A model generated the notes under the pieces. The model did no database searches. It was not told the DNA's origin and saw only the letters and a list, made by a program, of their open reading frames with translations. Position numbers and translations under genes: made by a program. A stretch of DNA of 64,000 nucleotides from Hyphomonadaceae bacterium (GTDB lineage: Bacteria > Pseudomonadota > Alphaproteobacteria > Caulobacterales > Hyphomonadaceae), in assembly GCA_030697555.1 (NCBI GenBank), contig JAUYPV010000018.1:1-64000 (forward strand). The letters are read 5' to 3'. Shown here piece by piece: positions 1-64,000 of this stretch; within the stretch, counting starts at the first letter, position 1, and each line of letters starts with the position of its first letter.

Positions 1-153
1 CACGATCTCGTCCTTCGTGACCATGCGGTCGCGGTTTTCAATCAGGAAACGGAGCAGCGCGAAGACTTGCGGTTCGACTGCGACCGCAACGCCGTTGTCG
101 CGCAGTTCAACCCGCTCGATGTCTAGCTCGAAAACGTGAAATACGTAAATCAT
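1..153 (-). CDS. Winged-helix transcriptional regulator, N-terminus only
   Basis: Reading minus from an ATG at 151-153, the frame stays open to the window edge and gives the first 51 residues. They read like the start of an OmpR/PhoB-type C-terminal effector domain (Trans_reg_C): a short beta region, then VEPQVFALLRFLIENRDRMVTKDEIV, here cited as two parts, VEPQVFALLRF and LIENRDRMVTKDEIV. When this domain stands at the N-terminus, as here, the protein is usually a CadC-like or cyclase-like one-component regulator with extra C-terminal domains. Those domains lie outside the window, so the signal sensed is unknown. Confidence 0.7.
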   Translation of the reverse strand, partial: MIYVFHVFELDIERVELRDNGVAVAVEPQVFALLRFLIENRDRMVTKDEIV

Positions 154-292
154 TGGCTCAAATCATAGCCCATGGCCCGACAATCTCCAGAAATTCTCCA
201 GATCGTCTGCAAGCGCCGCCACGCGCGTTCCGATAAGTCATTGCCGATGAACCCGGCGGTTGACGTGGGGTGAAAGGTAAGAGGAGGGTTCA

Positions 293-769
293 ATGAACGA
301 CGCCAGAGCTTCCAGACTTGGCATTGCGGCTGCGGTCTTCGCGTGCGCAATCATGTCCGCGTGTGCGACCGGCAGCGCTCAAGTAGGCCCGGAGGCCGCG
401 ATCACGCGCACCGTGGGCGCTGGACTGCAGTGGGGCCCATGTCCGCCGATCTTTCCGGCGGGATGTCAGATCGCCGTGCTGCATGGCGACCCTGCACGGC
501 CCAATGCCGACGTGTTTCTGCGCGTACCCGGCGGCTATCAGATCCCTGCTCATTCTCATACCTCGCCGGAGCGCATGGTTCTGGTCGAAGGCCAACTGAA
601 CGTGCACTATAAAGGCTCGGCAGCGGAATTGCTGACACCCGGCGAGTACGCATATGGTCCGGCGAAGATGGCGCATCAGGCGGCATGCCTGGGCGACAAG
701 CCGTGCACACTGTTCATCGCCTTTGAAGGTCCGGTTGACGCTGAAGCGTTCGCCGGGTCACTCGAATGA
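293..769 (+). CDS. Cupin-domain lipoprotein
   Basis: 158 aa. The first ~24 residues form a signal peptide ending in a lipobox-like MSAC, so a periplasm-facing lipoprotein is likely. The rest is a small beta-rich domain with cupin features: PAHSHTSPERMVLVEG (metal-ligand His pair, then Glu) and a downstream GPAKMAHQAAC motif carrying a further His. A strong Shine-Dalgarno (GAGGAGGG) sits just before the ATG, which supports this start. Single-domain cupins of the ChrR/DUF4437 type have varied or unknown roles, so no substrate is assigned. The next gene starts 111 bp downstream on the same strand. Confidence 0.75.
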   Translation: MNDARASRLGIAAAVFACAIMSACATGSAQVGPEAAITRTVGAGLQWGPCPPIFPAGCQIAVLHGDPARPNADVFLRVPGGYQIPAHSHTSPERMVLVEGQLNVHYKGSAAELLTPGEYAYGPAKMAHQAACLGDKPCTLFIAFEGPVDAEAFAGSLE

Positions 770-880
770 TCTGCTGGACCGCGAGAACCCGTTTCTGAAT
801 TCATACCGCCGGATCAGTCCGATCGGATTTCGTACCGAGCACTCTGCGCACACGCGCAGATGAACAGATGGAGTTCCACA

Positions 881-1696
881 ATGAACCCGAACAAGGCGCT
901 TTGGGAAAAAGGCGACTTCACGCGTATTGCCCAATGCATGCGCGAGAGCGGCGAGGCGCTGGTCGGCGCACTTGGCATCACGAGGGGGCTCAAGGTTCTC
1001 GATCTCGGATGTGGCGATGGAACGACGGCGTTGCCGGAAGCGAAACTCGGAGCGGATGTGCTGGGTGTGGACATTGCCGCCAATCTGGTCGCAGCCGGCA
1101 ACAAGCGGGCCGCTGAACAGGGCCTTGCGAACTGCAGGTTTCAGCTGGGCGATGCGTCCAATCTCGATGGCCTCGCGAACGATTCATTCGACCTTGTCGT
1201 CAGCATCTTCGGCGCCATGTTCGCCCCGAAGCCGTTCGACGTAGCGAAGGAAATGGTCCGGGTGACCCGGCCGGGCGGGCGGGTGGTGATGGGAAACTGG
1301 ATTCCCAACGATCCAACCCTGGTTGCGCAGATCCTGAAGATCAGTTCTGCCTATTCGCCTCCACCGCCGGAGGGCTTTGTCAGTCCCATGACGTGGGGCA
1401 TCGAAGACAATGTCATTGAGCGGTTTGGAAGCGCCGGAGTTCCACGGAAGAATATTTCGTTCTTGAGGGATACCTACACGTTCAACTTTCCGGGCTCACC
1501 ATCCGGGTTCCTGGAGGCATTCAGGAAATACTACGGCCCAACCATGAACGCCTTTGACGCCGCCGAAAAGAATGGCCGGGCCGGTGAACTCCTCGGGGCG
1601 CTGGAAACCCTGTTCAGGAGTCAGAACAAGAGTCCGGATCCAAACACGACTTCAATTCCTGCGACATTCCTGCGGGTCACAGTTGCCATTGATTGA
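881..1696 (+). CDS. Class I SAM-dependent methyltransferase
   Basis: 271 aa from ATG 881; an in-frame ATG at 860 would add seven residues. Motif I is VLDLGCGDGTTALP (about residues 41-54), followed by an acidic GVDIAANLVAAG strand end that should bind the SAM ribose, then LANDSFDLVVSIFGAMFAP (motif IV region) and MVRVTRPGGRVVMGNW (post-motif). This is the UbiE/Methyltransf_11 pattern. The acceptor substrate cannot be told from sequence. It may be co-transcribed with the cupin gene upstream. Confidence 0.85.
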   Translation: MNPNKALWEKGDFTRIAQCMRESGEALVGALGITRGLKVLDLGCGDGTTALPEAKLGADVLGVDIAANLVAAGNKRAAEQGLANCRFQLGDASNLDGLANDSFDLVVSIFGAMFAPKPFDVAKEMVRVTRPGGRVVMGNWIPNDPTLVAQILKISSAYSPPPPEGFVSPMTWGIEDNVIERFGSAGVPRKNISFLRDTYTFNFPGSPSGFLEAFRKYYGPTMNAFDAAEKNGRAGELLGALETLFRSQNKSPDPNTTSIPATFLRVTVAID

Positions 1697-1871
1697 TCGG
1701 TGCTCGCGATTGTCGGAGAGGAAGATATCCGGCAAGCGCCAACCCCGCTGGGTGGCCAGAATGGTTACAGAACCTAGCGTGAAAGGTCGAATCTTACCCG
1801 CGAACCCGAATTGCTACGACTGTCCGCGATGAGGCGATGTCCGGCCGGCGCCGGCCCGACAGGCCTTAGGG

Positions 1872-2004
1872 CGGTGCTGACAAGTTAAGTGCGAAATCGG
1901 GCAATTCCGACTCGATCGTGCCGAAGCGGCTCCTGAATCTGTGCGAGAATTTGCAAGCAGCGATATGCCGTTCAGGGCCAAAACCACTTAACTTGTCAGC
2001 ACCG
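1872..2004. repeat. 133-bp element bounded by 20-bp perfect inverted repeats (MITE-like)
   Basis: The left arm CGGTGCTGACAAGTTAAGTG (1872-1891) is repeated as its exact reverse complement at 1985-2004. Outside the arms, TAGGGCG (left) and CGCCCTA (right) extend the symmetry after a 4-base interruption. The ~93-bp interior codes for nothing recognisable. The size and termini suggest a non-autonomous transposable element or a solo pair of IS ends; no transposase is in the window and no clear target duplication was found. Confidence 0.6.
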
Positions 2005-2012
2005 TCTCGCCC

Positions 2013-2568
2013 TACCTCAATAAAACTCAGGCGCGGCTTCCTGGATCAGTTCGAAAACGTGGCGATACCCGCGAAACATTTCGCGGCGGTGGACGAGGCC
2101 TGTCTATGCGTCTCCGAACAGGCCATCCAGGAGTTACTCTCTCAGGAAAAGCAGGCGTTGATCGGTGTGTCCATTCACGCCCGCACCCTGACCAACGTAC
2201 CGGCGTGCGCGCGGATCCTGGCGCTGCTGGATCGATTGGACCGGGCTCTCTGCCGCTATCGGGTCGTCAAGATTGCCGGTGTCGCGCCGGGCTTCCCCCG
2301 ACTCTATCTGAACGAGATCGTGCAGCTCCTGAAAGCACGGGTGGGCAATGTCGTCATCGGAGCGACGTGGGATGAACCCGATATCGCCGGGCTACTTCAG
2401 GCCGGTCCGGTCGCTTTAGGTGTGACGCTGCCGGCGACAGTCGTCGGCCCGGCGCCGACAGTCTCCTTCCAGACTCTGATGCTCAAACTGCATCAGGACG
2501 TTCAACGCGCGCATGCGCCAAGGTGCGCTTCTTCGTCGAAGGTGATATCCCGTCCGCGTTGGCGGTGA
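2013..2568 (+). pseudogene. C-terminal remnant of an unrecognised gene beside the inverted-repeat element
   Basis: An open frame runs through the right arm of the inverted-repeat element to 2568; formally it could start at GTG 1918 inside the element. From about residue 38 it looks protein-like (helix-rich, e.g. QAIQELLSQEKQALIG and LNEIVQLLKARVGN), but the upstream part is element sequence, so the natural start has probably been lost. The last ~20 residues overlap the broken toxin gene on the other strand, suggesting a recombination junction near 2566. I do not recognise the family. Confidence 0.35.
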
Positions 2569-2680
2569 GGGTATGCATGAGCCAGTAGTCTTTCTCCACG
2601 AGCCCTGGATCGATTTTCAGGGTGTCGCCGACAACAGCGAGCGGGTCACCAAAGTCGGGTTGCTCGTGGAGAAAGGTCAT
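2567..2680 (-). pseudogene. Truncated AbiEii-type nucleotidyltransferase toxin
   Basis: The first 38 codons match the usual N-terminus of AbiEii/AbiGii-like nucleotidyltransferase toxins (…LVEKDYWLMHTL). The sequence then departs from the family near 2566 and stops at 2483 without the GGTSLS and acidic nucleotidyltransferase motifs. It starts by ATGA overlap with the antitoxin gene, as in intact AbiE-type operons. The toxin should therefore be inactive and the antitoxin an orphan. Identification of this short fragment rests on the motif and on its position after the antitoxin. Confidence 0.6.
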
Positions 2681-3273
2681 GCCGCCAGGCTCGCTTTATC
2701 GCCTTTGAGGACAGGATCCAGAAGCTTGCGAACCCTGGCCGAGTCGTAGTCGTAGACCGCCTTGGACAAGCGCTTGCGATCCATTTGTTTAGCTCGCGCC
2801 AGGGCGCGCTCGCGAACGGCGCCTTGGTCTTCTGCGAGCCTGTTCAGGTTGTGCAGCAGGTCGACGAGCAGGAACTCTTCGCTGACGCTTTTGGGAAACG
2901 ATGCGCGGCGGCGAAAATCATAGGGACGTCCGTTGAGCTCGAACTCGCCATGCCGCTTGTGGTTGTAGACGACCGGGGTGTTGTAGAGCTGCGTCGTTCC
3001 CACGCCCAGGCCGTTGTAGGCGTTGGGCGACACCAGCAAAAACCTGTCATCGTGCAGGAAAGAGCCGACCAGTTCTTCGGGCGCTGCGGGCGCTGCGCCG
3101 AAACGTGTCTTGCGCGGCGCCATGTAGACCCCGCCGGACACCTTCTTGAGACGGCCCTCTTCGAGCAACTGTTGAAGGTGCCGGTCGACAGCGTTCGACC
3201 ACTGCGCAAGATCCTTGCGGCGGTAGGCCTGTCCAGGCCGGAGGCGTTTCTTGAGTTCGTTCAGCGCTGACAT
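2677..3273 (-). CDS. AbiEi-type antitoxin / DUF6088-like transcriptional repressor
   Basis: 198 aa. The N-terminal ~60 residues form a winged-helix-like domain (AYRRKDLAQWSNAVDRHLQQ, then RLKKVSGGVYMAPR with the YxxP turn typical of AbiEi and DUF6088 antitoxins). The remainder is the alpha/beta domain seen with type IV toxin-antitoxin systems. These antitoxins repress their own operon and neutralise a nucleotidyltransferase toxin. Its partner gene overlaps it by 4 bp but is cut short, so this copy is probably left as an orphan repressor. The AT-rich stretch at 3318-3360 is the likely promoter. Confidence 0.7.
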   Translation of the reverse strand: MSALNELKKRLRPGQAYRRKDLAQWSNAVDRHLQQLLEEGRLKKVSGGVYMAPRKTRFGAAPAAPEELVGSFLHDDRFLLVSPNAYNGLGVGTTQLYNTPVVYNHKRHGEFELNGRPYDFRRRASFPKSVSEEFLLVDLLHNLNRLAEDQGAVRERALARAKQMDRKRLSKAVYDYDSARVRKLLDPVLKGDKASLAA

Positions 3274-4109
3274 TGCACGCTCCTTCGCCCGTGAACCTAG
3301 TGCGCGAGGGGCCAGTATGCAAGAAGCCTTGTTAAAAAATCATGCATTATGGCTGGCTGTAGTTTGCCAGGTAGACTGGGTAGCCAGCGGAAAGTAGAGG
3401 GTTTTCCTCGAAAACTCGGCGCCAAGAGGCAGCTTACGGAAGGGTGGTCGTCGCTCACTTGCTAAAAGGTTGATTCAATTCCTTGGAAGGTCACCTCCAT
3501 GGTCCGAGGAATTATATCGATCCTCCCGGCGGTGGGCGTGGGAAATGGATGGGTGGCTTCGCGGTTCCTCGCCGCCGGTTGGTACGAAACGTCGGCAGAT
3601 ATTGAGAGGTGCCGACGCCCTGCGCAGGGGCGTCGCTGATGATTTCGAATTGGATTCGAGGGACAGGGCCTCGCCTTCGGCCCGCGCTCTAGGCGCGGTG
3701 CGCCCGAAGCCGCGCCCCAGGGCGGGGTCTTCGCCCTTCGGGTGACGTTCGCTGAGGCGGGTACTCTCGCGTAACCAATACGTATCCGAGCGCCAGTCTC
3801 ACAATAGTCCTCATAAGGCATCTAGGATGCTGAATTTAAAAGCATTTTTTGAGACTCATTTGTTGGATTTTTTGACGCCCAACGCTCAACGGAAGGCCAC
3901 CGCGGAAACGGTGGTTTGTGAGACAACGATGTTTCTCGACACCGCTGCTCGTTACCGGTCATCGGCACTGGGCGGCCCATGCTGTTCCTGTTATGTTCTA
4001 TGCGACCTTCCCCGCTTCGCCGCACGTTAGGGAAACGGGGGATTAGCGTTCGCGCCGCATCGTCGCATCGTCGCGGCCTTGATAGACAGGGCATGAGGGT
4101 AAGCACCAC
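3274..4109. other. Intergenic stretch without a convincing gene
   Basis: About 840 bp between the antitoxin and the ATPase gene. Short frames on both strands look like chance. Visible structure: a GC-rich stretch at 3660-3745 full of partly symmetric GGGCG/CGCCC blocks, a 6-bp hairpin CCACCG/CGGTGG at 3897-3914, and a direct repeat of GCATCGTC just before the ATPase gene (about 4059-4073). Base composition becomes more AT-rich towards the ATPase gene. I see no tRNA or recombinase site here. Confidence 0.5.
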
Positions 4110-5105
4110 ATGGCACGAGCCGAGCTGATCAAGAAGCTTCTGGCCGCATACGGTCGAGACGAGGATTTCCGCGCGGTGGTCGAGCAGATCATCGATGAGG
4201 AAGAGAAGAAGAACAATCGTGTCTTCGCAAAGTCGCTTCGAAAAACGCTGGACGCAAAAGTTTCGGCGATGTCTCGGACCACAGGTCCAAAGTCGCTCGC
4301 GCCGCTTATTCCGTTCCCTGACGCTGCGCTAGATTTCGTTGATCGAATAGATCCCACGCGGCGGAGGGGTGAACTCCTCCTCACGTCTGCCAATCAAAAG
4401 CTGATGGATGGCCTGGCTAAGGAATTTCGGCGCGCTGACGAAATTCGGAGCCACGGCCTCTCGGTCAGGTCGAAGCTCCTTTTCTGCGGTCCTCCGGGAT
4501 GTGGGAAGACGATGTCCGCAGAGGTTTTTGCGGCGGAGCTTGGGCTGCCGTTGTTTGTGGTGAAGCTCGATCGCGTCATCTCCTCATACCTTGGTGAAAC
4601 CGCATCGAACGTGCGCAAAGTTTTCGAATTTGCTCGAAGACAACCTTGCGTTCTGTTTCTGGATGAGTTCGACGCATTGGCGAGGGCCAGAGACGACGCT
4701 GGCGATCACCATGAGTTGAAACGTGTCGTCAACAGCTTGCTGCTGTTTATCGACCGGATTGAACCCAAGGGTTTCCTCATAGCCGCCACCAACCTTGACG
4801 AAACGTTGGATAAGGCGATCTGGCGGCGATTTGACGAAGTAATCTGGTTCGACAAGCCGGACAAAAACCAGATAGGCCGATTTGTCCGGCTTAAGTTCAA
4901 GAATGTTCGGTTAGGTTTCGATCCAACAGAACTGGTGGGGGAAATGAAGGGTTACTCGTACGCAGAGATAGAGCGTGTGTGCGTCCACGCCATCAAGTCG
5001 TCGATCATCGATCGTCGACAGGAGGTTTCCGTCAATGACTTCAGCCAAGCTCTGGCGGAAGCTGCACGTCGACATGCGAGAAGTGGACGAATGAAGCGCG
5101 GCTGA
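4110..5105 (+). CDS. AAA+ ATPase paired with subtilase
   Basis: 331 aa. A helical N-terminal ~110 residues precede one AAA+ module: Walker A GPPGCGKT (about 128-135), Walker B VLFLDEFDAL, sensor 1 AATN, and an arginine-finger region IWRRFDEVIWF. The FtsH/katanin-like arrangement suggests an oligomeric unfoldase or remodeller, probably cytosolic. It sits 12 bp upstream of a subtilisin-like protease gene and within about 3.4 kb of a membrane-protein gene. ATPase plus subtilase neighbours recur in mobile-element and defence contexts, and a model in which the ATPase controls the protease is reasonable but inferred. Confidence 0.85.
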   Translation: MARAELIKKLLAAYGRDEDFRAVVEQIIDEEEKKNNRVFAKSLRKTLDAKVSAMSRTTGPKSLAPLIPFPDAALDFVDRIDPTRRRGELLLTSANQKLMDGLAKEFRRADEIRSHGLSVRSKLLFCGPPGCGKTMSAEVFAAELGLPLFVVKLDRVISSYLGETASNVRKVFEFARRQPCVLFLDEFDALARARDDAGDHHELKRVVNSLLLFIDRIEPKGFLIAATNLDETLDKAIWRRFDEVIWFDKPDKNQIGRFVRLKFKNVRLGFDPTELVGEMKGYSYAEIERVCVHAIKSSIIDRRQEVSVNDFSQALAEAARRHARSGRMKRG

Positions 5106-5117
5106 CGGACAACCGTC

Positions 5118-7448
5118 ATGGCTCAGCACGCACATCTTCCCTTAGACAAGTTACCCCAACGATTGGAGCGCCGGAAGACTGGACGTCCCGGTCCGCCGCC
5201 AACAAGAAACTACCCAGCGCATGCGGCGAAGTTGAAGGCCGAGCTTGATGCCGCAATCGAGACGCAGAGCAAACGAAGAAAGCCTGAAATCGTCGATCCC
5301 TCTCTCATCCTGCGCGTCAGGATGGATGGAGGCATCATGGAGAAAGACTGGGAAGCGGTTGGCCTGACTGTGTTGTCGGTCGATCCAGATCGGACCCTGA
5401 TCCTTTTTTCCTCGAACGATGAGCAGAAGGCATTCAAGGAACGGATAGACGCCTACAAGAGCGGGCCGCCCGCCAACCAGAAGACAGCACCGTACAATAA
5501 TTTCATCAGCTCGATCGTCTCAGTCGGAGCTGTCGAGCCGCGAGATCGAATAGGCCTTAGGTTGCGCGAGCAAGGCATCGTCGACTTGGCCGATGTTGTA
5601 GCGGCTAATGAATACGTCCTCGACATTGAACTGTGGGACATTGGAACGAGACCCAAACGGGAGAGCCGAGTCGAAGCAATCGGTGCGCTCATCGCTAAGA
5701 ATAAAGGGGAAGTTTTCGACCACTACATCGGCCATTCCATCACGATGATGCGGGCGAAAGTGAGCGGTAAGCTCTTGCTCGACCTTCTTGCAATCGACGA
5801 GATAGCCGCGATCGACCTGCCGCCAGAGCCAGACAGCACAATCGGTGAGGTCATAGATTTGGACCTAGGTGCGCTGCCGGTGGTGCAGGTCGACGCCGCG
5901 GCTCCTTTGATCGGAATAATTGACAGCGGCATCAACAATCACCCGCTCCTGGCAGGTGCTATTGTTGGAGCTATCGGTGCGCCAGAAACGTTGGGCGCAG
6001 CCGACGATTACGGCCATGGGACACGCGTCGGTGGTATCGCCATCTTCGGCGACATTCGACAGCAACTGGCGTCTGGCAATCTGGTGTGCGGCGCGCGCCT
6101 CTGTTCGGCGAAAGTCGTGAACAACCGAGGTGAGTTTGACGAGAAGCGTCTCGTACCGTCTCAAATGAAAGAGGCTATCACAAAACTCCATCGCGACTTC
6201 GGCTGTAGAATTTTTGTACTGTCGCTCGCAGACAAGAGCAGGCCGTACGCCGGCCAAAAAGTAGGAACATGGGCTGCCACGCTGGACGAACTTGCTCGCG
6301 AGCTTGATTGCTTGATCGTCGTTGCAGCAGGAAATGGCTCGCCACCGAGCGGTCGCGAGATCGATCTCGCCTGCACTACCTATCCTCGCTACCTTCTGGA
6401 GCCGGGAAACAGATTTCTGGAGCCCGCGGGCGCCGTCAACGTGCTGACAGTCGGTGCTTTGGCTCACGGCGAAGGGATTGGCGAAGACCTGGCCGGCGAT
6501 GTTCGCGTACGCGCTATCACTCGGGCAAACGAGCCATCCCCGTTTTCTCGAATTGGTCCGGGGGTTCAGGGTGGCACGAAGCCTGATCTGGTTGACTTCG
6601 GCGGGACGTTGATAGTCGACACGCTTGTGGCTCGATTGCGGAACGGAGCAGATTATCCGGCCGCAGGCGTCGTCACACTCAACCATGACTTTTTGAGACG
6701 GCTTTTTGTTGGGGCGTCAGGAACTTCATTTGCGGCGCCTCGAGTGGCATTTGCAGCTGCGCAAGTGTCGAAGCAATTTCCAGCGGCATCGGCCAACTTG
6801 CTGCGGGCGCTGCTGGTAAACTCAGCCGCCGTCCCCGACGAAGCACGCGTTCGTCTGGACCCCCTCGGAGAGGATCGGGTTTGGGACGTTTGCGGTCACG
6901 GTTTGATCAATGTCGAGCAAGCAGCCTATTCCGACGATCATCGCGTGGTCTCCTTTGCAGAAGACGAACTTCAAGCGGACCATTTCGCCGTGTTCCGAAT
7001 TCCCATTCCCGATATTTTTCGTCAATCGACGGACGAACGGAAAATACGTGTCACCTTGGCTTACGATCCACCGGTTCGTCACACTCGCGCCGACTATCAA
7101 GGTGCTCGGATGAACTTCCGCCTTCTGCGAGGATGCGATCCTGACCTTATCTTCGAGCACTTTCGGAAACGCTCACAGGCGGAGGGCCCGGTTCCGCAAC
7201 TCTTGAAGAAGTACGATTGTGACCTGAAGCCAGGGTCAAAGTTCAGAGAAACCGGCCCCCTTCAAAGCGCGACAATCTCGTTCAAACGAAATATCGACCA
7301 GTACGGCGACGCCTACTACTTGGTCGTCCGATGCGCGAGCGGTTGGGCTGGCGCAGAACATACCCAGCGTTTTGCAGTCGTGGTCGAGGTGCTTCATCGT
7401 GCTGGAGTGCAACTGTACGACCGCATGCGCGTGCGCCTGAGAGCCTAG
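5118..7448 (+). CDS. S8 family serine protease (subtilase), large form
   Basis: 776 aa with no signal peptide, so probably cytoplasmic. The catalytic triad is visible: Asp in IGIIDSGINNHP (about 268), His in DDYGHGTRVGG (about 302) and Ser in GASGTSFAAPRVA (about 537). The ~250 residues before Asp form a distinct N-terminal domain rather than a classic I9 propeptide, and ~200 residues follow the protease. The intact triad implies activity. Close linkage to the AAA+ gene suggests ATP-dependent activation or substrate delivery. Target proteins are unknown. Confidence 0.85.
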   Translation: MAQHAHLPLDKLPQRLERRKTGRPGPPPTRNYPAHAAKLKAELDAAIETQSKRRKPEIVDPSLILRVRMDGGIMEKDWEAVGLTVLSVDPDRTLILFSSNDEQKAFKERIDAYKSGPPANQKTAPYNNFISSIVSVGAVEPRDRIGLRLREQGIVDLADVVAANEYVLDIELWDIGTRPKRESRVEAIGALIAKNKGEVFDHYIGHSITMMRAKVSGKLLLDLLAIDEIAAIDLPPEPDSTIGEVIDLDLGALPVVQVDAAAPLIGIIDSGINNHPLLAGAIVGAIGAPETLGAADDYGHGTRVGGIAIFGDIRQQLASGNLVCGARLCSAKVVNNRGEFDEKRLVPSQMKEAITKLHRDFGCRIFVLSLADKSRPYAGQKVGTWAATLDELARELDCLIVVAAGNGSPPSGREIDLACTTYPRYLLEPGNRFLEPAGAVNVLTVGALAHGEGIGEDLAGDVRVRAITRANEPSPFSRIGPGVQGGTKPDLVDFGGTLIVDTLVARLRNGADYPAAGVVTLNHDFLRRLFVGASGTSFAAPRVAFAAAQVSKQFPAASANLLRALLVNSAAVPDEARVRLDPLGEDRVWDVCGHGLINVEQAAYSDDHRVVSFAEDELQADHFAVFRIPIPDIFRQSTDERKIRVTLAYDPPVRHTRADYQGARMNFRLLRGCDPDLIFEHFRKRSQAEGPVPQLLKKYDCDLKPGSKFRETGPLQSATISFKRNIDQYGDAYYLVVRCASGWAGAEHTQRFAVVVEVLHRAGVQLYDRMRVRLRA

Positions 7449-7518
7449 CCGGAAGACGGGCTTTATTATCTTGTAGCAACGTCGTACCCTTTCCCGGAGA
7501 CTGTCTGGGGGATCGACT

Positions 7519-9411
7519 TTGATTTTTGGGGACAATGGCGTCCCGCTTCACCTGCTTGACGAACGTCAGGCAGAGAAAGAACTAACGCCTAGGCCTTTGC
7601 AGCAGGTGTGGATGCCGGCTTTGTCCTTCGCCGCGACAGGACTTGCGTTCCTGTTCCTCCATGAGCGCCTCGAAGAAACGTTCTCTGCCGTTTTGGTATT
7701 GGCTTGCTACGGATTGCAACAAATACTCGTCGTGATCCCGGGTATGGTCGCGCAGGCTAAACAGGCCGTCGAAGACGGGTGCCTTCCGCTCAAGTTTGGC
7801 GGTGAGCCACGATGGAAGCATGTGTCGGGCGTCATCACGTCCATCTTCCTCGTCATTGTCGTCGCAATCATCTGGGCTGCCCGGTTGGCAGAGTCCAACT
7901 ACGACAACCTCGTAATCACTGGCGATTTCGGACTCGCGATGATCGTCGGCGTCGGCGGTCTTTTCACGATTTATATCTTCCTCCCACGGCTACTCTCGAC
8001 GCGAGCTTCCGCATTCTGGTCGCGAGCGAGCTCCCGGCTCCTCGGTCCCGGCTCTGTTCCGAGCGGCTGGTTTGTCTTTGTCTCGCGGCTGTTCAGTGTA
8101 CTGGACAGCTGGCTCGTCTACTTAGTCGCGCCACTAGCCGGCGTAACACAGGCGCGAACTCGGCACAGATACGGCGTCATGCTGACCTACATGCTCACTT
8201 GTGGCGTGCTGGGGTGGTATGTGCCGGCACCGTTTGGCCTAGCGCCGATTGCATTTGCGTTCGCATTGGCAATCGCAATAAGCCGCCGTTGGTCGTGGGT
8301 CGAAGACGATCGAGCGCTGACCCTGCGCAATCCAGGCTATTCCCAGGATCAACTTAGGGTCGGGGTCGAACAAGACCTACGCGACGAAGCGCTCCTTGCA
8401 CTCCTCTCACTCCTGGTTTTCGTTCCGTTGGCAATGCGCCAAGTCCACTTCGCTATGCCGCAGCATCCGATATTTGTGTTCAGCGAGCTGGCTCGCGATG
8501 ACTTGAGGACGTGGCTTCAGTTCTTTGGCGTTGAGCTGACCAAAGCTGTTCCCTTTGTAGACTGGGCAGACATCTACAAGGTCAGGACTGACGCGGCGAT
8601 TTCAGTAGCGTCTCCGATCGCAAGTCACGTCGTGTTCGGTGCTCGTGCGATTGTCGATCTCGTGTTCTTGGCCGCGCTTCTCCAAGCCATCTCGATCTCA
8701 GTCCGCCTGTCCGGTCACAAGCGAATGTTTTTCGAGAAAGACATCGCGCTGCTGGACCCAATCGTTGAGCGCGCTGAGTTCGAAAAACTGGCGGTTCTGA
8801 AAAAGAGCGAATGGGTGTTCCTGGAGGATATTGAGCAATTCACTCACTACGACGCGATCGCGCTATCCCGGCTGAGGGTCGACAACCCGAAGGGATCTTC
8901 AATCTACGCGGTGGCCACCGAGATCATGCGCAGAAAAGGCATTGTCACTGATAGTCCTGGCGAACGTTTCCTAAAGTCAGTCAGTATGAAGGAGCCGCGC
9001 GTTGCCGATGTCACGTTGGCGCTGCACGCAGCCTTCGCAGCTAACGATGTGCCCCTGGAATACCTGATCGCGGCGCATCGTTCGCTGAACCGCCGTCCGC
9101 CGTTCAATCAAGTACGTCAGACCATCATCGAGCGAATGGCGAGCCTGCCACCTTCTCCGGAACGGACGACAGCGCTCAGGCACACCTTTAGCGGGCCGGA
9201 TGCAGACAGTCTTGGTTCGTTGCGCCGAACATTGATCGATCCGATGCAAGAGGCCGCCGTTAGCGACCCCAGAGCGCTCAAGGCCCTCCAAGTGGCTGCA
9301 GAGCATGATCGGTCCGCTACAGTGCGCTCCCTTGCTGAGGCGGCCGTCAAAACTCTTGCCAAGGCTCAGCCTCAGCAAGCAACCGAACCCCTCCCCGAAC
9401 CGGCCAAATAG
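7519..9411 (+). CDS. Multi-pass membrane protein of the ATPase-subtilase module
   Basis: 630 aa from a TTG start preceded by a G-rich ribosome site. The first ~400 residues contain roughly eight or nine hydrophobic segments, for example around 33-52, 56-76, 108-128, 140-158, 195-215, 228-262, 292-310 and 372-395. The last ~220 residues are soluble and helical, possibly HEAT-like. I do not recognise the family. Being 70 bp after the subtilase on the same strand, it is plausibly the third part of one system, e.g. a membrane effector or anchor. That role is inference. Confidence 0.7.
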   Translation: MIFGDNGVPLHLLDERQAEKELTPRPLQQVWMPALSFAATGLAFLFLHERLEETFSAVLVLACYGLQQILVVIPGMVAQAKQAVEDGCLPLKFGGEPRWKHVSGVITSIFLVIVVAIIWAARLAESNYDNLVITGDFGLAMIVGVGGLFTIYIFLPRLLSTRASAFWSRASSRLLGPGSVPSGWFVFVSRLFSVLDSWLVYLVAPLAGVTQARTRHRYGVMLTYMLTCGVLGWYVPAPFGLAPIAFAFALAIAISRRWSWVEDDRALTLRNPGYSQDQLRVGVEQDLRDEALLALLSLLVFVPLAMRQVHFAMPQHPIFVFSELARDDLRTWLQFFGVELTKAVPFVDWADIYKVRTDAAISVASPIASHVVFGARAIVDLVFLAALLQAISISVRLSGHKRMFFEKDIALLDPIVERAEFEKLAVLKKSEWVFLEDIEQFTHYDAIALSRLRVDNPKGSSIYAVATEIMRRKGIVTDSPGERFLKSVSMKEPRVADVTLALHAAFAANDVPLEYLIAAHRSLNRRPPFNQVRQTIIERMASLPPSPERTTALRHTFSGPDADSLGSLRRTLIDPMQEAAVSDPRALKALQVAAEHDRSATVRSLAEAAVKTLAKAQPQQATEPLPEPAK

Positions 9412-9526
9412 CCATTTACAGGCCAACTTTTTGGACCACGGCGTGGACCAATCCATCGGGTTTTGCTTTCGGATTGAGCTGGCTAGGCGTTTGACGTCTT
9501 GGGGAAACACCGAAAATGAAAGGGAC

Positions 9527-9585
9527 TGGTACGGGCGGTCGGGGTCGAACAGACATTCCTTTGAGGGGAACCGGATTTTGAGTCC
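9527..9585 (-). pseudogene. Degraded 3' fragment of a tRNA-Leu (CAA anticodon)
   Basis: Read on the minus strand this has the layout of a leucine tRNA 3' part: anticodon loop CTCAAAA between GGA and TCC, a variable arm TTCC…GGAA, a T arm GTCTG-TTCGACC-CCGAC with one mismatched pair, then CGCCCGT-A-CCA. The matching 5' acceptor strand and D arm are absent; unrelated sequence follows towards the next gene. Such 3' tRNA copies are typical footprints of integration by tyrosine recombinases, so this may be an old attachment site. No second copy was found in the window. Confidence 0.5.
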
Positions 9586-9613
9586 GAAGAACTGACGTGG
9601 GCGAGGAACAGCG

Positions 9614-11107
9614 ATGGCGACGTTTTTCAGTGAGTTCTTCGGCGTAGAGCCCAAAGTCATCGAGGACTATGGGGCGTTCAATGTCTCGCTGATCAATGAT
9701 CTCCCGCTTTTTATCGACCCCTTCCTGCTCTTCAATAGTCGCAAGCCGGCTTATCGCGCGCTGCACGAGTCGATCATCGAGTACCTGCTTTTTCTGAGGG
9801 ACAAGGCTGCGACTGGTTCGGTGGACGAGGCGCTTCTTAAGGAGTGGTACTGCTTCCGAGAGGTGCGGCAGTCTTGGTTGGGCTTCTCGCAAGTTGGAAA
9901 CGCCGGACGTGGCCTGGGAATGGATTTTGCCAGGGCGTTGCACGGCAGCTTGCAGACGATCTTCGCCGACTTCGGAAGTGAGCGCGTCACGAAGGGCAGC
10001 CATCTCGAGAAAGTCTGCCTGATAAAGGACGGCGTTGGTCGCGACAACATTAGCGACTTCACCACCAACTTGATCAAACGCCACCTCTACAAATTCAGTG
10101 AGGACTTCGCGCTCCAGCACCTCCGGTCGGAGCAGCGGAAAGAGGTTTCGATCCTGAAGGTTCAGTTCAACTATGAGACGGAAAGCTGGGAGACAACGCC
10201 TTTCGTGCTCCCCTGGGCCAATGGCGATCACGTTGTCCTAACGCCTCGCGATCTGCTCACCCGTGATGAGAACTGGATCAACCGCTCGGATTTGATTTCA
10301 GGGTTTGAGAAGATCCCTGTCAGCATTCCGGATCAGCAAGTGCGCTCTCTGGTGAACAACTACTTCATCCAAGCTTTGAAGCGGCGGCGGAACCGAGAAC
10401 CTACGAAAGAGGAACGTGCCGAGGCGGTGTTAAAGACGATTGAGCGGTTCCCGGTGCTGATCGACTACTTCATTCGTATGAAGGAAAACGAAGGCGGCAA
10501 GGCCACCAGCATTAGCGCCGAGCGGGTCCGGTTTGCGAGGCAGTTGTTCGAGATAGGCATTCGATCCTTACAGTCGTTGCTCGCTCAAACGGGCTTCTAT
10601 GGTTCAGCGGGTTCGACCCACCAGGAGGTCCATGACCGCCTCGCCTACTTCAAGGACGTCATGGAGAACAAAGGCGGCTACAAGATTTTCTGGAATAAGG
10701 ACGCTCTTCGGGTCCGCAATGAGAAGGAGCTACAGATAATGTTTCGCCTTGTCTGGACGGGCACTCCGTCGGACGTATCGAGCGAGGTAAATGACGGTCG
10801 CGGGCCAGCGGACTTCAAGGTGTCCAAGGGGCAAGGCGACAAGACCATTGTCGAGATGAAGTTGGCGTCCAACAGGAAGCTCGAAACCAATCTCCAGGCT
10901 CAAGCCGAGCTTTATCAGAAGGCGAGCGACGCGCGGCGAGCGGTAAAGGTCATCGTCTTCTTCTCCAAGCCAGAAGAGGATCGCGTTCGGCGCATCCTGT
11001 CACGGCTTAGACTCGCGGACGATCCGGACATCATTCTGATCGACGCGCGACACGACAACAAACCTAGCGCCTCACGCGCGAAGTCACCTCGCAAACGCGC
11101 TGCCTGA
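9614..11107 (+). CDS. Uncharacterised protein with C-terminal PD-(D/E)XK-like nuclease motif
   Basis: 497 aa with a GAGGA ribosome site. The N-terminal part opens FFSEFFGVEPKVIEDYGAFNV and has a further conserved-looking block about residues 15-40 (NDLPLFIDPFLLF). Near the C-terminus, GRGPADFKVSKG…TIVEMKLAS (about 393-420) fits the D-x(n)-E-x-K active site of restriction-endonuclease-fold enzymes, and the tail is very basic (SPRKRAA). A DNA-cleaving role in phage or plasmid defence is plausible from this motif and from the ATPase-subtilase module next door. Family and target are not known to me. Confidence 0.65.
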   Translation: MATFFSEFFGVEPKVIEDYGAFNVSLINDLPLFIDPFLLFNSRKPAYRALHESIIEYLLFLRDKAATGSVDEALLKEWYCFREVRQSWLGFSQVGNAGRGLGMDFARALHGSLQTIFADFGSERVTKGSHLEKVCLIKDGVGRDNISDFTTNLIKRHLYKFSEDFALQHLRSEQRKEVSILKVQFNYETESWETTPFVLPWANGDHVVLTPRDLLTRDENWINRSDLISGFEKIPVSIPDQQVRSLVNNYFIQALKRRRNREPTKEERAEAVLKTIERFPVLIDYFIRMKENEGGKATSISAERVRFARQLFEIGIRSLQSLLAQTGFYGSAGSTHQEVHDRLAYFKDVMENKGGYKIFWNKDALRVRNEKELQIMFRLVWTGTPSDVSSEVNDGRGPADFKVSKGQGDKTIVEMKLASNRKLETNLQAQAELYQKASDARRAVKVIVFFSKPEEDRVRRILSRLRLADDPDIILIDARHDNKPSASRAKSPRKRAA

Positions 11108-11316
11108 TGCTGTCGCCGTCCTACATTCTCTCTACAAGTGGTCCTACATCGGTGGCGGAACGCAGCGCACCACTCTGAAATAACTCGATATTTTTCGTCC
11201 TTGGAGAGGCTGGCGGAGAGGATGAGATTCTCCCGCAGATTCATCGCCGGTTCCAGGATGGCGGCGTTCTCGCAAACGCATCTGGCGAATACGTTGCTAG
11301 GACGGTTTGCCACCGC
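11108..11316. other. Junction between cargo and conjugation genes
   Basis: About 210 bp between the convergent nuclease-motif gene and trbI. GTCCTACAT occurs twice within about 25 bp (near 11118-11150). No strong terminator hairpin or gene was recognised. Confidence 0.4.
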
Positions 11317-12549
11317 TCACAAAATCGAGATCCGGCGAGTCACAATGACGGAAATCCTCGTTCCCGCCTCAATTTTGATGGTTGGAGGAATTGCGAGGCT
11401 TCGGTCGACGACCCGGTTGGTAACGATGGCTGCGCCGCGCTGTACGCCGTCGCGCAGGGCGTCCTGGACCGGGTCGTAGTTGGAGGCGACGCCGACGCCT
11501 CCGAAGGTGATCCCGGGCTGGTCCTCGGTTGCGGCGACGCCAATATTGATCAGCGTGCCGAGTGCTGCGGCGCCGAACACCTCGCCCCAATGGTTGTCGA
11601 CATCGCCTTTTACCCCGGCGGCGCCTGAAGGATCGACAGCGGCTTCATCGAGCGGGATCTCGTCGCCGTTTGGCATGATGAGGCGGGACCACAGGATGGC
11701 GACGCGGCTCTGGCCGTACTTGGCCGAGGATTTATAGTCGCCGATCAGCTTGGCGCCCTGAGGAATAAGCAGGGTGCGGCCGGTGGCGCTGTCATAGATC
11801 GCCTGTGTCACCTGGGCGATCACCGGGCCGGGGGCTTCGGAGTTGATGGCTGTTATCAGGCTGGCGGGGATGACGGCGCCGGGATGGAGGGCGTTCTTCG
11901 GGGTGGTGGATCGGATAGCGGTCTGCGGATCGTCTTGTGGTGCGCGCAGCGCCGTGAGCGGGCTTTGAGGTGCGGGTGTTGCGGCGCCTGCTGTTGGTGT
12001 TGCGGGCTGGGCCTGGCGCAATTCGAAGAAGACGGAGGAGCGATCGGCGAGCTGAGCCTCCTGTTCGGCGGGATCGGGCTGGCCGGGCGGGTCGGCGTAT
12101 CCGCTGGGGGAGCCAGACCAAGATGGGTCTGGTTGATTGTATTGCGCCTGTTCGGGTGCGAATGCCGCGATGTCGCCGGCCATGGGCGGTCCAAGGAGCG
12201 GCGCGCTCGCTGGTTGGGTCGCCGCCTGTGCGATGGCGGCTTCCTCATAGGTGGCGGGCAGGTTGCGGATGGCGCTCTTGGCCATCTCGGGGCGAGCAGG
12301 ATCCGACATCATCGGTCGCGTTTCGGCCGGCTTTTTTGAGCCATCGTTCATGAACCCGCCGGACGCGAGGACGAGGACCAGCGCGAGACCGCCGCCGCCA
12401 GCTGCGAGTATCGCAGGCTTGTTGAGCCCCTTGGCCCCCGGGCCTTTGACGCGGATGGCGACAAGCGGCGGGGGCGGCTGGCCGCCGCCCTGCGGAGGCC
12501 CCGCCGGCTCTTCATGCGGCGCCGGAGTGGGCGGGAGACCGTCAGCCAT
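11317..12549 (-). CDS. trbI: Conjugal transfer protein TrbI (VirB10-like)
   Basis: 410 aa, the usual TrbI size. A Pro-rich cytoplasmic N-terminus (~45 residues) precedes a transmembrane helix ending in LALVLVLASGG, then a Pro/Ala/Gln-rich periplasmic linker and a VirB10-type C-terminal domain from about residue 225 (HPGAVIPASLITAINSEAPG; TLLIPQGAKLIGDY; DNHWGEVFGAAALGTLINI). TrbI spans the envelope and links the inner-membrane ATPases to the outer-membrane pore of the type IV secretion channel. It is the last gene of the trb operon and overlaps trbG by 8 bp. Confidence 0.95.
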   Translation of the reverse strand: MADGLPPTPAPHEEPAGPPQGGGQPPPPLVAIRVKGPGAKGLNKPAILAAGGGGLALVLVLASGGFMNDGSKKPAETRPMMSDPARPEMAKSAIRNLPATYEEAAIAQAATQPASAPLLGPPMAGDIAAFAPEQAQYNQPDPSWSGSPSGYADPPGQPDPAEQEAQLADRSSVFFELRQAQPATPTAGAATPAPQSPLTALRAPQDDPQTAIRSTTPKNALHPGAVIPASLITAINSEAPGPVIAQVTQAIYDSATGRTLLIPQGAKLIGDYKSSAKYGQSRVAILWSRLIMPNGDEIPLDEAAVDPSGAAGVKGDVDNHWGEVFGAAALGTLINIGVAATEDQPGITFGGVGVASNYDPVQDALRDGVQRGAAIVTNRVVDRSLAIPPTIKIEAGTRISVIVTRRISIL

Positions 12550-13387
12550 TGCGGGCTCCTGTCGTGTTCGCAGCGCGGGTCGCGGAGATCGGCGTCTGGC
12601 GCTCGATGGTCACAGTCTTGGCGCCCCAGCCGGATCCGAGACGAAGTTCGGCTTTGGTGAAGAGACGGTCCACGACGTAGTAATTGCCATGGACCCGATA
12701 GTTCACGAGTTCCGCGCCCTGATCGCCGATGACGAATAGCGGTGGGGCTTCCATTGTATGGATGCGCTCCGGCATTTCGATGAAGACCTGCTGGCCGTCG
12801 TCGAAAGCCGCCAGCGGGCGCCAGTCGGGCTTTGCGCCACTGATCCGGTAGCGGAGGTTGAGCGCTTCAGGGGTGAACGGCGGCGGCGAAGGCGACAGCG
12901 CCTGGGGCGGAAGCTGGTTCTGCAGGACAAGATCGGCGGGATAGCGCCATGAGACAGCGGCCATGGCGGGGCCTGCGACGCTCTTGAGTTCGACGTGATA
13001 GACGCGCCGGTCAGTCATGATGACGAGGTTGGTTGCAAGGCTTGCTGCGTTCGGCTTGACCAGCACATGGGCCTGCGTTGCTGGCCCCACGCCGGAGCGA
13101 GCGTCGCCGACGATCCAGCGGGTCGTGTCGCCGGCCGAGACCGAGAGCAGGGTCTCGCCCTGTTCAAGCGCGATGTCGGTGATGCGCTGAGGCGAGGCCT
13201 GGATCGCATAGAGCGCGCCGCGCTCATAGGCGAACTCGTGCAGGGCGCCGACGAGCGAGGCGTCGCCCGGCTTTTGCAGCGCGGCGCGGTTGGTGGCCGC
13301 AAGATCGTTACGGCTTTGCTGCGCAATTGCGGGCGAAGCGAGGATGAACGCCGCGATGGCGGCGGTGAGGGTGGTGGAGGTTTTCAT
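12542..13387 (-). CDS. trbG: Conjugal transfer protein TrbG (VirB9-like)
   Basis: 281 aa with a clear signal peptide (…FILASPAIAQ). The first half has the VirB9/CagX fold pattern (GETLLSVSAGDTTRWIVGDA; VLVKPNAASLATNLVIMTDRR), and the C-terminal part includes PLFVIGDQGAELVNYR and VDRLFTKAELRLG. It is a periplasmic to outer-membrane component of the core channel, expected to contact TrbI. Start and stop overlap both neighbours by a few bases, indicating translational coupling. Confidence 0.95.
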   Translation of the reverse strand: MKTSTTLTAAIAAFILASPAIAQQSRNDLAATNRAALQKPGDASLVGALHEFAYERGALYAIQASPQRITDIALEQGETLLSVSAGDTTRWIVGDARSGVGPATQAHVLVKPNAASLATNLVIMTDRRVYHVELKSVAGPAMAAVSWRYPADLVLQNQLPPQALSPSPPPFTPEALNLRYRISGAKPDWRPLAAFDDGQQVFIEMPERIHTMEAPPLFVIGDQGAELVNYRVHGNYYVVDRLFTKAELRLGSGWGAKTVTIERQTPISATRAANTTGARNG

Positions 13388-14070
13388 TGTTGAAGATCCC
13401 GGGACCAGGTGAAGGCGTGGACGTAAAGACCGAGCGGGTTCTTGGAGAGCCGCTCGGGGGTTGAGGGTGGATCGATCACGATGGTCGCAACGCCGGTATA
13501 GCGTTCGACATGGGTGAGTGTCCCCGACATGTAGGTGGACTCGCGCCAGCGCAGGTTGAAACTCGTCGGGCTGGCGCGGACGACGGAGAGAACTTCGACG
13601 GCGACATTGGTCTTGCCGACTTTGGCGAACGGATCGTCGTCGGCCGCCATGGCGTTGAGGACCTGCGCGCCGCCCTGTGTCGCCCAGTCATAGGCGCGGA
13701 GCCAGTTCTGGCGGACCACGATGGGATCGGACGGCAGGCCGCGCACCATCTCGACGAACCGGGCGAGGTGCCAGGATATCTGGGCGTCGCTCGGTTCGTA
13801 GGCCGACGTTGCGGGGCCTACGAGCCTCGCTTCCCCGGTCTCGCTGGCTTCGATCACGAACGGAACGGCGGCAGGCCGCAGGGCGAGGAAAGCGACGGCC
13901 GCTGCAAGAAAGCCGGCGACGCTTATCAGGCCAAAGGTCGCCGTGCGCCAGGTGCGGGCGTGATCCATGGCGGCGCCCATGCGGCGGTCCCATAGCTGCT
14001 GGGCCTCCCGGTAAGGTGTGTCTGGCTCGGTGGTCTTCTGGAAGCGCGAAGATCGTGCGCGGGCAAACAT
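13384..14070 (-). CDS. trbF: Conjugal transfer protein TrbF (VirB8-like)
   Basis: 228 aa. Cytoplasmic N-terminus, one transmembrane helix about residues 45-68 (TFGLISVAGFLAAAVAFLAL), then a VirB8-like periplasmic domain with NWLRAYDWATQGG and SFNLRWRES. VirB8 proteins are bitopic inner-membrane scaffold subunits. The stop overlaps the trbG start by 4 bp. Confidence 0.93.
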   Translation of the reverse strand: MFARARSSRFQKTTEPDTPYREAQQLWDRRMGAAMDHARTWRTATFGLISVAGFLAAAVAFLALRPAAVPFVIEASETGEARLVGPATSAYEPSDAQISWHLARFVEMVRGLPSDPIVVRQNWLRAYDWATQGGAQVLNAMAADDDPFAKVGKTNVAVEVLSVVRASPTSFNLRWRESTYMSGTLTHVERYTGVATIVIDPPSTPERLSKNPLGLYVHAFTWSRDLQQ

Positions 14071-14075
14071 GGGGT

Positions 14076-15401
14076 TTACTCCCTGCTCTTGAGGTTGGGG
14101 CCTTCGGACGCGCCGCCGCCATCGCCGGCGCCGACGGTATGCGCCGCCATCAGGACGCCTTCGCGCATCTGCTGGGCGCGGCGGAAACGTTTCGCCCAGG
14201 CGGGTTGGCCGGAGCTTGATGAGGCGGCGGCGCCTGCCGGGCTTGGCGCCAGGGTGGCGGCGCCAGATGCGCCGGTGACGGCGCGGGCGCCGGAGGTGCT
14301 GCGGGCCTGGAAGTGGCCGGCGACCTTGGCTGCAGCCTGGCGTGCGCCGCCTACGGCCGCGGCGCCGAGGCCGACCGCCGCATTGAGCGGCGCTGCTGCG
14401 GGACCGGTAAGGCCGGTGCGCAGCGAGCCGAGCGCGGTCGCCGATCGGAGGCCGCCCGTCGCGGACGCCGCGCCGTTTGCAGCCCCGGCAGCGGCGCCGC
14501 CAACAGTGCGGGCAGCCGACGCCCCCGCCATGGTGGCGGCGGCGCCGGCGGCGGTGACGCCGAGAGTTGTTGCGGCCGCAGCGCCTGCCGAGAGCTGGGG
14601 CGCCCCTGAAACCAGGCCAGCGGCGATCCGCGGACAGAAGATGGCGAGGCCCATCAGGGTCATTGACCCCAGCACGACGGCGAACGCCTGCTCGATTGTC
14701 ATGTCGTTGGGGTCGAGCGCCGTCCTCAGGGTCGAGAACATCGTCGAGCCGATGCCGATGATGACGGCGATCACCAGCACCTTGATGCCAGAGGCGATGA
14801 CGTTGCCGAGGACGCGCTCAGCCAGGAAGGTCGTCTGCCTCCAGAAGGCGAACGGCACCAGCACAAACCCCGCCAGCGTCGTCAGCTTGAACTCGACGAT
14901 GAGGACAAAAAGCTGGATCGAAAGGACGAAGAACGCTCCGATCACGATGATGCCGCCGATCGACAGCAGGATGATCTCCGGCATGTTGGCGAAGAACTCG
15001 ATTGGGCCCGGCGCGATCGAGCCGATATGATCGAAGATAGGCTGCGACGCTGCGAGCCCCTCGGCCGCGATAAGACCCGGCTTCAGGAGGTCGGCCGGAC
15101 CGAACGAAGCGGCGGACGCGTTGAGGCCGAGCGTGGCGAAGCTGTTGAGAATGATCGTCGACAGCATCGCGAAGTTGCCGAAGATATAAGCGAACGCTCC
15201 GACGTAGAGCGTCTTCTTGACCAGGCTCTGGATGATGTCCGTGTTGGAGCCCCACGCCCAAAAGAGCGCGGCGAGGGTGACGTCGATGGTGATGAGGATG
15301 ACCGCGAGCGAGGTCACGTCGCCCGATATCAGGCCAAAGCCTGAATCGATGTAGCGGATGAAGACATCCAGAAAGCCGTCGATCGCAGAAAAGTCGTTCA
15401 C
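14076..15401 (-). CDS. trbL: Conjugal transfer protein TrbL (VirB6-like)
   Basis: 441 aa. The first ~260 residues contain about six hydrophobic helices, as in VirB6/TrbL polytopic inner-membrane channel subunits (e.g. TSLAVILITIDVTLAALFWAW). The last ~180 residues are a low-complexity Ala/Gly/Ser-rich cytoplasmic tail (TTLGVTAAGAAATMAGASAA), which is common in TrbL and gives many spurious open frames on the other strand. Located between trbJ and trbF as in the standard trb order; no trbK was seen. Confidence 0.93.
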   Translation of the reverse strand: MNDFSAIDGFLDVFIRYIDSGFGLISGDVTSLAVILITIDVTLAALFWAWGSNTDIIQSLVKKTLYVGAFAYIFGNFAMLSTIILNSFATLGLNASAASFGPADLLKPGLIAAEGLAASQPIFDHIGSIAPGPIEFFANMPEIILLSIGGIIVIGAFFVLSIQLFVLIVEFKLTTLAGFVLVPFAFWRQTTFLAERVLGNVIASGIKVLVIAVIIGIGSTMFSTLRTALDPNDMTIEQAFAVVLGSMTLMGLAIFCPRIAAGLVSGAPQLSAGAAAATTLGVTAAGAAATMAGASAARTVGGAAAGAANGAASATGGLRSATALGSLRTGLTGPAAAPLNAAVGLGAAAVGGARQAAAKVAGHFQARSTSGARAVTGASGAATLAPSPAGAAASSSSGQPAWAKRFRRAQQMREGVLMAAHTVGAGDGGGASEGPNLKSRE

Positions 15402-15446
15402 GTCCGTCCCCTAACCTTGCCCTGAACTGGAATCCGCCTGCGCTGG

Positions 15447-16184
15447 CTACTGCCAGGGCTTCTGGCCCGGATGGGACGTTTGCGCTGTCCCGAAGAAGTG
15501 TGCGTGCTGGGCGCGTGCGGCGGCCTGCACCTCCATCTGACGTGCCTGCTCAACCGCTTCCGCCCGGCTTTGCGCGACCAGCAGCGCCTGGAGGCGCATG
15601 CTCTGTTCAGCCTGGAAGGCCAGGATCTCGTTCGTCGCCTGGGTCGCCGACAGGGCGCCGGTCGCATTGGCGCTGGCGTTCGACAGGCGCTCAAGCGTGC
15701 TCTGGTCCGACCGCAGCTGTTCAGTAACCTTGGCCTGCACCAGGAGCGAAGTTCGGAGCGCCGCCCGGGAGGCGTCGATCTGCTGCACGGCCGACCGGGC
15801 GCGTGCGGCGACATCCGTGCCGGCGTACTGGCCGCTATAAAGACCCTGGAGCGCGTCGCGGGTTTCCTGAACCTGCAGCGCGATCCCGCCGGCCGCGTCG
15901 ATCAGCTGGTCGAGTTCCTGGAGCTGCCGCACAAAGTCTGGAGCGAATCGTTCCCCGAGTTGGGTAAGGTTCCTTGCATCGTTCTCCAGGCTTCTCACCT
16001 GGTTGGTGATCTGGGTGACCTGGTTGTTGATCTGCTCCAGCGCCCGCGCTGCGTTGAGCGCGGTCTGGATGAGGTTCAGCGGATCGATAACCGCAAGCTG
16101 TGCGTGTGAGGGCGCAGTCGCGGGGCCGATAAGCGTCGCGGCAAGGATGATCCGCAGCACGGAAGAGAGCGAAAATCTGGGCAT
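15447..16184 (-). CDS. trbJ: Conjugal transfer protein TrbJ (VirB5-like)
   Basis: 245 aa with a signal peptide ending near PSHAQ. The mature protein is helical with coiled-coil character (LNAARALEQINNQVTQITNQ; long Gln/Ala-rich helices), typical for TrbJ/VirB5, the minor pilus component and periplasmic adhesin of the conjugation channel. It is followed by trbL after 45 bp and preceded by trbE. Confidence 0.92.
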   Translation of the reverse strand: MPRFSLSSVLRIILAATLIGPATAPSHAQLAVIDPLNLIQTALNAARALEQINNQVTQITNQVRSLENDARNLTQLGERFAPDFVRQLQELDQLIDAAGGIALQVQETRDALQGLYSGQYAGTDVAARARSAVQQIDASRAALRTSLLVQAKVTEQLRSDQSTLERLSNASANATGALSATQATNEILAFQAEQSMRLQALLVAQSRAEAVEQARQMEVQAAARAQHAHFFGTAQTSHPGQKPWQ

Positions 16185-16200
16185 GGAAGAGTCTCCTGGG

Positions 16201-18735
16201 TTAGCTTGTGTGTTCGGGAATGCGGCGGGTGCGCGGGAGAGGCTGGTCGTCCGGGTCGTCCGGACCGTCGAGCGCTTCGAGCACCCAGGCGAGTTGGCGC
16301 GCCTTGAGGAAGCGCCGCCAGAACGCTACGGCGCCCGTCTGCGTCTCAAGGCGACTGATCAGCTCGCGCGAGGTTGAATCGGACGCGGCGCAGAAGGCGA
16401 GGGCGACCGGTCCAAGATCGAGTTCGAACAATCGCCGGCCCTTGGGACTGGCATAGTAGTAGTCACGCTTGCGCTGGGCGGTGGCGATGAGCTCGATCTC
16501 TGTCTCGTTGAGGCCGAAGCGTTCATAGGCCTGCCGCTGTTGCGGTTCGAAGGCGCGCTCGTTCGGCAGGTAGATACGCGTCGGACAGGACTCAATCAAA
16601 GCAGGCGCAATGGCGCTGTCGGCGACATCGGCGAGGGACTGGGTGGCGAACACCACGGCGACGTTCTTCTTGCGCAGCGTCTTCAGCCACTCACGGATGC
16701 GCGCGGCAAAGAGCGGCGAGTCGAGGAATAGCCAGGCCTCGTCCAGCACCAGGAGGGTAGGCCGTCCGTCGAACCGCTCTTCCAGCCGGTCGAAGAGATG
16801 GAGCAGGGCCGGCGCCGCCGCCTTCGGCCGCGCCATGATCTCTTCCATCTCGAAGAGGACAGCGTCGGAAAGCTTGAGGCGATCCTCCGCGCCGTCGAAA
16901 ATCGCGCCATAGGCGCCATCCTGGGTGTAGGGCAGGAGCGCCGCTTGCAGTTCTGCGTCCTGCACGAGCAGGCGCAGGCCGGTCACGTGACGCTGTTCGC
17001 GTGGCGCGCTGGCGAGGGAGCCGAGCGCCGACCATACCCGCTCCTGCATTTCCGGCGTCTGGACGACGCCTTCCTGCCCGAGCAGCCCCATCACCCATTC
17101 GAGCGCAGCCGACCGGGCGGGGGGATCATCAATGCGCGCCAGTGGCTGGAAGGCGGGATTTGCGCCGCCGCCGAGATCAATGGCGTCGCCGCCGATGCCG
17201 AGGATCGCCGCCCGCGCCGATCCGCCCTTGTCGAACACAAAGACCTGAGCGTCCGGATAGCGTCGCCATTGTAGCGCGAGGAAGGAGAGCAATACCGACT
17301 TGCCGGCGCCTGTAGGCCCGATGACCAGCGTATGACCGACGTCACCGACGTGAAGATCAAGACGGAAGGGCGTCGAGCCGTCGGTCCGGGTGACCGCCAG
17401 CGGCGGTGCGTCGAGATGCCCGTTCCACGGATCTCCCGCCCACGGCGTCGCCAGCGGCGCGATGTGCGCGAGGTTCAGGGTCGAGACCATGGGATGACGG
17501 ACATTGGCCCAGGCGTGGCCGGGCAGGCTGGACAGCCAGGCCTCGACGGCGTTGAGAGTCTCGGCGATCGTGGCGAAGCCGCGCGCAGAGATAATGCGTT
17601 CAGCGACGCGAAGCCGTGTCTCCGCCTCCTGCGGCGTGGCGCCCATCACGACAAGGGTCGAGGTGAAGAAGCCGAAGCCGATCAGCTCTGATCCGACCTC
17701 CTGCAGCGCCGCATCGACCTCTTCGGTCTTGGCGATGGCGTCTGGATTGGAGAAGGTCGCCTGCTCCTTCGTCAGCATCTCCTTGACCAGCGCGGAGAGG
17801 GATTTGTGCTTGGAGAACCAGAGCCGGCGCCATTTGGTCAGTTCCCGTTCGGCCTCGCCGCGATCAAGGCAGAGGTGCCGGGTCATCCAGCGATAAGGCA
17901 TGCCAAGTGCGTTGAGGTCGTCGAGCACGCCGGGATTGGTGAAGGGTGGGAAACCCTTCAGCGTGAGCACGCGCAGATGCTTGTCGCCCAGCATCGGCGC
18001 AACTCCGCCGACAAGTGGCGCATCGCAAAGTAAGCCGTCGAGAAAGGCAGATGCCGCCGGCGCGCGGACTGGCGTCGCGCGGGGCGATACCGTGCGCTTC
18101 AGATAGGTCAGCGTCGCGTCGTCATCGAGCGCATGGAATTCGGCGGCGATTGCCTGAAACAGGCTGAACGCCCAGCCGCAGCTCTTTTCGAACTGCTCCA
18201 GCGCTTCCCGCGCGACCTGACGGTCGATCGCCCTGCTGGGTTTTCCACGCTTCGCAGATTCCGCTTTTGACGCGGATGGCTTCTTTGCCTGGTCTGGCCG
18301 CCCGTGGTCGAGTTCGAAGAAGAAGTTCGACGCCTTACGGCTGGAATCGGGCGCTGGCGTCCATTGCAGGGTAAGATGGTGGATGGTCTCGAACTGCGAG
18401 GACGCCTGCTCGAACGCGGCTGCCCGCTCGCTGTCGATGAGCCGCGATAGATCATCCTCGAATGCCCCAGAGGGATAGTCTGTCACTTCGCGGCGCTCGG
18501 CCTCGATGTAGATGGCCCAGCCTGATCCCAGCCTGCGGAAGACATTGTTGACGCGCGCGACGAAGGACACGAGTTCCTCCGGCGTTGACGACCGGACGTC
18601 TGGTCCACGAAACCGCGCTGTCTTCTGGAACGAACCGTCTTTGTTGAGGATGACGCCCGGCGCAACCAGGAGACCCCAGGGTAGGAAGTCCTCAAGCCGG
18701 CTCGGCTGGTGTGCGTAAGGAGCGAAACTGATCAT
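16201..18735 (-). CDS. trbE: Conjugal transfer ATPase TrbE (VirB4-like)
   Basis: 844 aa, the expected size. The N-terminal VirB4 domain contains FVARVNNVFRRLGSGWAIYIEAER; Walker A is GPTGAGKS (about 465), Walker B LLVLDEAWLFLDSP, with a downstream RKKNVAVVFATQSLADV. VirB4 ATPases energise pilus biogenesis and substrate transfer at the inner membrane. It begins 30 bp after trbD. Confidence 0.96.
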   Translation of the reverse strand: MISFAPYAHQPSRLEDFLPWGLLVAPGVILNKDGSFQKTARFRGPDVRSSTPEELVSFVARVNNVFRRLGSGWAIYIEAERREVTDYPSGAFEDDLSRLIDSERAAAFEQASSQFETIHHLTLQWTPAPDSSRKASNFFFELDHGRPDQAKKPSASKAESAKRGKPSRAIDRQVAREALEQFEKSCGWAFSLFQAIAAEFHALDDDATLTYLKRTVSPRATPVRAPAASAFLDGLLCDAPLVGGVAPMLGDKHLRVLTLKGFPPFTNPGVLDDLNALGMPYRWMTRHLCLDRGEAERELTKWRRLWFSKHKSLSALVKEMLTKEQATFSNPDAIAKTEEVDAALQEVGSELIGFGFFTSTLVVMGATPQEAETRLRVAERIISARGFATIAETLNAVEAWLSSLPGHAWANVRHPMVSTLNLAHIAPLATPWAGDPWNGHLDAPPLAVTRTDGSTPFRLDLHVGDVGHTLVIGPTGAGKSVLLSFLALQWRRYPDAQVFVFDKGGSARAAILGIGGDAIDLGGGANPAFQPLARIDDPPARSAALEWVMGLLGQEGVVQTPEMQERVWSALGSLASAPREQRHVTGLRLLVQDAELQAALLPYTQDGAYGAIFDGAEDRLKLSDAVLFEMEEIMARPKAAAPALLHLFDRLEERFDGRPTLLVLDEAWLFLDSPLFAARIREWLKTLRKKNVAVVFATQSLADVADSAIAPALIESCPTRIYLPNERAFEPQQRQAYERFGLNETEIELIATAQRKRDYYYASPKGRRLFELDLGPVALAFCAASDSTSRELISRLETQTGAVAFWRRFLKARQLAWVLEALDGPDDPDDQPLPRTRRIPEHTS

Positions 18736-18765
18736 TGTCGGGATTCCTGTGGCTAGGCGCGCCGG

Positions 18766-19029
18766 TCAATCAAATCGATTTGGGACGCGCATGGCGCGCT
18801 TGAGGACGTCGATGGCGTCGGGGTCTTTCCTCGCGAGAAAGACCCCGACGATGTGACCCACGACGCCCACGGCTATGCCCACCAGCGGCGCGCCAGCGAA
18901 GGCGACGACCGCCGCCAGCGTGCCGTTGAGGATTGCATAGGGACGCGGCGCCCCGCCCATGAGGATGGGTTGGGTGAGGGCCTGTCGCACGGGCGCGAGG
19001 TAGCCGGGAACGTCTCTTGGATCTCTCAT
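18766..19029 (-). CDS. trbD: Conjugal transfer protein TrbD (VirB3-like)
   Basis: 87 aa from ATG 19029; a longer frame upstream is Arg/Cys/Ser-rich and not protein-like, so the short start is chosen. The sequence reads VRQALTQPILMGGAPRPYAI, then two hydrophobic stretches (LNGTLAAVVAFAGAP; VGIAVGVVGHIVGVFLA). VirB3/TrbD proteins are small inner-membrane partners of the VirB4 ATPase, whose gene follows. The 3' part contains a strong palindrome (see separate entry). Confidence 0.9.
   Translation of the reverse strand: MRDPRDVPGYLAPVRQALTQPILMGGAPRPYAILNGTLAAVVAFAGAPLVGIAVGVVGHIVGVFLARKDPDAIDVLKRAMRVPNRFD
18817..18849. repeat. 12-bp-arm palindrome inside trbD
   Basis: GTCGGGGTCTTT at 18817-18828 pairs with AAAGACCCCGAC at 18838-18849 around a 9-base centre that is itself nearly symmetric (CTCGCGAG). 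It lies near the end of trbD, about 50 bp before its stop codon, and encodes the basic segment ARKDPDA. In mRNA it would form a stable hairpin just upstream of trbE. A role in tuning trbE expression is possible but not shown. Confidence 0.55.
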
Positions 19030-19081
19030 GTGGGGTCTCTCATGTGAGGTCACGCATCGATCGATCCTGCCTGGGCTGGAG

Positions 19082-19417
19082 CTAGGGCAGGACCGCGCCG
19101 CCGCCGCCGACCATCGGCAGGAAGAAGCTTGTCGCCGCGAACACGATCGCGAGGCCGAACAGGATCTGCAGCAGCTTCTTGAAACCCTGACCGACATCGC
19201 CGAAGGCGAGCGTCATGCCGGTCGCCACGATGATGAGGATCGCGATGATCCGCGCCACGGGGCCGGTGATCGAGTCCATGACCGCGGTGAGCGGGCCTTC
19301 CCACGGCATGGCGCCGCCAGCAGCTCCGCCGGTTGCAGCATGCGCCGCGCCGGTTGCGGCCAGGGCGATCAGCACCAGAGGCGCTGCCTTCAGTATAATG
19401 AGAGGATTGATCGTCAT
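19082..19417 (-). CDS. trbC: Conjugal transfer pilin TrbC (VirB2-like)
   Basis: 111 aa. A signal-peptide-like first hydrophobic helix (ILKAAPLVLIALAATGAAHAA) with a likely cleavage after AHA is followed by GGAMPWEGPL and two further hydrophobic helices, the VirB2/TrbC prepilin layout. TrbC is the major pilus subunit and in RP4 is cyclised. It begins 17 bp after the trbB stop. Confidence 0.92.
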   Translation of the reverse strand: MTINPLIILKAAPLVLIALAATGAAHAATGGAAGGAMPWEGPLTAVMDSITGPVARIIAILIIVATGMTLAFGDVGQGFKKLLQILFGLAIVFAATSFFLPMVGGGGAVLP

Positions 19418-19434
19418 ATCTATGCTCCGTTGAG

Positions 19435-20403
19435 TTATCGATGCGCCTTGAACCCAGGCGCTGCGGGCTCCCGCGCGCCAGGCCGGTCAGGCTTGGGCGC
19501 GTAGATCTCTGAAATCCTGCGGCCTGCCGGGCCGCCGCGTTCAATGAAGACGACGAGGTCGACCGCTTCGGCGATCAGCGCCGTCGGCGGGCTCGACGTC
19601 GCCTCCATCGCCAGCTGCTCCAACCGCGCCAGTGCAGCGCGGGCAGAGTTGGCGTGCAGGGTGGCGATGCCGCCAGGGTGGCCAGTGTTCCAGGCCTTGA
19701 GCAGGTCGAGCGCTTCAGGTCCGCGCACTTCACCGACAATGATCCGGTCAGGGCGCAGGCGGAGCGTCGAGCGAACGAGGTGGGAAAGCGAGACCGACCC
19801 TGGCTGGGTGCGGAGCGAGACGACATCCTCGGCGGCGCACTGTAGCTCGCGCGTGTCTTCGAGAATGACGACACGCTCGTTAAGTGCGGCGATCTCCGCA
19901 AGAAGCGCGTTGGCGAGCGTCGTCTTGCCTGAACCGGTGCCGCCGGCCACAATGATGTTGGCGCGGGCGATAATCGCCTGCTTGAGGTCGCTCGCCTGTC
20001 CCGCCGTGACAATGCCCGCCACGACATAATCCTCCAGGTGGATCACGCGGCTCGCAGGCTTGCGGATGGCGAAGCACGGCGCGCGCGACACCGGCGGCAG
20101 CACGCCTTCGAACCGTTCTCCATTCGGCGGCAACTCTGCTGACACAATGGGCTTGGTCCGGGTGACTTCCGCGCCGGTGAGCGTCGCGACAAGGCGGATC
20201 GCGCGCTCCGTCTCCGAGGCCTCCATGGAGAAGCCGGCCGCTTCGCGCCCACGGCCCACGCGCTCGACCCAGACGCGGCCGTCCGGATTGACGATCACCT
20301 CGATTGTGTCGGTCGCGGCGAGCTGGGCCATCAGGGCTGGGCCGAGCGCTGTCGCCAGCATGGCGAGACCGCGCGCGGGATCTGAAGCGGGGGACTGGCT
20401 CAT
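19435..20403 (-). CDS. trbB: Conjugal transfer ATPase TrbB (VirB11-like)
   Basis: 322 aa. Walker A GGTGSGKTTLANALLAEI (about 155-170), Asp box VVILEDTRELQC, Walker B region RPDRIIVGEVRGPEALDLLKAW and the His box PGGIATLHANSA identify a secretion traffic ATPase of the VirB11/TrbB group. It forms a hexamer on the cytoplasmic face of the channel. It overlaps the CopG-like gene by 4 bp. Confidence 0.96.
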   Translation of the reverse strand: MSQSPASDPARGLAMLATALGPALMAQLAATDTIEVIVNPDGRVWVERVGRGREAAGFSMEASETERAIRLVATLTGAEVTRTKPIVSAELPPNGERFEGVLPPVSRAPCFAIRKPASRVIHLEDYVVAGIVTAGQASDLKQAIIARANIIVAGGTGSGKTTLANALLAEIAALNERVVILEDTRELQCAAEDVVSLRTQPGSVSLSHLVRSTLRLRPDRIIVGEVRGPEALDLLKAWNTGHPGGIATLHANSARAALARLEQLAMEATSSPPTALIAEAVDLVVFIERGGPAGRRISEIYAPKPDRPGAREPAAPGFKAHR

Positions 20404-20843
20404 TCTGCGGCCCTCACGCTTTGCCCCGGTTGCGGAGAGAGAGGATCGCCGGCAAAATTATCACGCCATACGCTGCGTCCCTTTGCGAGCCGCTGGACGA
20501 TGGCGTCGATGACATTGCGGAAGCGCTCGGCGCCGCGCGCGTTGAACGTGACTTTCTCGGGCTCGCCGACTTCAGGGGTCACGCTCATCACGAACCGTGC
20601 GGCATGCGCCGACAGCTCGAAGTGCGTCTCCTGTCCTTTTTCGAGAACGCCCAGCTTGCGGGCGATCGTATCGAGCTTGGCCATCAACGCGGCCTGCTCC
20701 GCCTCGCGGCCCGAATTTGCGAACGCCTTGGCGATCGCTTCTTCCACAATGTCCGACACGCTGCGGTCGCGCACGGCAGCAACGCGCCTCAGCGTGTCGG
20801 CGAGGTCCTGCGGAATATAGGCAGTGATCTTGGCGCGGATCAT
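20400..20843 (-). CDS. Ribbon-helix-helix (CopG-like) protein of the transfer operon
   Basis: 147 aa. The N-terminus KITAYIPQDLADTLRRVAAVRDRSVSDIVEEAI fits a ribbon-helix-helix DNA-binding domain; it is cited here in two parts, KITAYIPQDLADTLRRV and AAVRDRSVSDIVEEAI. The C-terminal half is helical. A gene of this type often sits between traG and trbB in alphaproteobacterial ICEs and is presumed to regulate transfer genes or assist DNA processing. It overlaps both neighbours at ATGA-type junctions, so all three are translated as one unit. Confidence 0.8.
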   Translation of the reverse strand: MIRAKITAYIPQDLADTLRRVAAVRDRSVSDIVEEAIAKAFANSGREAEQAALMAKLDTIARKLGVLEKGQETHFELSAHAARFVMSVTPEVGEPEKVTFNARGAERFRNVIDAIVQRLAKGRSVWRDNFAGDPLSPQPGQSVRAAE

Positions 20844-22840
20844 CAGAAGCTCGGATCCTGGTTGTCAGGGTCAAGAGCAAACTGGGCGACGATGGCGGTG
20901 AACGGCCCGCTGAGCGCCGCGTCGAGATCATCGTCCGCGGGTATGATCGGCCGAACGTCGGCAGCGACTGGCGCCACGGCCGTCTCAGGCGCGATTGCCG
21001 GCGTGAACGCGAAGGCCTGCTGCTTGACGTCGGGCGAACGAACCTGGCTCTTGCGCGCCTTCGAGGGCTGCGGTGTGGGTTTAGGCTCAGGCGGGAGAGG
21101 CGGCGCCACGATGCCGTTCCAGGGGGTCGGCGACCCCGGGCCCGCCTGCGGCGCGACAATGATGGCGGGTCGGATACGCGAGGCGAAGGACGGCTCGGCG
21201 AAGTAGCGCAGCTTGTTGGCGCGGATCGGCGGCGATCCGCCGACAAAGACGAGTTCTTCGTTCGGCGGGAGTTGCATGACTTCGCCCGGCGTAAGCAGCG
21301 GACGCGGCACCTCCTGGCGGCTGACCATGGTGTGGCCAAGCCATGGCGCCATGCGGGATCCGGCATAGTTCATCTGGGCGCGGCTCTCGGTCGTCACGCC
21401 CAGCATGTCGGACAGCCGCTTGGCCGTTCGCTCGTCATTGCAGGCGAAGGCGACCCGGATGTGGGCGTTGTCGAGAATGGACGAGTGTTCGCCGTAGGCC
21501 TGGACGATCTGGTTGAGCGACTGAGCGACAAGGCATGCCTTGATCCGGTAACCGCGGATGTAGGCGAGCGCATGCTCGAAGAAGTCGAGTTTCCCAAGTT
21601 GCGGAAACTCGTCCAGCATCAGCAACACACGGCGTCCTTTCGCGCCTTCGCCATGCTGGGCTGCAATCTCGGTCAGTCGCTTGAGGACCTGGTTCAGGAC
21701 CAGGCGCAGCAAGGATTTGAGACGCGACAGCTCCTCGGGCGGGACGACAAGATAGAGTGAGACAGGCTTTGGTCCCGAAATGAGATCGCTGATGTCGAAG
21801 TCCGAAACTTCAGTGGCGCGTGCGAGCACGGGATCGCGATAAAGTGCGAGGTAGCCAAGCGCGGTCGAGACAACACCGGAACGTTCAGCTTCCGCCATGT
21901 CCAGAAGCTGGCGTGCGCCGGCGGCGACGACAGGATGCGGCGCGCCGTCCTTGATTGGACGCTCCAGCATTTCCTCAAGCAAGGCCAGGATGGGGCGCTG
22001 CGGATCGGCCAGCAGCTCGGCAAGACGCGCGAGTGTCTTCTTCTCGTCAGTATAGAGTGTCCACAGGATCGCCGCGACCAGCAGTTCGAACGCGCGCAAT
22101 TGCCAGTGATTGCGCTGGCCGAGCGCGCCCTCGGGATCGACAAGCATGTCGGCGAGGACCTGGGTGTCGCGGACTTCGGCCTCGCCACGGCGTATCTGCG
22201 TCAGCGGATTATAGCGGTGCGTGGCGTTCGAAGTCGGTTCGAACCGGAAGACCGGTCCGAAAGAGGCGCGCAGGCCCGACGTGACCTTCCAGTTCTCGCC
22301 CTTGAGGTCGAGCGCGATAAAGGAGTGACGCCAGACAAGCCCTGTGGGCAAGGAGATGCCAACACTCTTGCCAGTGTTGGTTGGCGCAACGACCAGCACA
22401 TGCTCGTCGCCATCATGGCGCAGGATCTGGCGCCGCCACGTCCCGAGGACGACGCCATCGCCATGCGTCAGTCCGAGCTTGCGCACCTCGGAGGGCCGCG
22501 CCCAGCGTGCTGTTCCATATGTGTCGGAGGATTTTGCTTCGCGCGAGCGCCAGAGCGAGAAGACAAAGCCCGCAGCGATTGCAAGGACTGTCGCCCCGAG
22601 AAAAATCAGCGCGCCTGTTTCGAATGTCGTGCGCGCGTATGCGTCAAAGTGATACCACCAGATGAAGAAGCGCCAGGGCGCGTAGACCGGTTCTCCGAAC
22701 AGGGTCGCGTCCGGCGCACCAAGCGCCGCCTGGTATCCGAGGCCGTGTGCAGTCCACTGGGTCGCGGCGATGGCGCCGAGCACAATCGCGCCCAGCACCA
22801 CCACGATCTGCCCCCAATATACGCGTCCGGCGCCCATCAA
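20843..22840 (-). CDS. traG: Type IV coupling protein TraG (VirD4-like)
   Basis: 665 aa. Two N-terminal transmembrane segments (IVVVLGAIVLGAIAA; ALIFLGATVLAIAAGFVFSL) precede the ATPase domain with Walker A APTNTGKSVGISLP (about 153-165), FIALDLKGENW, and Walker B VLLMLDEFPQLGKL. VirD4/TraG hexamers bring the relaxase-DNA complex to the channel. No relaxase gene lies in the window, so that function must be encoded elsewhere on the element. Confidence 0.95.
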   Translation of the reverse strand: MMGAGRVYWGQIVVVLGAIVLGAIAATQWTAHGLGYQAALGAPDATLFGEPVYAPWRFFIWWYHFDAYARTTFETGALIFLGATVLAIAAGFVFSLWRSREAKSSDTYGTARWARPSEVRKLGLTHGDGVVLGTWRRQILRHDGDEHVLVVAPTNTGKSVGISLPTGLVWRHSFIALDLKGENWKVTSGLRASFGPVFRFEPTSNATHRYNPLTQIRRGEAEVRDTQVLADMLVDPEGALGQRNHWQLRAFELLVAAILWTLYTDEKKTLARLAELLADPQRPILALLEEMLERPIKDGAPHPVVAAGARQLLDMAEAERSGVVSTALGYLALYRDPVLARATEVSDFDISDLISGPKPVSLYLVVPPEELSRLKSLLRLVLNQVLKRLTEIAAQHGEGAKGRRVLLMLDEFPQLGKLDFFEHALAYIRGYRIKACLVAQSLNQIVQAYGEHSSILDNAHIRVAFACNDERTAKRLSDMLGVTTESRAQMNYAGSRMAPWLGHTMVSRQEVPRPLLTPGEVMQLPPNEELVFVGGSPPIRANKLRYFAEPSFASRIRPAIIVAPQAGPGSPTPWNGIVAPPLPPEPKPTPQPSKARKSQVRSPDVKQQAFAFTPAIAPETAVAPVAADVRPIIPADDDLDAALSGPFTAIVAQFALDPDNQDPSF

Positions 22841-23418
22841 TGCGGCTCCCCGGTCGGAAGCAGGACAAGGGGATGTGCGACACCGACAACTTGGCGCTGA
22901 TTGACTGGACCGAAATAGCGACTGTCGAATGAGTTTGGATGATCAGAGATGACGACGATCTGGTCGCCAGCGAGCGTGTGGCATCCGCTCCAGACAGGCA
23001 GGATGCTTCCGCCGCTTGAGTGCAGGCGCGCCTTCGCAGCAATTGCCCCGTTGATCGTTACCGCCTCGCCGTTGCGGCAGACACGATCGCCGGAAGTCGC
23101 GGCGAGCGGCTTGAGTAGGAGGCGGTTGAGGGGATGCCTGATCGTCTCAAGCGTGGCGGCCAGATCTGCCCGCGGCTGAATGGCTACGATGGCCCCTCGC
23201 GATGGTTGGGCGTCCGCTATCCAGTAGAGCCCGACCGGAACGCTCGCGGTGTAGTTCCACACCAGCACTGGCTGGGTAGGCGCCAGCGAGAGCAAGCCAG
23301 CGGTTACGCCGGCGGCAGTCATCGCCAGCACGCAGGTTTTTCGACCCACTGTCGTCCGCAATCGCGTCGCGGTTTTCACCGCGTCTCGCATCGCATCATG
23401 ATTTGCCAGCGTGCTCAC
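22837..23418 (-). CDS. traF: Conjugative transfer signal peptidase TraF (S26 family)
   Basis: 193 aa; an in-frame ATG at 23391 would remove nine residues. One transmembrane helix (VLAMTAAGVTAGLLSLAP) is followed by SVPVGLYWI with the Ser of the S26 nucleophile motif, NRLLLKPLAATSGDRVC with the catalytic Lys, and GDQIVVISDHPNSFDSRYFGPV. In RP4, TraF cyclises the TrbC pilin. It is the first visible gene of the transfer operon and overlaps traG by 4 bp. Confidence 0.9.
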   Translation of the reverse strand: MSTLANHDAMRDAVKTATRLRTTVGRKTCVLAMTAAGVTAGLLSLAPTQPVLVWNYTASVPVGLYWIADAQPSRGAIVAIQPRADLAATLETIRHPLNRLLLKPLAATSGDRVCRNGEAVTINGAIAAKARLHSSGGSILPVWSGCHTLAGDQIVVISDHPNSFDSRYFGPVNQRQVVGVAHPLVLLPTGEPH

Positions 23419-23589
23419 GTCATCTCCCCCTTGGCAGGAGAGGCCGCAAGTTTGCTGCCGATCAGGGGCCGAATGTTATGCGGTGAAGTTGTCGGTTGAA
23501 CGCATGGCGTTCGGTTTTGGCCGCATGATGTTCGGTCGTCTCGCACCACGTTCGTGTCCGGGACTCACGGTGTCCCGTAACGAGCCACG
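23419..23589. other. Upstream region of the transfer operon
   Basis: About 170 bp between traF (start) and the AsnC-family gene (stop), both on the minus strand. It should contain the traF promoter. TTCGGT recurs with GCATG repeats (near 23496-23540), but no confident operator or promoter could be assigned by eye. Confidence 0.3.
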
Positions 23590-24033
23590 TTACTTCAAAG
23601 GCTCAACGAGGATGCTGAAACGCGATTGGGAAACGCACCCGAGCGAGTCGAGATTTCGGCGAAAGGTATTCCACGCGCCGATGTCGCCGGCGCAGAAGCG
23701 CACGATGTAGTCGTAGTTGCCGGCGATCCGATGGGCTTCGATGACCTCCGGCGCTGATTCAAGAAGACGCGTAAACTGGTCAACGAGCCCGGGCGGAGGA
23801 TCGACGAACCGGATGTCGGCCCAGCCTTCCAGTCTTTCGCGCGAGCCTTCGCGTCCGATGATGGCGCGGTATCCGACGATAACTCCGCTTCGCTCCAGGC
23901 GGCGAACCCGCGCGAGGCAGGCGCTCGGGGAGAGCCCGACGCGCCGGGCGAGTTCAGCATTGCTGAGGCGCGCGTCTCCTACGAGTTCGGCCAGAAGCTG
24001 ACGGTCCTTGGCGTCCATCATCCTGCATCCCAT
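23590..24033 (-). CDS. Lrp/AsnC-family transcriptional regulator
   Basis: 147 aa from ATG 24033 (GGGAGA ribosome site); ATG 24018 gives the more usual MDAKDRQLL start. An AsnC-type HTH (ARLSNAELARRVGLSPSACLARVRRLE) occupies residues ~20-50, cited here from two parts, NAELARRVGLSPSAC and LARVRRLE. The RAM effector domain follows (HRIAGNYDYIVRFCAGDIGAW). These proteins sense amino acids and form octamers. A related but broken copy of the RAM region lies at about 45460-45560. Confidence 0.85.
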   Translation of the reverse strand: MGCRMMDAKDRQLLAELVGDARLSNAELARRVGLSPSACLARVRRLERSGVIVGYRAIIGREGSRERLEGWADIRFVDPPPGLVDQFTRLLESAPEVIEAHRIAGNYDYIVRFCAGDIGAWNTFRRNLDSLGCVSQSRFSILVEPLK

Positions 24034-24039
24034 AAATCT

Positions 24040-24222
24040 CCCTATGACGCGAAAGGGCGCTAACGCGTGGGTAGGGGGAACGTGACTTCAGGCGGCTAAG
24101 GGATGGAGACGGCGCGACCCCAACCTGACAGCCGTCCTCATGCCAGCCATCAGGTAGCGACCCGCCCTGATGGCTCACTGAAGGGTTACTGGCGCCGCCG
24201 TCGAAAGACGGCGGCGTCCTTT
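24040..24222 (+). ncRNA. Possible structured small RNA with two perfect hairpins
   Basis: The gap between the AsnC and GntR genes holds a 10-bp hairpin AGCCATCAGG/CCTGATGGCT (24145-24175, 11-base loop) followed by CGCCGCCGTC-GAAA-GACGGCGGCG (24193-24216) and then TCCTTTCC on the plus strand. The second looks like an intrinsic terminator reading rightward, while no plus-strand gene ends here, so an independent small RNA is possible. Alternatively it ends the GntR transcript on the minus strand, whose stop is 8 bp away, although no U-tract follows in that direction. No Rfam family was recognised. Confidence 0.25.
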
Positions 24223-24223
24223 C

Positions 24224-24850
24224 CTAGCATCCCCGCTCGTTTGCCCCTTCCGCAAAAAGTCTCGCGATTGCCTCGGCCCGATCCATCCGCGCTGCGAAAT
24301 GGGCGCGGAAGTTTGTACGCAAGTCCGAGAACCGCCTCTGAGCCCATAGCTGGATCAACACATCTGCCTGTTCGACTGCATCCTCGAATATCAGGGGTTC
24401 ACATCGACGCGTTGAATACAGCCGGCTATCGAGGGCGACGATCTGGTCTGAAAGCTCGAGATTGGGCTGGGCCCTCGCAATTTCTCCCGCAAGCCAGGCA
24501 AGTGCGTTGGCGTAACCGGTGGGCGGCTGGCGGGAAGAAGGCTTGGCTGCTCTTGCCCGTCTGGAGTGGTTGCCGCGTTCAATTCCCAGGTCGATCAGAA
24601 AACCAGAAAGCTCGTAGAGGTTCTCCAGGCGCCGCGCTGACAGGCTGGCAACGGTGTAGCCCTGGTGAGGGGCGAACTCGATAAGCCGTTCCGCGCTCAA
24701 TCGCGCCAGCGCCTCGCGTACCGGCGTGACGCTCATTCTCAGACGGTCGCCAAGCGTTCGAATATCAAGCGGGCCCGCTAAAAGTGCGCCGGACTGGATG
24801 TCGCTCTTCAGGCGCTGGTAGGCGCGTTCTGAAGCCGACGGATCCGCCAT
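24224..24850 (-). CDS. GntR-family transcriptional regulator (FCD type)
   Basis: 208 aa from ATG 24850, preceded by GGAGGAGG in the minus direction; an upstream in-frame ATG at 24952 would add 34 residues with no domain. The N-terminal winged helix contains YQRLKSDIQSGALL and LRMSVTPVREALARL (residues ~10-60), typical of GntR. The C-terminal ~130 residues are a helical FCD-like effector domain. It is transcribed away from the ABC exporter, so it may control that gene, but no operator was identified. Confidence 0.85.
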   Translation of the reverse strand: MADPSASERAYQRLKSDIQSGALLAGPLDIRTLGDRLRMSVTPVREALARLSAERLIEFAPHQGYTVASLSARRLENLYELSGFLIDLGIERGNHSRRARAAKPSSRQPPTGYANALAWLAGEIARAQPNLELSDQIVALDSRLYSTRRCEPLIFEDAVEQADVLIQLWAQRRFSDLRTNFRAHFAARMDRAEAIARLFAEGANERGC

Positions 24851-25015
24851 CAGTCTCGTCCTCCTCCCCAAAGTGTTTCGCCTCGCCATCCCGGACGCAG
24901 CTTCGGCTGAGCGCGTAACGAATCGCCCAAGGCGAGAAGCTTGGCACTTCAAATTCGTGCAGTCGTCGTCATTCCGGCGACACAGACCTGCAGATTTTGA
25001 GATAGGTTTTCCGCT

Positions 25016-26890
25016 ATGAGCTTCTTATGCGCGCCGCCGCCACGTGCGGGCGCGTGTCTGCTCCCACAATGTTTCAGGCAAGGCGCGATGGCCGCTGTCA
25101 TTGACCGCAGACTCTGGTCCGTGTTGCGAGACCTTGCGGACCGTCCGGTACGGTTCCGCGTGGTTGCCGCGATCGTGCTTGCAACTGCGGCGTCTGGGCT
25201 GGCGGGTCTGGCGCCACTGGCGCTCAAGCAACTGATCGACCAGGGGTTGGAGAGTTTCCCGGTATCAGCGACGACGCTGTACCTCGGCGGCCTTTATGTT
25301 GGCGCCATGGTCGCAGGACGACTGGCGGGCTGCCTTCAAGGTTATCTTTACGCGACCGGCGATCAGGCGCTGCAAACGCGCGTAAGCGTCGAAGTGCTTC
25401 GTGAATTGCTTTGCCTGCCCATGCGGTTCCAGCTGCATGCACCGCCAGGCGCTTTGGTGCAGACGCAGAATCACGCACTGCAGGGCGTGCGCCTTCTGCT
25501 ATCGCTGGCGTGCCTTTCGATCCTTCCGGTGTTCGCCCAGATGGTGGTGATCCTGACCGTGGTCGCCGGCCTTTTCGACGCATCGATCTGGACAGTCGTC
25601 GCCGCGGCGATCGCAGCCTATGGGTTTGTCTTCACGCTGGGGGTTCGAAGGACGGCAGCTCCGGCAGAGCAGGCTCTGGCGTCGCAGATCGCATCGGCCA
25701 GCATTTTCTCCGATGCCATCCTGCACGCCGAAACGGTGAAGGGCTTTTCAGCCGAAGGGCGCATCCTGGCGCGCTATCGCGAGCGTCTGGCGGCTGGCGA
25801 ACGGAGTTGGCGAGCATGCTATGTGCGAAGAGCGGAAACCGCCCTGCTGGCGTCCGTGGTTTTCGGCGTCGTGATGAGTGCAGCCTTGCTGCTTGGAGCC
25901 GCCGGCGTCCGCTCCGGCCAGATCACGATCGGCGAATTCGTGCTTCTCAACGCTTATCTGTTGCAGATCGTTGGACCGCTTGAAGCGACCGGCTTTGCCT
26001 TTCGTGACGCCGCACAGTCACTCGCCTACCTGAAGGACTGGAATCGCATGTTGCAGGTTACCCCGGAGCAAACTCAAAACACGACAGGTCCAACCGCATG
26101 CACGACGTGCGATCGCGAGGCAGGCGTGCAAATCCGGTTCTGCAACGTGTCGTTTGCCTACGATGCGGGGCGACCGGTCATCAATGACGTGACGTTTGAG
26201 GCGCCACCAGGCGGCCTTACGGCGATCGTAGGCCTGTCCGGCGCGGGCAAGTCCTCAGTGCTGCGTCTGCTTCAGCGCCACTATGAGCCGACCGCTGGCC
26301 AGATTCTACTGGACGGAACCCCACTCTCCCACATTGACCTTCATGCGCTCCGTCGGCGGATGGCGGTGGTCACCCAGGATGTGATGCTTTCGAACGACAC
26401 TCTGCGCGAGAACCTGCTCATCGCCCGACCAGACGCGGACGACATTGCCTTGCATCGGGCGCTTCTGGCCGTCGGACTCGCACCGCTTGTGGTGCGTCTT
26501 CCCAAGGGACTGGAGACATTGGTAGGCGAACGAGGCCTGAGTCTCTCCGGGGGTGAGAGACAGCGCGTCGCGGTTGCAAGGGCGCTGCTTCGCGATGCCG
26601 AGATACTGATACTTGATGAAGCTACCTCGGCGTTGGACGGCGACACCGAAAGGGCTGTCTGGGCTGAACTGATTCGCGCAACCAAGGGGCGCACGACCCT
26701 CATCGTGACCCATGACCTGTCCGTCGCCGCGCTGGCGGCCAACATTGTCGTGCTGAACGACGGTCGCGTTGAGGAACAGGGCGCACACGGGGACCTGATC
26801 GACACGGATGGTCTTTATGCGCGACTCTGGCGCTGCCGGTCTGCGGGCGGCACATCCTGCATCAGCGATGCGGCTTTCGGCACGCATTGA
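25016..26890 (+). CDS. ABC exporter (fused membrane and ATPase domains), likely lasso-peptide exporter
   Basis: 624 aa; ATG 25088 (MAAVIDRRLW) is an alternative start nearer the family norm of ~600. The N-terminal ~330 residues are a six-helix type I exporter domain. The ATPase domain has Walker A VGLSGAGKSS, Q-loop VVTQDV, signature LSGGERQ and Walker B ILILDEATSALD, then H-loop VTHD. The family includes Atm1/MsbA-like and McjD-type lasso exporters. The ABC signature is intact. Its place beside the LuxR-TonB-isopeptidase genes suggests it exports the lasso peptide and gives self-protection; this is inferred. Confidence 0.8.
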   Translation: MSFLCAPPPRAGACLLPQCFRQGAMAAVIDRRLWSVLRDLADRPVRFRVVAAIVLATAASGLAGLAPLALKQLIDQGLESFPVSATTLYLGGLYVGAMVAGRLAGCLQGYLYATGDQALQTRVSVEVLRELLCLPMRFQLHAPPGALVQTQNHALQGVRLLLSLACLSILPVFAQMVVILTVVAGLFDASIWTVVAAAIAAYGFVFTLGVRRTAAPAEQALASQIASASIFSDAILHAETVKGFSAEGRILARYRERLAAGERSWRACYVRRAETALLASVVFGVVMSAALLLGAAGVRSGQITIGEFVLLNAYLLQIVGPLEATGFAFRDAAQSLAYLKDWNRMLQVTPEQTQNTTGPTACTTCDREAGVQIRFCNVSFAYDAGRPVINDVTFEAPPGGLTAIVGLSGAGKSSVLRLLQRHYEPTAGQILLDGTPLSHIDLHALRRRMAVVTQDVMLSNDTLRENLLIARPDADDIALHRALLAVGLAPLVVRLPKGLETLVGERGLSLSGGERQRVAVARALLRDAEILILDEATSALDGDTERAVWAELIRATKGRTTLIVTHDLSVAALAANIVVLNDGRVEEQGAHGDLIDTDGLYARLWRCRSAGGTSCISDAAFGTH

Positions 26891-26995
26891 AGTCAGGAAT
26901 GGAAGCGGGCCCGGAAATGTCAATTTGTGTTTGCGAATTCGAATCCTGTTCATCTATCCTGACAAGGGGCGGCGACACGTGCTTCGCCGGGGGGA

Positions 26996-27826
26996 ATGGA
27001 AATGCGGCAAGTCAACGAGCGGCCAGTTTTTCTGTTTCGCAACGAGGCTGCGACGCCCTCGTACCAGGCTGATTCCGGAATGCGCAGCAAATTCTGGACT
27101 TTCGTTGAAGCTTGCGATGAAGCACGATCGCCACGAGCAGTGAGAGATCTGCTCGTATCGACGTTCCGGGATTTGGGGGTCCGTAGCTTCGCAATCGTCA
27201 CGCACGCTCCCCTGGCGGATCTTCGGAGTCTCGGGGTCGTCGTGCATAACTGGCCTAGTCCGGCCATCGACTACCTGTTTGCGCATCGGGCCAGCCGATC
27301 TCAGAATGTCCTTTTTGACGCCGTTGAAGCGTCTGAAGCACCCGTACACTGGCCCTCACAACAAACGCGACGTGAGTGGAAGAGACATCATCGCGTCTGG
27401 TTTGACGCGCTTCGCGACATGCTTGGCGAAGGGGAGGGGGTCTCCCAGGCGTTGAAATCGACGATCGTGAATGCGTCCTGCTCCGTCATCGCGGCTGAGA
27501 AGCCAGACACCGAGCGCGTGCGTGTCTTCATGAGGATCGGAAACTACGCCTATCAACAGATCCTCGCGCTGCAGCGGCCGCTTCTGTCGGAGCCCGAACA
27601 ACTGACAGCGCGGGAACACGAGTTCCTCTATCGCGCAACGGTCATCGGGGAGCGGCCGAGCGACGTGGCGGCCCAGCTGGGTGTGAAGATTTCGACAGTC
27701 CGGACGCTCCGCCAAAAGGCCAGCATACGTCTCGACGCCGGGAGCCAGGAGCAGGCCGCCTGGCGCATGATCGAGACCGGGCAGTTATTCCGGACCGGGC
27801 GCAAGGGCAGAACGCGCAGCCGATAG
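26996..27826 (+). CDS. LuxR-family regulator with autoinducer-binding-like domain
   Basis: 276 aa with a G-rich ribosome site. Residues ~30-190 resemble the autoinducer-binding domain (VRSFAIVTHAPLADL; HRVWFDALRDM; VFMRIGNYAYQQIL). The C-terminal ~65 residues are a LuxR HTH: LTAREHEFLYRATVIGERPS then DVAAQLGVKISTVRTLRQKAS. No acyl-homoserine lactone synthase is in the window, so it would be a LuxR solo if it binds such a ligand. It lies between the exporter and the lasso receptor and may switch the locus on. Confidence 0.8.
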   Translation: MEMRQVNERPVFLFRNEAATPSYQADSGMRSKFWTFVEACDEARSPRAVRDLLVSTFRDLGVRSFAIVTHAPLADLRSLGVVVHNWPSPAIDYLFAHRASRSQNVLFDAVEASEAPVHWPSQQTRREWKRHHRVWFDALRDMLGEGEGVSQALKSTIVNASCSVIAAEKPDTERVRVFMRIGNYAYQQILALQRPLLSEPEQLTAREHEFLYRATVIGERPSDVAAQLGVKISTVRTLRQKASIRLDAGSQEQAAWRMIETGQLFRTGRKGRTRSR

Positions 27827-27949
27827 ACGTCAACCCGTATCGCGCGCCCGGGCGAACATGCCTGCTACTCGTGGTCAATAAAACGTACAACCAAGGTAGG
27901 GGTGTCTCGTTCTCGCGCGGCTATCCACCGTCAGACAATTGAGGGTGGG

Positions 27950-30646
27950 ATGAAGCGCAATCGGACTCGATACAGTTTTCGTAGCCAACGACCTTTGCGG
28001 CGCGCACTTGCAGCGGCGGCGCCATTTGCTGCCGCCGCTGTCAGTGCCTTGCCGGCCTATGCACAGACCCAGACCTTCGCCTTCCGCATCGAGAGCCAGC
28101 CGCTTTCCTCGGCGCTTCTCAGCCTGGGACGGCAGGCTGATCTGTCGATAGCCGCGCCGACTTCACTGGTTGCAGGCAAGGTTGGGCCCACAGTTAACGG
28201 CCAGCTCAGCGCATCCGAAGCGCTTGAGCAACTCCTCGCTGGCTCCGGCCTGACCTTCGTCTTCGTCAACGGAAGCGCCGTCAAGATTGTCGCTAAAGAC
28301 GCGCCGCCCCAGCAACGCGCAAGCGCGGCCGACGCAGAGTCAGAGGGGAGGACCGACCGGGTCATCGTCACCGGAACAAACCTGCGTGGCGTTCATCCCG
28401 CCTCATCGCCCGTCGAGACATATACCGCTGGCGATATCGCGCGCACGGGGGCTGTCACCACGGAGCAGTTCGTCGCCAAGCTTACCCAGAACTCAGGCGC
28501 GACGTCGCAGTATGCGGTGGGATCGACGATTGCAGGACCGAACCTCGACGGCGTCTCCGCCATCGATCTCCGCGGTCTTGGCCTTGGCTCGACGCTGACG
28601 CTTCTGAACGGCCGCCGCATGGCGCTCTCCAACGGCGGCAGAAGCGCCGACGTGTCCCTGATACCGGCGAGCGCCATCAAACGCGTGGAGGTGCTGACAG
28701 ACGGCGCCTCGGCAATCTACGGATCCGACGCGATCGGAGGCGTCGTGAACTTCATTCTCCGCGACGATTTCGAAGGAGCGGAGTCAAGGCTGTCTGTCGG
28801 GGGTGTCACAAACGGCGGGCTTCGGCAGCTCGACGCCAGCCAGACATTCGGGGGCCATTGGGACGGCGGCCATGGCCTCGCTGCGTACAACCTGCATGCC
28901 GCATCGCCCTTGAAAACCTCGGATCGCGACTACGCGATCCTGGCCGGCCCGGGCAATCTCACACCTGTCGATACGCGGCACAATGTCTTTGGAACGGTAT
29001 CGCAGGATATTGGCGACCGGCTGACACTCAACGTGGATCTGGGCGCCGGTTGGCGCAAGGTGAAGAATGGCTATTCGAACCTGACCGGATCGACGCTGGC
29101 GACCCAGACTTTCGCCCGGTACAAAAGTCAGACGGACCAGATCTTCACGGCCCTGGCGCTCGACTATGAGCTCAGCGATGACTGGACCACAAATCTCGCC
29201 GCCTCGTATTCCCAGGTGGACGTCGATGGGCAGGTTTCGGTTACACGATTCAATCTGTCTCCACCGCCGACCGTGACCGCGGACTATGGCGCGCGCAACT
29301 CGCAACTCGACATCATGGGGAAGGTGGACGGCGTGCTGTTCACGCTGCCGGGTGGCGACCTGAAAGTCTCCTTCGGAGGCGGCGTCCTGGAGGAGCAGTA
29401 TGAAGGTGTCAATCCGACGAACAGCACCCAGATCGCGGGCGAGCTGGGGCGTCGGTCAACCTATGCATTCGGTGAAGCCTATCTGCCCCTGATCGGACCA
29501 GGGCAGGCCATGCCATTCGTGCGCCGGCTGGCGCTCAACGTGGCGGCCCGCTACACAGACTATCAGGAGACGAGCAGTCCCAGCCTTGGTCGCGATTTCG
29601 GCGACTCGGTCGATCCCAAAATCGGTCTGCTCTGGTCGCCTATCGAGTCGCTGAACTTGAGAGGAACCTACGGCACGTCGTTCCGCGCGCCGACTCTCAC
29701 GCAGCTGGATCAGACGTCAGGCCTCCACTACCTCTTGCCGGATACGGTCGCAGGCAATCCCGCAATCCTTCTCACAATGGCCGGCTATGCCGCTGCCGGC
29801 CTGAAGCCAGAGACTGCAGAGACATTCACGCTGGGTTTTGACTTTGCCCCGGTCGAAGCATCCGACTTCCGCCTTAGCGCCACGTACTACAACATCGACT
29901 ATACGGACCAGATCGGACTTGCGCCCACGGGAGGCCTCAATCCGTTTGCGTCGCCAGGCCTGGCGCCAGACCTGATCTATCGGCCGCCGTCTCAGTCTTT
30001 CATCGAAGAGACGTTGCGAGCGACCCCGTTGCTGTTCAACTTCTCGGATGTGGATGTATCGGACCCGCAGACAGGCGCGGCAGCACTGTTCGGCCGGAAC
30101 GATGTCTGGATCTTCGATGGACGCCTGAAGAATATCGCCCTTTCCCAGCAGGACGGGTTCGACGTTTCGATCCAGGACCGCTTTGACACTGCGTTGGGTG
30201 ACCTGCAGCTCGGCGCGAACGTGACCCACATCCTGAGCTACCGCCAACGCGGGTCGATGACGTCGCCGACACTGAATGTCAGCGACGTTCCGGGTCAGCC
30301 TGCTGACTGGCGTGGGCGTCTCAATGCTGGTCTGTCGAACGGCCCCTTCTCAGGATCGCTGAGCCTCAACTACACGGACGACTACACAAACCCTCTTGCG
30401 CCGGCCGGGCAGCAGAAGGTGGATAGCTGGGTTACACTGGATGGCTACGCATCCTTCAACCTCGGCGGATCTGCATCGGCGTCCGGTCCCATTGTCAGTC
30501 TCAGCATTCAAAATCTGCTTGATGAAGACCCGCCGTTTCTCCTGCCTGGGTCGGGGTCGAACATCGTCTATCCGGTGGGGTTCGATCCCGCCAACGCAAA
30601 CCCGCTTGGGCGGTTCGTCGTCATTGGTCTGACGCAACGCTGGTAA
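27950..30646 (+). CDS. TonB-dependent receptor with N-terminal STN signalling domain (lasso-peptide receptor)
   Basis: 898 aa from ATG 27950 (GAGGG site); a GTG at 27902 would add 16 residues ahead of the signal peptide. Signal peptide ends near ALPAYAQ. Residues ~42-115 form an STN (secretin/TonB short N-terminal) domain: FAFRIESQPLSSALLSLG … GLTFVFVNGSAVKIV. A plug domain follows (VIVTGTN; GLGLGSTLTLLNGRRM; VLTDGASAIYGSDAIGGVVNF) and a 22-strand barrel ending in an aromatic C-terminus (LTQRW). STN receptors signal to FecR-type anti-sigma factors; FecR and sigma genes lie 5-7 kb downstream. Uptake of the lasso peptide is the likely role. Confidence 0.88.
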   Translation: MKRNRTRYSFRSQRPLRRALAAAAPFAAAAVSALPAYAQTQTFAFRIESQPLSSALLSLGRQADLSIAAPTSLVAGKVGPTVNGQLSASEALEQLLAGSGLTFVFVNGSAVKIVAKDAPPQQRASAADAESEGRTDRVIVTGTNLRGVHPASSPVETYTAGDIARTGAVTTEQFVAKLTQNSGATSQYAVGSTIAGPNLDGVSAIDLRGLGLGSTLTLLNGRRMALSNGGRSADVSLIPASAIKRVEVLTDGASAIYGSDAIGGVVNFILRDDFEGAESRLSVGGVTNGGLRQLDASQTFGGHWDGGHGLAAYNLHAASPLKTSDRDYAILAGPGNLTPVDTRHNVFGTVSQDIGDRLTLNVDLGAGWRKVKNGYSNLTGSTLATQTFARYKSQTDQIFTALALDYELSDDWTTNLAASYSQVDVDGQVSVTRFNLSPPPTVTADYGARNSQLDIMGKVDGVLFTLPGGDLKVSFGGGVLEEQYEGVNPTNSTQIAGELGRRSTYAFGEAYLPLIGPGQAMPFVRRLALNVAARYTDYQETSSPSLGRDFGDSVDPKIGLLWSPIESLNLRGTYGTSFRAPTLTQLDQTSGLHYLLPDTVAGNPAILLTMAGYAAAGLKPETAETFTLGFDFAPVEASDFRLSATYYNIDYTDQIGLAPTGGLNPFASPGLAPDLIYRPPSQSFIEETLRATPLLFNFSDVDVSDPQTGAAALFGRNDVWIFDGRLKNIALSQQDGFDVSIQDRFDTALGDLQLGANVTHILSYRQRGSMTSPTLNVSDVPGQPADWRGRLNAGLSNGPFSGSLSLNYTDDYTNPLAPAGQQKVDSWVTLDGYASFNLGGSASASGPIVSLSIQNLLDEDPPFLLPGSGSNIVYPVGFDPANANPLGRFVVIGLTQRW

Positions 30647-30676
30647 GCAGCTTACGAAATTGCAGAAGAAAGCAGC

Positions 30677-32875
30677 ATGCGCGAGCCAGCGTGCGCCTTG
30701 AACCGTGGATTATCGCTCTACCGCCTGCTGATCGCGATCGCAGTCGGCCTGGCTGGCCCTGCCTGTGCCGAACTGAAGACGACATCGCCGAAGGTGATCT
30801 CCGGGTCGGTATCGACCGCCGAACTCGTGGAGGCCAGAGGCCTGTCCGGGCTCGCGGTTTCACTTGATGGCGCCAGCGTCGCGATCCAGGTCGATCATCA
30901 AGACATCTCAGGCAATCGCACGGTTCTGGACTGGTGGATCGTCCGCCTGTCCGATGGACATGCGACACGCGTGGCAGATGGCGGCGAACCGCGCTGGAAC
31001 GTCAACGGCTTTGTGGCGCTCGAAACGCCCCAATGGTCGCCGGATGGGGAGTGGCTGTATTTCCGGCGCCTGGCGAACCAGGAGGTTCAACTCTGGCGCG
31101 CGAGCCGTGACGGCGCCCGCGAGGAACAGATCACAGACGACACATCAGACGTGGAAGCCTTCATCGTCAGTACGGACGGCGCCGTCATCTATGCCGTCGG
31201 GCCGGGAACACGCGATGAAATCAAGCGCAAGGAAGCGCTGGAGATCGATGCGGGCGTCCTTCTCGACCAGACAATCATCAAGGGATTTCCGATTGTGCAC
31301 GGATTCCCGGTCAATGGCCGGATGGCGACCCTTCGTCTGTTCCCCGATGCGGCAAACTTTGGTCGATCGACACTTCTGGGCGACACGCCGCTACGATCAT
31401 GGCGCATCGATCCGCGTACCGGCGCGATTGGCCCGGCAAACGATGCGGACGCCGAGCGTCTGGCGCAGTTGTGGCTTGAATCAAGCGGTGCATCGCAACG
31501 TCTGGATCCGCTGGATGCGGGGAGAGCGATCTCACGCCAGCATGGGCGCGCACGCGTGGTATCCGCGACGACGGCTCCACCCGGGAGCGACACGGCGTCA
31601 GCGTCAGGCAAGACGCTCGCCTGGCAAGACCGCGACGGTCCCAGTCGCCAGTGTGAGGCTCTCGTTTGCCCCGGCGCCGACGACATCTCCGTTGTCGGTT
31701 GGACTTCCGACGACCGGCGCCTGATATTCCAGACCAGGACGTTCGATACGGTTCGGTTGAACAGCTGGGACGTGCTGACGAACATCGTCGAGACTCTTGA
31801 TGAAAGCCCGGGTGTTCTCGGGTCGGACGAGTCCGGTACAACCGGGACCTGCCAGCTCGCGGGAGCAGAAGCGATCTGCATTTCAGCCTCTGCCGACGCG
31901 CCTCCCCGCGTCGTCGCCATTGATCTGAAATCCGGCAAACGCCGTTCACTGTTCGAGCCAAACCCTGACCTTTCCCCGGACAGGCTCGGTTCCGCCACTG
32001 CGATCACGCTCACCGACAGGTTCGGGAATACGACGGTTGGACGGCTCATCCTGCCGAAAGACGTCCCTCCTGGCCGGCGCCTTCCGCTCGTGATCACGTC
32101 CTACCGCTGTGACGGCTTTCTGCTGGGAGGGTCGGGACGGGACGTGCCGGAGCATGTCCTTGCGGGTCTGGGGCACGCCGCCGTCTGCGTCGACCTCACT
32201 TATGATGTGGTTCGGCGGGCGGCGAATTTCGAAGTCACTCAGGACAGTGTCAACACAAGCGCCGTGGACTTCTTTGAGGATGCGGTCCGCGTGCTCGATC
32301 GCCAAGGACTGGTTGACCCCAAGCGTGTCGCGCTCAACGGATTTAGCGGGGGAACGACGGCGGTCACTTTCGCCATCACGCAGTCGCTGAAATTCACCAC
32401 GGCCGGCGTCACAACCGAAGGATCGCTCGATCCCATCACATGCTACGTGACCTCGCCCGCGAGAACGTGCGCGAGTCTCGCGCAGCGCCAGGGGTTCAAA
32501 CGTCCCTACGACGATCGTGCGGGAATTCTCAGAAACTCGCCTGCTTTGAACGTGGAGCAGATACGCACGCCTCTGCTCATGCAGCTGCCGGAGGTTGAAT
32601 ACGTCACCATGTTGCAGCTTTACAGCGCCATGCAGGATTATGGGCGCGCGGTTGAAATGCACGTGTTCCCCGCCGCTTATCACTACAAGAACCAACCCCG
32701 TCAGAGGCTGTCAGTCTACAATCGCAATGTGGACTGGATAAACTTCTGGCTCCTTGGGCGGGAGTCATCCGAGTTGGATCGCAACGATCAGAACGCGCGC
32801 TGGCGAGAGCTCAGAGACCGGCAATGCCTGCTATTCCCGGCAGGCGGTGCTGACGCGCGGCCCTGGTATTGTTGA
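30677..32875 (+). CDS. Lasso-peptide isopeptidase (AtxE-like, S9 fold)
   Basis: 732 aa with an N-terminal hydrophobic signal (LLIAIAVGLAGPACA). The first ~400 residues resemble a WD/propeller region (LAVSLDGASVAIQ; WSPDGEWLYFRRL). The C-terminal alpha/beta hydrolase has nucleophile Ser in LNGFSGGTTAVTF and a catalytic His region FPAAYHYKNQPRQRLSVYNR, as in the AtxE2 isopeptidase that opens lasso rings. It follows the receptor by 30 bp in one operon, as in other proteobacterial lasso loci. It would hydrolyse the Gly1-Glu9 isopeptide bond after re-uptake in the periplasm. Confidence 0.88.
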   Translation: MREPACALNRGLSLYRLLIAIAVGLAGPACAELKTTSPKVISGSVSTAELVEARGLSGLAVSLDGASVAIQVDHQDISGNRTVLDWWIVRLSDGHATRVADGGEPRWNVNGFVALETPQWSPDGEWLYFRRLANQEVQLWRASRDGAREEQITDDTSDVEAFIVSTDGAVIYAVGPGTRDEIKRKEALEIDAGVLLDQTIIKGFPIVHGFPVNGRMATLRLFPDAANFGRSTLLGDTPLRSWRIDPRTGAIGPANDADAERLAQLWLESSGASQRLDPLDAGRAISRQHGRARVVSATTAPPGSDTASASGKTLAWQDRDGPSRQCEALVCPGADDISVVGWTSDDRRLIFQTRTFDTVRLNSWDVLTNIVETLDESPGVLGSDESGTTGTCQLAGAEAICISASADAPPRVVAIDLKSGKRRSLFEPNPDLSPDRLGSATAITLTDRFGNTTVGRLILPKDVPPGRRLPLVITSYRCDGFLLGGSGRDVPEHVLAGLGHAAVCVDLTYDVVRRAANFEVTQDSVNTSAVDFFEDAVRVLDRQGLVDPKRVALNGFSGGTTAVTFAITQSLKFTTAGVTTEGSLDPITCYVTSPARTCASLAQRQGFKRPYDDRAGILRNSPALNVEQIRTPLLMQLPEVEYVTMLQLYSAMQDYGRAVEMHVFPAAYHYKNQPRQRLSVYNRNVDWINFWLLGRESSELDRNDQNARWRELRDRQCLLFPAGGADARPWYC

Positions 32876-32947
32876 CTGGCTGGCGCATCCGTCGGGCCAT
32901 CTGGAAGCACCGGGGCGTGCGAGGTTCCGCGAGGACGGTTGACGGAT

Positions 32948-33000
32948 GGTGGCGGCGCCGATCACAATTCGAGAGGTGTAGGGCTCGACGCCGCCACCGC
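32948..33000. terminator. Possible terminator between lasso precursor and isopeptidase genes
   Basis: On the minus strand GGTGGCGGCG is followed about 30 bases later by its complement CGCCGCCACC, just after the precursor stop. The long loop and lack of a U-tract make this a weak terminator. It would serve the convergent ends of the precursor and isopeptidase transcripts. Confidence 0.3.
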
Positions 33001-33008
33001 CACGCGGT

Positions 33009-33119
33009 TCAGCCGGCTTTCGGATAGAGGCTTCCCGGCGTTTGCAGGATCTGATCCTCAACGCGGTTCGGGACCGCAGGACCACGCGTCTCTTTCGACA
33101 CTCGACCGAGCTTCATCAT
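33009..33119 (-). CDS. Lasso-peptide precursor (A gene)
   Basis: 36 aa from the ATG at 33117-33119, with GGAG seven bases upstream; an in-frame TAG five codons earlier forbids a longer leader. The leader is MMKLGRVSKETR, matching the LGxxSxxTx ending of proteobacterial lasso leaders with Thr at -2. The core begins GPAVPNRVE, giving Gly1 and Glu9 for a nine-residue ring, and a 15-residue tail follows that ends YPKAG (Tyr20, Lys22). It lies about 120 bp downstream of the cyclase on the same strand and is convergent with the isopeptidase. I computed a monoisotopic mass near 2488.3 Da for the cyclised core. The leader is shorter than usual for the family. Confidence 0.85.
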   Translation of the reverse strand: MMKLGRVSKETRGPAVPNRVEDQILQTPGSLYPKAG

Positions 33120-33239
33120 CTTCTTACTCCGCTACTTGAACTGCCGCGACACTGCGGCACGTCGAGATTGTCACGACCAGAAACAGGTGAAGGAGAATAT
33201 ATCCGGAAAATTTCTGCAGATCGAAGCGGAGCGAGACGT

Positions 33240-35057
33240 TCAGCCCAGGCGCCAGGACACGAGCCAGGCTTCGGCGGCGACAAGGGTCAGCAGCGTATCG
33301 AGATCCTGATCGGTCAGGGGATAGGCATCGGAGAGGAGTTGTTCGATTCTGGCCCGATCAACGTTGCCGCTCGACAACAGGTATCCTTCGAGCAGAAAGC
33401 CTTGCAGCTCCTTGGCGACCTGCGTGACGTCATCCAGCAAGCGATGGTTGATGAACCCCTTGTGGACCCTTCGCGTGATCTCCACCGGAAGCACGTCGGA
33501 GAACGCGGCGCGCTGCAAGGTTCGATCGCGGCCGCCTTGCACAAAAAGATAGGCCGGCGTTCGAAGCGCGAACTCGACAATGGGCTGGGAAATGAAAGGG
33601 TGCACCGCATCGAACGCCGCGCCATGCCCTAGAGTCGGATGGTAGTTGCTCAGCGCGACGATGCTGCGAATCTGCTCGGCCTTGCACGGTGGAAGTGATG
33701 TTGCAGCATCCAGCCAGTCGTGCCGCAAGTAAGCCTCATGTGGGCGGTGGCCGCCGCTCCCGCCAGAGGGTGAGGGCGCTGGCTGGCCATCGCCGAGGAA
33801 AGCGAGCGGGCTCCATTTTTTGCGGCCAAGACGATGTGAAATCCCGGTCTTGAGGACGCGCCATACCGACTGTTCAAGGAGCGATGCGCAGTCATAAGCC
33901 GTCCGCCATGCGCCCCGTCCCCAGTTGTTGAGCAGGAGGTAGTCAGCGAAGGCGTCGCTTGCGAGACTTCTCTGGAGGAACAGGCTGTCTCCTCCATGTC
34001 CAGCCATGACGCAATCGGCGCCGAGGTCTCGGCACGCTCCGGTCAGCAGCGCGTCAGCACGACCGGACAGGATCTGGCGGGTGGGGCGAGCGGTTCGAGG
34101 CGCCGCGAACATCGAAGCGACATCCAGGGTCGATCCTTCGACCTCAAGCTCCACCAGTTCTATTCCGGCATGCCGCGCCGCGAGGCGCGCCAGCTTCACC
34201 TCGAACTCTTCGTAGCCTCGCCCCACAAGATGAAGTCCCGTGACTTTGGCGTCGCCAGTCCGGGCCATGAGATTTGCGACCACCGAGGAATCCAGGCCGC
34301 CAGATGTCCTGACGACGATACTGTCCGAAAGACCTGCCAGGGCGTCGAAGCAATCCCCGGCGGTGTGTCGCAACTCGTCTGCAGCGTGGTCGAATGACTG
34401 CCGGCTTGGTTCGGCCGCCAGATGCGTGGGGTTCCATACCCAGTTGAACGCATTCTCCGTGCGTGGGCGCCAGGTCAGGCGCTGACCGGGTAGAAGCTCT
34501 TTCAATTCACATAGCCCGGTATGCCGGGTGACAAAGTAGCCGTTCATCAGGAAGGCGTTGATGGCTTCCCAGTCGGTGGAGAACGCGGCGCCGGCAAGGT
34601 TCGCGATGTCAGCGACGTGGGAGCAAAGAATGTCGATGCCGTGGAACTGGGCAATGAAGCACGGCGTCGGGCCACATGGGTCTCGAACGACTTCAACGGC
34701 TTCGGAGCCGGGAATGCGCCACAGCGCAACATAGTCACCCCAGTAGCGGGAGATCAGCGCCTTGCCGTTCGCGTTTGCGATGTCATCACTTGCCTGCCTG
34801 TCGAGTTGTTCGATCCGCCCCGCGCCCTCGCGTCCGCGCTCGAACAGGGAGCCGATTACAACGCCTTCTGACCCTGAAAGCTCGGTTGCTCGCACCACAC
34901 GCGCGCCCATCTGGAAGGTGATGACGCGGAGACCTGGGCGGTCGACAAGGAAGGACTCTCGCCCCGACCGCTTCCCTAACGTCTCGGTCCAGCGGTCAAC
35001 CTGAGCGCCATGGGCGGCCACATGCCGGTCCCAGAGAAAGGCGACGAATTGGTCCAT
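33240..35057 (-). CDS. Lasso-peptide cyclase (asparagine-synthetase-like, C protein)
   Basis: 605 aa. The N-terminal ~210 residues correspond to the glutaminase-like half of asparagine synthetase B but lack the catalytic Cys2 (starts MDQFVAF). The PP-loop SGGLDSS is at residues 252-258 and the synthetase half continues with MAGHGGDSLFLQR and HPTLGHGAAFDAVHPF. In lasso biosynthesis the C enzyme adenylates the Asp/Glu side chain and joins it to the core N-terminus. It shares strand with the precursor that follows it and is divergent from fecR, with a 290-bp shared promoter region. Confidence 0.9.
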   Translation of the reverse strand: MDQFVAFLWDRHVAAHGAQVDRWTETLGKRSGRESFLVDRPGLRVITFQMGARVVRATELSGSEGVVIGSLFERGREGAGRIEQLDRQASDDIANANGKALISRYWGDYVALWRIPGSEAVEVVRDPCGPTPCFIAQFHGIDILCSHVADIANLAGAAFSTDWEAINAFLMNGYFVTRHTGLCELKELLPGQRLTWRPRTENAFNWVWNPTHLAAEPSRQSFDHAADELRHTAGDCFDALAGLSDSIVVRTSGGLDSSVVANLMARTGDAKVTGLHLVGRGYEEFEVKLARLAARHAGIELVELEVEGSTLDVASMFAAPRTARPTRQILSGRADALLTGACRDLGADCVMAGHGGDSLFLQRSLASDAFADYLLLNNWGRGAWRTAYDCASLLEQSVWRVLKTGISHRLGRKKWSPLAFLGDGQPAPSPSGGSGGHRPHEAYLRHDWLDAATSLPPCKAEQIRSIVALSNYHPTLGHGAAFDAVHPFISQPIVEFALRTPAYLFVQGGRDRTLQRAAFSDVLPVEITRRVHKGFINHRLLDDVTQVAKELQGFLLEGYLLSSGNVDRARIEQLLSDAYPLTDQDLDTLLTLVAAEAWLVSWRLG

Positions 35058-35347
35058 CCCAGGGAGCCATCAACGTGAAGGCCGGCGACTCCGCACCTGC
35101 GAAGACCGTATGAGCGAGTGGATCACAGTACGTTGCAATCAGGCCGGTTTCGTCCTCGTTCCGATGAAGACGATCGATGGGATTTGGTTTAGCCGCTCGA
35201 CGGCGGCTTTTCCCTACCTCTGTTGCGAGGGAAATATGTTTTTCCTTCTAGCCCTCTGGTTTGATTTTTCCGTCCCGGGATTTCGTCATATGTGACTCAC
35301 CAGCCTGGTCGCGCCACGAACCCGCGTGATGTTGAGGAGACATATCC
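35058..35347. promoter_or_regulatory. Divergent promoter region of cyclase/precursor and fecR
   Basis: 290 bp between the divergent starts, more AT-rich than the flanks (35220-35290). It should carry the start sites for both transcripts and is a likely target of the ECF sigma factor. A 61-codon frame here (35110-35295, plus) does not look like a gene and lacks lasso precursor features. I could not assign -35/-10 boxes with confidence. Confidence 0.45.
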
Positions 35348-36301
35348 ATGCCCTCCGACGTGGCTAAGCCAAGTCGTCAGGATCAGGCCGCTGCCTGGTT
35401 TGCGGCTGAGCGAGCCGGAGTGATGCTGGTAGAGCAGCGTGTAGCATTGGATGCGTGGCGCGCTGACCCGCGGAACCAGGCCGCACTCGACGCGATGTAC
35501 GAACTCTGGGACGATCTTGCTGTTCTGAAGGGCAATGAGCCAGCTCCCAGGAAGGTCGCTCAACGTTCGCTCCTTCCAATCGCTGCAGCGGTGCTCGTCC
35601 TGGTGATCGGTGGCGTAGCGGCATCCAGTTGGTTTGGGCGGCCGGGCGATACGACGATCACCACGTTTGCCGGCGAACAAAAGACGCAGTCGATGCCGGA
35701 TGGCAGCGTCATCGCCGTCAACGTGGCTTCCGGCCTGACATACAAAGTCACCGATAGTCAGCGGCTGGTCACCATCAAGAGCGGAGAGGCGGCCTTCTCG
35801 GTTCGGCCGGATGCGGCAAAGCCGTTTGTCGTGCGAGCAGGCACGATTGAAGTTCGCGCCGTTGGCACGTCATTCAACGTGCGCGAGCGAGATGGTCTGC
35901 TTCAGGTCGCGGTCAGCGAGGGCAAAGTCCAGATCTGCAAGGTCGCTGCTTCAGGTGACGTGTCGGTGCTGGCGGTTCTTGTTGCAGGTCAGCTTCTGGA
36001 AATGCCTGTGACATTCGACGGAGCCATGCCCGCTCTCTCTCCGATCTCAGTGCCAGCTGCCCAGGTTTCCGAATGGCGTATGCGGATCGTGACCTACGAA
36101 GATGCGACCGTCGGTGAGGTGGTGGAGGACTTCAACCGGTACTTTGAGCAGAAGCTTGTTGTCGAGAAGCCGGAGCTTCTGACCCGCCGTGTAACAATTC
36201 GGCTGCAGGTCGAAGATCGGGCGCGTGCAATTGAAACCCTGGCCGGCCTGCTGGGCGCCCGGGTCATCAAAACAGATAAGGGAGACGCTCTCTCTGATTG
36301 A
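35348..36301 (+). CDS. FecR-family anti-sigma factor / signal transducer
   Basis: 317 aa with a GAGGAG ribosome site. A short cytoplasmic DUF4880-like part (QDQAAAWFAAERAG; DAWRADPRNQAALDAMYELW), a transmembrane helix ~75-95 (LLPIAAAVLVLVIGGVAAS), then the FecR domain (QKTQSMPDGSVIAVNVASGL; IKSGEAAFSVRPDAAKPFVV; VRAVGTSFNVRERDG) and an STN-like C-terminal segment (VVEDFNRYF…TRRVTIRLQVED). FecR senses the STN domain of a TonB receptor and releases an ECF sigma factor. The cognate sigma gene is probably that at 37149. Confidence 0.9.
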   Translation: MPSDVAKPSRQDQAAAWFAAERAGVMLVEQRVALDAWRADPRNQAALDAMYELWDDLAVLKGNEPAPRKVAQRSLLPIAAAVLVLVIGGVAASSWFGRPGDTTITTFAGEQKTQSMPDGSVIAVNVASGLTYKVTDSQRLVTIKSGEAAFSVRPDAAKPFVVRAGTIEVRAVGTSFNVRERDGLLQVAVSEGKVQICKVAASGDVSVLAVLVAGQLLEMPVTFDGAMPALSPISVPAAQVSEWRMRIVTYEDATVGEVVEDFNRYFEQKLVVEKPELLTRRVTIRLQVEDRARAIETLAGLLGARVIKTDKGDALSD

Positions 36302-36344
36302 TGCGGGTAGATCGAGATTGACGAATTTCGAAGGGGGGAGACGC

Positions 36345-36617
36345 TCAGGGCCCGTGCATCTTCTGCTGCGCATCCTTCACAAGTCGGCTTGCGTCTATGC
36401 CGAGGACGTTTGCGATGCGGACCAGCTCAATCACATCCAACCGACGTTGTACGGACTCGATTTTGGCGATGATTGACTGGTTCCAGCCGAGAGCGTCCGC
36501 GAGCGCTTGTTGGCTGAAGCCGGCTTTCACGCGCTTCTGTATCAGCTTCTCAACGAAGCTGGCATAGGCGTCATCGTGTAGTGACGCTGTACGCGCTTTA
36601 TAAGGCGGGCTGGCCAT
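36345..36617 (-). CDS. XRE-family HTH regulator 1
   Basis: 90 aa from ATG 36617. The longer frame to 36665 is rejected because it would place the operator-like palindrome inside the gene; the paralogue next door has its palindrome in the same position relative to this start. A lambda-repressor-like HTH spans residues ~28-75: GFSQQALADALGWNQSIIAK then IESVQRRLDVIELVRIANVL. It is about half identical to the next gene (both have ASLHD.AYA near the start and ALGWNQS in the HTH). A small autoregulatory repressor is likely. Confidence 0.85.
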   Translation of the reverse strand: MASPPYKARTASLHDDAYASFVEKLIQKRVKAGFSQQALADALGWNQSIIAKIESVQRRLDVIELVRIANVLGIDASRLVKDAQQKMHGP

Positions 36618-36641
36618 ACCCGCGGCTAAGTGCGTTATGGA

Positions 36642-36654
36642 ATTATGCCATAAT
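36642..36654. promoter_or_regulatory. Operator-like palindrome upstream of XRE regulator 1
   Basis: ATTATGCCATAAT (ATTATG-C-CATAAT) starts 25 bp before the ATG at 36617 and is followed by CGGCT. The same 13-mer with the same CGGCT flank occurs upstream of the paralogous gene at 37008-37020, so it is the probable binding site shared by both proteins. It also resembles a -10 box (CATAAT). Confidence 0.65.
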
Positions 36655-36699
36655 CGGCTCGCCATGCAGACATGGAGCAGAGGCGGTCGAGCGCATCAC

Positions 36700-36981
36700 T
36701 TAGCCAAGGTGTTGCGACTTGATCATCTTCTGGAGTCTTCGGACTAGGAGCGCCGGGTCGAAGCCGACAATCTCCGCCACTCGAATGAGTTCGACCACGT
36801 CAATCCGGCGCTGCTTCGTCTCTATCTTCGAAACAACTGATTGATTCCATCCAAGCGCATCAGCGATGTGTTTCTGCTTCAATCCCGACTCGTCCCGAAC
36901 CTCTACCAGCATTTTCACGAACACCGCGTAGGCGGGGTCGTGAAGTGATGCTGTTCGATTCTTGCGAGGCGCAGTCCCCAT
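36700..36981 (-). CDS. XRE-family HTH regulator 2
   Basis: 93 aa. HTH residues ~28-75: GLKQKHIADALGWNQSVVSK then IETKQRRIDVVELIRVAEIV. Paralogue of the preceding-strand neighbour at 36345, in tandem on the minus strand with a gap of about 80 bp that holds the neighbour's operator. It is divergent from the sigma-factor gene. Placement between fecR and the sigma gene hints at a second layer of control over the lasso locus, though the pair could also be unrelated cargo. Confidence 0.85.
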   Translation of the reverse strand: MGTAPRKNRTASLHDPAYAVFVKMLVEVRDESGLKQKHIADALGWNQSVVSKIETKQRRIDVVELIRVAEIVGFDPALLVRRLQKMIKSQHLG

Positions 36982-37007
36982 TGCTCGCCGCGTAAAGGCA
37001 TTATAGC

Positions 37008-37020
37008 ATTATGCCATAAT
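37008..37020. promoter_or_regulatory. Operator-like palindrome upstream of XRE regulator 2
   Basis: ATTATGCCATAAT, starting 27 bp before the ATG at 36981 and followed by CGGCT exactly as at 36642-36654. It is the second copy of the presumed shared operator. A half-similar GCATTATAGC lies immediately before it. Confidence 0.65.
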
Positions 37021-37148
37021 CGGCTTGCTGTTGAGATGGCGGGTGCGAGGCTTGGTTTTCAGTCGGCGTCTGACCCGCTGATCTACTGTCGACGCATGTG
37101 TCGAGGGACACCAACCCACACTTGGGGCGCTAGGGTTGAGGCACGATT

Positions 37149-37652
37149 TTGAAGCGTCGCGGAACTGAACTTGAAGCGGGTTTAGAGAAGGCGTTCCGCG
37201 AACGCCGGACTGCACTGCGTGACGTAGCCCGGCGGGCTGGCGAGCAGGATGAAGAAGACGTCTACCAGGACGCCTTCGTCAAAATCGTCGAGAGATCGCG
37301 GCGGGAGGAGATCCCGAAGCTTGACAATCTGCTCAGGCACGTAGTCCGTTGCCTGACAATCGACCGGTTCCGACGGAAGGCTTTACGCCAGACATATACG
37401 TCGGATGAGGCAGGGGAGAACGCTGTGGACCCGGCGGCCGATCCAGAACGCAAGCTGATAGGCGCTCAGCGGCTCGGGCGCGTAATGTCTGCTATTGAGG
37501 CAATGCCGCCGAGGCGGCGGGAAGTCTTCCTGCTGCACCGAATTGAGAAACTGACCTACGCCCAGATCGCACGGCGCCTGGATGTGAGCATCAAGGCCGT
37601 GGAAAAACACGTTCACCTGGCGATGCGGCAACTGTCCGACACCGACGACTAA
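37149..37652 (+). CDS. ECF sigma factor (FecI-like)
   Basis: 167 aa from a TTG start. Sigma region 2 (DEEDVYQDAFVKIVERSR; NLLRHVVRCLTIDRFRRKAL) and region 4 (AIEAMPPRRREVFLLHRIEK; LTYAQIARRLDVSIKAVEKH) are both present, the standard ECF size. FecI-like sigmas pair with FecR and an STN TonB receptor, all present in this locus. It probably drives the lasso biosynthesis and uptake genes. The B gene follows after 73 or 115 bp on the same strand. Confidence 0.88.
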   Translation: MKRRGTELEAGLEKAFRERRTALRDVARRAGEQDEEDVYQDAFVKIVERSRREEIPKLDNLLRHVVRCLTIDRFRRKALRQTYTSDEAGENAVDPAADPERKLIGAQRLGRVMSAIEAMPPRRREVFLLHRIEKLTYAQIARRLDVSIKAVEKHVHLAMRQLSDTDD

Positions 37653-37767
37653 GTCGAACGCTGTGACGGAAGCCTGCCGTCCTTCATCGGAATGACGACG
37701 AAAACGCCCAGCCGATACGCTACCTTTGGCAGATGAGCGCAGCACACGATGCATCGAAGCGGACAGA

Positions 37768-38481
37768 ATGACAGGGCGGCTGTCCCTGAATGAAGACGTC
37801 TACTTCTGCGTGACCCAGGGGCAGGGGATCTTCCTCGATCTGAAACGCGATGAGTACAACGCCATCCCGGTTGCGACGCGGACTGGCGTTGGTGATGACA
37901 TTTCGGAGGAAGACGTGCTGCGAGCTTTTGAGCAGCACAGGTGTGAGCTTTTGGAGGAGCGTTTGCTCGCCGATCGCGACGACGGGCCGACCAGTATCGC
38001 GGCCTACAAGTCTATTCCGCGGTCTTCAGAAAATGTCTTCCATCCAGATGATCAACGGGCCTTTGGCCTGCCGGGCCCGGCAGGCAGGTCTGTGCGCGTC
38101 GATGCGAGCGATGTCTTGGACTTTGGTCTCGCGTGCCAGCGAGCATCGGCGGAACTAAAGGAACGACATATTCGCGACGTTGTGGTCCGCGTGCGCACGC
38201 GCAAGGCCGCCGCCTGCTCATCGACAGCGAACTTGAACGCCATGCGGCTCCAGACCGCGATTTTTTGCAAGCTGAGACCCTGGTATCCCCGCGGCTATCT
38301 TTGTCTCTATGACGCGTTGGCGCTGGTCGAATTTCTCGCTCGCCGGCGCTTGTATCCGCTGTGGGTCTTTGGCGTTCAGGCTCAACCGTTCGGCGCACAC
38401 TGCTGGGTGCAGGCCGGCGACTGCCTGCTGAATGAAGCGACCGAGTATGCCGGGCAGTTCACGCCGATCATGGCCGTGTAG
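37768..38481 (+). CDS. Lasso-peptide B protein: RRE fused to transglutaminase-like leader protease
   Basis: 237 aa from ATG 37768; a TTG at 37726 would add 14 residues that do not look like domain. Residues ~1-75 form a PqqD-like RiPP recognition element (RLSLNEDVYFCVTQGQGIFL; LKRDEYNAI) that binds the leader. Residues ~115-237 are the protease, with Cys179 in YLCLYDALALVEFL and His211 in GAHCWVQ followed by the LLNEATEYAGQFTPI ending of McjB-type enzymes. It should remove the leader before cyclisation. It is separated from the A and C genes by about 2.7 kb of regulatory genes on the other side, which is unusual. Confidence 0.88.
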   Translation: MTGRLSLNEDVYFCVTQGQGIFLDLKRDEYNAIPVATRTGVGDDISEEDVLRAFEQHRCELLEERLLADRDDGPTSIAAYKSIPRSSENVFHPDDQRAFGLPGPAGRSVRVDASDVLDFGLACQRASAELKERHIRDVVVRVRTRKAAACSSTANLNAMRLQTAIFCKLRPWYPRGYLCLYDALALVEFLARRRLYPLWVFGVQAQPFGAHCWVQAGDCLLNEATEYAGQFTPIMAV

Positions 38482-38531
38482 GTGTGCCGTCATCAGCATC
38501 ATTGCATCCCCACCGTCGCGCACGATAGCAA

Positions 38532-38561
38532 AAGGGCGCCCCGTGTGAACGGGACGCCCTT
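38532..38561 (+). terminator. Intrinsic terminator after the lasso B gene
   Basis: AAGGGCGCCCC pairs with GGGACGCCCTT with one mismatch around a GTGTGAAC loop, followed by CGTT. It lies 50 bp after the B stop codon and probably ends the sigma-B transcript. Confidence 0.6.
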
Positions 38562-38628
38562 CGTTGCGAGCCCTAGGTTGGGGGGCCGGGCCCGCAACGT
38601 CTTAATTACCTCGCACTTGAACTGAAAT

Positions 38629-38886
38629 CTACCGGGTTGGTGTCTCGATCACGATGTTGGCAAACAGGCATTCGACCTCCTCCGTTATCGACGCGATGCC
38701 CAGGCCGTCCGCGGCGACATAACTCTTCGCCATGACGCGTTTGCACATGCCCTGTGGAAGTTCCCGCAACACAAGTTCTAGAACCAGATAAGCGGCCTCT
38801 CCGCGCGCCTCAGCCCCCGTGATGAGCGCATGCGGCTTGTTGGCAACCGGATGTCTCCGCGTTCTCGTCGCTTTCGTTCTGGTCAT
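38629..38886 (-). CDS. Small hypothetical protein
   Basis: 85 aa from the third of three consecutive ATG codons (38886), which gives a GGGAG ribosome site at good spacing; a longer frame to 39096 is low-complexity and unlikely. A basic N-terminus (MTRTKATRTRRHP) is followed by a helical, balanced sequence (EARGEAAYLVLELVLRELPQ; GLGIASITEEVECLFANIVI). No family recognised. It is convergent with the lasso B gene and upstream of nothing on its own strand. Confidence 0.5.
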   Translation of the reverse strand: MTRTKATRTRRHPVANKPHALITGAEARGEAAYLVLELVLRELPQGMCKRVMAKSYVAADGLGIASITEEVECLFANIVIETPTR

Positions 38887-39278
38887 CATCATTCTCCCAG
38901 CCGCCCAATGCGGCGAGGCGAGACCAGAGTCAGGCGCCGCTGCCAAAAGCGGGGGAGCCCCCGAATGCTCCAAAAAAGCTCTGAGTGAACTTGGGGCCTG
39001 TGACGGCGTCCCGATGGAAGGCGCGGGGCCGCCCGCACGCTGTCGTCGCGTCGCCGGCCACGCGCGGCGTTCAAATGGCCCCATTGGGCCGCGCACCTGT
39101 CACTCGGTCTTCATTCAGAACCTACCACCTATCTCGCGGCCTGGCTTCGGGGGCATTTCCTCCCGGTGCAGGCGGTGAATGATGTTCTACGCGAAGCGGA
39201 AGCGCGTCAGTCGGATGGCGCCGATCCCCGGCGCAACAAGAGAAACACCAGCCACGCCGGACGGGCCGCTGAGTAGGG
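38887..39278. other. Gene-free stretch before fic
   Basis: About 390 bp between the small hypothetical gene and the fic stop codon. The overlapping short frames on both strands are Arg/Pro-rich and have no ribosome sites. No repeat or RNA structure stood out. Confidence 0.4.
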
Positions 39279-40814
39279 TCAGGGCGCCTGCGGCGCCGAC
39301 TGGCCAATCAGACCGGCAAGGAAGGTTGTGAACGGGACGATGTCCTGATCGACACTCGCCTTTTCGAGCGCGGCCATGTACGCGGCGCGCTTCTGTACCG
39401 GTATGACTGTCCAGGGATATCCGGCGGCCGCCATCATCAGATTCATCAGGAAGCGCGCGGTGCGGCCGTTCCCGTCGCCATAGGGGTGAATGTGGACGAA
39501 GACAAAGTGCCCGAGCACGATGCGTACAGCCGGGTCGGCTTCATCGCGCAGCAGTTCGAAGAAGGTGGGCATGGCGTCGCGGACGGCGTCAGGATTTAGC
39601 GGCGTATGGCGAGAGCCGCGGATGTAGACGGCGTTGGTCCGATAGCCAGCGAGACTTTCGGGCCGGAGGATCCCCGCCGTCACGCTCGGCGCAAATAGCT
39701 CGCGGCGCCAGCCGTTGTGGTCGCGTTCAGCGACTTCGCCGGGCGCAGCGCCACCGAGGACCTCTCGGACGCTTTCCTTGACCGATTGGAACGCCTGCCA
39801 ATAGCCGCGCGCGGCCAGGCCGTTCTGGTGCTCGAGGTCGGCTTCACTCTGATCAGGCCGCCAGGTTCCGCGGCGTACCCGTTCAATCAACTCGGCGCTG
39901 ACCTGATACCCCTCGATCGACAGCGAGTGATAGGCGTCAGTTACGTAGATCTCATCGACGCGGCGCATGTAGGCGTCGATGTCATTGATGCGCGCAGGCG
40001 ATTCGGGAAAGCGCCCGACGATGTGTTGGCGCATGGTTTGCCACATCAGCCGGATGCGCTGGACATAGGGAGAAGGATCGCGCTGATAGCGAAGATTCGG
40101 GAGCTGCTCGGCGAAGGGATCTCTTTCACGGATGTCGAAACCGGCGGCGCGCATGGCGCCAATAATTTCATCGGCCTCCCGCGTGCGGCCGATATTCCTG
40201 AAGGCGCCGGCCAGGCGCCCCGCAACGTGTGAGTGCCCGCCCCCGAGCAGGCGTTCAAGCAGCGCCGAGGCGTCACGCTGCGTCGCAAGGACAGTGCGCG
40301 CTTCGGTGGGATGAAGTTGAAAGAAGCTGGGAGAGGCGGCGATCAAGGCAGGCTCGACCTTGAAAACACGCAAACCTTGGACTTCGTCCGAGTCACTTGG
40401 GTCGGGAAGCGTGTGGTTGCCCTCGAAGAGGGACGTGTTGTGAATGAGCTGCGTGGGCTGGTTGCGCGCGCCGCGCGCGCGCACAAGCAATTGGCGCGGC
40501 ACGCTGAAGTTGCCGGCATGCAGGACAAGTGATTGCTCGGGCGTAAGCGACCAGTTCGCGCCGAAGCGCTCATCAAGATAGTCGCGGCAAAAGCCCCAGA
40601 AGGCGGTGTACCACGCAGTGGTCTCGCCATCGCCTCCACTAGGTCGCGTGGAGATGTACCAGCCTTTCATAACTTCCTGGAGGAAGCCGTTTTTCGACAG
40701 GATTTCGCGCGTTGTGCGCGGCAGGTCGGATGAGCGGATGGCCTGCCGGCTGGAGGCTTGCAGCTCTTTGAGCGTTTCCAGAGCGGCAGCGAGTTTTTCA
40801 TTGAGGGCGGCCAT
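39279..40814 (-). CDS. Fic-family AMP-transferase (class II, self-inhibited type)
   Basis: 511 aa. The Fic core motif HIHPYGDGNGRTARF (about 445-460) is the canonical HPFxxGNGR active site. Upstream, YHSLSIEGYQVS carries the inhibitory (S/T)xxxE(G/N) motif before the Fic core, so activity is probably restrained by the inhibitory helix. The N-terminal ~200 residues look like a winged-helix/AbiEi-like domain (RTTREILSKNGFLQEVMKGW). Fic proteins transfer AMP to Tyr/Thr of target proteins. Its promoter region contains three 24-bp direct repeats. Confidence 0.9.
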   Translation of the reverse strand: MAALNEKLAAALETLKELQASSRQAIRSSDLPRTTREILSKNGFLQEVMKGWYISTRPSGGDGETTAWYTAFWGFCRDYLDERFGANWSLTPEQSLVLHAGNFSVPRQLLVRARGARNQPTQLIHNTSLFEGNHTLPDPSDSDEVQGLRVFKVEPALIAASPSFFQLHPTEARTVLATQRDASALLERLLGGGHSHVAGRLAGAFRNIGRTREADEIIGAMRAAGFDIRERDPFAEQLPNLRYQRDPSPYVQRIRLMWQTMRQHIVGRFPESPARINDIDAYMRRVDEIYVTDAYHSLSIEGYQVSAELIERVRRGTWRPDQSEADLEHQNGLAARGYWQAFQSVKESVREVLGGAAPGEVAERDHNGWRRELFAPSVTAGILRPESLAGYRTNAVYIRGSRHTPLNPDAVRDAMPTFFELLRDEADPAVRIVLGHFVFVHIHPYGDGNGRTARFLMNLMMAAAGYPWTVIPVQKRAAYMAALEKASVDQDIVPFTTFLAGLIGQSAPQAP

Positions 40815-40849
40815 GGCGGTCTCCGTAGTGATCCTTCTGTGACATGGAT

Positions 40850-40921
40850 CGCTTATTCTGTCGTGAAGAAAATCGCTTATTATGCCGTTGAAACCGGCGC
40901 TTATTGTGCTTTAGACTGCCC
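40850..40921. repeat. Three direct repeats with exact 24-bp period (iteron-like)
   Basis: CGCTTATT begins at 40850, 40874 and 40898, each followed by one variable base and TG. The first two units also share CGT(T)GAA further on. They sit 36 bp upstream of the fic start (minus) and upstream of the parB-like gene (plus). The exact spacing suggests cooperative binding of a regulator on one face of the helix, or replication/partition iterons. Confidence 0.7.
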
Positions 40922-40942
40922 GCACTCTACGATAACATGTGT

Positions 40943-40956
40943 ATTATCAAGATAAT
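40943..40956. promoter_or_regulatory. 14-bp AT-rich palindrome upstream of parB-like gene
   Basis: ATTATC-AA-GATAAT is a perfect palindrome between the direct repeats and the parB-like gene. It is a likely operator or overlaps a promoter; the binding protein is unknown. Confidence 0.45.
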
Positions 40957-41079
40957 AACTGCCGAAGTCGAGCGCGTGGCCAGCCGGTGGGCGGCGTGCC
41001 GATTAGCGGTTGAGGGCGCCGGCAGCTGCGGCGAGGGCCCGCTCGCGCGTTTGCCGGGCTCGCCTGCTTCGTCCCGCGT

Positions 41080-41108
41080 TCAAGGGACGCTGCGCTCTTC
41101 GCCCTTGA
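41080..41108. repeat. REP-like palindromic repeat, copy 1
   Basis: TCAAGGG…CCCTTGA arms enclose ACGCTGCGCTCTTCG. An almost identical unit with one extra G occurs at 45441-45470. It lies in the 5' leader of the parB-like gene, about 90 bp before its start, and could form a hairpin. Confidence 0.55.
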
Positions 41109-41197
41109 GCGCGTGCCGGAGCGCAGGCGGGTCGGCCAGGGGTCGCGCAAGCGGCCCCGGCTTCGCGTTCTGCCGCCGGGATCTCACGGAGATCTCC

Positions 41198-43123
41198 ATG
41201 TCTGCTCAATCTCAACCCGTTCAATCCATTCCGCTCAACCGGCTGCTCGTCTCATCTGACAATGTTCGTCGCACTGACCGGAAGGCCGATATCGAAGCCC
41301 TGGCCGCGTCGATCGCATCGCACGGGCTTCTGCAAAACCTGTCCGTCACCGCGGCGGACAATGATCGCTTCGCGGTCGTCGCCGGCGGGCGCCGCCTGGC
41401 TGCCCTGAAATCGCTCGCCAAGGCCGGCGTGATCGCAAAGGACTTCCCGGTTCCCTGCAAGGTTGTTGCGGTCGAAGCCGGACGCGAAGCGTCGCTGGTG
41501 GAGAACGTCCACCGCGTCGCGATGGACCCGATCGACGAGGTCGAGGCCTTTGCGGCGCTACTTGCCGAGGGCTCGACAAACGACCAGATCGCCCATCGGT
41601 TCGGCGTTACGATCCGTCATGTCGATCAGCGGCTGGTGCTTGCGGGCCTCAGCCCAAAGATCAAGTCGGCCTGGAAGCGCGGCCAGGTAAGCCTCGAGGC
41701 GGCGCGCGCTTTCTGCTTGGTCGAGGATCACGCCCAGCAGGAGGCGGTGTTTCGCAGCCTCGGCAAACCCGTCACCCACGCTGCCTCGGTCCGGGCCCGA
41801 CTGATGGAAGGCCGCATGCGCGCCTCGGACCGCCTGGCGAAATTCGTCGGGCTCGAAGGCTATGAGCTGGCCGGCGGCGCGGTCGTGCGCGATCTCTTCG
41901 ACGTTGACGCGGTCTATGTCGAGGATCCTTCGCTGATGGCCCGCCTCGCCGAGGAAAAGCTGCACGGTGACGGGCAAGCCTATCTGGAGCTGGGCTGGGG
42001 CTGGGTCGAGGTCAATCTTGGGCAAGGCCGGATCGAGGGCGCTTCTGGAACGCGGCTCCAGCCGGAATGGCGCGAGCTTGACCCGAAGGAGCAGGCCGAG
42101 ATGGACCGGTTGAAAGGCGAACTCCATGCCCTCGATGAAGCGCTGGATCAGGACAGCGTCGAGGACGACCCGCGCTGGGAGACTCGCGATGATCTCGCAG
42201 CCGCCATCGAAGCCCTGCGCCAGTCGGCGAGGGACTGGGACAAGGAGCTCAAGCCGCTTGCCGGCGTCGTGCTGTCGATCGATCACGATGGCCGGGTTCA
42301 TTCAGCTTTCGGCGTCGTGCGGCAGGCCGATGAAAAGACCATCCGCGCGATCCGAAAGCGCCGTCAGACCGCGGAGACAGGGGAGAGCGGATCCGTCGAG
42401 GCAACGTCCGACCTGGCGAAAACGCCTGGAGAGGAAAGCGGCCTTCCGAAAGGCGTCATCCGCGATCTCTCGCTGGCGCGGACGCGGGCGATCCGCCTGA
42501 CGTTGGCGCGTGATCCTGACAAGGCCCTCGCCGTGGCGGTCGCGGCCATGATCGTGCGGACCCACTTCCGGTCCGATCTTGCTGGCGTCAGCGTCGCCGC
42601 CCATCCAGCGGTTGTCGATGATCTCGACGCGCTGGAGGAGACGCGCGGCATGCTTGAGGCGGTCCTGCCGGCCGAGGAATCGGACGTGCTTGGCTGGTGT
42701 CTCGGGCAATCAACCGATGCGCTGCTGTTTGCCCTTGCGGTCCTGGTCGCCCGGTCGGTTGATCTCGCGCACGAGAAAGGATCGCCCGCAGATCGCCGCA
42801 GGCACGCTCTTGCCGACAAGCTGGCCGCAGCGCTGCGCCTTGACATGCGGGAGCATTGGACTTCTGACGCCGCCTTCTGGACGCGCCTTCCCAAGGCCGA
42901 GCTGCTGGCAACGCTCGCCGACGCGCCCAGCATCGCCGATTTGCCGGACGGCGAGCGCCAGACCATGCTCAAGGCACACGCCAAGCTGAAGAAGGACGAC
43001 CTCGCCGCCAGAGTCGGCGAGGTGTTCGACGGGACCGGCTATCTGCCGGACCTGCTGGTCACATCGCTCGAAGAGGGCGCCTTGGAGATTACCATGGCTG
43101 GCGATGAAGCCGTGGCCGCGTAG
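41198..43123 (+). CDS. ParB/RepB-like nuclease-domain protein of ICE type
   Basis: 641 aa from ATG 41198 with GGAG upstream; the open frame extends to 40904 but that part is low-complexity. The ParB N-terminal domain spans ~10-110 (SIPLNRLLVSSDNVRRTDRK; RFAVVAGGRRLAALKSLAKAG; ASLVENVHRVAMDPIDEVEA) with an HTH after it (NDQIAHRFGVTIRHVDQRLV). The long C-terminal region (~150-641) is specific to this family, which is frequent on alphaproteobacterial ICEs and plasmids. A role in element stability, DNA binding or transfer is presumed. No parA is adjacent. Confidence 0.88.
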   Translation: MSAQSQPVQSIPLNRLLVSSDNVRRTDRKADIEALAASIASHGLLQNLSVTAADNDRFAVVAGGRRLAALKSLAKAGVIAKDFPVPCKVVAVEAGREASLVENVHRVAMDPIDEVEAFAALLAEGSTNDQIAHRFGVTIRHVDQRLVLAGLSPKIKSAWKRGQVSLEAARAFCLVEDHAQQEAVFRSLGKPVTHAASVRARLMEGRMRASDRLAKFVGLEGYELAGGAVVRDLFDVDAVYVEDPSLMARLAEEKLHGDGQAYLELGWGWVEVNLGQGRIEGASGTRLQPEWRELDPKEQAEMDRLKGELHALDEALDQDSVEDDPRWETRDDLAAAIEALRQSARDWDKELKPLAGVVLSIDHDGRVHSAFGVVRQADEKTIRAIRKRRQTAETGESGSVEATSDLAKTPGEESGLPKGVIRDLSLARTRAIRLTLARDPDKALAVAVAAMIVRTHFRSDLAGVSVAAHPAVVDDLDALEETRGMLEAVLPAEESDVLGWCLGQSTDALLFALAVLVARSVDLAHEKGSPADRRRHALADKLAAALRLDMREHWTSDAAFWTRLPKAELLATLADAPSIADLPDGERQTMLKAHAKLKKDDLAARVGEVFDGTGYLPDLLVTSLEEGALEITMAGDEAVAA

Positions 43124-43135
43124 GCCTTGACCTCT

Positions 43136-43163
43136 GATCCCGTCCGGTTTGCCGGACGGGATC
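43136..43163 (+). terminator. Intrinsic terminator after the parB-like gene
   Basis: GATCCCGTCCGG-TTTG-CCGGACGGGATC: a perfect 12-bp stem with a 4-base loop, 13 bp after the stop codon, followed by TCTTCAG. Strong stem, weak U-tract. Confidence 0.75.
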
Positions 43164-43442
43164 TCTTCAGATCGCTTGCTGGCGCTTGGCAGGATCTCGC
43201 TGTCTAAGAATCCATCGCGAACGAACGTTAGTCCTCGTCTAGTCGCGAACGGCTTTCTCGAGCTCCGCGAACGTGACGAGCCTACCTGCTCGTCGATCCT
43301 GATGACGGTCCCGCCGGCCTTTATCAGCGAAATCGAGCAGGTGCGGCGCGGGAATGCGATTGCCGCCTTTGGATCGACTAGGACGGTGGCAATGGTGGGG
43401 CGCTACGTCCTGACCTGGCCCACAGCGGTCAATGACCTCTCG
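43164..43442. other. Region with one doubtful short frame
   Basis: A 102-codon plus-strand frame (43149-43457) begins inside the terminator and ends over the LytTR gene. Its last ~50 residues (MTVPPAFISEIEQVRRGNAI and onward) look somewhat protein-like and may be a remnant, but there is no ribosome site. I do not call it a gene. Confidence 0.3.
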
Positions 43443-44225
43443 CTATCTGGGCGATAGCCAGTCGCGGTCGCGCAATTCCTTGGTACGCGTTCTGCTGACC
43501 GGCACTAGATGTCCGCTCTTCAGAACGAGAAGCGCTTGCCGTCCTTTTTGCACGGCTTCCGCCAGCGCGGATCGAGCAACCCACCAGGATCTGCGAACCT
43601 GCTCACCGTCGACACCATCGAGTTCCGCAACAGCATCCGATAGCCGCATCAGGATCAGCGCTTCTCCCTGACTGGTATGAACGCGCAGATAGTGGTCCTC
43701 GGCCTGCAGGGCCCAGAGGTCGGCGCCGCGCAGGTGCACCGGAAGTCGTTCGATGAAGCGAACCGCACCTCGATCCTCGATGGGCGAGGCTGCTTTTCGA
43801 CCCTCGCGCAGACGCAGGCAAACGGCCAATGCACAGCCCGAAAGACTCGCGCCAAAGGCCAGTATCAGGATCCAGGGCAGCGTTCCCCACCTTGCATTGC
43901 CGGTTAGCGCGGACTGCATTGCGAACAGGGCCACGCCCATCATCAGCGCGCAGGCGGTCGCCACCCCCAGGCCTTGCAGCCACCGACGCCGGTCCCAGCC
44001 CATGCGATCGGTGAGGTGAAAGAGGCCGCGACACAGGGCAACTCCGGCAAGGAGATAGGCAATGAGGATCAGGCTGCGCATGACGCTTGGCGGCCCCGCC
44101 AGCATCAGCGCCGTCCCGGCACACACGGGCGCGGCGAACAAGGTTGCAACCAGGATCGCCGGTGCGGCACCTGCTGGCGAAGCGTGAGCGGGCGCACCCG
44201 CCAAGTCACGAAAATCCCGGCTCAT
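43443..44225 (-). CDS. Membrane-anchored LytTR-family regulator
   Basis: 260 aa from ATG 44225 (GGAG upstream); a TTG at 44261 would add 12 residues. Four hydrophobic segments occupy about residues 20-145 (AILVATLFAAPVCAGTALML; VMRSLILIAYLLAGVALC; LGVATACALMMGVALF; LPWILILAFGASLSGCALAV). The C-terminal ~100 residues are a LytTR DNA-binding domain (ADLWALQAEDHYLRVHTSQG; GEQVRRSWWVARSALAEAVQ). Such proteins couple membrane events to transcription. Divergent from the hydrolase gene, probably its regulator. Confidence 0.82.
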   Translation of the reverse strand: MSRDFRDLAGAPAHASPAGAAPAILVATLFAAPVCAGTALMLAGPPSVMRSLILIAYLLAGVALCRGLFHLTDRMGWDRRRWLQGLGVATACALMMGVALFAMQSALTGNARWGTLPWILILAFGASLSGCALAVCLRLREGRKAASPIEDRGAVRFIERLPVHLRGADLWALQAEDHYLRVHTSQGEALILMRLSDAVAELDGVDGEQVRRSWWVARSALAEAVQKGRQALLVLKSGHLVPVSRTRTKELRDRDWLSPR

Positions 44226-44317
44226 TTCACGCAAACTCCGCACCCGGCGCGCTTTGATCAACTAGCAACGCCTGCAGAAAAAGACGCTCCCCGCGTCTCG
44301 TCAACTCCAAGGATCCC

Positions 44318-45253
44318 ATGATGCGCCATGTTGGCTGGATGTTAGCCGCTATCACCTTGGCCTCTGCTTGCGCCTTGGGACCATCGGAGCAGAGGCCCGC
44401 CGCCGAAACGGAGCTACGCCGGCTGGTCGACATCGGCGGGCGCTCCCTCAGCCTGCGGTGCACAGGCCGGCAGAATGGCCCAATCGTCGTCCTTGAAACC
44501 GGGGCCGTGGCGTCCTCCGTCCTCTACTGGCCGCTGCAGGATCGGATCGCAACCTTCACTCGCGTCTGCACCTATGATCGCGCTGGCTTGGGCTGGAGCG
44601 ATCCGGTTCCGACCGGGCGCACCTTCGAGACCATGGCGGACGATCTCGACCGTCTGCTGAGACGAGCTGGTGTGCGCGGTCCATTCATTCTCGCTGGACA
44701 TTCAATGGGCGGCTTCGTCGTGCGGTTGGTTGCGGCGCGTCGGCCCGTCGACATCGCCGGAGTGATCCTGATCGACGCCAGCGAGGAACGCGTGAGTCTC
44801 AGTCCGGACGGGATTGCCGGGAATGATCAGACCGCGGCGCAGCTGGGCAGGCTCGCGTCCGCAGCCGCGGCTGGCCTGAGTACGGTCGTAGACGCCGCGT
44901 TGCCCATACCGCCTGGCGTCCCATCAGAGGCCGTCATCATCCGCGCCCCGGACGTCATCCGCGCCGGGCAGGATGAACTTGGCGCATTCGGCCGGACACA
45001 GGCAGCCGACCGAGGACCGGCAGGCCTTGGGGTGCTCGGCGACATTCCGCTGATCGTGTTGAGCCGCGGGCGGATGGCCGATCCACTCAGCTCGCGTGAC
45101 CTCTTCTGGCGCGAAGGTCAGCTTCGCCTTCTCGGCCTGTCGACCCGAAGCGAGCAGATGATTGCGGAGCGGAGCGGCCACAATATTCATCTCGATCAGC
45201 CCGAAGCGATTGCGGATGCTGTTCGCCGCTTGATCGAACAGCCCAAGCAATAG
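44318..45253 (+). CDS. Alpha/beta hydrolase lipoprotein
   Basis: 311 aa. Lipobox LASAC (residues ~14-18) after a hydrophobic signal. Alpha/beta-hydrolase features: IVVLETG, CTYDRAGLGWSDP (oxyanion region), nucleophile elbow LAGHSMGGFVVRL, an acid after IPLIVLSRGRMADP, and catalytic His in IAERSGHNIHLDQP. The substrate is unknown. It may be inducible by the divergent LytTR regulator 93 bp away. Confidence 0.82.
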   Translation: MMRHVGWMLAAITLASACALGPSEQRPAAETELRRLVDIGGRSLSLRCTGRQNGPIVVLETGAVASSVLYWPLQDRIATFTRVCTYDRAGLGWSDPVPTGRTFETMADDLDRLLRRAGVRGPFILAGHSMGGFVVRLVAARRPVDIAGVILIDASEERVSLSPDGIAGNDQTAAQLGRLASAAAAGLSTVVDAALPIPPGVPSEAVIIRAPDVIRAGQDELGAFGRTQAADRGPAGLGVLGDIPLIVLSRGRMADPLSSRDLFWREGQLRLLGLSTRSEQMIAERSGHNIHLDQPEAIADAVRRLIEQPKQ

Positions 45254-45440
45254 CCTAACGATTTTTGAATGGCGGCCTTCGGCGAGTTCCTGCCGCTTTC
45301 GTTTGGCTTGCGAACGACAGGATATCAGCGCAGTTCGGACACAAGGTCTTGGGTCGATGGACGGTTCCGCCTTCGGCAGCTGCCGTCACGAACGCCGGCG
45401 CCGTTGCGCGTCCGTCCCGTTTGCCTGCCGCGTCCGCCGG

Positions 45441-45470
45441 TCAAGGGACGCTGGCGCTCTTGGCCCTTGA
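45441..45470. repeat. REP-like palindromic repeat, copy 2
   Basis: TCAAGGGACGCTGG…TTGGCCCTTGA; same unit as at 41080-41108 with one inserted base. It abuts the AsnC gene remnant. Confidence 0.55.
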
Positions 45471-45570
45471 AGACATTCCAGGCGCCGAGATCTCCCGCGC
45501 AGAAGCGAAGGATGCCGTCGTAGTGGCCAGCGAACCGCTGTTTTCGAAATCCTGCATTAAGTTGCGCCTG
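45463..45570 (-). pseudogene. Remnant of an Lrp/AsnC-family regulator
   Basis: On the minus strand a stretch reads RFAGHYDGILRFCAGDLGAWNVFK, cited here as RFAGHYDGILRF and CAGDLGAWNVFK. It matches the RAM-domain segment of the intact regulator at 23590 (RIAGNYDYIVRFCAGDIGAW). Neither the HTH nor the rest of the RAM domain is readable around it in the same frame, so this is a fragment. It marks scarring between the ICE-like part and the catabolic region. Confidence 0.55.
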
Positions 45571-45695
45571 ATTGCGGCGGCTATGGCGAGGATATAGGCG
45601 CTTAACGGCTCGACCTACTGTGGCGATCTGAAACGCCATTCGCATCGGCAAAGCCGCGACCGCGTCGCGCCAGCGCACCAAACGGAAATCTCGCG

Positions 45696-47036
45696 ATGAG
45701 CCTCTCGGTCTATTCGGAAAAGACGCTTTCATTGGTGCGCGCGGAGACCGAACGCGTCCTCAGCCAAGACCCGTTGGCGTCAATATTCGAAATCGAGCGT
45801 TGGGTACAAGAACAAGACGAATGGCGAAGTCGTCATTGCCTAAATTTGAATCCTGCAGAAAGCCTCTTGTCGCGGAGATGCCGAAGAATTCTGGACAGCG
45901 ATTTGGCAACCCGGCTTTCAGAAGGGCACCCAGGGGACAAAATATATCCGCCCAAGCGGCAACACCGATACATCGATCGCATCGAAGCTCAGATACTCGG
46001 ACTGACAAGGGAGTTGTTTGGCGCGACCTATGTTGAGTGGCGCCCGTCTTCTACTTCTCTTGCAAACGCCGCGGTTTTCTTCGCCGGCTTGCGCCCCGGA
46101 GATGTCGCCCTTGTTCAGGGCGACAACAATGGCGGCAACTATGCTTACAATTCCCGTGGACCGATCGCGCTGACCGGCGCCCGAATTGAACCGATCGCTC
46201 CACAGGGCGACTGTTTCGAATTCGATCTCGACGAGTTCCGTCGGCAGGTAGACAGGCTTCAGCCCAAGATGATCGTCATCGGCGGCAGCTATGTACTGTT
46301 TCCTTATCCAGTGAGCGAGATGAGGCGAATCGCGGATCGCTGCGGAGCCCGCCTAGTTTATGATGGCGCGCACCTGGGCCTTCTACTCTCGAAAGGAGAT
46401 TTTCAGCGGCCGTTGGAGGAGGGCGCGCATGCCCTTATTGTCAGCACCCACAAAGTGATGGGAGGGCCGGTTGGAGGTTTGGTGCTCAGCAACGACGCTG
46501 AATTCATGTCGAGAATTCTCGACATTACCTTTCCCGGTTTGTTGCAAACACGCGACCTGAACAAATATGCCTCGCTTGCCTTGGCGCTGAACGAAATCAG
46601 AGCCTTCGGAACTCCGCTCGCCAAAGCGATGGTCCACAACGCAAAGGCGCTGGCGCAATCGTTGGAGGCGGACGGGTTTCGCGTGTTGGGCCGGGTCCGC
46701 TCATTTACGCAGTCTCATCAGATCTTCGTCCATCTTGGGAATCGAGCGGCTGACGCCGAGCAACGGTGTCAGGACGCGGGAATCTTGCTGGCGCGAAGCC
46801 TGATGGTAGGCGACGAGCGCGACAACCCGTCAGGTTCACGACTCGCGACCCACGAAGTCACCCGCCAGGGGATGGGAGAGTCGGAGATGGCACTCATTTC
46901 TTCGTTCATTCGACGGGTTGTCATGGATGGTGAAAGACCCGAGCAAGTGGCGGAGGATGTTTCTCGTCTGCTGACGAGATTCCCAGACATTCAATACAGC
47001 TTCGACGCCGCCAAAGAACCCAACCTCAATCAATGA
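45696..47036 (+). CDS. Serine hydroxymethyltransferase-like PLP enzyme
   Basis: 446 aa. Fold type I PLP enzyme of the SHMT group: LNLNPAESLLS near the N-terminus, RPSSTSLANAAVFFAGL, Asp-containing RLVYDGAHLGLLLS, and the PLP lysine in VSTHKVMGGPVGGLV. It is clearly divergent from housekeeping GlyA (e.g. lacks the usual LTHG context, having QGDNNGGNY), so alpha-methylserine, beta-hydroxy-amino-acid or aldolase activity is more likely than folate one-carbon supply. The following gene overlaps its stop. Confidence 0.78.
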   Translation: MSLSVYSEKTLSLVRAETERVLSQDPLASIFEIERWVQEQDEWRSRHCLNLNPAESLLSRRCRRILDSDLATRLSEGHPGDKIYPPKRQHRYIDRIEAQILGLTRELFGATYVEWRPSSTSLANAAVFFAGLRPGDVALVQGDNNGGNYAYNSRGPIALTGARIEPIAPQGDCFEFDLDEFRRQVDRLQPKMIVIGGSYVLFPYPVSEMRRIADRCGARLVYDGAHLGLLLSKGDFQRPLEEGAHALIVSTHKVMGGPVGGLVLSNDAEFMSRILDITFPGLLQTRDLNKYASLALALNEIRAFGTPLAKAMVHNAKALAQSLEADGFRVLGRVRSFTQSHQIFVHLGNRAADAEQRCQDAGILLARSLMVGDERDNPSGSRLATHEVTRQGMGESEMALISSFIRRVVMDGERPEQVAEDVSRLLTRFPDIQYSFDAAKEPNLNQ

Positions 47037-47059
47037 GCCCTCTTCAGGGGAGAAAGAAG

Positions 47060-47380
47060 ATGAAACTATCAAACAGGCGGTTCGCCGGGAATGCACCTGA
47101 CGATATAAGGAGGGAATGGTCGTTGCATTTCAGCGCCAGCAAGATCAGCTTGCAGGCAGTCGGCTCGGTGCCCGAGTTGGCTCGCTTGACGACGCCCGGC
47201 AGCGGCAATTTCTGCATCCTCACCGACACGCCCGTTGATGAAGTAGCGGAGCGCCTGCGCTGCGAAGGCGTCACCATCGCCGCTGGACCTGACATGCGCG
47301 AGGGCGCTCTCGGACCGATCCGCTCGGTCTATTTCCGCGACCCGGACCACAACATGGTCGAAATCAGCAACCAAGCTTAA
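47060..47380 (+). CDS. VOC (glyoxalase-like) protein, N-terminally short
   Basis: 106 aa from ATG 47060 (GGGGAG site); ATG 47033 overlaps the upstream stop and is also possible. The visible part corresponds to the second half of a VOC module (LHFSASKISLQAVG; GSGNFCILTDTPVDEVAERL; GPIRSVYFRDPDHNMVEISN with the metal-ligand Glu). The usual first beta-alpha-beta strand with DHLVLTV and the first His is missing, replaced by ~20 unrelated residues. It may be a truncated, inactive copy or a minimal domain that needs a partner. Confidence 0.65.
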   Translation: MKLSNRRFAGNAPDDIRREWSLHFSASKISLQAVGSVPELARLTTPGSGNFCILTDTPVDEVAERLRCEGVTIAAGPDMREGALGPIRSVYFRDPDHNMVEISNQA

Positions 47381-47476
47381 GACGCGCGAGTTCACGCGGA
47401 CACGAACTTTCCAGAATGGGGAACCCGCTTGCCCTGAATTTTCCAGCGTGGAAGATTCCGCCGCGCTGGAGATGTC

Positions 47477-47950
47477 ATGACAGAACTGGACCGCATCGAC
47501 AGGAACCTGCTGCGGCTCCTGCAGAAAGACAACCAGCTCACCAATCTCGAGCTTGCGAAGCTGGCGAATCTTTCGCCGCCGACTTGCCTGCGGCGGGTGC
47601 GGCGCCTGAGGGAGGAGAAAATCATTGTCGCCGACGTCTCGATCGTCGATCCGGCGCGCGTCGGCCAGAAGCTGTTCGTGTTCGTCGAGGTGACACTGGA
47701 GCGCCAGACCGAGAGGATGCAGCGCGCCTTCGAGCAGAAAATGACGGCGGCGGCCGAGGTCATGCAGTGCTATATGATCTCCGGCCAGTCGGACTTCGTG
47801 ATCGTGGTGCTGGTGCCGGGAATGGAGGAGTATCATTCCTTCGTGCGATCCGTCCTGGCGGATGATCCCAACATTCGCAATTTCCGGTCGATGTTCGCGA
47901 TGAACCGAACGAAATTTCGAATCGAAGTTGACCCGGACGCGGTGTTCTGA
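47477..47950 (+). CDS. Lrp/AsnC-family transcriptional regulator
   Basis: 157 aa. HTH at ~5-50 (LDRIDRNLLRLLQKDNQLTN; LELAKLANLSPPTCLRRVRRL is split here as LELAKLANLSPPTC and LRRVRRL). The RAM domain follows with MISGQSDFVIVVLVPGMEEY. Its position before catabolic genes for amino-acid-like substrates suggests it senses one of those compounds. Distinct from the ICE-side AsnC protein at 23590. Confidence 0.88.
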   Translation: MTELDRIDRNLLRLLQKDNQLTNLELAKLANLSPPTCLRRVRRLREEKIIVADVSIVDPARVGQKLFVFVEVTLERQTERMQRAFEQKMTAAAEVMQCYMISGQSDFVIVVLVPGMEEYHSFVRSVLADDPNIRNFRSMFAMNRTKFRIEVDPDAVF

Positions 47951-48041
47951 GGTTTGTCGAGAATTTCAGCGGCGGCCAGCAATTGAAACTACATTTCGGC
48001 CGTGCTGGTCCATTCTTGCGGGGCAGAACACTGGAGACGTC

Positions 48042-49055
48042 ATGCGCCTTAGACCGTTTGCCCTGACCATGGCGCTGGTGATCGCCGCCGGATGCCCAGG
48101 AGCATCGGCGCAGGTGTTCGATACCGGGAAAGAGGCTTTCGAACGGCATCTTGCGAAGGCCATCGAAGGCGTGCCAGCGGCGCAACAGGGCCGCATCCGC
48201 GACCTCTGCATGGGCCCGCCCGATCCTTACACCAGGGCGCCCGGAACACGCGTGCCCGACGAGCCGGAGGATCTTGCGGCCGACCGCGTGCCGCCGATGA
48301 AGGTGTTCGACAATCTCTACTTCGTCGGCGACCGGAGCATGTCGGTCTGGGCATTGACGACATCGCAAGGGATCATCCTGTTCGACGCCACACTCGGTGA
48401 ACTGGTTGAGGACCGGGTCGTGCAAGGCCTCCCGGCGGTGGGGCTCGATCCAAAGGACATCAAGTATGTCCTTGTGAGCCATGGGCACGACGATCATTAT
48501 GGCGGCTCGAAGCTGCTGCAGGAACGTTTTGGCGCGCGAGTCGTCATGGGCGCGGCCGACTGGGCGATGACGCCCGATCCGGAGGTCAAGGGTTTTCGCG
48601 AGCCGCTGCCGAAGCCGGACCTCTATGCCGGCGACATGACGCTCACGCTCGGCGATGCCTCGGTAACGATCATGGCGACGCCGGGCCATACGCCGGGCAC
48701 GCTGTCTTTCCTGTTCAGCGTCTTCGACAAGGGGGCGCGGCACACGGTCGCCTTCTGGGGCGGCGGCTTCCCGCACGAGTCGGTCGCAGCGATGCGCGCA
48801 TTCGCCATTTCGGCGGAGCGGTTTGCGCCCGCGGTCGCGAAGGCGGGGGCGGACGTGGTGATCTCCAACCATCCGAACAACGACGAGTCGCTGCCTAAGA
48901 TGAAAGCGCTGGCCGCCCGTGCAACAGGCGGGCCTCACCCCTTCGTGCTGGGGCCGGATCAGGTGGCGCGCCGCCAGGTTGTGCTCAGCGAGTGTGCACG
49001 CGCCTATGTCGCCGCCGGCGGGCGAAAGGGCATGCCGGCGCTCGGCATCCGCTAG
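48042..49055 (+). CDS. Metallo-beta-lactamase-fold hydrolase, exported
   Basis: 337 aa from ATG 48042 with a signal peptide ending GASAQ. The zinc motif is VLVSHGHDDHYGGSKLL (HxHxDH), further ligands in MATPGHTPGTLSF and a C-terminal VVISNHPNNDESL. This resembles the subclass B3-like group of periplasmic hydrolases, some of which act on beta-lactams and others on lactones or amides. Whether it gives resistance cannot be judged; its catabolic neighbours favour a degradative role. Confidence 0.82.
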   Translation: MRLRPFALTMALVIAAGCPGASAQVFDTGKEAFERHLAKAIEGVPAAQQGRIRDLCMGPPDPYTRAPGTRVPDEPEDLAADRVPPMKVFDNLYFVGDRSMSVWALTTSQGIILFDATLGELVEDRVVQGLPAVGLDPKDIKYVLVSHGHDDHYGGSKLLQERFGARVVMGAADWAMTPDPEVKGFREPLPKPDLYAGDMTLTLGDASVTIMATPGHTPGTLSFLFSVFDKGARHTVAFWGGGFPHESVAAMRAFAISAERFAPAVAKAGADVVISNHPNNDESLPKMKALAARATGGPHPFVLGPDQVARRQVVLSECARAYVAAGGRKGMPALGIR

Positions 49056-49975
49056 GCGCGTATGCGCCAAGGGACAGGCGTCAGCGACTGTTTCAGCAGC
49101 TCGAGGAAGCGACTTGTGCGCGCGGCGCGATGGCTACGCTCTCCCAGAAGAGCGATGACGTCGGCGGGCGGTGCGCGCCACCCGGGCAGGACCTGGACCA
49201 ATCGGCCGGCGCGAATATCGCTGTAGGTGTCCCATTCCGAGCGCACGATGACGCCGTGGCCAGCTAGCGCCCAACTGCGCACGACGTCGCCGTCATTGCT
49301 TGCCATAACCGGGTGGATGCGGACTGTCGCGTCGGCGCCGCGACCGCGACCGCGACCGCGGCTGAAGCGCCAGAGCGTCACGTCCTCCTCGTTCTCGCGG
49401 AGCGCGATGCAGTCGTGCTCGCGCAACTGCTCGGGCGACTTCGGGTGGCCCTTGCGTTTCAGGTATCCCGGCGAAGCGCACGCGATCCTGTCGTTAGCGG
49501 CGAGGCGGAACATGATCATTGAAGAATCGCGTAGCTCACCAATGTGGATCAGCACGTCCCAGCTCTCGACGGACAACTGGTGCGGCGTGTCCGATAGCGT
49601 CAGCGAGACGGTCGCCTCGGGATGATCGCTGCGGAACTGCGCCAAGATGGGCGCGACGTAGCGCCGGCCGAAGCCGAGCGGAGCGACGATCCGTAAATGG
49701 CCGGTAACCGTATTGCGCCGTGTGGCCACCGCATCGGCGATGCGGTCCACATCGGCAAGCACCGAGAGGCCACGCGACATCAGCAGTTCGCCCTCATCGG
49801 ACAGGACTAGCCGGCGTGGTGAGCGATGCACGAGTTGAACCTTCAGGCGCCCTTCGAGCAACTGCAGGCGCTGTGTAACGGCGGGCGGGCTGACATCAAG
49901 CGCGCGAGCGGCCTCGGCGAGGCTCTTCGAGCCGGCGACTACAGTGAAAAAACGGATGTCGTCGAGCGACAGCAT
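49052..49975 (-). CDS. LysR-family regulator
   Basis: 307 aa. N-terminal HTH (LAEAARALDVSPPAVTQRLQ; LLEGRLKVQLVHRSPRR) and a substrate-binding domain (IVAPLGFGRRYVAPILAQF). A hexanucleotide CGACCG repeated three times at 49341-49358 encodes an unusual RGRGRGRG run within the effector domain. Divergent from the TonB-receptor operon with a 168-bp gap, so it most likely regulates that operon. Convergent and overlapping by 4 bp with the metallo-hydrolase gene. Confidence 0.9.
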   Translation of the reverse strand: MLSLDDIRFFTVVAGSKSLAEAARALDVSPPAVTQRLQLLEGRLKVQLVHRSPRRLVLSDEGELLMSRGLSVLADVDRIADAVATRRNTVTGHLRIVAPLGFGRRYVAPILAQFRSDHPEATVSLTLSDTPHQLSVESWDVLIHIGELRDSSMIMFRLAANDRIACASPGYLKRKGHPKSPEQLREHDCIALRENEEDVTLWRFSRGRGRGRGADATVRIHPVMASNDGDVVRSWALAGHGVIVRSEWDTYSDIRAGRLVQVLPGWRAPPADVIALLGERSHRAARTSRFLELLKQSLTPVPWRIRA

Positions 49976-50143
49976 TAAGACCCAGCTTAACGTAGCATAC
50001 CCAATTCATTAATTGCATTCGTAATGTCGCGCGTCAACGTTCAAGCCAGCTGCGGATGACGGGACGGGCGCCGCCGGCGGACCAAGCTGAGCGGTGAGCC
50101 AAGGCCAGGGCCGCCGACGGGCGACAAAAAAGGGGACGACGAC

Positions 50144-52387
50144 ATGAACAGAATTGAATTCGCAGCAAGGTTGGGCCTCCTGGTTTCCGCGGCCACGGCG
50201 GCGTTGGCCGCTCCGGCCTACGCTCAGCAGGGGCAGGCGCCACCGAAAGCCGATACCAGCCGTGACATCGTGATCGTGACGGCGCGCAAGGTCGACGAGG
50301 ATGTGCAGGATGTGCCTGTCACGGTCAACGTGCTCTCGGCCGATGACCTTGAGAACCGAGCGGCAGAGACGATTTCGGACATCGGCTCGCTTGTGCCCAA
50401 CGTGCTGTGGGATGACTCGGGCGGCGGCACGCTGGCCAACCGCATCACTATGCGCGGCATCGCCTCGAACGCCTCGAAGAACGGTTTCGACCCGGGCGTC
50501 GGCATCTATGTCGATGATGTCTATATCGCCAACGAGATCGGCTTCAACGGTGGCCTGCTGGATGTCGATCGCATCGAAGTGCTGAAGGGTCCGCAGGGAA
50601 CGCTGTTCGGTCGTAACACAACGGCCGGCGCCATCTCGATCGTGACGCGCAGGCCCTCGGCGGACGACGCCTATCTCGAGTTCGACGTGACAGCCGGCAA
50701 CTACAATCTCCGGCAGTTCCGCGTCGTGGGCAACGTGCCGATCTCGCCCAATGCCGCATTGAAGGTCTCTGCGATCAGCCGCGAGCGCGACGGCTATCTC
50801 TACAACATCGTCACCGGCAAGCGTGACATCAACGACGAGAACCACAAGGGTATGCGCGCGCAACTCCTCTGGCAGCCGAGCGATGCCGTCGAGATCCTCG
50901 CAAGCGCGCATTATTTCCACGACGAAGGCTCTGCGGAGGCACAGACCTGTTGGGGGCCGGGCACCGCAAACTGCCAGGTGCGCCACCCGACGCGCGAATC
51001 CGTCATTGACGGCATCGGCGAGGACAACGCCAGCATAAGCGAGCGCAACATGTGGGGCGCATCGTTGCGCGCCAATTACGATGCACCGAGCGGCATGCTC
51101 TACACCTCGATCTCGGCCTACGAGCACCTCGACGCCTTCAACGACCAGGACCAGGATTATACGGCGCTGGACGTCATTCGCAGCGGCTTTACGGTTCCCG
51201 ACGACTGGCAGTTCAGTCAGGAGTTCCGTCTGACCACGCCGCAAGATCAGAAGCTGCGCGGCGTGGCCGGGCTCTACTACTTCCATGAGGAGCGCGAGGC
51301 GATCACGCCGCTGACCTACGGGCCCATCGCTATCGCCAACTTTGGCGGGCCAGCCGGCCAATCGGGCACGGCGCTGACAGAAGGGCAGATCGGCACGGAT
51401 AGCTATGCGATTTACGGGCAGGGCCAGTACGATCTGACGCCCACGCTAACGGGTGAGATCGGGCTCCGTTACACCAATGACAGCAAGGATTTTACCTATG
51501 TCCAAACGCTGAGTTCCGCGCTTCTGGCAATTCCCCCAGCAAGGCGCAACCAGCTAGGCATTCCTCTGGTCGTTCCGGAAAGCAGTGCGAGCGACTCTTG
51601 GGGTCAGCTGACCGGCACCGCCTCGCTGAGTTGGCGACCGACCGAAGATGTCATGCTCTATGGCCGCTACTCGCGCGGCTACAAAAGTGGCGGTTTCCAG
51701 AATGCGCAGTCGAACCCTGATGCGCAGGGCGTGTTCCTAGCCACCGTCCCGTTCGGACCGGAGATTATGGACCAGTATGAGGTGGGCTTTCGGTCGGAAT
51801 TCCTCGACAACCGTTTCCGCTTCAACTTCTCCGCCTTCCGGATGGAATATTCCGACATTCAGCAGCAGACAACCAACGCCAACTTCGCCAAGTTTGTAAC
51901 CAATGCTGGCGATGTACTCAGCGAAGGCATCGAAGCCGAGTTCGTGCTGCTGCCGTTCGAGGGAATGTCGCTGTTCGGCAATTTCGGCCTTGTGCATTCC
52001 GAGTTCGTGAAAATCAAGCCAGGTGGCGATCAGACGCTGGTCGGCCGCGAACTCAGCTATTCGCCGCAGACGACCGGATCGATCGGCTTCACCTATGAGC
52101 GGCCGTTGTTCGGCGACTGGGGCGGGATGGTCAGCTTCGTACACACATACCGCTCCGACATCGCGCTCAACAACAACGGTTCGGTGATGTCGCCAGCGCT
52201 ACCCTTGACCAACGGCCGGATCGGCATCGAGAACGACAATGGCTGGGGCGTCTACGCCTTCGGCTCTAACCTGTTCGACTCGCGCCGCATCACCGCCTTC
52301 TCTGGTCCCAAGGCGGGACTGGCGCAGGGATCGGCGCGGCCGAGCGCGCCGATGACCTACGGCGTCGAGTTGCGGGGCGCATTTTGA
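50144..52387 (+). CDS. TonB-dependent receptor, no STN domain
   Basis: 747 aa with signal peptide ending AAPAYAQ and a GGGG-type ribosome site. A TonB-box-like DIVIVTARK precedes the plug domain (VPVTVNVLSADDLENRAAET; NRITMRGIAS; IEVLKGPQGTLFGRNTTAGA), then a barrel with a terminal Phe. It lacks an STN domain, so unlike the lasso receptor it should not signal through FecR. First gene of a coupled operon; likely imports the peptide or modified amino acid that the following enzymes degrade. Confidence 0.9.
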   Translation: MNRIEFAARLGLLVSAATAALAAPAYAQQGQAPPKADTSRDIVIVTARKVDEDVQDVPVTVNVLSADDLENRAAETISDIGSLVPNVLWDDSGGGTLANRITMRGIASNASKNGFDPGVGIYVDDVYIANEIGFNGGLLDVDRIEVLKGPQGTLFGRNTTAGAISIVTRRPSADDAYLEFDVTAGNYNLRQFRVVGNVPISPNAALKVSAISRERDGYLYNIVTGKRDINDENHKGMRAQLLWQPSDAVEILASAHYFHDEGSAEAQTCWGPGTANCQVRHPTRESVIDGIGEDNASISERNMWGASLRANYDAPSGMLYTSISAYEHLDAFNDQDQDYTALDVIRSGFTVPDDWQFSQEFRLTTPQDQKLRGVAGLYYFHEEREAITPLTYGPIAIANFGGPAGQSGTALTEGQIGTDSYAIYGQGQYDLTPTLTGEIGLRYTNDSKDFTYVQTLSSALLAIPPARRNQLGIPLVVPESSASDSWGQLTGTASLSWRPTEDVMLYGRYSRGYKSGGFQNAQSNPDAQGVFLATVPFGPEIMDQYEVGFRSEFLDNRFRFNFSAFRMEYSDIQQQTTNANFAKFVTNAGDVLSEGIEAEFVLLPFEGMSLFGNFGLVHSEFVKIKPGGDQTLVGRELSYSPQTTGSIGFTYERPLFGDWGGMVSFVHTYRSDIALNNNGSVMSPALPLTNGRIGIENDNGWGVYAFGSNLFDSRRITAFSGPKAGLAQGSARPSAPMTYGVELRGAF

Positions 52388-53766
52388 AGGTGCTTTCGCG
52401 CAGACACGTCCTGGCTTCGGCGGCCGCAGCGGCCGTCCTCCCGGCCGGTGCGGCGTATGGCGACGCGCGGCGGCGTCCGCTTGCGATTGAGCGCGTGACC
52501 CTCGCCTCGGCGCAAGCGGACAAGCCGGCGCTGCCGGACGCCCTGATCGTCGTACGCGATGGAAAGATCGAGTATGCCGGCCCGCGGGCAGGGCGTTCGA
52601 CACCCTCGGACGCGAAGCGCATCGACGGGCAGGGGAAGTGGGCCATCCCTGCGCTCATCGACATGCATGTTCATGCGCCGCAACTCGGCCTTGCTTCAGG
52701 TCGGAATGTTGCGGCCGATCCGCGTACTGCGGCACAGGACGCGCTGCTGCCCTATCTGGCGAACGGCATCCAGGCGGTCTTCAACCTGTCCGGCACGGTC
52801 GACACCATGGCGCTGGGCGCGATGACCGCGGCGGGCTTTGTCGATGGGCCCGCCATCATCAACGCAGCGCTGATCGACGGCTCGCCGCCGGTGCGGCCGG
52901 GGACGCGTGTGGCGGCCACAGCGGAAGCAGCGCGAGCCTGGGTAAGCGACATCGCCTATGAAGGCTATCGCTTCGTCAAAGTGTACAGCCGGCTAGAGTT
53001 GAATGTGCTGGCGGCGATCATCGACGAGGCGCGTAAGCAGAACTTGCGGGTCGTCGGGCACATCCCCAACTCGGCGCGTGGCCAGATCGAGAAAGCACTG
53101 GTTCCCGGCTTCGACATGGTGGCGCATGCCGAGGAGTTCGCCAAACAATCGCCCGAGCTTTCCGACGCCGACATTTCCCGCTTCGCCGCGCTTTCGCGCG
53201 CGAGCGGTACTAAGCTGATTGCGACGCTGACCTGCTTCGAGTGGATCGCCCGGCAGACGCGCTCGGTCGCTTCGCTGGATTCACTGGATGCGATGAAATA
53301 TCTACCCGCGGCGGTGAGGAATGAGTGGCGCGCTGGTAATCCCTACGCCCGCAACTCGACGCCGGAACGGATCGAGCGGTTCGACCGGTTCGTCGATTTC
53401 CACCGCCGGCTGGTGAAGGCTTTTCGCGTGGCGGGCGTGCCTGTGCTAGCCGGGACCGACTCGATGATCCCCGGCCTGGTTCCAGGCTTCTCGCTGCATG
53501 ACGAACTGGAGTCGTTGGTGGCTGCCGGGATTTCGAGCAACGAGGCGCTGGCCGCTGCGACAGTCGAGGCGTCCGCCGCGCTAGGCCTTGCCGACACCGG
53601 CGTCCTCGAAGCCGGCAAGCGCGCCAATATCCTGCTGCTCGACGCCGATCCTAATGCCGACATCCGCAACTCGCGGCGCATTAACGGCTTCGTGCGCGAA
53701 GGCGCCTGGATCGCCCGCGCCGATCTCGACAAGCGCCTCGCCGGCCTCGCGAAGCGCAACGCATGA
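52384..53766 (+). CDS. Tat-exported amidohydrolase (imidazolonepropionase/prolidase-like)
   Basis: 460 aa from a TTG that overlaps the receptor stop (TTGA). A twin-arginine signal (SRRHVLASAAAAAVLPAGAA) directs it to the periplasm. Metal-dependent hydrolase motifs: ALIDMHVHAP, His in VVGHIPNSA and DMVAHAEEF, and VLAGTDSMIPGL; the end IRRNSRRING-like loop typical of the family is DIRNSRRINGFVREG. The family includes dipeptidases and imidazolonepropionases; here, cleavage of an imported peptide in the periplasm fits the neighbours. Confidence 0.85.
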   Translation: MKVLSRRHVLASAAAAAVLPAGAAYGDARRRPLAIERVTLASAQADKPALPDALIVVRDGKIEYAGPRAGRSTPSDAKRIDGQGKWAIPALIDMHVHAPQLGLASGRNVAADPRTAAQDALLPYLANGIQAVFNLSGTVDTMALGAMTAAGFVDGPAIINAALIDGSPPVRPGTRVAATAEAARAWVSDIAYEGYRFVKVYSRLELNVLAAIIDEARKQNLRVVGHIPNSARGQIEKALVPGFDMVAHAEEFAKQSPELSDADISRFAALSRASGTKLIATLTCFEWIARQTRSVASLDSLDAMKYLPAAVRNEWRAGNPYARNSTPERIERFDRFVDFHRRLVKAFRVAGVPVLAGTDSMIPGLVPGFSLHDELESLVAAGISSNEALAAATVEASAALGLADTGVLEAGKRANILLLDADPNADIRNSRRINGFVREGAWIARADLDKRLAGLAKRNA

Positions 53767-55073
53767 GCGCGACCGACTCGAGCGCGCCTCCCGCCGAGCG
53801 GGAATGGTTCGGCCAGCCTCGTGGATTGACCATCCTGTTTCTTACCGAAATGTGGGAGGTGTTCTCCTTCGTCGGCATGCGGACCATGCTGGTCTACTAC
53901 ATGACCAAGCAGCTCCTGTTCGAGCAACAGGCCGCCTCGCTCACCTACGGACTCTACACCGGCTTCGTCTACCTCACTCCCATCATCGGCGGCGCCATCG
54001 CCGACCGACTCCTCGGTCGCAGGCGGGCGGTGATCCTTGGCGGCTCGATCATGGCGGTTGGGCATTTTTTGATGATGTTCGAGGGCCTGTTCCTGCCGGC
54101 GCTGGCCACTGTCGCGATCGGCAACGGCTTCTTCCTGCCCAGCCTTCCGAGCCAGATTCCGGCGCTGTATGCGTCCAACGATCCGCGCCGGCAGTCGGCC
54201 TACAGCGTCTATTACATGGGCAAGAATCTGGGCGCATTTCTCGCCCCGCTGGTCTGCGGCACACTCGGCGAACTTGTCGGCTGGCACTGGGGTTTTGGGG
54301 CGGCGGGTGTCGGCATGTGCCTTGGCTTGGCGATTTACATCCTCGGTCGGAGGCACCTGCCGGCGGATCCGCCACGGCGCGCGCTCACCCGCGGCGCAGC
54401 AAAACCAACCACCGACATGAAACGGCGGATCGTGGTGCTGACAGCGGTTGCGCTCAGCGTCGTGCTGTTTCGCTCGGCCTACGAGCAGACCGGCAATTCC
54501 GTGTCGCTCTGGATCGACAGCGGTGTCGACAGATCAGTTTTCGGCGCCGCCATTCCGATGACCTGGTTCCAGTCGATCAACCCGCTGCTGGTCTTCGTGC
54601 TGACGCCGATTCTAATCGTCTGGTGGACGGGGAAAGCGAAGCTTGGCCGCGAGCCCGAGCCGCTGACCAAGATGGCCATGGGCGCCGGCATGGTCGCCGC
54701 CGCCTATATGCTGCTCAGCATCGTGAGCCTTGTCTCTACGCAGATGGACGTGAAGCCCATCTGGATCTGGCCAATGCTGTTCTTCATGCTGCTGACACTG
54801 GGCGAACTCTACATCCTGCCCATCGGCCTAGGCCTGTTCGGTCGCGTCGCGCCCGCCGCGTTGACGGCGACCGTGATCTCCTTCTGGTATCTCACCAGCT
54901 TCGGCGGCAATTTTCTTGCCGGCGTCCTCGGCACTCTGTGGTCGCAGATGGCGCCGCAGGTGTTCTTCGCCTGCATCGCCAGCGTGGCGGCGGTCTCATG
55001 CCTGTTCCTGATGGCGTTGCGCGGTGCGGCCAGGGGAATCGAGGAGCCCGCCGAAGGGGCCGTTCGTGTTTGA
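53763..55073 (+). CDS. POT/PTR family oligopeptide:proton symporter, variant TM1 motif
   Basis: 436 aa, about 12 membrane helices. POT features: TEMWEVFSFVGMRTMLVYYM in TM1, YLTPIIGGAIADRLLGRRRA (PTR2 signature region), and YYMGKNLGAFLAPLVCGTLG. The conserved ExxERFxYY of TM1 is changed to EMWEVFSFV, losing the Arg and both Tyr that bind proton and peptide carboxylate. That implies altered coupling or an unusual ligand. It overlaps the amidohydrolase by ATGA. Confidence 0.88.
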   Translation: MSATDSSAPPAEREWFGQPRGLTILFLTEMWEVFSFVGMRTMLVYYMTKQLLFEQQAASLTYGLYTGFVYLTPIIGGAIADRLLGRRRAVILGGSIMAVGHFLMMFEGLFLPALATVAIGNGFFLPSLPSQIPALYASNDPRRQSAYSVYYMGKNLGAFLAPLVCGTLGELVGWHWGFGAAGVGMCLGLAIYILGRRHLPADPPRRALTRGAAKPTTDMKRRIVVLTAVALSVVLFRSAYEQTGNSVSLWIDSGVDRSVFGAAIPMTWFQSINPLLVFVLTPILIVWWTGKAKLGREPEPLTKMAMGAGMVAAAYMLLSIVSLVSTQMDVKPIWIWPMLFFMLLTLGELYILPIGLGLFGRVAPAALTATVISFWYLTSFGGNFLAGVLGTLWSQMAPQVFFACIASVAAVSCLFLMALRGAARGIEEPAEGAVRV

Positions 55074-55096
55074 TGTGATGTGCGGGATCGAATAAC

Positions 55097-56518
55097 ATGC
55101 CAGTGTTCATGAAGCGCCTCGTTGCCGGCCTGCTCGGGCTGGTCGTCCTCGCCACAGCGCTCGGCGCCGCTACGTGGGTGTTCGTGCTGGCGCCGGCCAA
55201 CGCCACGCTGCCGCCGCCCGATTTCGCCGCCCCTCGCGACGCCGCCGAGGCGCGTGTCCAGGACCTCACCTACCTCCGCCGCCTTCCCGAGATCGACCGC
55301 AGCTTCTCACCTGAGGAGACAGCGACGTTCCACACCGAGATCGATCGTTTGATCGGCGTCGCGAATTCGATCGACGGCGCCCGCTTCGAAATGGGCGTGG
55401 CGAGGGCGATCGCACTGGCGGGCAATGGCCATACCTACCTGCGCGCCGCCCCGATGGGCCTCTCGCTCAACTCGCTCCCGCTGCGCTTCCTCTGGTTCGA
55501 CGATGGCCTCTTCATCGTCGCCGCAAAAGTGGAGCACGCCGACCTGCTCGGCGCACGCATCCTCAGGCTGGCTGGCCGCGCACCGGAAGACCTCGTGCCT
55601 GAACTGCGCCCCTATGTCGGCGGCCGCGAGACGCGCGCTCGCTTGTTCTCGATCAATTTCATGACCTCGCCTCAAGCGCTCAACGCTATCGGCCTTGCAC
55701 CTGATCCCAGCGCGCTCGACCTGACGCTCGAACTCGCCGATGGCTCCATCGCCGAACGCAATGTCGCCGCCGACACTGCCTCGGCGGCGTCGGACGACGC
55801 GCCGCGTTCGCCGGCGCTCGATCTTCTGCCGGAAAGGCTTCCCGCGGAAGACTGGCGGCACGTGCTGGCCGGCGTGAAGCCGCCGCTCTACCTGCAACAG
55901 AGCGGCTCGCTCTACTTCCACGCCTTCCCGACGCCGGACACATTCTATGTTGCGGTGCGCCGTACGCGCGACGACGAAGGCAAGCAGAAGCTCGGAGACT
56001 TTCTTGACGACGCCCTGGCGCAGGCTCGTGCGAAACGCCCGCAGACCATCATCGTCGATCTCCGCGCCAACACCGGCGGCTCATACGAAACCGCCTCGAC
56101 CTTCACCAGGGAGCTGCCGAAGGCCCTCGCCGAAGGCGGCCGACTCTTCATTCTCGTCGGCCCCGACACGTTCTCCGCCGGCCTTGTCCTCGCCGCGCGT
56201 CTCAAATATTTCGGCGATGGCCGCGCCATGCTCGTTGGAACCGAGATGGGCGACGACGCGCAGTTCTGGGCTGAGGGCGGCCGTCTTACGCTGCCAAACT
56301 CAAAGCTTATGGTGCGCTATTCGACTGCCTATCACGACTGGAGCAAAGGGTGCGGTCTCGCCGACATCTCGCGCTGCCACTTCATCAACTATTTCCAAGG
56401 CGTCGCGGCTGGCGACCTGTCGATCGAGCTGCCGGTCTCCAGCACTTTCAGCGCCTACCTTTCCGGCGGTGATCCCGCGATGGACGCCGTCGCGCGCAAT
56501 AAGGGTTCAGCGCAATGA
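55097..56518 (+). CDS. S41-like peptidase with N-terminal membrane anchor
   Basis: 473 aa. An N-terminal hydrophobic helix (LVAGLLGLVVLATALGAATW) anchors it facing the periplasm. The C-terminal half has S41/tail-specific-protease features: IIVDLRANTGGSYETASTFT, and nucleophile Ser in GPDTFSAGLVLAARLKYFG, then MLVGTEMGDDAQFW. No PDZ domain is obvious. It lies 23 bp after the transporter and overlaps the next gene by ATGA. Probably trims the imported or extracellular substrate. Confidence 0.75.
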   Translation: MPVFMKRLVAGLLGLVVLATALGAATWVFVLAPANATLPPPDFAAPRDAAEARVQDLTYLRRLPEIDRSFSPEETATFHTEIDRLIGVANSIDGARFEMGVARAIALAGNGHTYLRAAPMGLSLNSLPLRFLWFDDGLFIVAAKVEHADLLGARILRLAGRAPEDLVPELRPYVGGRETRARLFSINFMTSPQALNAIGLAPDPSALDLTLELADGSIAERNVAADTASAASDDAPRSPALDLLPERLPAEDWRHVLAGVKPPLYLQQSGSLYFHAFPTPDTFYVAVRRTRDDEGKQKLGDFLDDALAQARAKRPQTIIVDLRANTGGSYETASTFTRELPKALAEGGRLFILVGPDTFSAGLVLAARLKYFGDGRAMLVGTEMGDDAQFWAEGGRLTLPNSKLMVRYSTAYHDWSKGCGLADISRCHFINYFQGVAAGDLSIELPVSSTFSAYLSGGDPAMDAVARNKGSAQ

Positions 56519-57681
56519 TCGCTCTGGAACACAGAAATTTGAAAGCACCGGCAGCGCTCCGCGAGTTGCAGACGCCGTGCTTGCTGCTCGACGAAACCAA
56601 GATGAACCGCAACCTGGCCCGGCTAGACGGCCATCTGCGCCAGTTCGAAGTCGGCTTCCGGCCGCATCTCAAGACCGCAAAATCGATCGAGGTCGCGAGC
56701 CGCATGATGCGGTCGCCCGCCGGTCCTGCGACGGTGTCGACGTTGGCGGAAGCCGAAGCCTTCGCCGGCGTCGGCGTCGCCGACATTCTCTATGCCGTCG
56801 GCATTGCGCCCGGAAAACTCCAGCGGGTGCTGGCGCTGCGTCGGCGCGGCGTCGAACTCTCGATCATCCTCGACAGCATCGAGCAGGCTCGAGAGGTGGC
56901 GAAGGCGAGCCGCGAGGCAGGCATGCCTCTGCCGGTCCTCGTCGAAATAGATTCCGACGGGCACCGTGCTGGAGTGAGGCCGGACGACCCCCTGCTGTTC
57001 GAGATCGCTGCGATCCTGGACGGGCAGGGTGCACGCCTGGAGGGCGTGTTGACGCACGCTGGCGGGTCATACGACCTAGTCGGCAAGGCGGCGCTCGAGC
57101 GTGCTGCCGAAGAGGAACGCCTCGCGGTGGTGACGGCGGCCAAGCGCCTGCGCGCCGCCGGCCACGCCTGCCCGGTCGTCAGCGTCGGCTCGACACCGAC
57201 GGCGCACTTCGCGCGTAGCCTCGAGGGCGTCACTGAAGTGCGCGCGGGTGTCTTCGTGTTTTTCGACCTGGTCATGGCGGGCGTTGGCGTCTGCGCCATC
57301 GACGACATCGCGCTCAGCGTGCTGGCCACCGTCATCGGTCTGAATCGCGATAGCGGTCGCGTCTTTGTCGACGCTGGCTGGATGGCCCTGTCGCGCGACC
57401 GCGGCACGGCGAGTCAAGACGTCGATCACGGCTACGGCCTCGTCTGCGACGCTGCGGGCCGGCCGTTCCCCGACCTCATCGTCTCGCAAGCCAATCAGGA
57501 GCACGGCGTGCTGACGCTCCGCCCGAAATCCGGAGCGAGATTACCCGATCTTCCCATCGGGGCGCAGGTACGCATCCTGCCGAACCATGCTTGCGCGACA
57601 GCGGCGCAACACAGCGCCTACCACGTCATCGACGCCAATGGCTCGGTCGACAAGGTCTGGCCACGCATCTCGGGCTGGTGA
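56515..57681 (+). CDS. DSD1-type D-amino-acid lyase (D-threonine aldolase / D-serine dehydratase-like)
   Basis: 388 aa. Fold type III PLP enzyme: PCLLLDETKMNRNLARL, PLP lysine in FRPHLKTAKSIEVA, EIDSDGHRAGV and VSVGSTPTA. Near the C-terminus SQANQEHGVLTL and ILPNHACATAAQHS supply the His and Cys that bind a divalent metal in DSD1 and D-threonine aldolases. It would cleave or dehydrate a D-beta-hydroxy amino acid (D-Thr, D-Ser, 3-hydroxy-D-Asp); which one cannot be decided. Coupled on both sides by 4-bp overlaps. Confidence 0.85.
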   Translation: MIALEHRNLKAPAALRELQTPCLLLDETKMNRNLARLDGHLRQFEVGFRPHLKTAKSIEVASRMMRSPAGPATVSTLAEAEAFAGVGVADILYAVGIAPGKLQRVLALRRRGVELSIILDSIEQAREVAKASREAGMPLPVLVEIDSDGHRAGVRPDDPLLFEIAAILDGQGARLEGVLTHAGGSYDLVGKAALERAAEEERLAVVTAAKRLRAAGHACPVVSVGSTPTAHFARSLEGVTEVRAGVFVFFDLVMAGVGVCAIDDIALSVLATVIGLNRDSGRVFVDAGWMALSRDRGTASQDVDHGYGLVCDAAGRPFPDLIVSQANQEHGVLTLRPKSGARLPDLPIGAQVRILPNHACATAAQHSAYHVIDANGSVDKVWPRISGW

Positions 57682-59033
57682 GCGCTGTGGATCAGGCCTT
57701 CTGCGAAACGCACCCGGGCGCCATCGAACTCATCCCGCTGGCAACGGTGGATCTTCAGCGCTGGCGCATCGAGAACCCTGATCTCTGGACCGGCTTTCAC
57801 GCGCGGCCGGGGCAAGTCCATCACATGCGTCACAAGGGCGGCGAATGCGTTCTCTTCGGCATATGCCCGGACGACCGCTGGGCGCTCGGCGATGCGCCGC
57901 GCCTATTGCCGCAAGCCGACTATCGTCTTACGGCGACCGGCTCAGCCATCGACCTGACCGAAGCCGCTCTCGCATGGTCCGCCGGCCGCTACCGCTTCGG
58001 CCGCTACAAGACCGCCGACGCAGCTTCGGGCCCGCGCCTCTGCTGGCCCGAGGGCGTCGACCGCCAGAACGTCAAACGAGAAGCCGAAGCACGCACGCTG
58101 GTGCGAAACCTCATCAACACCCCCGCCAACGACATGGGACCGGCAGAGCTGGCCGACGCCGCCTCAACGGTAGCAAAGCACGGCAACGCGCGGATCGAAA
58201 TCTGCTGCGGCGACGATCTCTTGGGGAAGAACTTCCCGCTGGTCCATGCTGTGGGCCGCGCCTCTTCGCGCCCTCCGTGCCTGATCGACATACGCTGGGG
58301 CGAGCACGGCGCACCAAAAGTGCGCCTGGTCGGCAAGGGCGTCTGCTTCGACTCCGGCGGGCTGAACCTCAAGGCCGCCGATCCCATGCTGCTGATGAAA
58401 AAGGACATGGCCGGCGCCGCTCACGTGCTCGGCCTCGCGCAGATGATCATGGACGCCAAGCTCCGTGTCGATCTGCGCGTGCTCATCCCCGCCGTCGAGA
58501 ACGCTGTCTCGGGTTCGGCCATGCGCCCGCTCGATGTGATCCGCTCGCGCCGGGGCCTCACCGTCGAGATCGGCAACACTGACGCCGAAGGTCGTCTGAT
58601 CCTTGCCGATGCGCTGGCGGCCGCTTGCGAGGATGATCCCGATCTCGTCATCGATTTCGCCACGCTGACAAGCGCCGCGCGCATTGCGCTCGGTCCGGAG
58701 GTGCCGGCGCTCTTCAGCAATGACGAGACGGTGGCGTCGAGCTTCCTCGCCGCCTCCGCCGCAACCAATGATCCCATGTGGCGCATGCCATTGTGGCGCC
58801 GTTACGCGACGAACCTCAACGGCGCCGTCGCCGACCTGGCGAGCGTCGCGCCCGGCCCGATGGCGGGCTCTATCCACGCCGCGCTGTTCCTCGACCGCTT
58901 CGTCAGTGCTCCGTGGGCGCACCTCGACATCTACGCCTGGAACCCGAAACACCAGCCGGGCCGGCCTGAAGGCGGCGATGCGCACGGCCTGCGCGCCGCC
59001 TACGCCGTAATCGAGCAACTGGCGCGCCGCTAG
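57678..59033 (+). CDS. M17 leucyl-aminopeptidase family protein
   Basis: 451 aa from GTG 57678, which overlaps the preceding stop (GTGA) as elsewhere in this operon; the frame continues upstream without a better start. Active-site motifs are intact: VGKGVCFDSGGLNLK, MKKDMAGAAHVL, and NTDAEGRLILADAL. Bacterial M17 enzymes are hexameric, di-metal cytosolic peptidases. It would complete hydrolysis of imported peptides. Its stop shares CTAG with the opposing amidase gene. Confidence 0.9.
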   Translation: MSAVDQAFCETHPGAIELIPLATVDLQRWRIENPDLWTGFHARPGQVHHMRHKGGECVLFGICPDDRWALGDAPRLLPQADYRLTATGSAIDLTEAALAWSAGRYRFGRYKTADAASGPRLCWPEGVDRQNVKREAEARTLVRNLINTPANDMGPAELADAASTVAKHGNARIEICCGDDLLGKNFPLVHAVGRASSRPPCLIDIRWGEHGAPKVRLVGKGVCFDSGGLNLKAADPMLLMKKDMAGAAHVLGLAQMIMDAKLRVDLRVLIPAVENAVSGSAMRPLDVIRSRRGLTVEIGNTDAEGRLILADALAAACEDDPDLVIDFATLTSAARIALGPEVPALFSNDETVASSFLAASAATNDPMWRMPLWRRYATNLNGAVADLASVAPGPMAGSIHAALFLDRFVSAPWAHLDIYAWNPKHQPGRPEGGDAHGLRAAYAVIEQLARR

Positions 59034-60436
59034 CTCGGCCGCCGAAACGCGCCATTCCTCTCGAACTGGAAAGCGAGGCGCAGCAGCATGAGATCATCGC
59101 CCATCCGTCCCGCGATCTGCACGCCGACGGGCAACCCGTCCGCCGTCACGTGCAGCGGAACCGACATGGCCGGCCGTCCGGTGACGTTGAACGGCACGGT
59201 GAACGGAAATCGCCGGAACATCTCCCAAGCATATGCTGCAAAGTCGCCCGGGTAGGCCGCCGCCCATCCATGCGGCTCCGGCGGATTCGCCGCCACGGGC
59301 GACAACAGCACATCGAACCGGGACAGCTTCTCGACAAAGGTCCGGCAAGTCTGGTGGAGGAACTGAACGGCGGCCCAGTAATCGGCGGCGGTGTCCCGCA
59401 TGGCACTCCGGGCCAGCAGCCAGGCGAGCGGCTCCATGCCGCTTCCATCAGGTTCGAGGCCGAGCGCGCGATATCGGCGCTCGGTTAGCGCCCAGAGCTG
59501 CGCCGCCCAGATGCGCGTGAGATGACCGATGGCCTCGCCATAGTCGAACGGCAGCCGGGCTGGTTCGACCTCATGCCCCATCGAGCGCATCACTGACGCA
59601 GCTTCATCGACTGCCTTCAAACATTCGCCATGCACCGCGAAGCCGCTCGGCGCCTCGAAGACGACGCCGACGCGCAGGCGGCCGGGCGGTTCGCGAAAGC
59701 CGGCGGCCAGGCCACCTGCAAGCGGTGCGGCGAAATAGGGATCGCCAGGCGAGGGGCCTGCCGTGACGTCGAGGAAGATCGCAAAATCCTCGACGGTGCG
59801 CGCGAGCGCGCCCATCGAACTCATTCCGGCCCAGCTCTCGCCCATGTCGGGCGCAAAGGGGACGAGTGCGCGACTGGGCTTCATGGAAAAGAGGCCGCAG
59901 TGCGAGGCGGGCACGCGCAATGAGCCGCATCCGTCCGTGCCGTGCGCCAGCGGGACGATGTGCGCGGCCACCGCCGCCGCCGAACCGCCGCTCGATCCGC
60001 CGGCAGAATGGGATCGCCGCCACGGATTGTGAGTCGCGCCATAGTGCGCCGGCTCGGTCGTGAGCGTGATGCCGAACTCGCCGCTATTGCTTCGGCCGAT
60101 GATCGCGGCGCCCGCTTGCCTAAGCCGCTGGACGGCGACGCAGTCATGGCTCCACAAGGGCGCGTCGGCGAACAGCGCGCTGCCAAAGGTCGTTCGAGTG
60201 CCGGCGCAGGGCGCTCCCAGGTCCTTCAGTAGCAAAGGTACGCCGGCGAGGGGGCCTTCGGTCCTCATTTCGCAATCATAAGTCGCGATAACCGCGTTGA
60301 TCGCCGGATTGCGCTCGGTGAGCACGCCTGCGGCGGCGTCGAACACGTCGGCCGGTCTGACCTCGCCCGAGCGGATCAACGCAGCCAGCGCCGCGGCACC
60401 GAGGGTGCAATAGTCGGAACGTGTCAGCGTCGTCAT
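59030..60436 (-). CDS. Amidase signature family protein
   Basis: 468 aa. The Ser-Ser-Lys triad is visible: Lys in GVPLLLKDLGAP, the cis-Ser in SAGGSSGGSAAAVAA, and nucleophile region GTDGCGSLRVPASHCG. It hydrolyses amides to acid and ammonia; relatives include GatA, fatty-acid amide and aryl-acylamide hydrolases. It is the second gene of a minus-strand pair (ATGA overlap with the decarboxylase-like gene). A ligand related to the neighbouring peptide/DAP pathway is likely. Confidence 0.9.
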   Translation of the reverse strand: MTTLTRSDYCTLGAAALAALIRSGEVRPADVFDAAAGVLTERNPAINAVIATYDCEMRTEGPLAGVPLLLKDLGAPCAGTRTTFGSALFADAPLWSHDCVAVQRLRQAGAAIIGRSNSGEFGITLTTEPAHYGATHNPWRRSHSAGGSSGGSAAAVAAHIVPLAHGTDGCGSLRVPASHCGLFSMKPSRALVPFAPDMGESWAGMSSMGALARTVEDFAIFLDVTAGPSPGDPYFAAPLAGGLAAGFREPPGRLRVGVVFEAPSGFAVHGECLKAVDEAASVMRSMGHEVEPARLPFDYGEAIGHLTRIWAAQLWALTERRYRALGLEPDGSGMEPLAWLLARSAMRDTAADYWAAVQFLHQTCRTFVEKLSRFDVLLSPVAANPPEPHGWAAAYPGDFAAYAWEMFRRFPFTVPFNVTGRPAMSVPLHVTADGLPVGVQIAGRMGDDLMLLRLAFQFERNGAFRRPS

Positions 60437-61593
60437 GGCGGCCCGATGCAGTCGAGAAGCGCGGCGAAAGTCCGCTCGTCCATTAGCGGATCGATTCTCA
60501 GCCGCAGCGACGAGCTGAGGCGCTGCCGCTTGGCGCGAATGCGCTCAAGCCTCGCATCCGCCGCTTCTATGACTCCGTTTCCGGCTAACAAGCGAATGAT
60601 CGGGGACGACGGCGCAGCGACCGCTTGGAAGCCCGAAGCGTTCGCGCGCGCCAGGAGTTCGTCGCGGCGAGCCTCCATCAGCTGCCCGAAGCGGCGATAG
60701 CCGGAGCGACCAAGCAGGCGCGCCGTCGCCCAGGCGGCGGCAATGGGCGCAAAGGGGCGGTCGCCGGCCAGCGTGTCGCCAGCCGCCGGCGGGTTGGCCC
60801 CTGCAGGGAAGCGGATGGCTGAAGCGCGAGGGTCGGGGATGCAGAGCGCGGACAAGTGCATCGGCGCATAACCGAACTTGTGCCAGTCGAGCGAGATTGA
60901 GGCGGCGGGCGGCGGCACGCTGATGGGCGAAGCGGGCAGGAAGGGTGCAAGCAGGCCGCCGATGCAGGCATCAGCATGCATGTGGAGGCCGTGTTCCGCG
61001 CAAAAGACTGCGATGCCGGAAAGATCGTCCCACCCTCCCGCGGCCCAGGCTGGCGCAGAAGCGGCGGCCGCGAAGACACCGGGGCGAATGGCGCCACGGA
61101 ACGGCTCGGCGGTGGCGCGGCCGTTGGCGCCGACATCGGCAAGAATGAGATCCGCGCCAATGATTCGCGCCGCCTTGGCGACCGCAGGGTGGATCGTATC
61201 CGGCGCGACGATAGCGGCGCGTTGGCCACCGGGAATGCTAGCGACCTCTCTCGCTGCATGCAGCGCCAGCAGGATGCTCTCCGATCCCGATGAGGTAAAA
61301 AGGCAGCGTGTATCGGAAGGCAAGCCGACAATGGATAGCGTGATCGCCCGAAGCTCGCGCTCGACCTGGCGGCAAGTCTCGTCTGCCCCGGCGTTGACGC
61401 CGGCGAACATCATTGCCGCAAGTATGGCGAATTCCGTGTCGGTCGGAGAAATATCGCTTAGGTCCGCGCGTCGTGCCGCGGGAGAACGAAGCAGCGTGTC
61501 CGTGAGTTCGCTGCGTGTAGCGGGCTGGTCCGCGAATCCTGTTCCAGAAAAGGCCATCGCACACATCTTGGCTCGCGCGCCAAAGCAAGACAA
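60433..61593 (-). CDS. PLP-dependent decarboxylase/lyase (group II, sphingosine-phosphate-lyase-like)
   Basis: 386 aa; ATG codons at 61566 and 61557 are alternative starts. PLP motifs: FTSSGSESILLALHAARE, HMHADACIGG, and the lysine in SLDWHKFGYAPMHLSALC. This is the arrangement of group II amino-acid decarboxylases and sphingosine-1-phosphate lyases; at under 400 aa it is short, as in prokaryotic tyrosine/aspartate decarboxylase relatives. Substrate unknown. Divergent from dpaL with a 114-bp gap. Confidence 0.8.
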   Translation of the reverse strand: MSCFGARAKMCAMAFSGTGFADQPATRSELTDTLLRSPAARRADLSDISPTDTEFAILAAMMFAGVNAGADETCRQVERELRAITLSIVGLPSDTRCLFTSSGSESILLALHAAREVASIPGGQRAAIVAPDTIHPAVAKAARIIGADLILADVGANGRATAEPFRGAIRPGVFAAAASAPAWAAGGWDDLSGIAVFCAEHGLHMHADACIGGLLAPFLPASPISVPPPAASISLDWHKFGYAPMHLSALCIPDPRASAIRFPAGANPPAAGDTLAGDRPFAPIAAAWATARLLGRSGYRRFGQLMEARRDELLARANASGFQAVAAPSSPIIRLLAGNGVIEAADARLERIRAKRQRLSSSLRLRIDPLMDERTFAALLDCIGPP

Positions 61594-61707
61594 GCGCGTA
61601 GCGGTGATTGTATTTTCTGGAAAGCGAACGGTCTCGCTCTGAAATCGGCGACCAATAAGCGGGCTGTTTTTGAACCCCTCTTTCCAGCCCGCCCGCTAGC
61701 ATCGCGC

Positions 61708-62901
61708 ATGACCGCCAGCCGGATATTCCGCAACAGCGCCGCCTTCAGCCGTGGCTCCTATCAGTTCCAGCGGATCCAGTCGCTGCGCGCCGCCGGCGAA
61801 GCGCTGGAGGCCGTTCGCGCTTGCCCGCGCTACCAGCCGACGCCCTTGCTGTCGCTTCCGGGAGCGGCGCGCCGCGTCGGCGTCGCCTCCGTACACTACA
61901 AGGACGAGTCGCGGCGCTTCGGCGCCAAGAGCTTCAAGACGCTGGGCGGCGGCTACGCCGTCTGCCGCCTGCTGCAGCGTGAACTGAGCGCGAAGCTGGG
62001 CCGCGACGTGAAGTTGTCCGAACTGTTCGAGGGCGCTCACCGCCGACACGCCGCCATGCTGACGATGATGTGCGCCAGCGACGGGAATCACGGACTGGCG
62101 GTCGCCGAGGCATCACGGATGCTCGGCTGCAAGTGCATCGTCTTCCTGCATTCCGGCGTTAGCCCCTCCCGCGTCGCAGCCATAGAAAGCCGCGGTGCAA
62201 ATGTGGTGCGCACGGACGGCGACTACGACAAGTCCGTGGTCGAGGCGGCCGCGGCTGCGACAGCTCCGACCTCTCGCCTCGTGGCTGACACCAGCAATGA
62301 TCCCGACGATCCGGTGTCGATGCAGGTAATGCAGGGCTACGCTGTGATCGCCATCGAGACGCTCGACCAACTCGAGGCTGCTGGCGAGAAGGCGCCGACG
62401 CACGTCTTCCTGCAGGGCGGCGTCGGCGGGCTTGCGGGCGCGCTAACCGCATATTTCTGGGAGCGTCTGGGTGACGAGGCGCCGGTATCAGTGATCGTCG
62501 AGCCGGAAAGGGCGGACTGCCTGTTCCAGTCGATCCACGCCGGAGAGCCGCGCCGCGCCTCGGGCGATCTCGAGACGATCATGGCCGGCCTCTCCTGTGG
62601 TGAAGTCTCCCGCACCGCCTGGCCCATCCTCGTCGCGGGCGCACACTACTACATGGTGATCGCCGACGCGCAGGCGGCCGACGCCATGCGTCTGTTAGCC
62701 AGCGGCGAACTTGGCGGGTCAATCGTCGCCGGCGAGTCCGGCGCAGCAGGTCTCGCCGGATTGCTCGCCTTAGCGCGCACGGGCGCGGGCCTGAACAGCG
62801 CAAGCCGTGTGCTTCTCATCGGCACCGAGGGAGCGACCGATCCCGACATCTACACGCGAATCGTCGGACGCCGGCCCGAGCAAGTGGGAGCGGGCGCATG
62901 A
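61708..62901 (+). CDS. dpaL: Diaminopropionate ammonia-lyase
   Basis: 397 aa, the family length. Fold type II PLP enzyme: PTPLLSLPGAARRVG, PLP lysine in ESRRFGAKSFKTLGGGYAV, and CASDGNHGLAVAEASRMLG, then FLQGGVGGLAGALTAYFWER and GAHYYMVIADAQAAD. It converts 2,3-diaminopropionate (D or L) to pyruvate and two ammonia. The overlapping M20-type gene downstream copies the ygeX-ygeY pairing of E. coli. Confidence 0.92.
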   Translation: MTASRIFRNSAAFSRGSYQFQRIQSLRAAGEALEAVRACPRYQPTPLLSLPGAARRVGVASVHYKDESRRFGAKSFKTLGGGYAVCRLLQRELSAKLGRDVKLSELFEGAHRRHAAMLTMMCASDGNHGLAVAEASRMLGCKCIVFLHSGVSPSRVAAIESRGANVVRTDGDYDKSVVEAAAAATAPTSRLVADTSNDPDDPVSMQVMQGYAVIAIETLDQLEAAGEKAPTHVFLQGGVGGLAGALTAYFWERLGDEAPVSVIVEPERADCLFQSIHAGEPRRASGDLETIMAGLSCGEVSRTAWPILVAGAHYYMVIADAQAADAMRLLASGELGGSIVAGESGAAGLAGLLALARTGAGLNSASRVLLIGTEGATDPDIYTRIVGRRPEQVGAGA

Positions 62902-64000
62902 GCCCTTGCATCGACACCGTCCGCCTGCACGAACGCATCGAGCGCCTCGCCGCCATCGGCCGGAAGGACGACGGCTCCTGCTGCCGTCTCGCGCTCACCG
63001 ACGAGGACGCTGAAGGTCGCCGTCTGGTGAAGTCGTGGATGGAGGAAGCGGGGCTCGCCGTCCGCATCGACCGCATCGGCAACATGATCGGCGTGCAGCC
63101 GGGCGACGCCACGCCGGTGATGACCGGCTCGCACATCGACACAGTCGCGACCGGCGGGCGCTTCGACGGCAATTATGGCGTGCTAGCGGGCATCGAGGCG
63201 GCGCACGCGGTCGCATCGAGCGGTGTCAGGCTGGCGCGGCCTTTCGCGGTTGGCGTGTTCACGAACGAGGAGGGCGTCCGCTTCGAACCGGACATGATGG
63301 GCTCAATGGTCTATGCCGGCCTGCTGCCGCTCGAGGATGCGCTGGCTGCGCGCGACCAGTCCGGCGTCCGCCTCGGCGACGAACTCGCGCGCACTGGTTT
63401 CGCGGGCGAAGCGCCTTGCGGTTTTCCGCGCCCGCACGCCTATGTCGAGCTGCACATCGAGCAGGGTCCGGTGCTGGAGCGCGAGAACCTCGTGCTCGGC
63501 GCGGTGACAGACCTGCAGGCCATCTCCTGGCAGGAGATCAGCTTCTCCGGCGTCTCCAACCACGCAGGCACCACGCCGATGAGCTTGCGAAAGGACGCCG
63601 GCTACAGCGCCGCGCGCCTCACCGTCTACGTCCGCGAGCTGGCGCAATCGATCGCAGGGCAAGTCGGCACAGTGGGATCGATCCGCCTGCAGCCGGGACT
63701 CACCAACGTCATCCCGCGCAAGGCTGTGATGACGGTCGACCTGCGCAACACGGACGACAAACGCTTGAAACTCGCTGAAACGAACCTCGGCACGTTCCTG
63801 ATGCGCATCGCGGCGGAGGAGGGCGTGACATACGAAAGCCGCCGCCTGGTGCGAACGCTTCCGGTAGTCTTCGACCCGAAGATCGTCGCCGTCATCGAGG
63901 ATGTGGCGCGGTCGCTCGGCCATCCGGCGAAGCCCATGACCTCCGGAGCCGGACACGATGCACAGATGCTCGCCAGCATCTGCCCGGCCGCGATGATTTT
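62898..64000 (+). CDS. M20-family zinc hydrolase (carbamoylase/allantoate-amidohydrolase type), partial
   Basis: Starts at ATG 62898 overlapping the dpaL stop (ATGA) and stays open to the window end (367 residues seen of the usual ~410). Motifs: TGSHIDTVATGGRFDGNYGV (metal His/Asp), GVFTNEEGVRFEP (catalytic Glu-Glu), YVELHIEQGPVLE, SNHAGTTPM and MTSGAGHDAQM. This matches the Zn-dependent hydantoinase/carbamoylase group that includes N-carbamoyl-amino-acid and ureidoglycolate/allantoate hydrolases. It may release diaminopropionate from an N-substituted precursor for DpaL. Confidence 0.9.
   Translation, partial: MSPCIDTVRLHERIERLAAIGRKDDGSCCRLALTDEDAEGRRLVKSWMEEAGLAVRIDRIGNMIGVQPGDATPVMTGSHIDTVATGGRFDGNYGVLAGIEAAHAVASSGVRLARPFAVGVFTNEEGVRFEPDMMGSMVYAGLLPLEDALAARDQSGVRLGDELARTGFAGEAPCGFPRPHAYVELHIEQGPVLERENLVLGAVTDLQAISWQEISFSGVSNHAGTTPMSLRKDAGYSAARLTVYVRELAQSIAGQVGTVGSIRLQPGLTNVIPRKAVMTVDLRNTDDKRLKLAETNLGTFLMRIAAEEGVTYESRRLVRTLPVVFDPKIVAVIEDVARSLGHPAKPMTSGAGHDAQMLASICPAAMI

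Follow-up and report, generated by a model that had tools for sequence, protein, structure and literature searches.

A probable lasso-peptide precursor gene with a 12-residue leader in an isopeptidase-type cluster of a Hyphomonadaceae bacterium

Can an open reading frame of 36 codons, lying between the genes of a candidate lasso cyclase and a lasso isopeptidase, be the precursor gene of a lasso peptide, and if so, how would its product relate to the receptor and regulatory genes around it? The frame is found in a stretch of 64,000 nucleotides of contig JAUYPV010000018.1 from a Hyphomonadaceae bacterium (here termed the window), and was proposed as a lasso precursor in an earlier note made from the letters of the window. 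Here, we compare it with related loci and arrive at a reading to which we give a probability of roughly 0.85, namely that the frame is a real lasso precursor gene within a feedback circuit of receptor, FecR regulator and ECF sigma factor. On sequence grounds, this reading draws on the gene itself, a conserved family of precursors, the enzyme families, the order of the cluster, a constraint on the leader and three shared promoter-like sites.

The precursor gene and its relatives

The frame exists at 33009–33119 with the length and coordinates first given for it; the strand, which had been left unstated, is the minus strand, and the plus strand across the same bases translates as SAGFRIEAS.... 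Gene A comprises a leader of 12 codons (33119–33084), a core of 24 codons (33083–33012) and a stop codon (33011–33009), and its product consists of the leader MMKLGRVSKETR followed by the core GPAVPNRVEDQILQTPGSLYPKAG, giving the 36-residue precursor MMKLGRVSKETRGPAVPNRVEDQILQTPGSLYPKAG. The ribosome site claimed for it is present as a Shine–Dalgarno-like GGAG (33130–33127, minus strand), 7 bases ahead of the first ATG. A leader longer than 12 residues is excluded, since 5 codons upstream the frame meets a TAG (33134–33132) and no start codon intervenes; use of the second ATG would leave 11 residues. The leader ends in LGRVSKETR with Thr at position −2 and the core carries Gly1 and Glu9, all as the earlier note had read them, with Asp10 immediately after Glu9. 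When recomputed, the mass of the 24-residue core is 2506.318 Da in linear form and, minus water, 2488.307 Da when cyclised, in agreement with the previous figure of about 2488.3 Da. The gene lies 120 bases behind the cyclase gene C and is convergent with the isopeptidase gene.

The motif by itself is not overwhelming evidence, as a loose lasso pattern appeared in 72 of 5000 sequences made by dinucleotide shuffling of the C–isopeptidase gap (32876–33239), a rate that favours the view that the frame arose by chance in this gap and that the true precursor is elsewhere. A stricter pattern, composed after sight of the window sequence, appeared in none of the 5000 shuffles. Across the full window there is one match to the strict pattern and there are four to the loose one, and neither pattern yields a better precursor near the B or C gene, a finding to which the earlier note had declared its reading vulnerable. 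At a threshold of E 0.001, Pfam and NCBIfam gave no match for the precursor.

The relatives of gene A were reached through C. A C search over 105 genomes of the family gave a match in 28, and besides the window's own C there are three loci at 42–43% identity: one in another cluster of the window's genome (own2), one in a genome placed in the window's genus (G096), and G099. A contig scan using the window's C alone found no relative; with a four-row alignment of C it found eight loci, adding L035 and L038, while the precursors of L036 and L037 are those of G096 and G099. Three of the eight, from Mycetohabitans (L040–L042; C 23% identical), gave no help on the precursor question. Behind each related C gene lie one to three precursors, with the leaders MIRLGQVSKETR, MIKLGRVSKETR, MIKLGAVSTCTR, MTKLGRVSKETK, MTKLGHISRETK, MITLGRISRETK and MIKLGRVSALTR. 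A profile of nine rows, made of seven sequences together with one identical and one near-identical copy from L035, recovered one further, previously unseen own2 precursor at E 9.8e-10 (L031 12916–13095, plus strand), with the leader MATLGSFTASTR and a core start of GTVVPNYVEDPVL... / GTVVPNYVEDPVLCDPGSLFRC.... The core of this second own2 precursor has two Cys residues and a longer C-terminal reading. In the near-identical loci L032 and L035, the second precursors (11609–11722 and 12172–12285, respectively) differ in one core residue, Cys versus Phe near the C-terminus.

There are thus nine distinct precursors (one in the window, two in own2, two in G096, three in G099 and one in L038), and all nine have the LG-x5-T-x leader end, Gly at core position 1 and Glu at core position 9. 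All nine also have a 12-residue leader when counted from the ATG behind a Shine–Dalgarno-like site. This length is forced in three of them (the window's, the first of G096 and the third of G099), which have no in-frame upstream start codon; the other six have longer open frames upstream, and their count rests on the Shine–Dalgarno-like site. The first core begins 157–170 bases behind the C stop at six of six loci. Across eight of the nine precursors, pN/pS of the leader is 0.39 in frame, with pN below pS in 27 of 28 pairs, and 1.39 and 0.93 in the shifted frames, where pairs with a stop were skipped; core codons 2–9 give 0.69 for the same eight. By this measure, the leader codons are under purifying selection. 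Eight distinct homologues, a position kept at every locus, the coding constraint and the single strict match in the window all speak against a chance frame, to which we give next to no probability. The lasso-precursor interpretation of the earlier note is thereby supported, in that homologous precursors with the same leader motif and Glu9 lie behind homologous C genes.

A real precursor might nonetheless close its ring on Asp10, or yield a branched product with an unthreaded ring. Asp10 directly follows Glu9, and threading is unreadable from sequence. Glu9 is invariant in the nine precursors, whereas position 10 varies, with Thr in the three G099 precursors and Asp in the other six, and the characterized isopeptidase of the AtxE2 family, to which the neighbouring enzyme belongs, is reported to require the threaded form (PMC9266682). 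We consider such a product improbable and favour a threaded ring closed on Glu9. The earlier note had called the core unfamiliar, and this holds as far as the search extends: GPAVPNRVE, LGRVSKETR and MIKLGRVS returned no text from the literature searched, outside which most subscription papers lie, and the same literature gave nothing on lasso peptides, isopeptidases and Hyphomonadaceae together.

Leader length and gene order

The leader of A is about half the usual length. Among 33 loci, A precedes C at 20, where the leaders measure 21–27 residues from the strongest Shine–Dalgarno-like ATG. A follows C, with a leader of 12 residues, at the six loci of the window's group and at L050, while L045 and L046 combine the A-before-C order with leaders of 12–13 residues; the precursor pattern gave nothing at four (L007, L009, L016 and L040). 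Nine precursors at seven named loci, in the order A-B-C, have leaders of 18–26 residues from their annotated starts. The benenodin precursor model NF033522 scores the window's precursor at 13.8 bits versus a cut-off of 33, and it aligns only from model position 11–14 onward. All five short-leader precursors tested fall below 33, as does the long-leader precursor of L010 (21.2 bits), while the named comparator L084 reaches 55.5. Since the five short-leader precursors are under the NCBIfam cut-off, the short-leader group may be undercounted.

These features, together with the in-frame stop 5 codons upstream, are what a decayed precursor might look like, one that had lost its upstream leader and left a remnant that B could not use. 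Set against decay are the eight relatives with an equally short leader behind a Shine–Dalgarno-like site, the purifying selection on the leader codons, and the 12-residue leaders of L045 and L050, which come from another family of the order. We judge decay very unlikely and take the short leader as probably functional. A leader of this length should be workable, given that removal of 28 residues from the microcin J25 leader is reported to leave product formation detectable, with about 8 residues then carrying recognition (PMC11420955); the full microcin J25 leader has 37 residues (PMC11006600). Lasso leaders generally have 20–40 residues according to a 2026 review (PMC13352647), so that a natural leader of 12 residues would lie near the engineered minimum and could offer a simple substrate for the study of B and C. 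No natural leader as short as 12 was noticed in the literature surveyed, which leaves subscription papers largely outside, and we make no claim to the shortest known.

Leaders of 12–13 residues are more widely spread than the window's group, because L045, L046 and L050 also have such precursors (for example, leader MIDLGKVSEATK with core GPLDGPGVDLNALRMQ). L050 shares with the window the position of A behind C; L045 and L046 differ in having A before C, the C proteins of all three are 27–29% identical to the window's, and the cores are unlike, with Ala1 in one. In a quick tree of C, the six loci of the window's group form one clade (SH-aLRT 100) and the short-leader label requires two changes; the tree leaves room for a single origin of the short leader. 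As far as seen, short leaders occur outside the group and the full combination of features occurs within it alone.

Enzymes and neighbouring genes

The earlier note held that the other parts of the pathway surround the frame, and the enzyme families bear this out. C (33240–35057, minus strand; 605 aa) belongs to the asparagine-synthase family (PF00733, 75.1 bits) and contains an SGGLDSS motif that is invariant in four aligned C proteins; it matches both lasso-cyclase models, NF033561 and NF033535, below their cut-offs, which we count against the main reading. The isopeptidase E (30677–32875, plus strand), an S9 enzyme of the AtxE2 family, scores 441.9 bits with NF033523 (cut-off 400) and aligns to AtxE2 in the PDB (5txc) at E 1.6e-58; its homologues in own2 and G096, at 398.7 and 396.7 bits, are just short of the 400-bit cut-off.

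B (37726–38481, plus strand) has a B2 cysteine-protease domain (NF033537, 64.8 bits; cut-off 33). Cys193 and His225, which we take to be its catalytic residues, are invariant across 14 aligned B proteins, and annotated, intact lasso B proteins can be aligned to its N-terminal part; a regular-expression collection of B proteins gave only four and was discarded. The leader-binding domain, RRE, gave no Pfam match in B, a further point against the main reading. AlphaFold gave a poor model of B (mean pLDDT 49.7), and searching the PDB with B, either singly or as an alignment, gave nothing meaningful. The L038 genome (2.9 Mb, completeness unstated) yielded no B gene, and the G099 contig, at 5192 bases, does not extend far enough to show one; these two loci therefore back the precursor and not the whole pathway.

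Upstream of the isopeptidase gene lies a TonB-dependent receptor (27950–30646, plus strand) with plug, barrel and STN signalling domains in Pfam (PF00593, PF07715 and PF07660). Its listed GTG start at 27902 is probably wrong, as it falls inside a promoter-like site described below (27895), and a Met at 27950 fits the relatives. Behind C are a FecR-type anti-sigma regulator (35348–36301, plus strand; PF04773) and a FecI-like ECF sigma factor (37149–37652, plus strand; PF08281, with TIGR02937 over its cut-off), between which lie two XRE-type HTH regulators on the minus strand (36345–36665, PF01381; 36700–36981, PF13560 and PF01381). HTH-like frames in the same interval were picked out by eye in relatives, two each in own2 and G096 and a single one in L038 (L032 15121–15939; L031 8882–9503; L038 583–1278).

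The other flank of the cluster carries an ABC exporter with fused permease and ATPase (25016–26890, plus strand; PF00005 and PF00664), which has counterparts in the same place in G096 and L038, matched by the same Pfam models, and in own2 and L035, identified from their reading frames. This transporter has 264 PDB matches, and the 60 of them that were listed include no lasso exporter. A LuxR-like regulator follows (26996–27826, plus strand) with a weak autoinducer-binding match (PF03472, 25.2 bits; cut-off 23); the own2 counterpart also matches PF03472 and that of G096 does not. A GntR-family regulator (24224–24952, minus strand; PF00392 in window and G096) adjoins the ABC gene, with an AsnC/Lrp-family regulator beyond (23590–24033, minus strand; PF13404 and PF01037 in window and G096).

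The benenodin/astexin type (NF033522 and NF033523) is alike in its LG-x5-T-x leader end, Gly1 and acidic ring residue, and in having B, C, an AtxE2-type isopeptidase, an STN-type TonB receptor, a FecR regulator and an ECF sigma factor. It differs in a leader about twice as long (18–26 or 21–27 residues versus 12) and in the order A-B-C, whereas here C precedes A and B stands behind the sigma gene; in addition, the window has ABC, LuxR-like and XRE genes and a precursor under the model cut-off. In one review (PMC9266682), isopeptidase clusters are described as near-constant, with GntR ahead of the precursor gene and with the isopeptidase gene followed by the receptor gene and the sigma/anti-sigma pair, and an ABC transporter is reported for only one of them. 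The window departs from both statements. Its order is C then A, the FecR and ECF genes come after C, the ECF gene is followed by B, and GntR sits beside the ABC gene, which is itself conserved. Microcin J25 and other ABC-transporter clusters share A, B, C and an adjacent ABC exporter, to which the window adds the isopeptidase, the receptor and the sigma/anti-sigma pair. The rubrinodin cluster, which the same review describes as an intermediate of two clades, is likened to the window by description only, in having both isopeptidase and ABC transporter.

Promoter-like sites, possible regulatory elements and the proposed circuit

The short leader, the order C-then-A, the separated B gene and a set of shared promoter-like sites were absent from the earlier account of the locus. 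When the C–FecR intergenic regions were aligned for six loci, a near-identical pair among them, an invariant CCCTACC emerged. The search pattern GGTAGGG-N12to18-CGNCNA, which was composed from this alignment of relatives, a point that we count against the main reading, has three matches in the window versus 0.05 expected, and each reads GGTAGGG-N16-CGGCTA. One precedes the C-A genes (35190–35218, minus strand), one stands 26 bases ahead of the proposed receptor start and so before the receptor and isopeptidase genes (27895–27923, plus strand), and one precedes a structured RNA-like element (24070–24098, plus strand). Sites occur at matching places in relatives, and in an alignment of 11 sites (A8) the second element is equidistant in all and reads CGGCTA in eight; the three sites of L033 and L038 read CAACAT, CGACAA and CGACAT. 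Over the 4.98 Mb genome, the 11-site model gives five matches at E ≤0.002 and a sixth at E 0.17, all at two lasso loci, the next matches having E 2 and worse. That the site is exclusive to the two lasso loci of the genome is only suggested by this search, since the five best matches are training rows, the one new match is that at E 0.17, and scoring covered 150 of the 3600 first-look candidates.

From these genes and sites we infer how processing, ring closure, threading, export, sensing, the pairing of sigma factor with site and the RNA may fit together. B would bind the short leader via Leu(−9), Gly(−8) and Thr(−2) and cut after Thr(−2)-Arg(−1). C would then activate Glu9 and link it to Gly1, trapping the tail, to give a product of 2488.31 Da. 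Once exported, perhaps through the adjoining ABC transporter, the peptide would be imported by the STN-type TonB receptor, and the isopeptidase would open it. An occupied receptor would pass a signal via FecR to the ECF sigma factor, and this in turn would activate C-A, receptor-isopeptidase and the small RNA from the common GGTAGGG-N16-CGGCTA.

Alternatively, the peptide could be mainly antibacterial and exported by the ABC transporter, with the receptor, FecR and ECF genes serving another ligand. The ABC gene is indeed conserved beside the cluster, a feature that the review reports for only one isopeptidase cluster (PMC9266682). The same promoter-like site ahead of both C-A and receptor-isopeptidase argues against a separate ligand, and we hold this alternative to be unlikely, though of real weight. 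The feedback circuit is the reading we prefer. More tentatively, at somewhat under even odds, the group may form a clade of its own among isopeptidase-type lasso systems, with a leader reduced to 12 residues and a self-sensing circuit in which peptide, receptor, FecR and ECF sigma factor drive one type of promoter ahead of the peptide genes, of the receptor and isopeptidase genes and of a dedicated small RNA. If this is true, the lasso peptide would be a signal made and destroyed under joint control, with a bearing on the purpose of isopeptidase clusters. With a common site before C-A, receptor-isopeptidase and the RNA-like element, a self-sensing role is testable with promoter fusions.

Two further elements lie between C and A. 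A hairpin TGCCGC-AGTGTC-GCGGCA (33142–33159, minus strand), between C and the ribosome site of A, appears in the minimum-energy fold at five of six loci (absent in own2) with letters that differ among relatives; fold energies of the region are mostly not clearly under those of shuffles (z −0.2 to −2.3; −4.0 in L038). An AT-rich palindrome-like element AATTTTCCGGATATATT (33196–33212, minus strand) is the single match in the window to a pattern drawn up from relatives, and resembling letters were seen by eye in own2, G096, L035 and L038. A second AT-rich palindrome-like element lies at 35229–35244, before FecR, with similar letters in several relatives. Both elements are possible operators of the XRE proteins.

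The RNA-like element is a putative small RNA of about 120 bases (24104–24225, plus strand), flanked by the genes of the AsnC/Lrp and GntR regulators; it has three hairpins, the third of which leads into a short T-run. Rfam at gathering thresholds gave no match over 23000–40000, and a scan of 23900–25100 for sigma-70 promoters and terminators found neither, the last hairpin falling short of the rule of at least five T in 8 bases. The putative RNA occurs at four loci, two of them nearly identical (window 24104–24225, plus; L121 1997–2124, minus; L032 2702–2828, plus; L035 21066–21192, minus). Of 30 predicted pairs, six have pair-keeping changes on both sides and five are broken or gapped in one sequence. 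In the window's own genome, matches at E <0.1 lie only at the two lasso loci.
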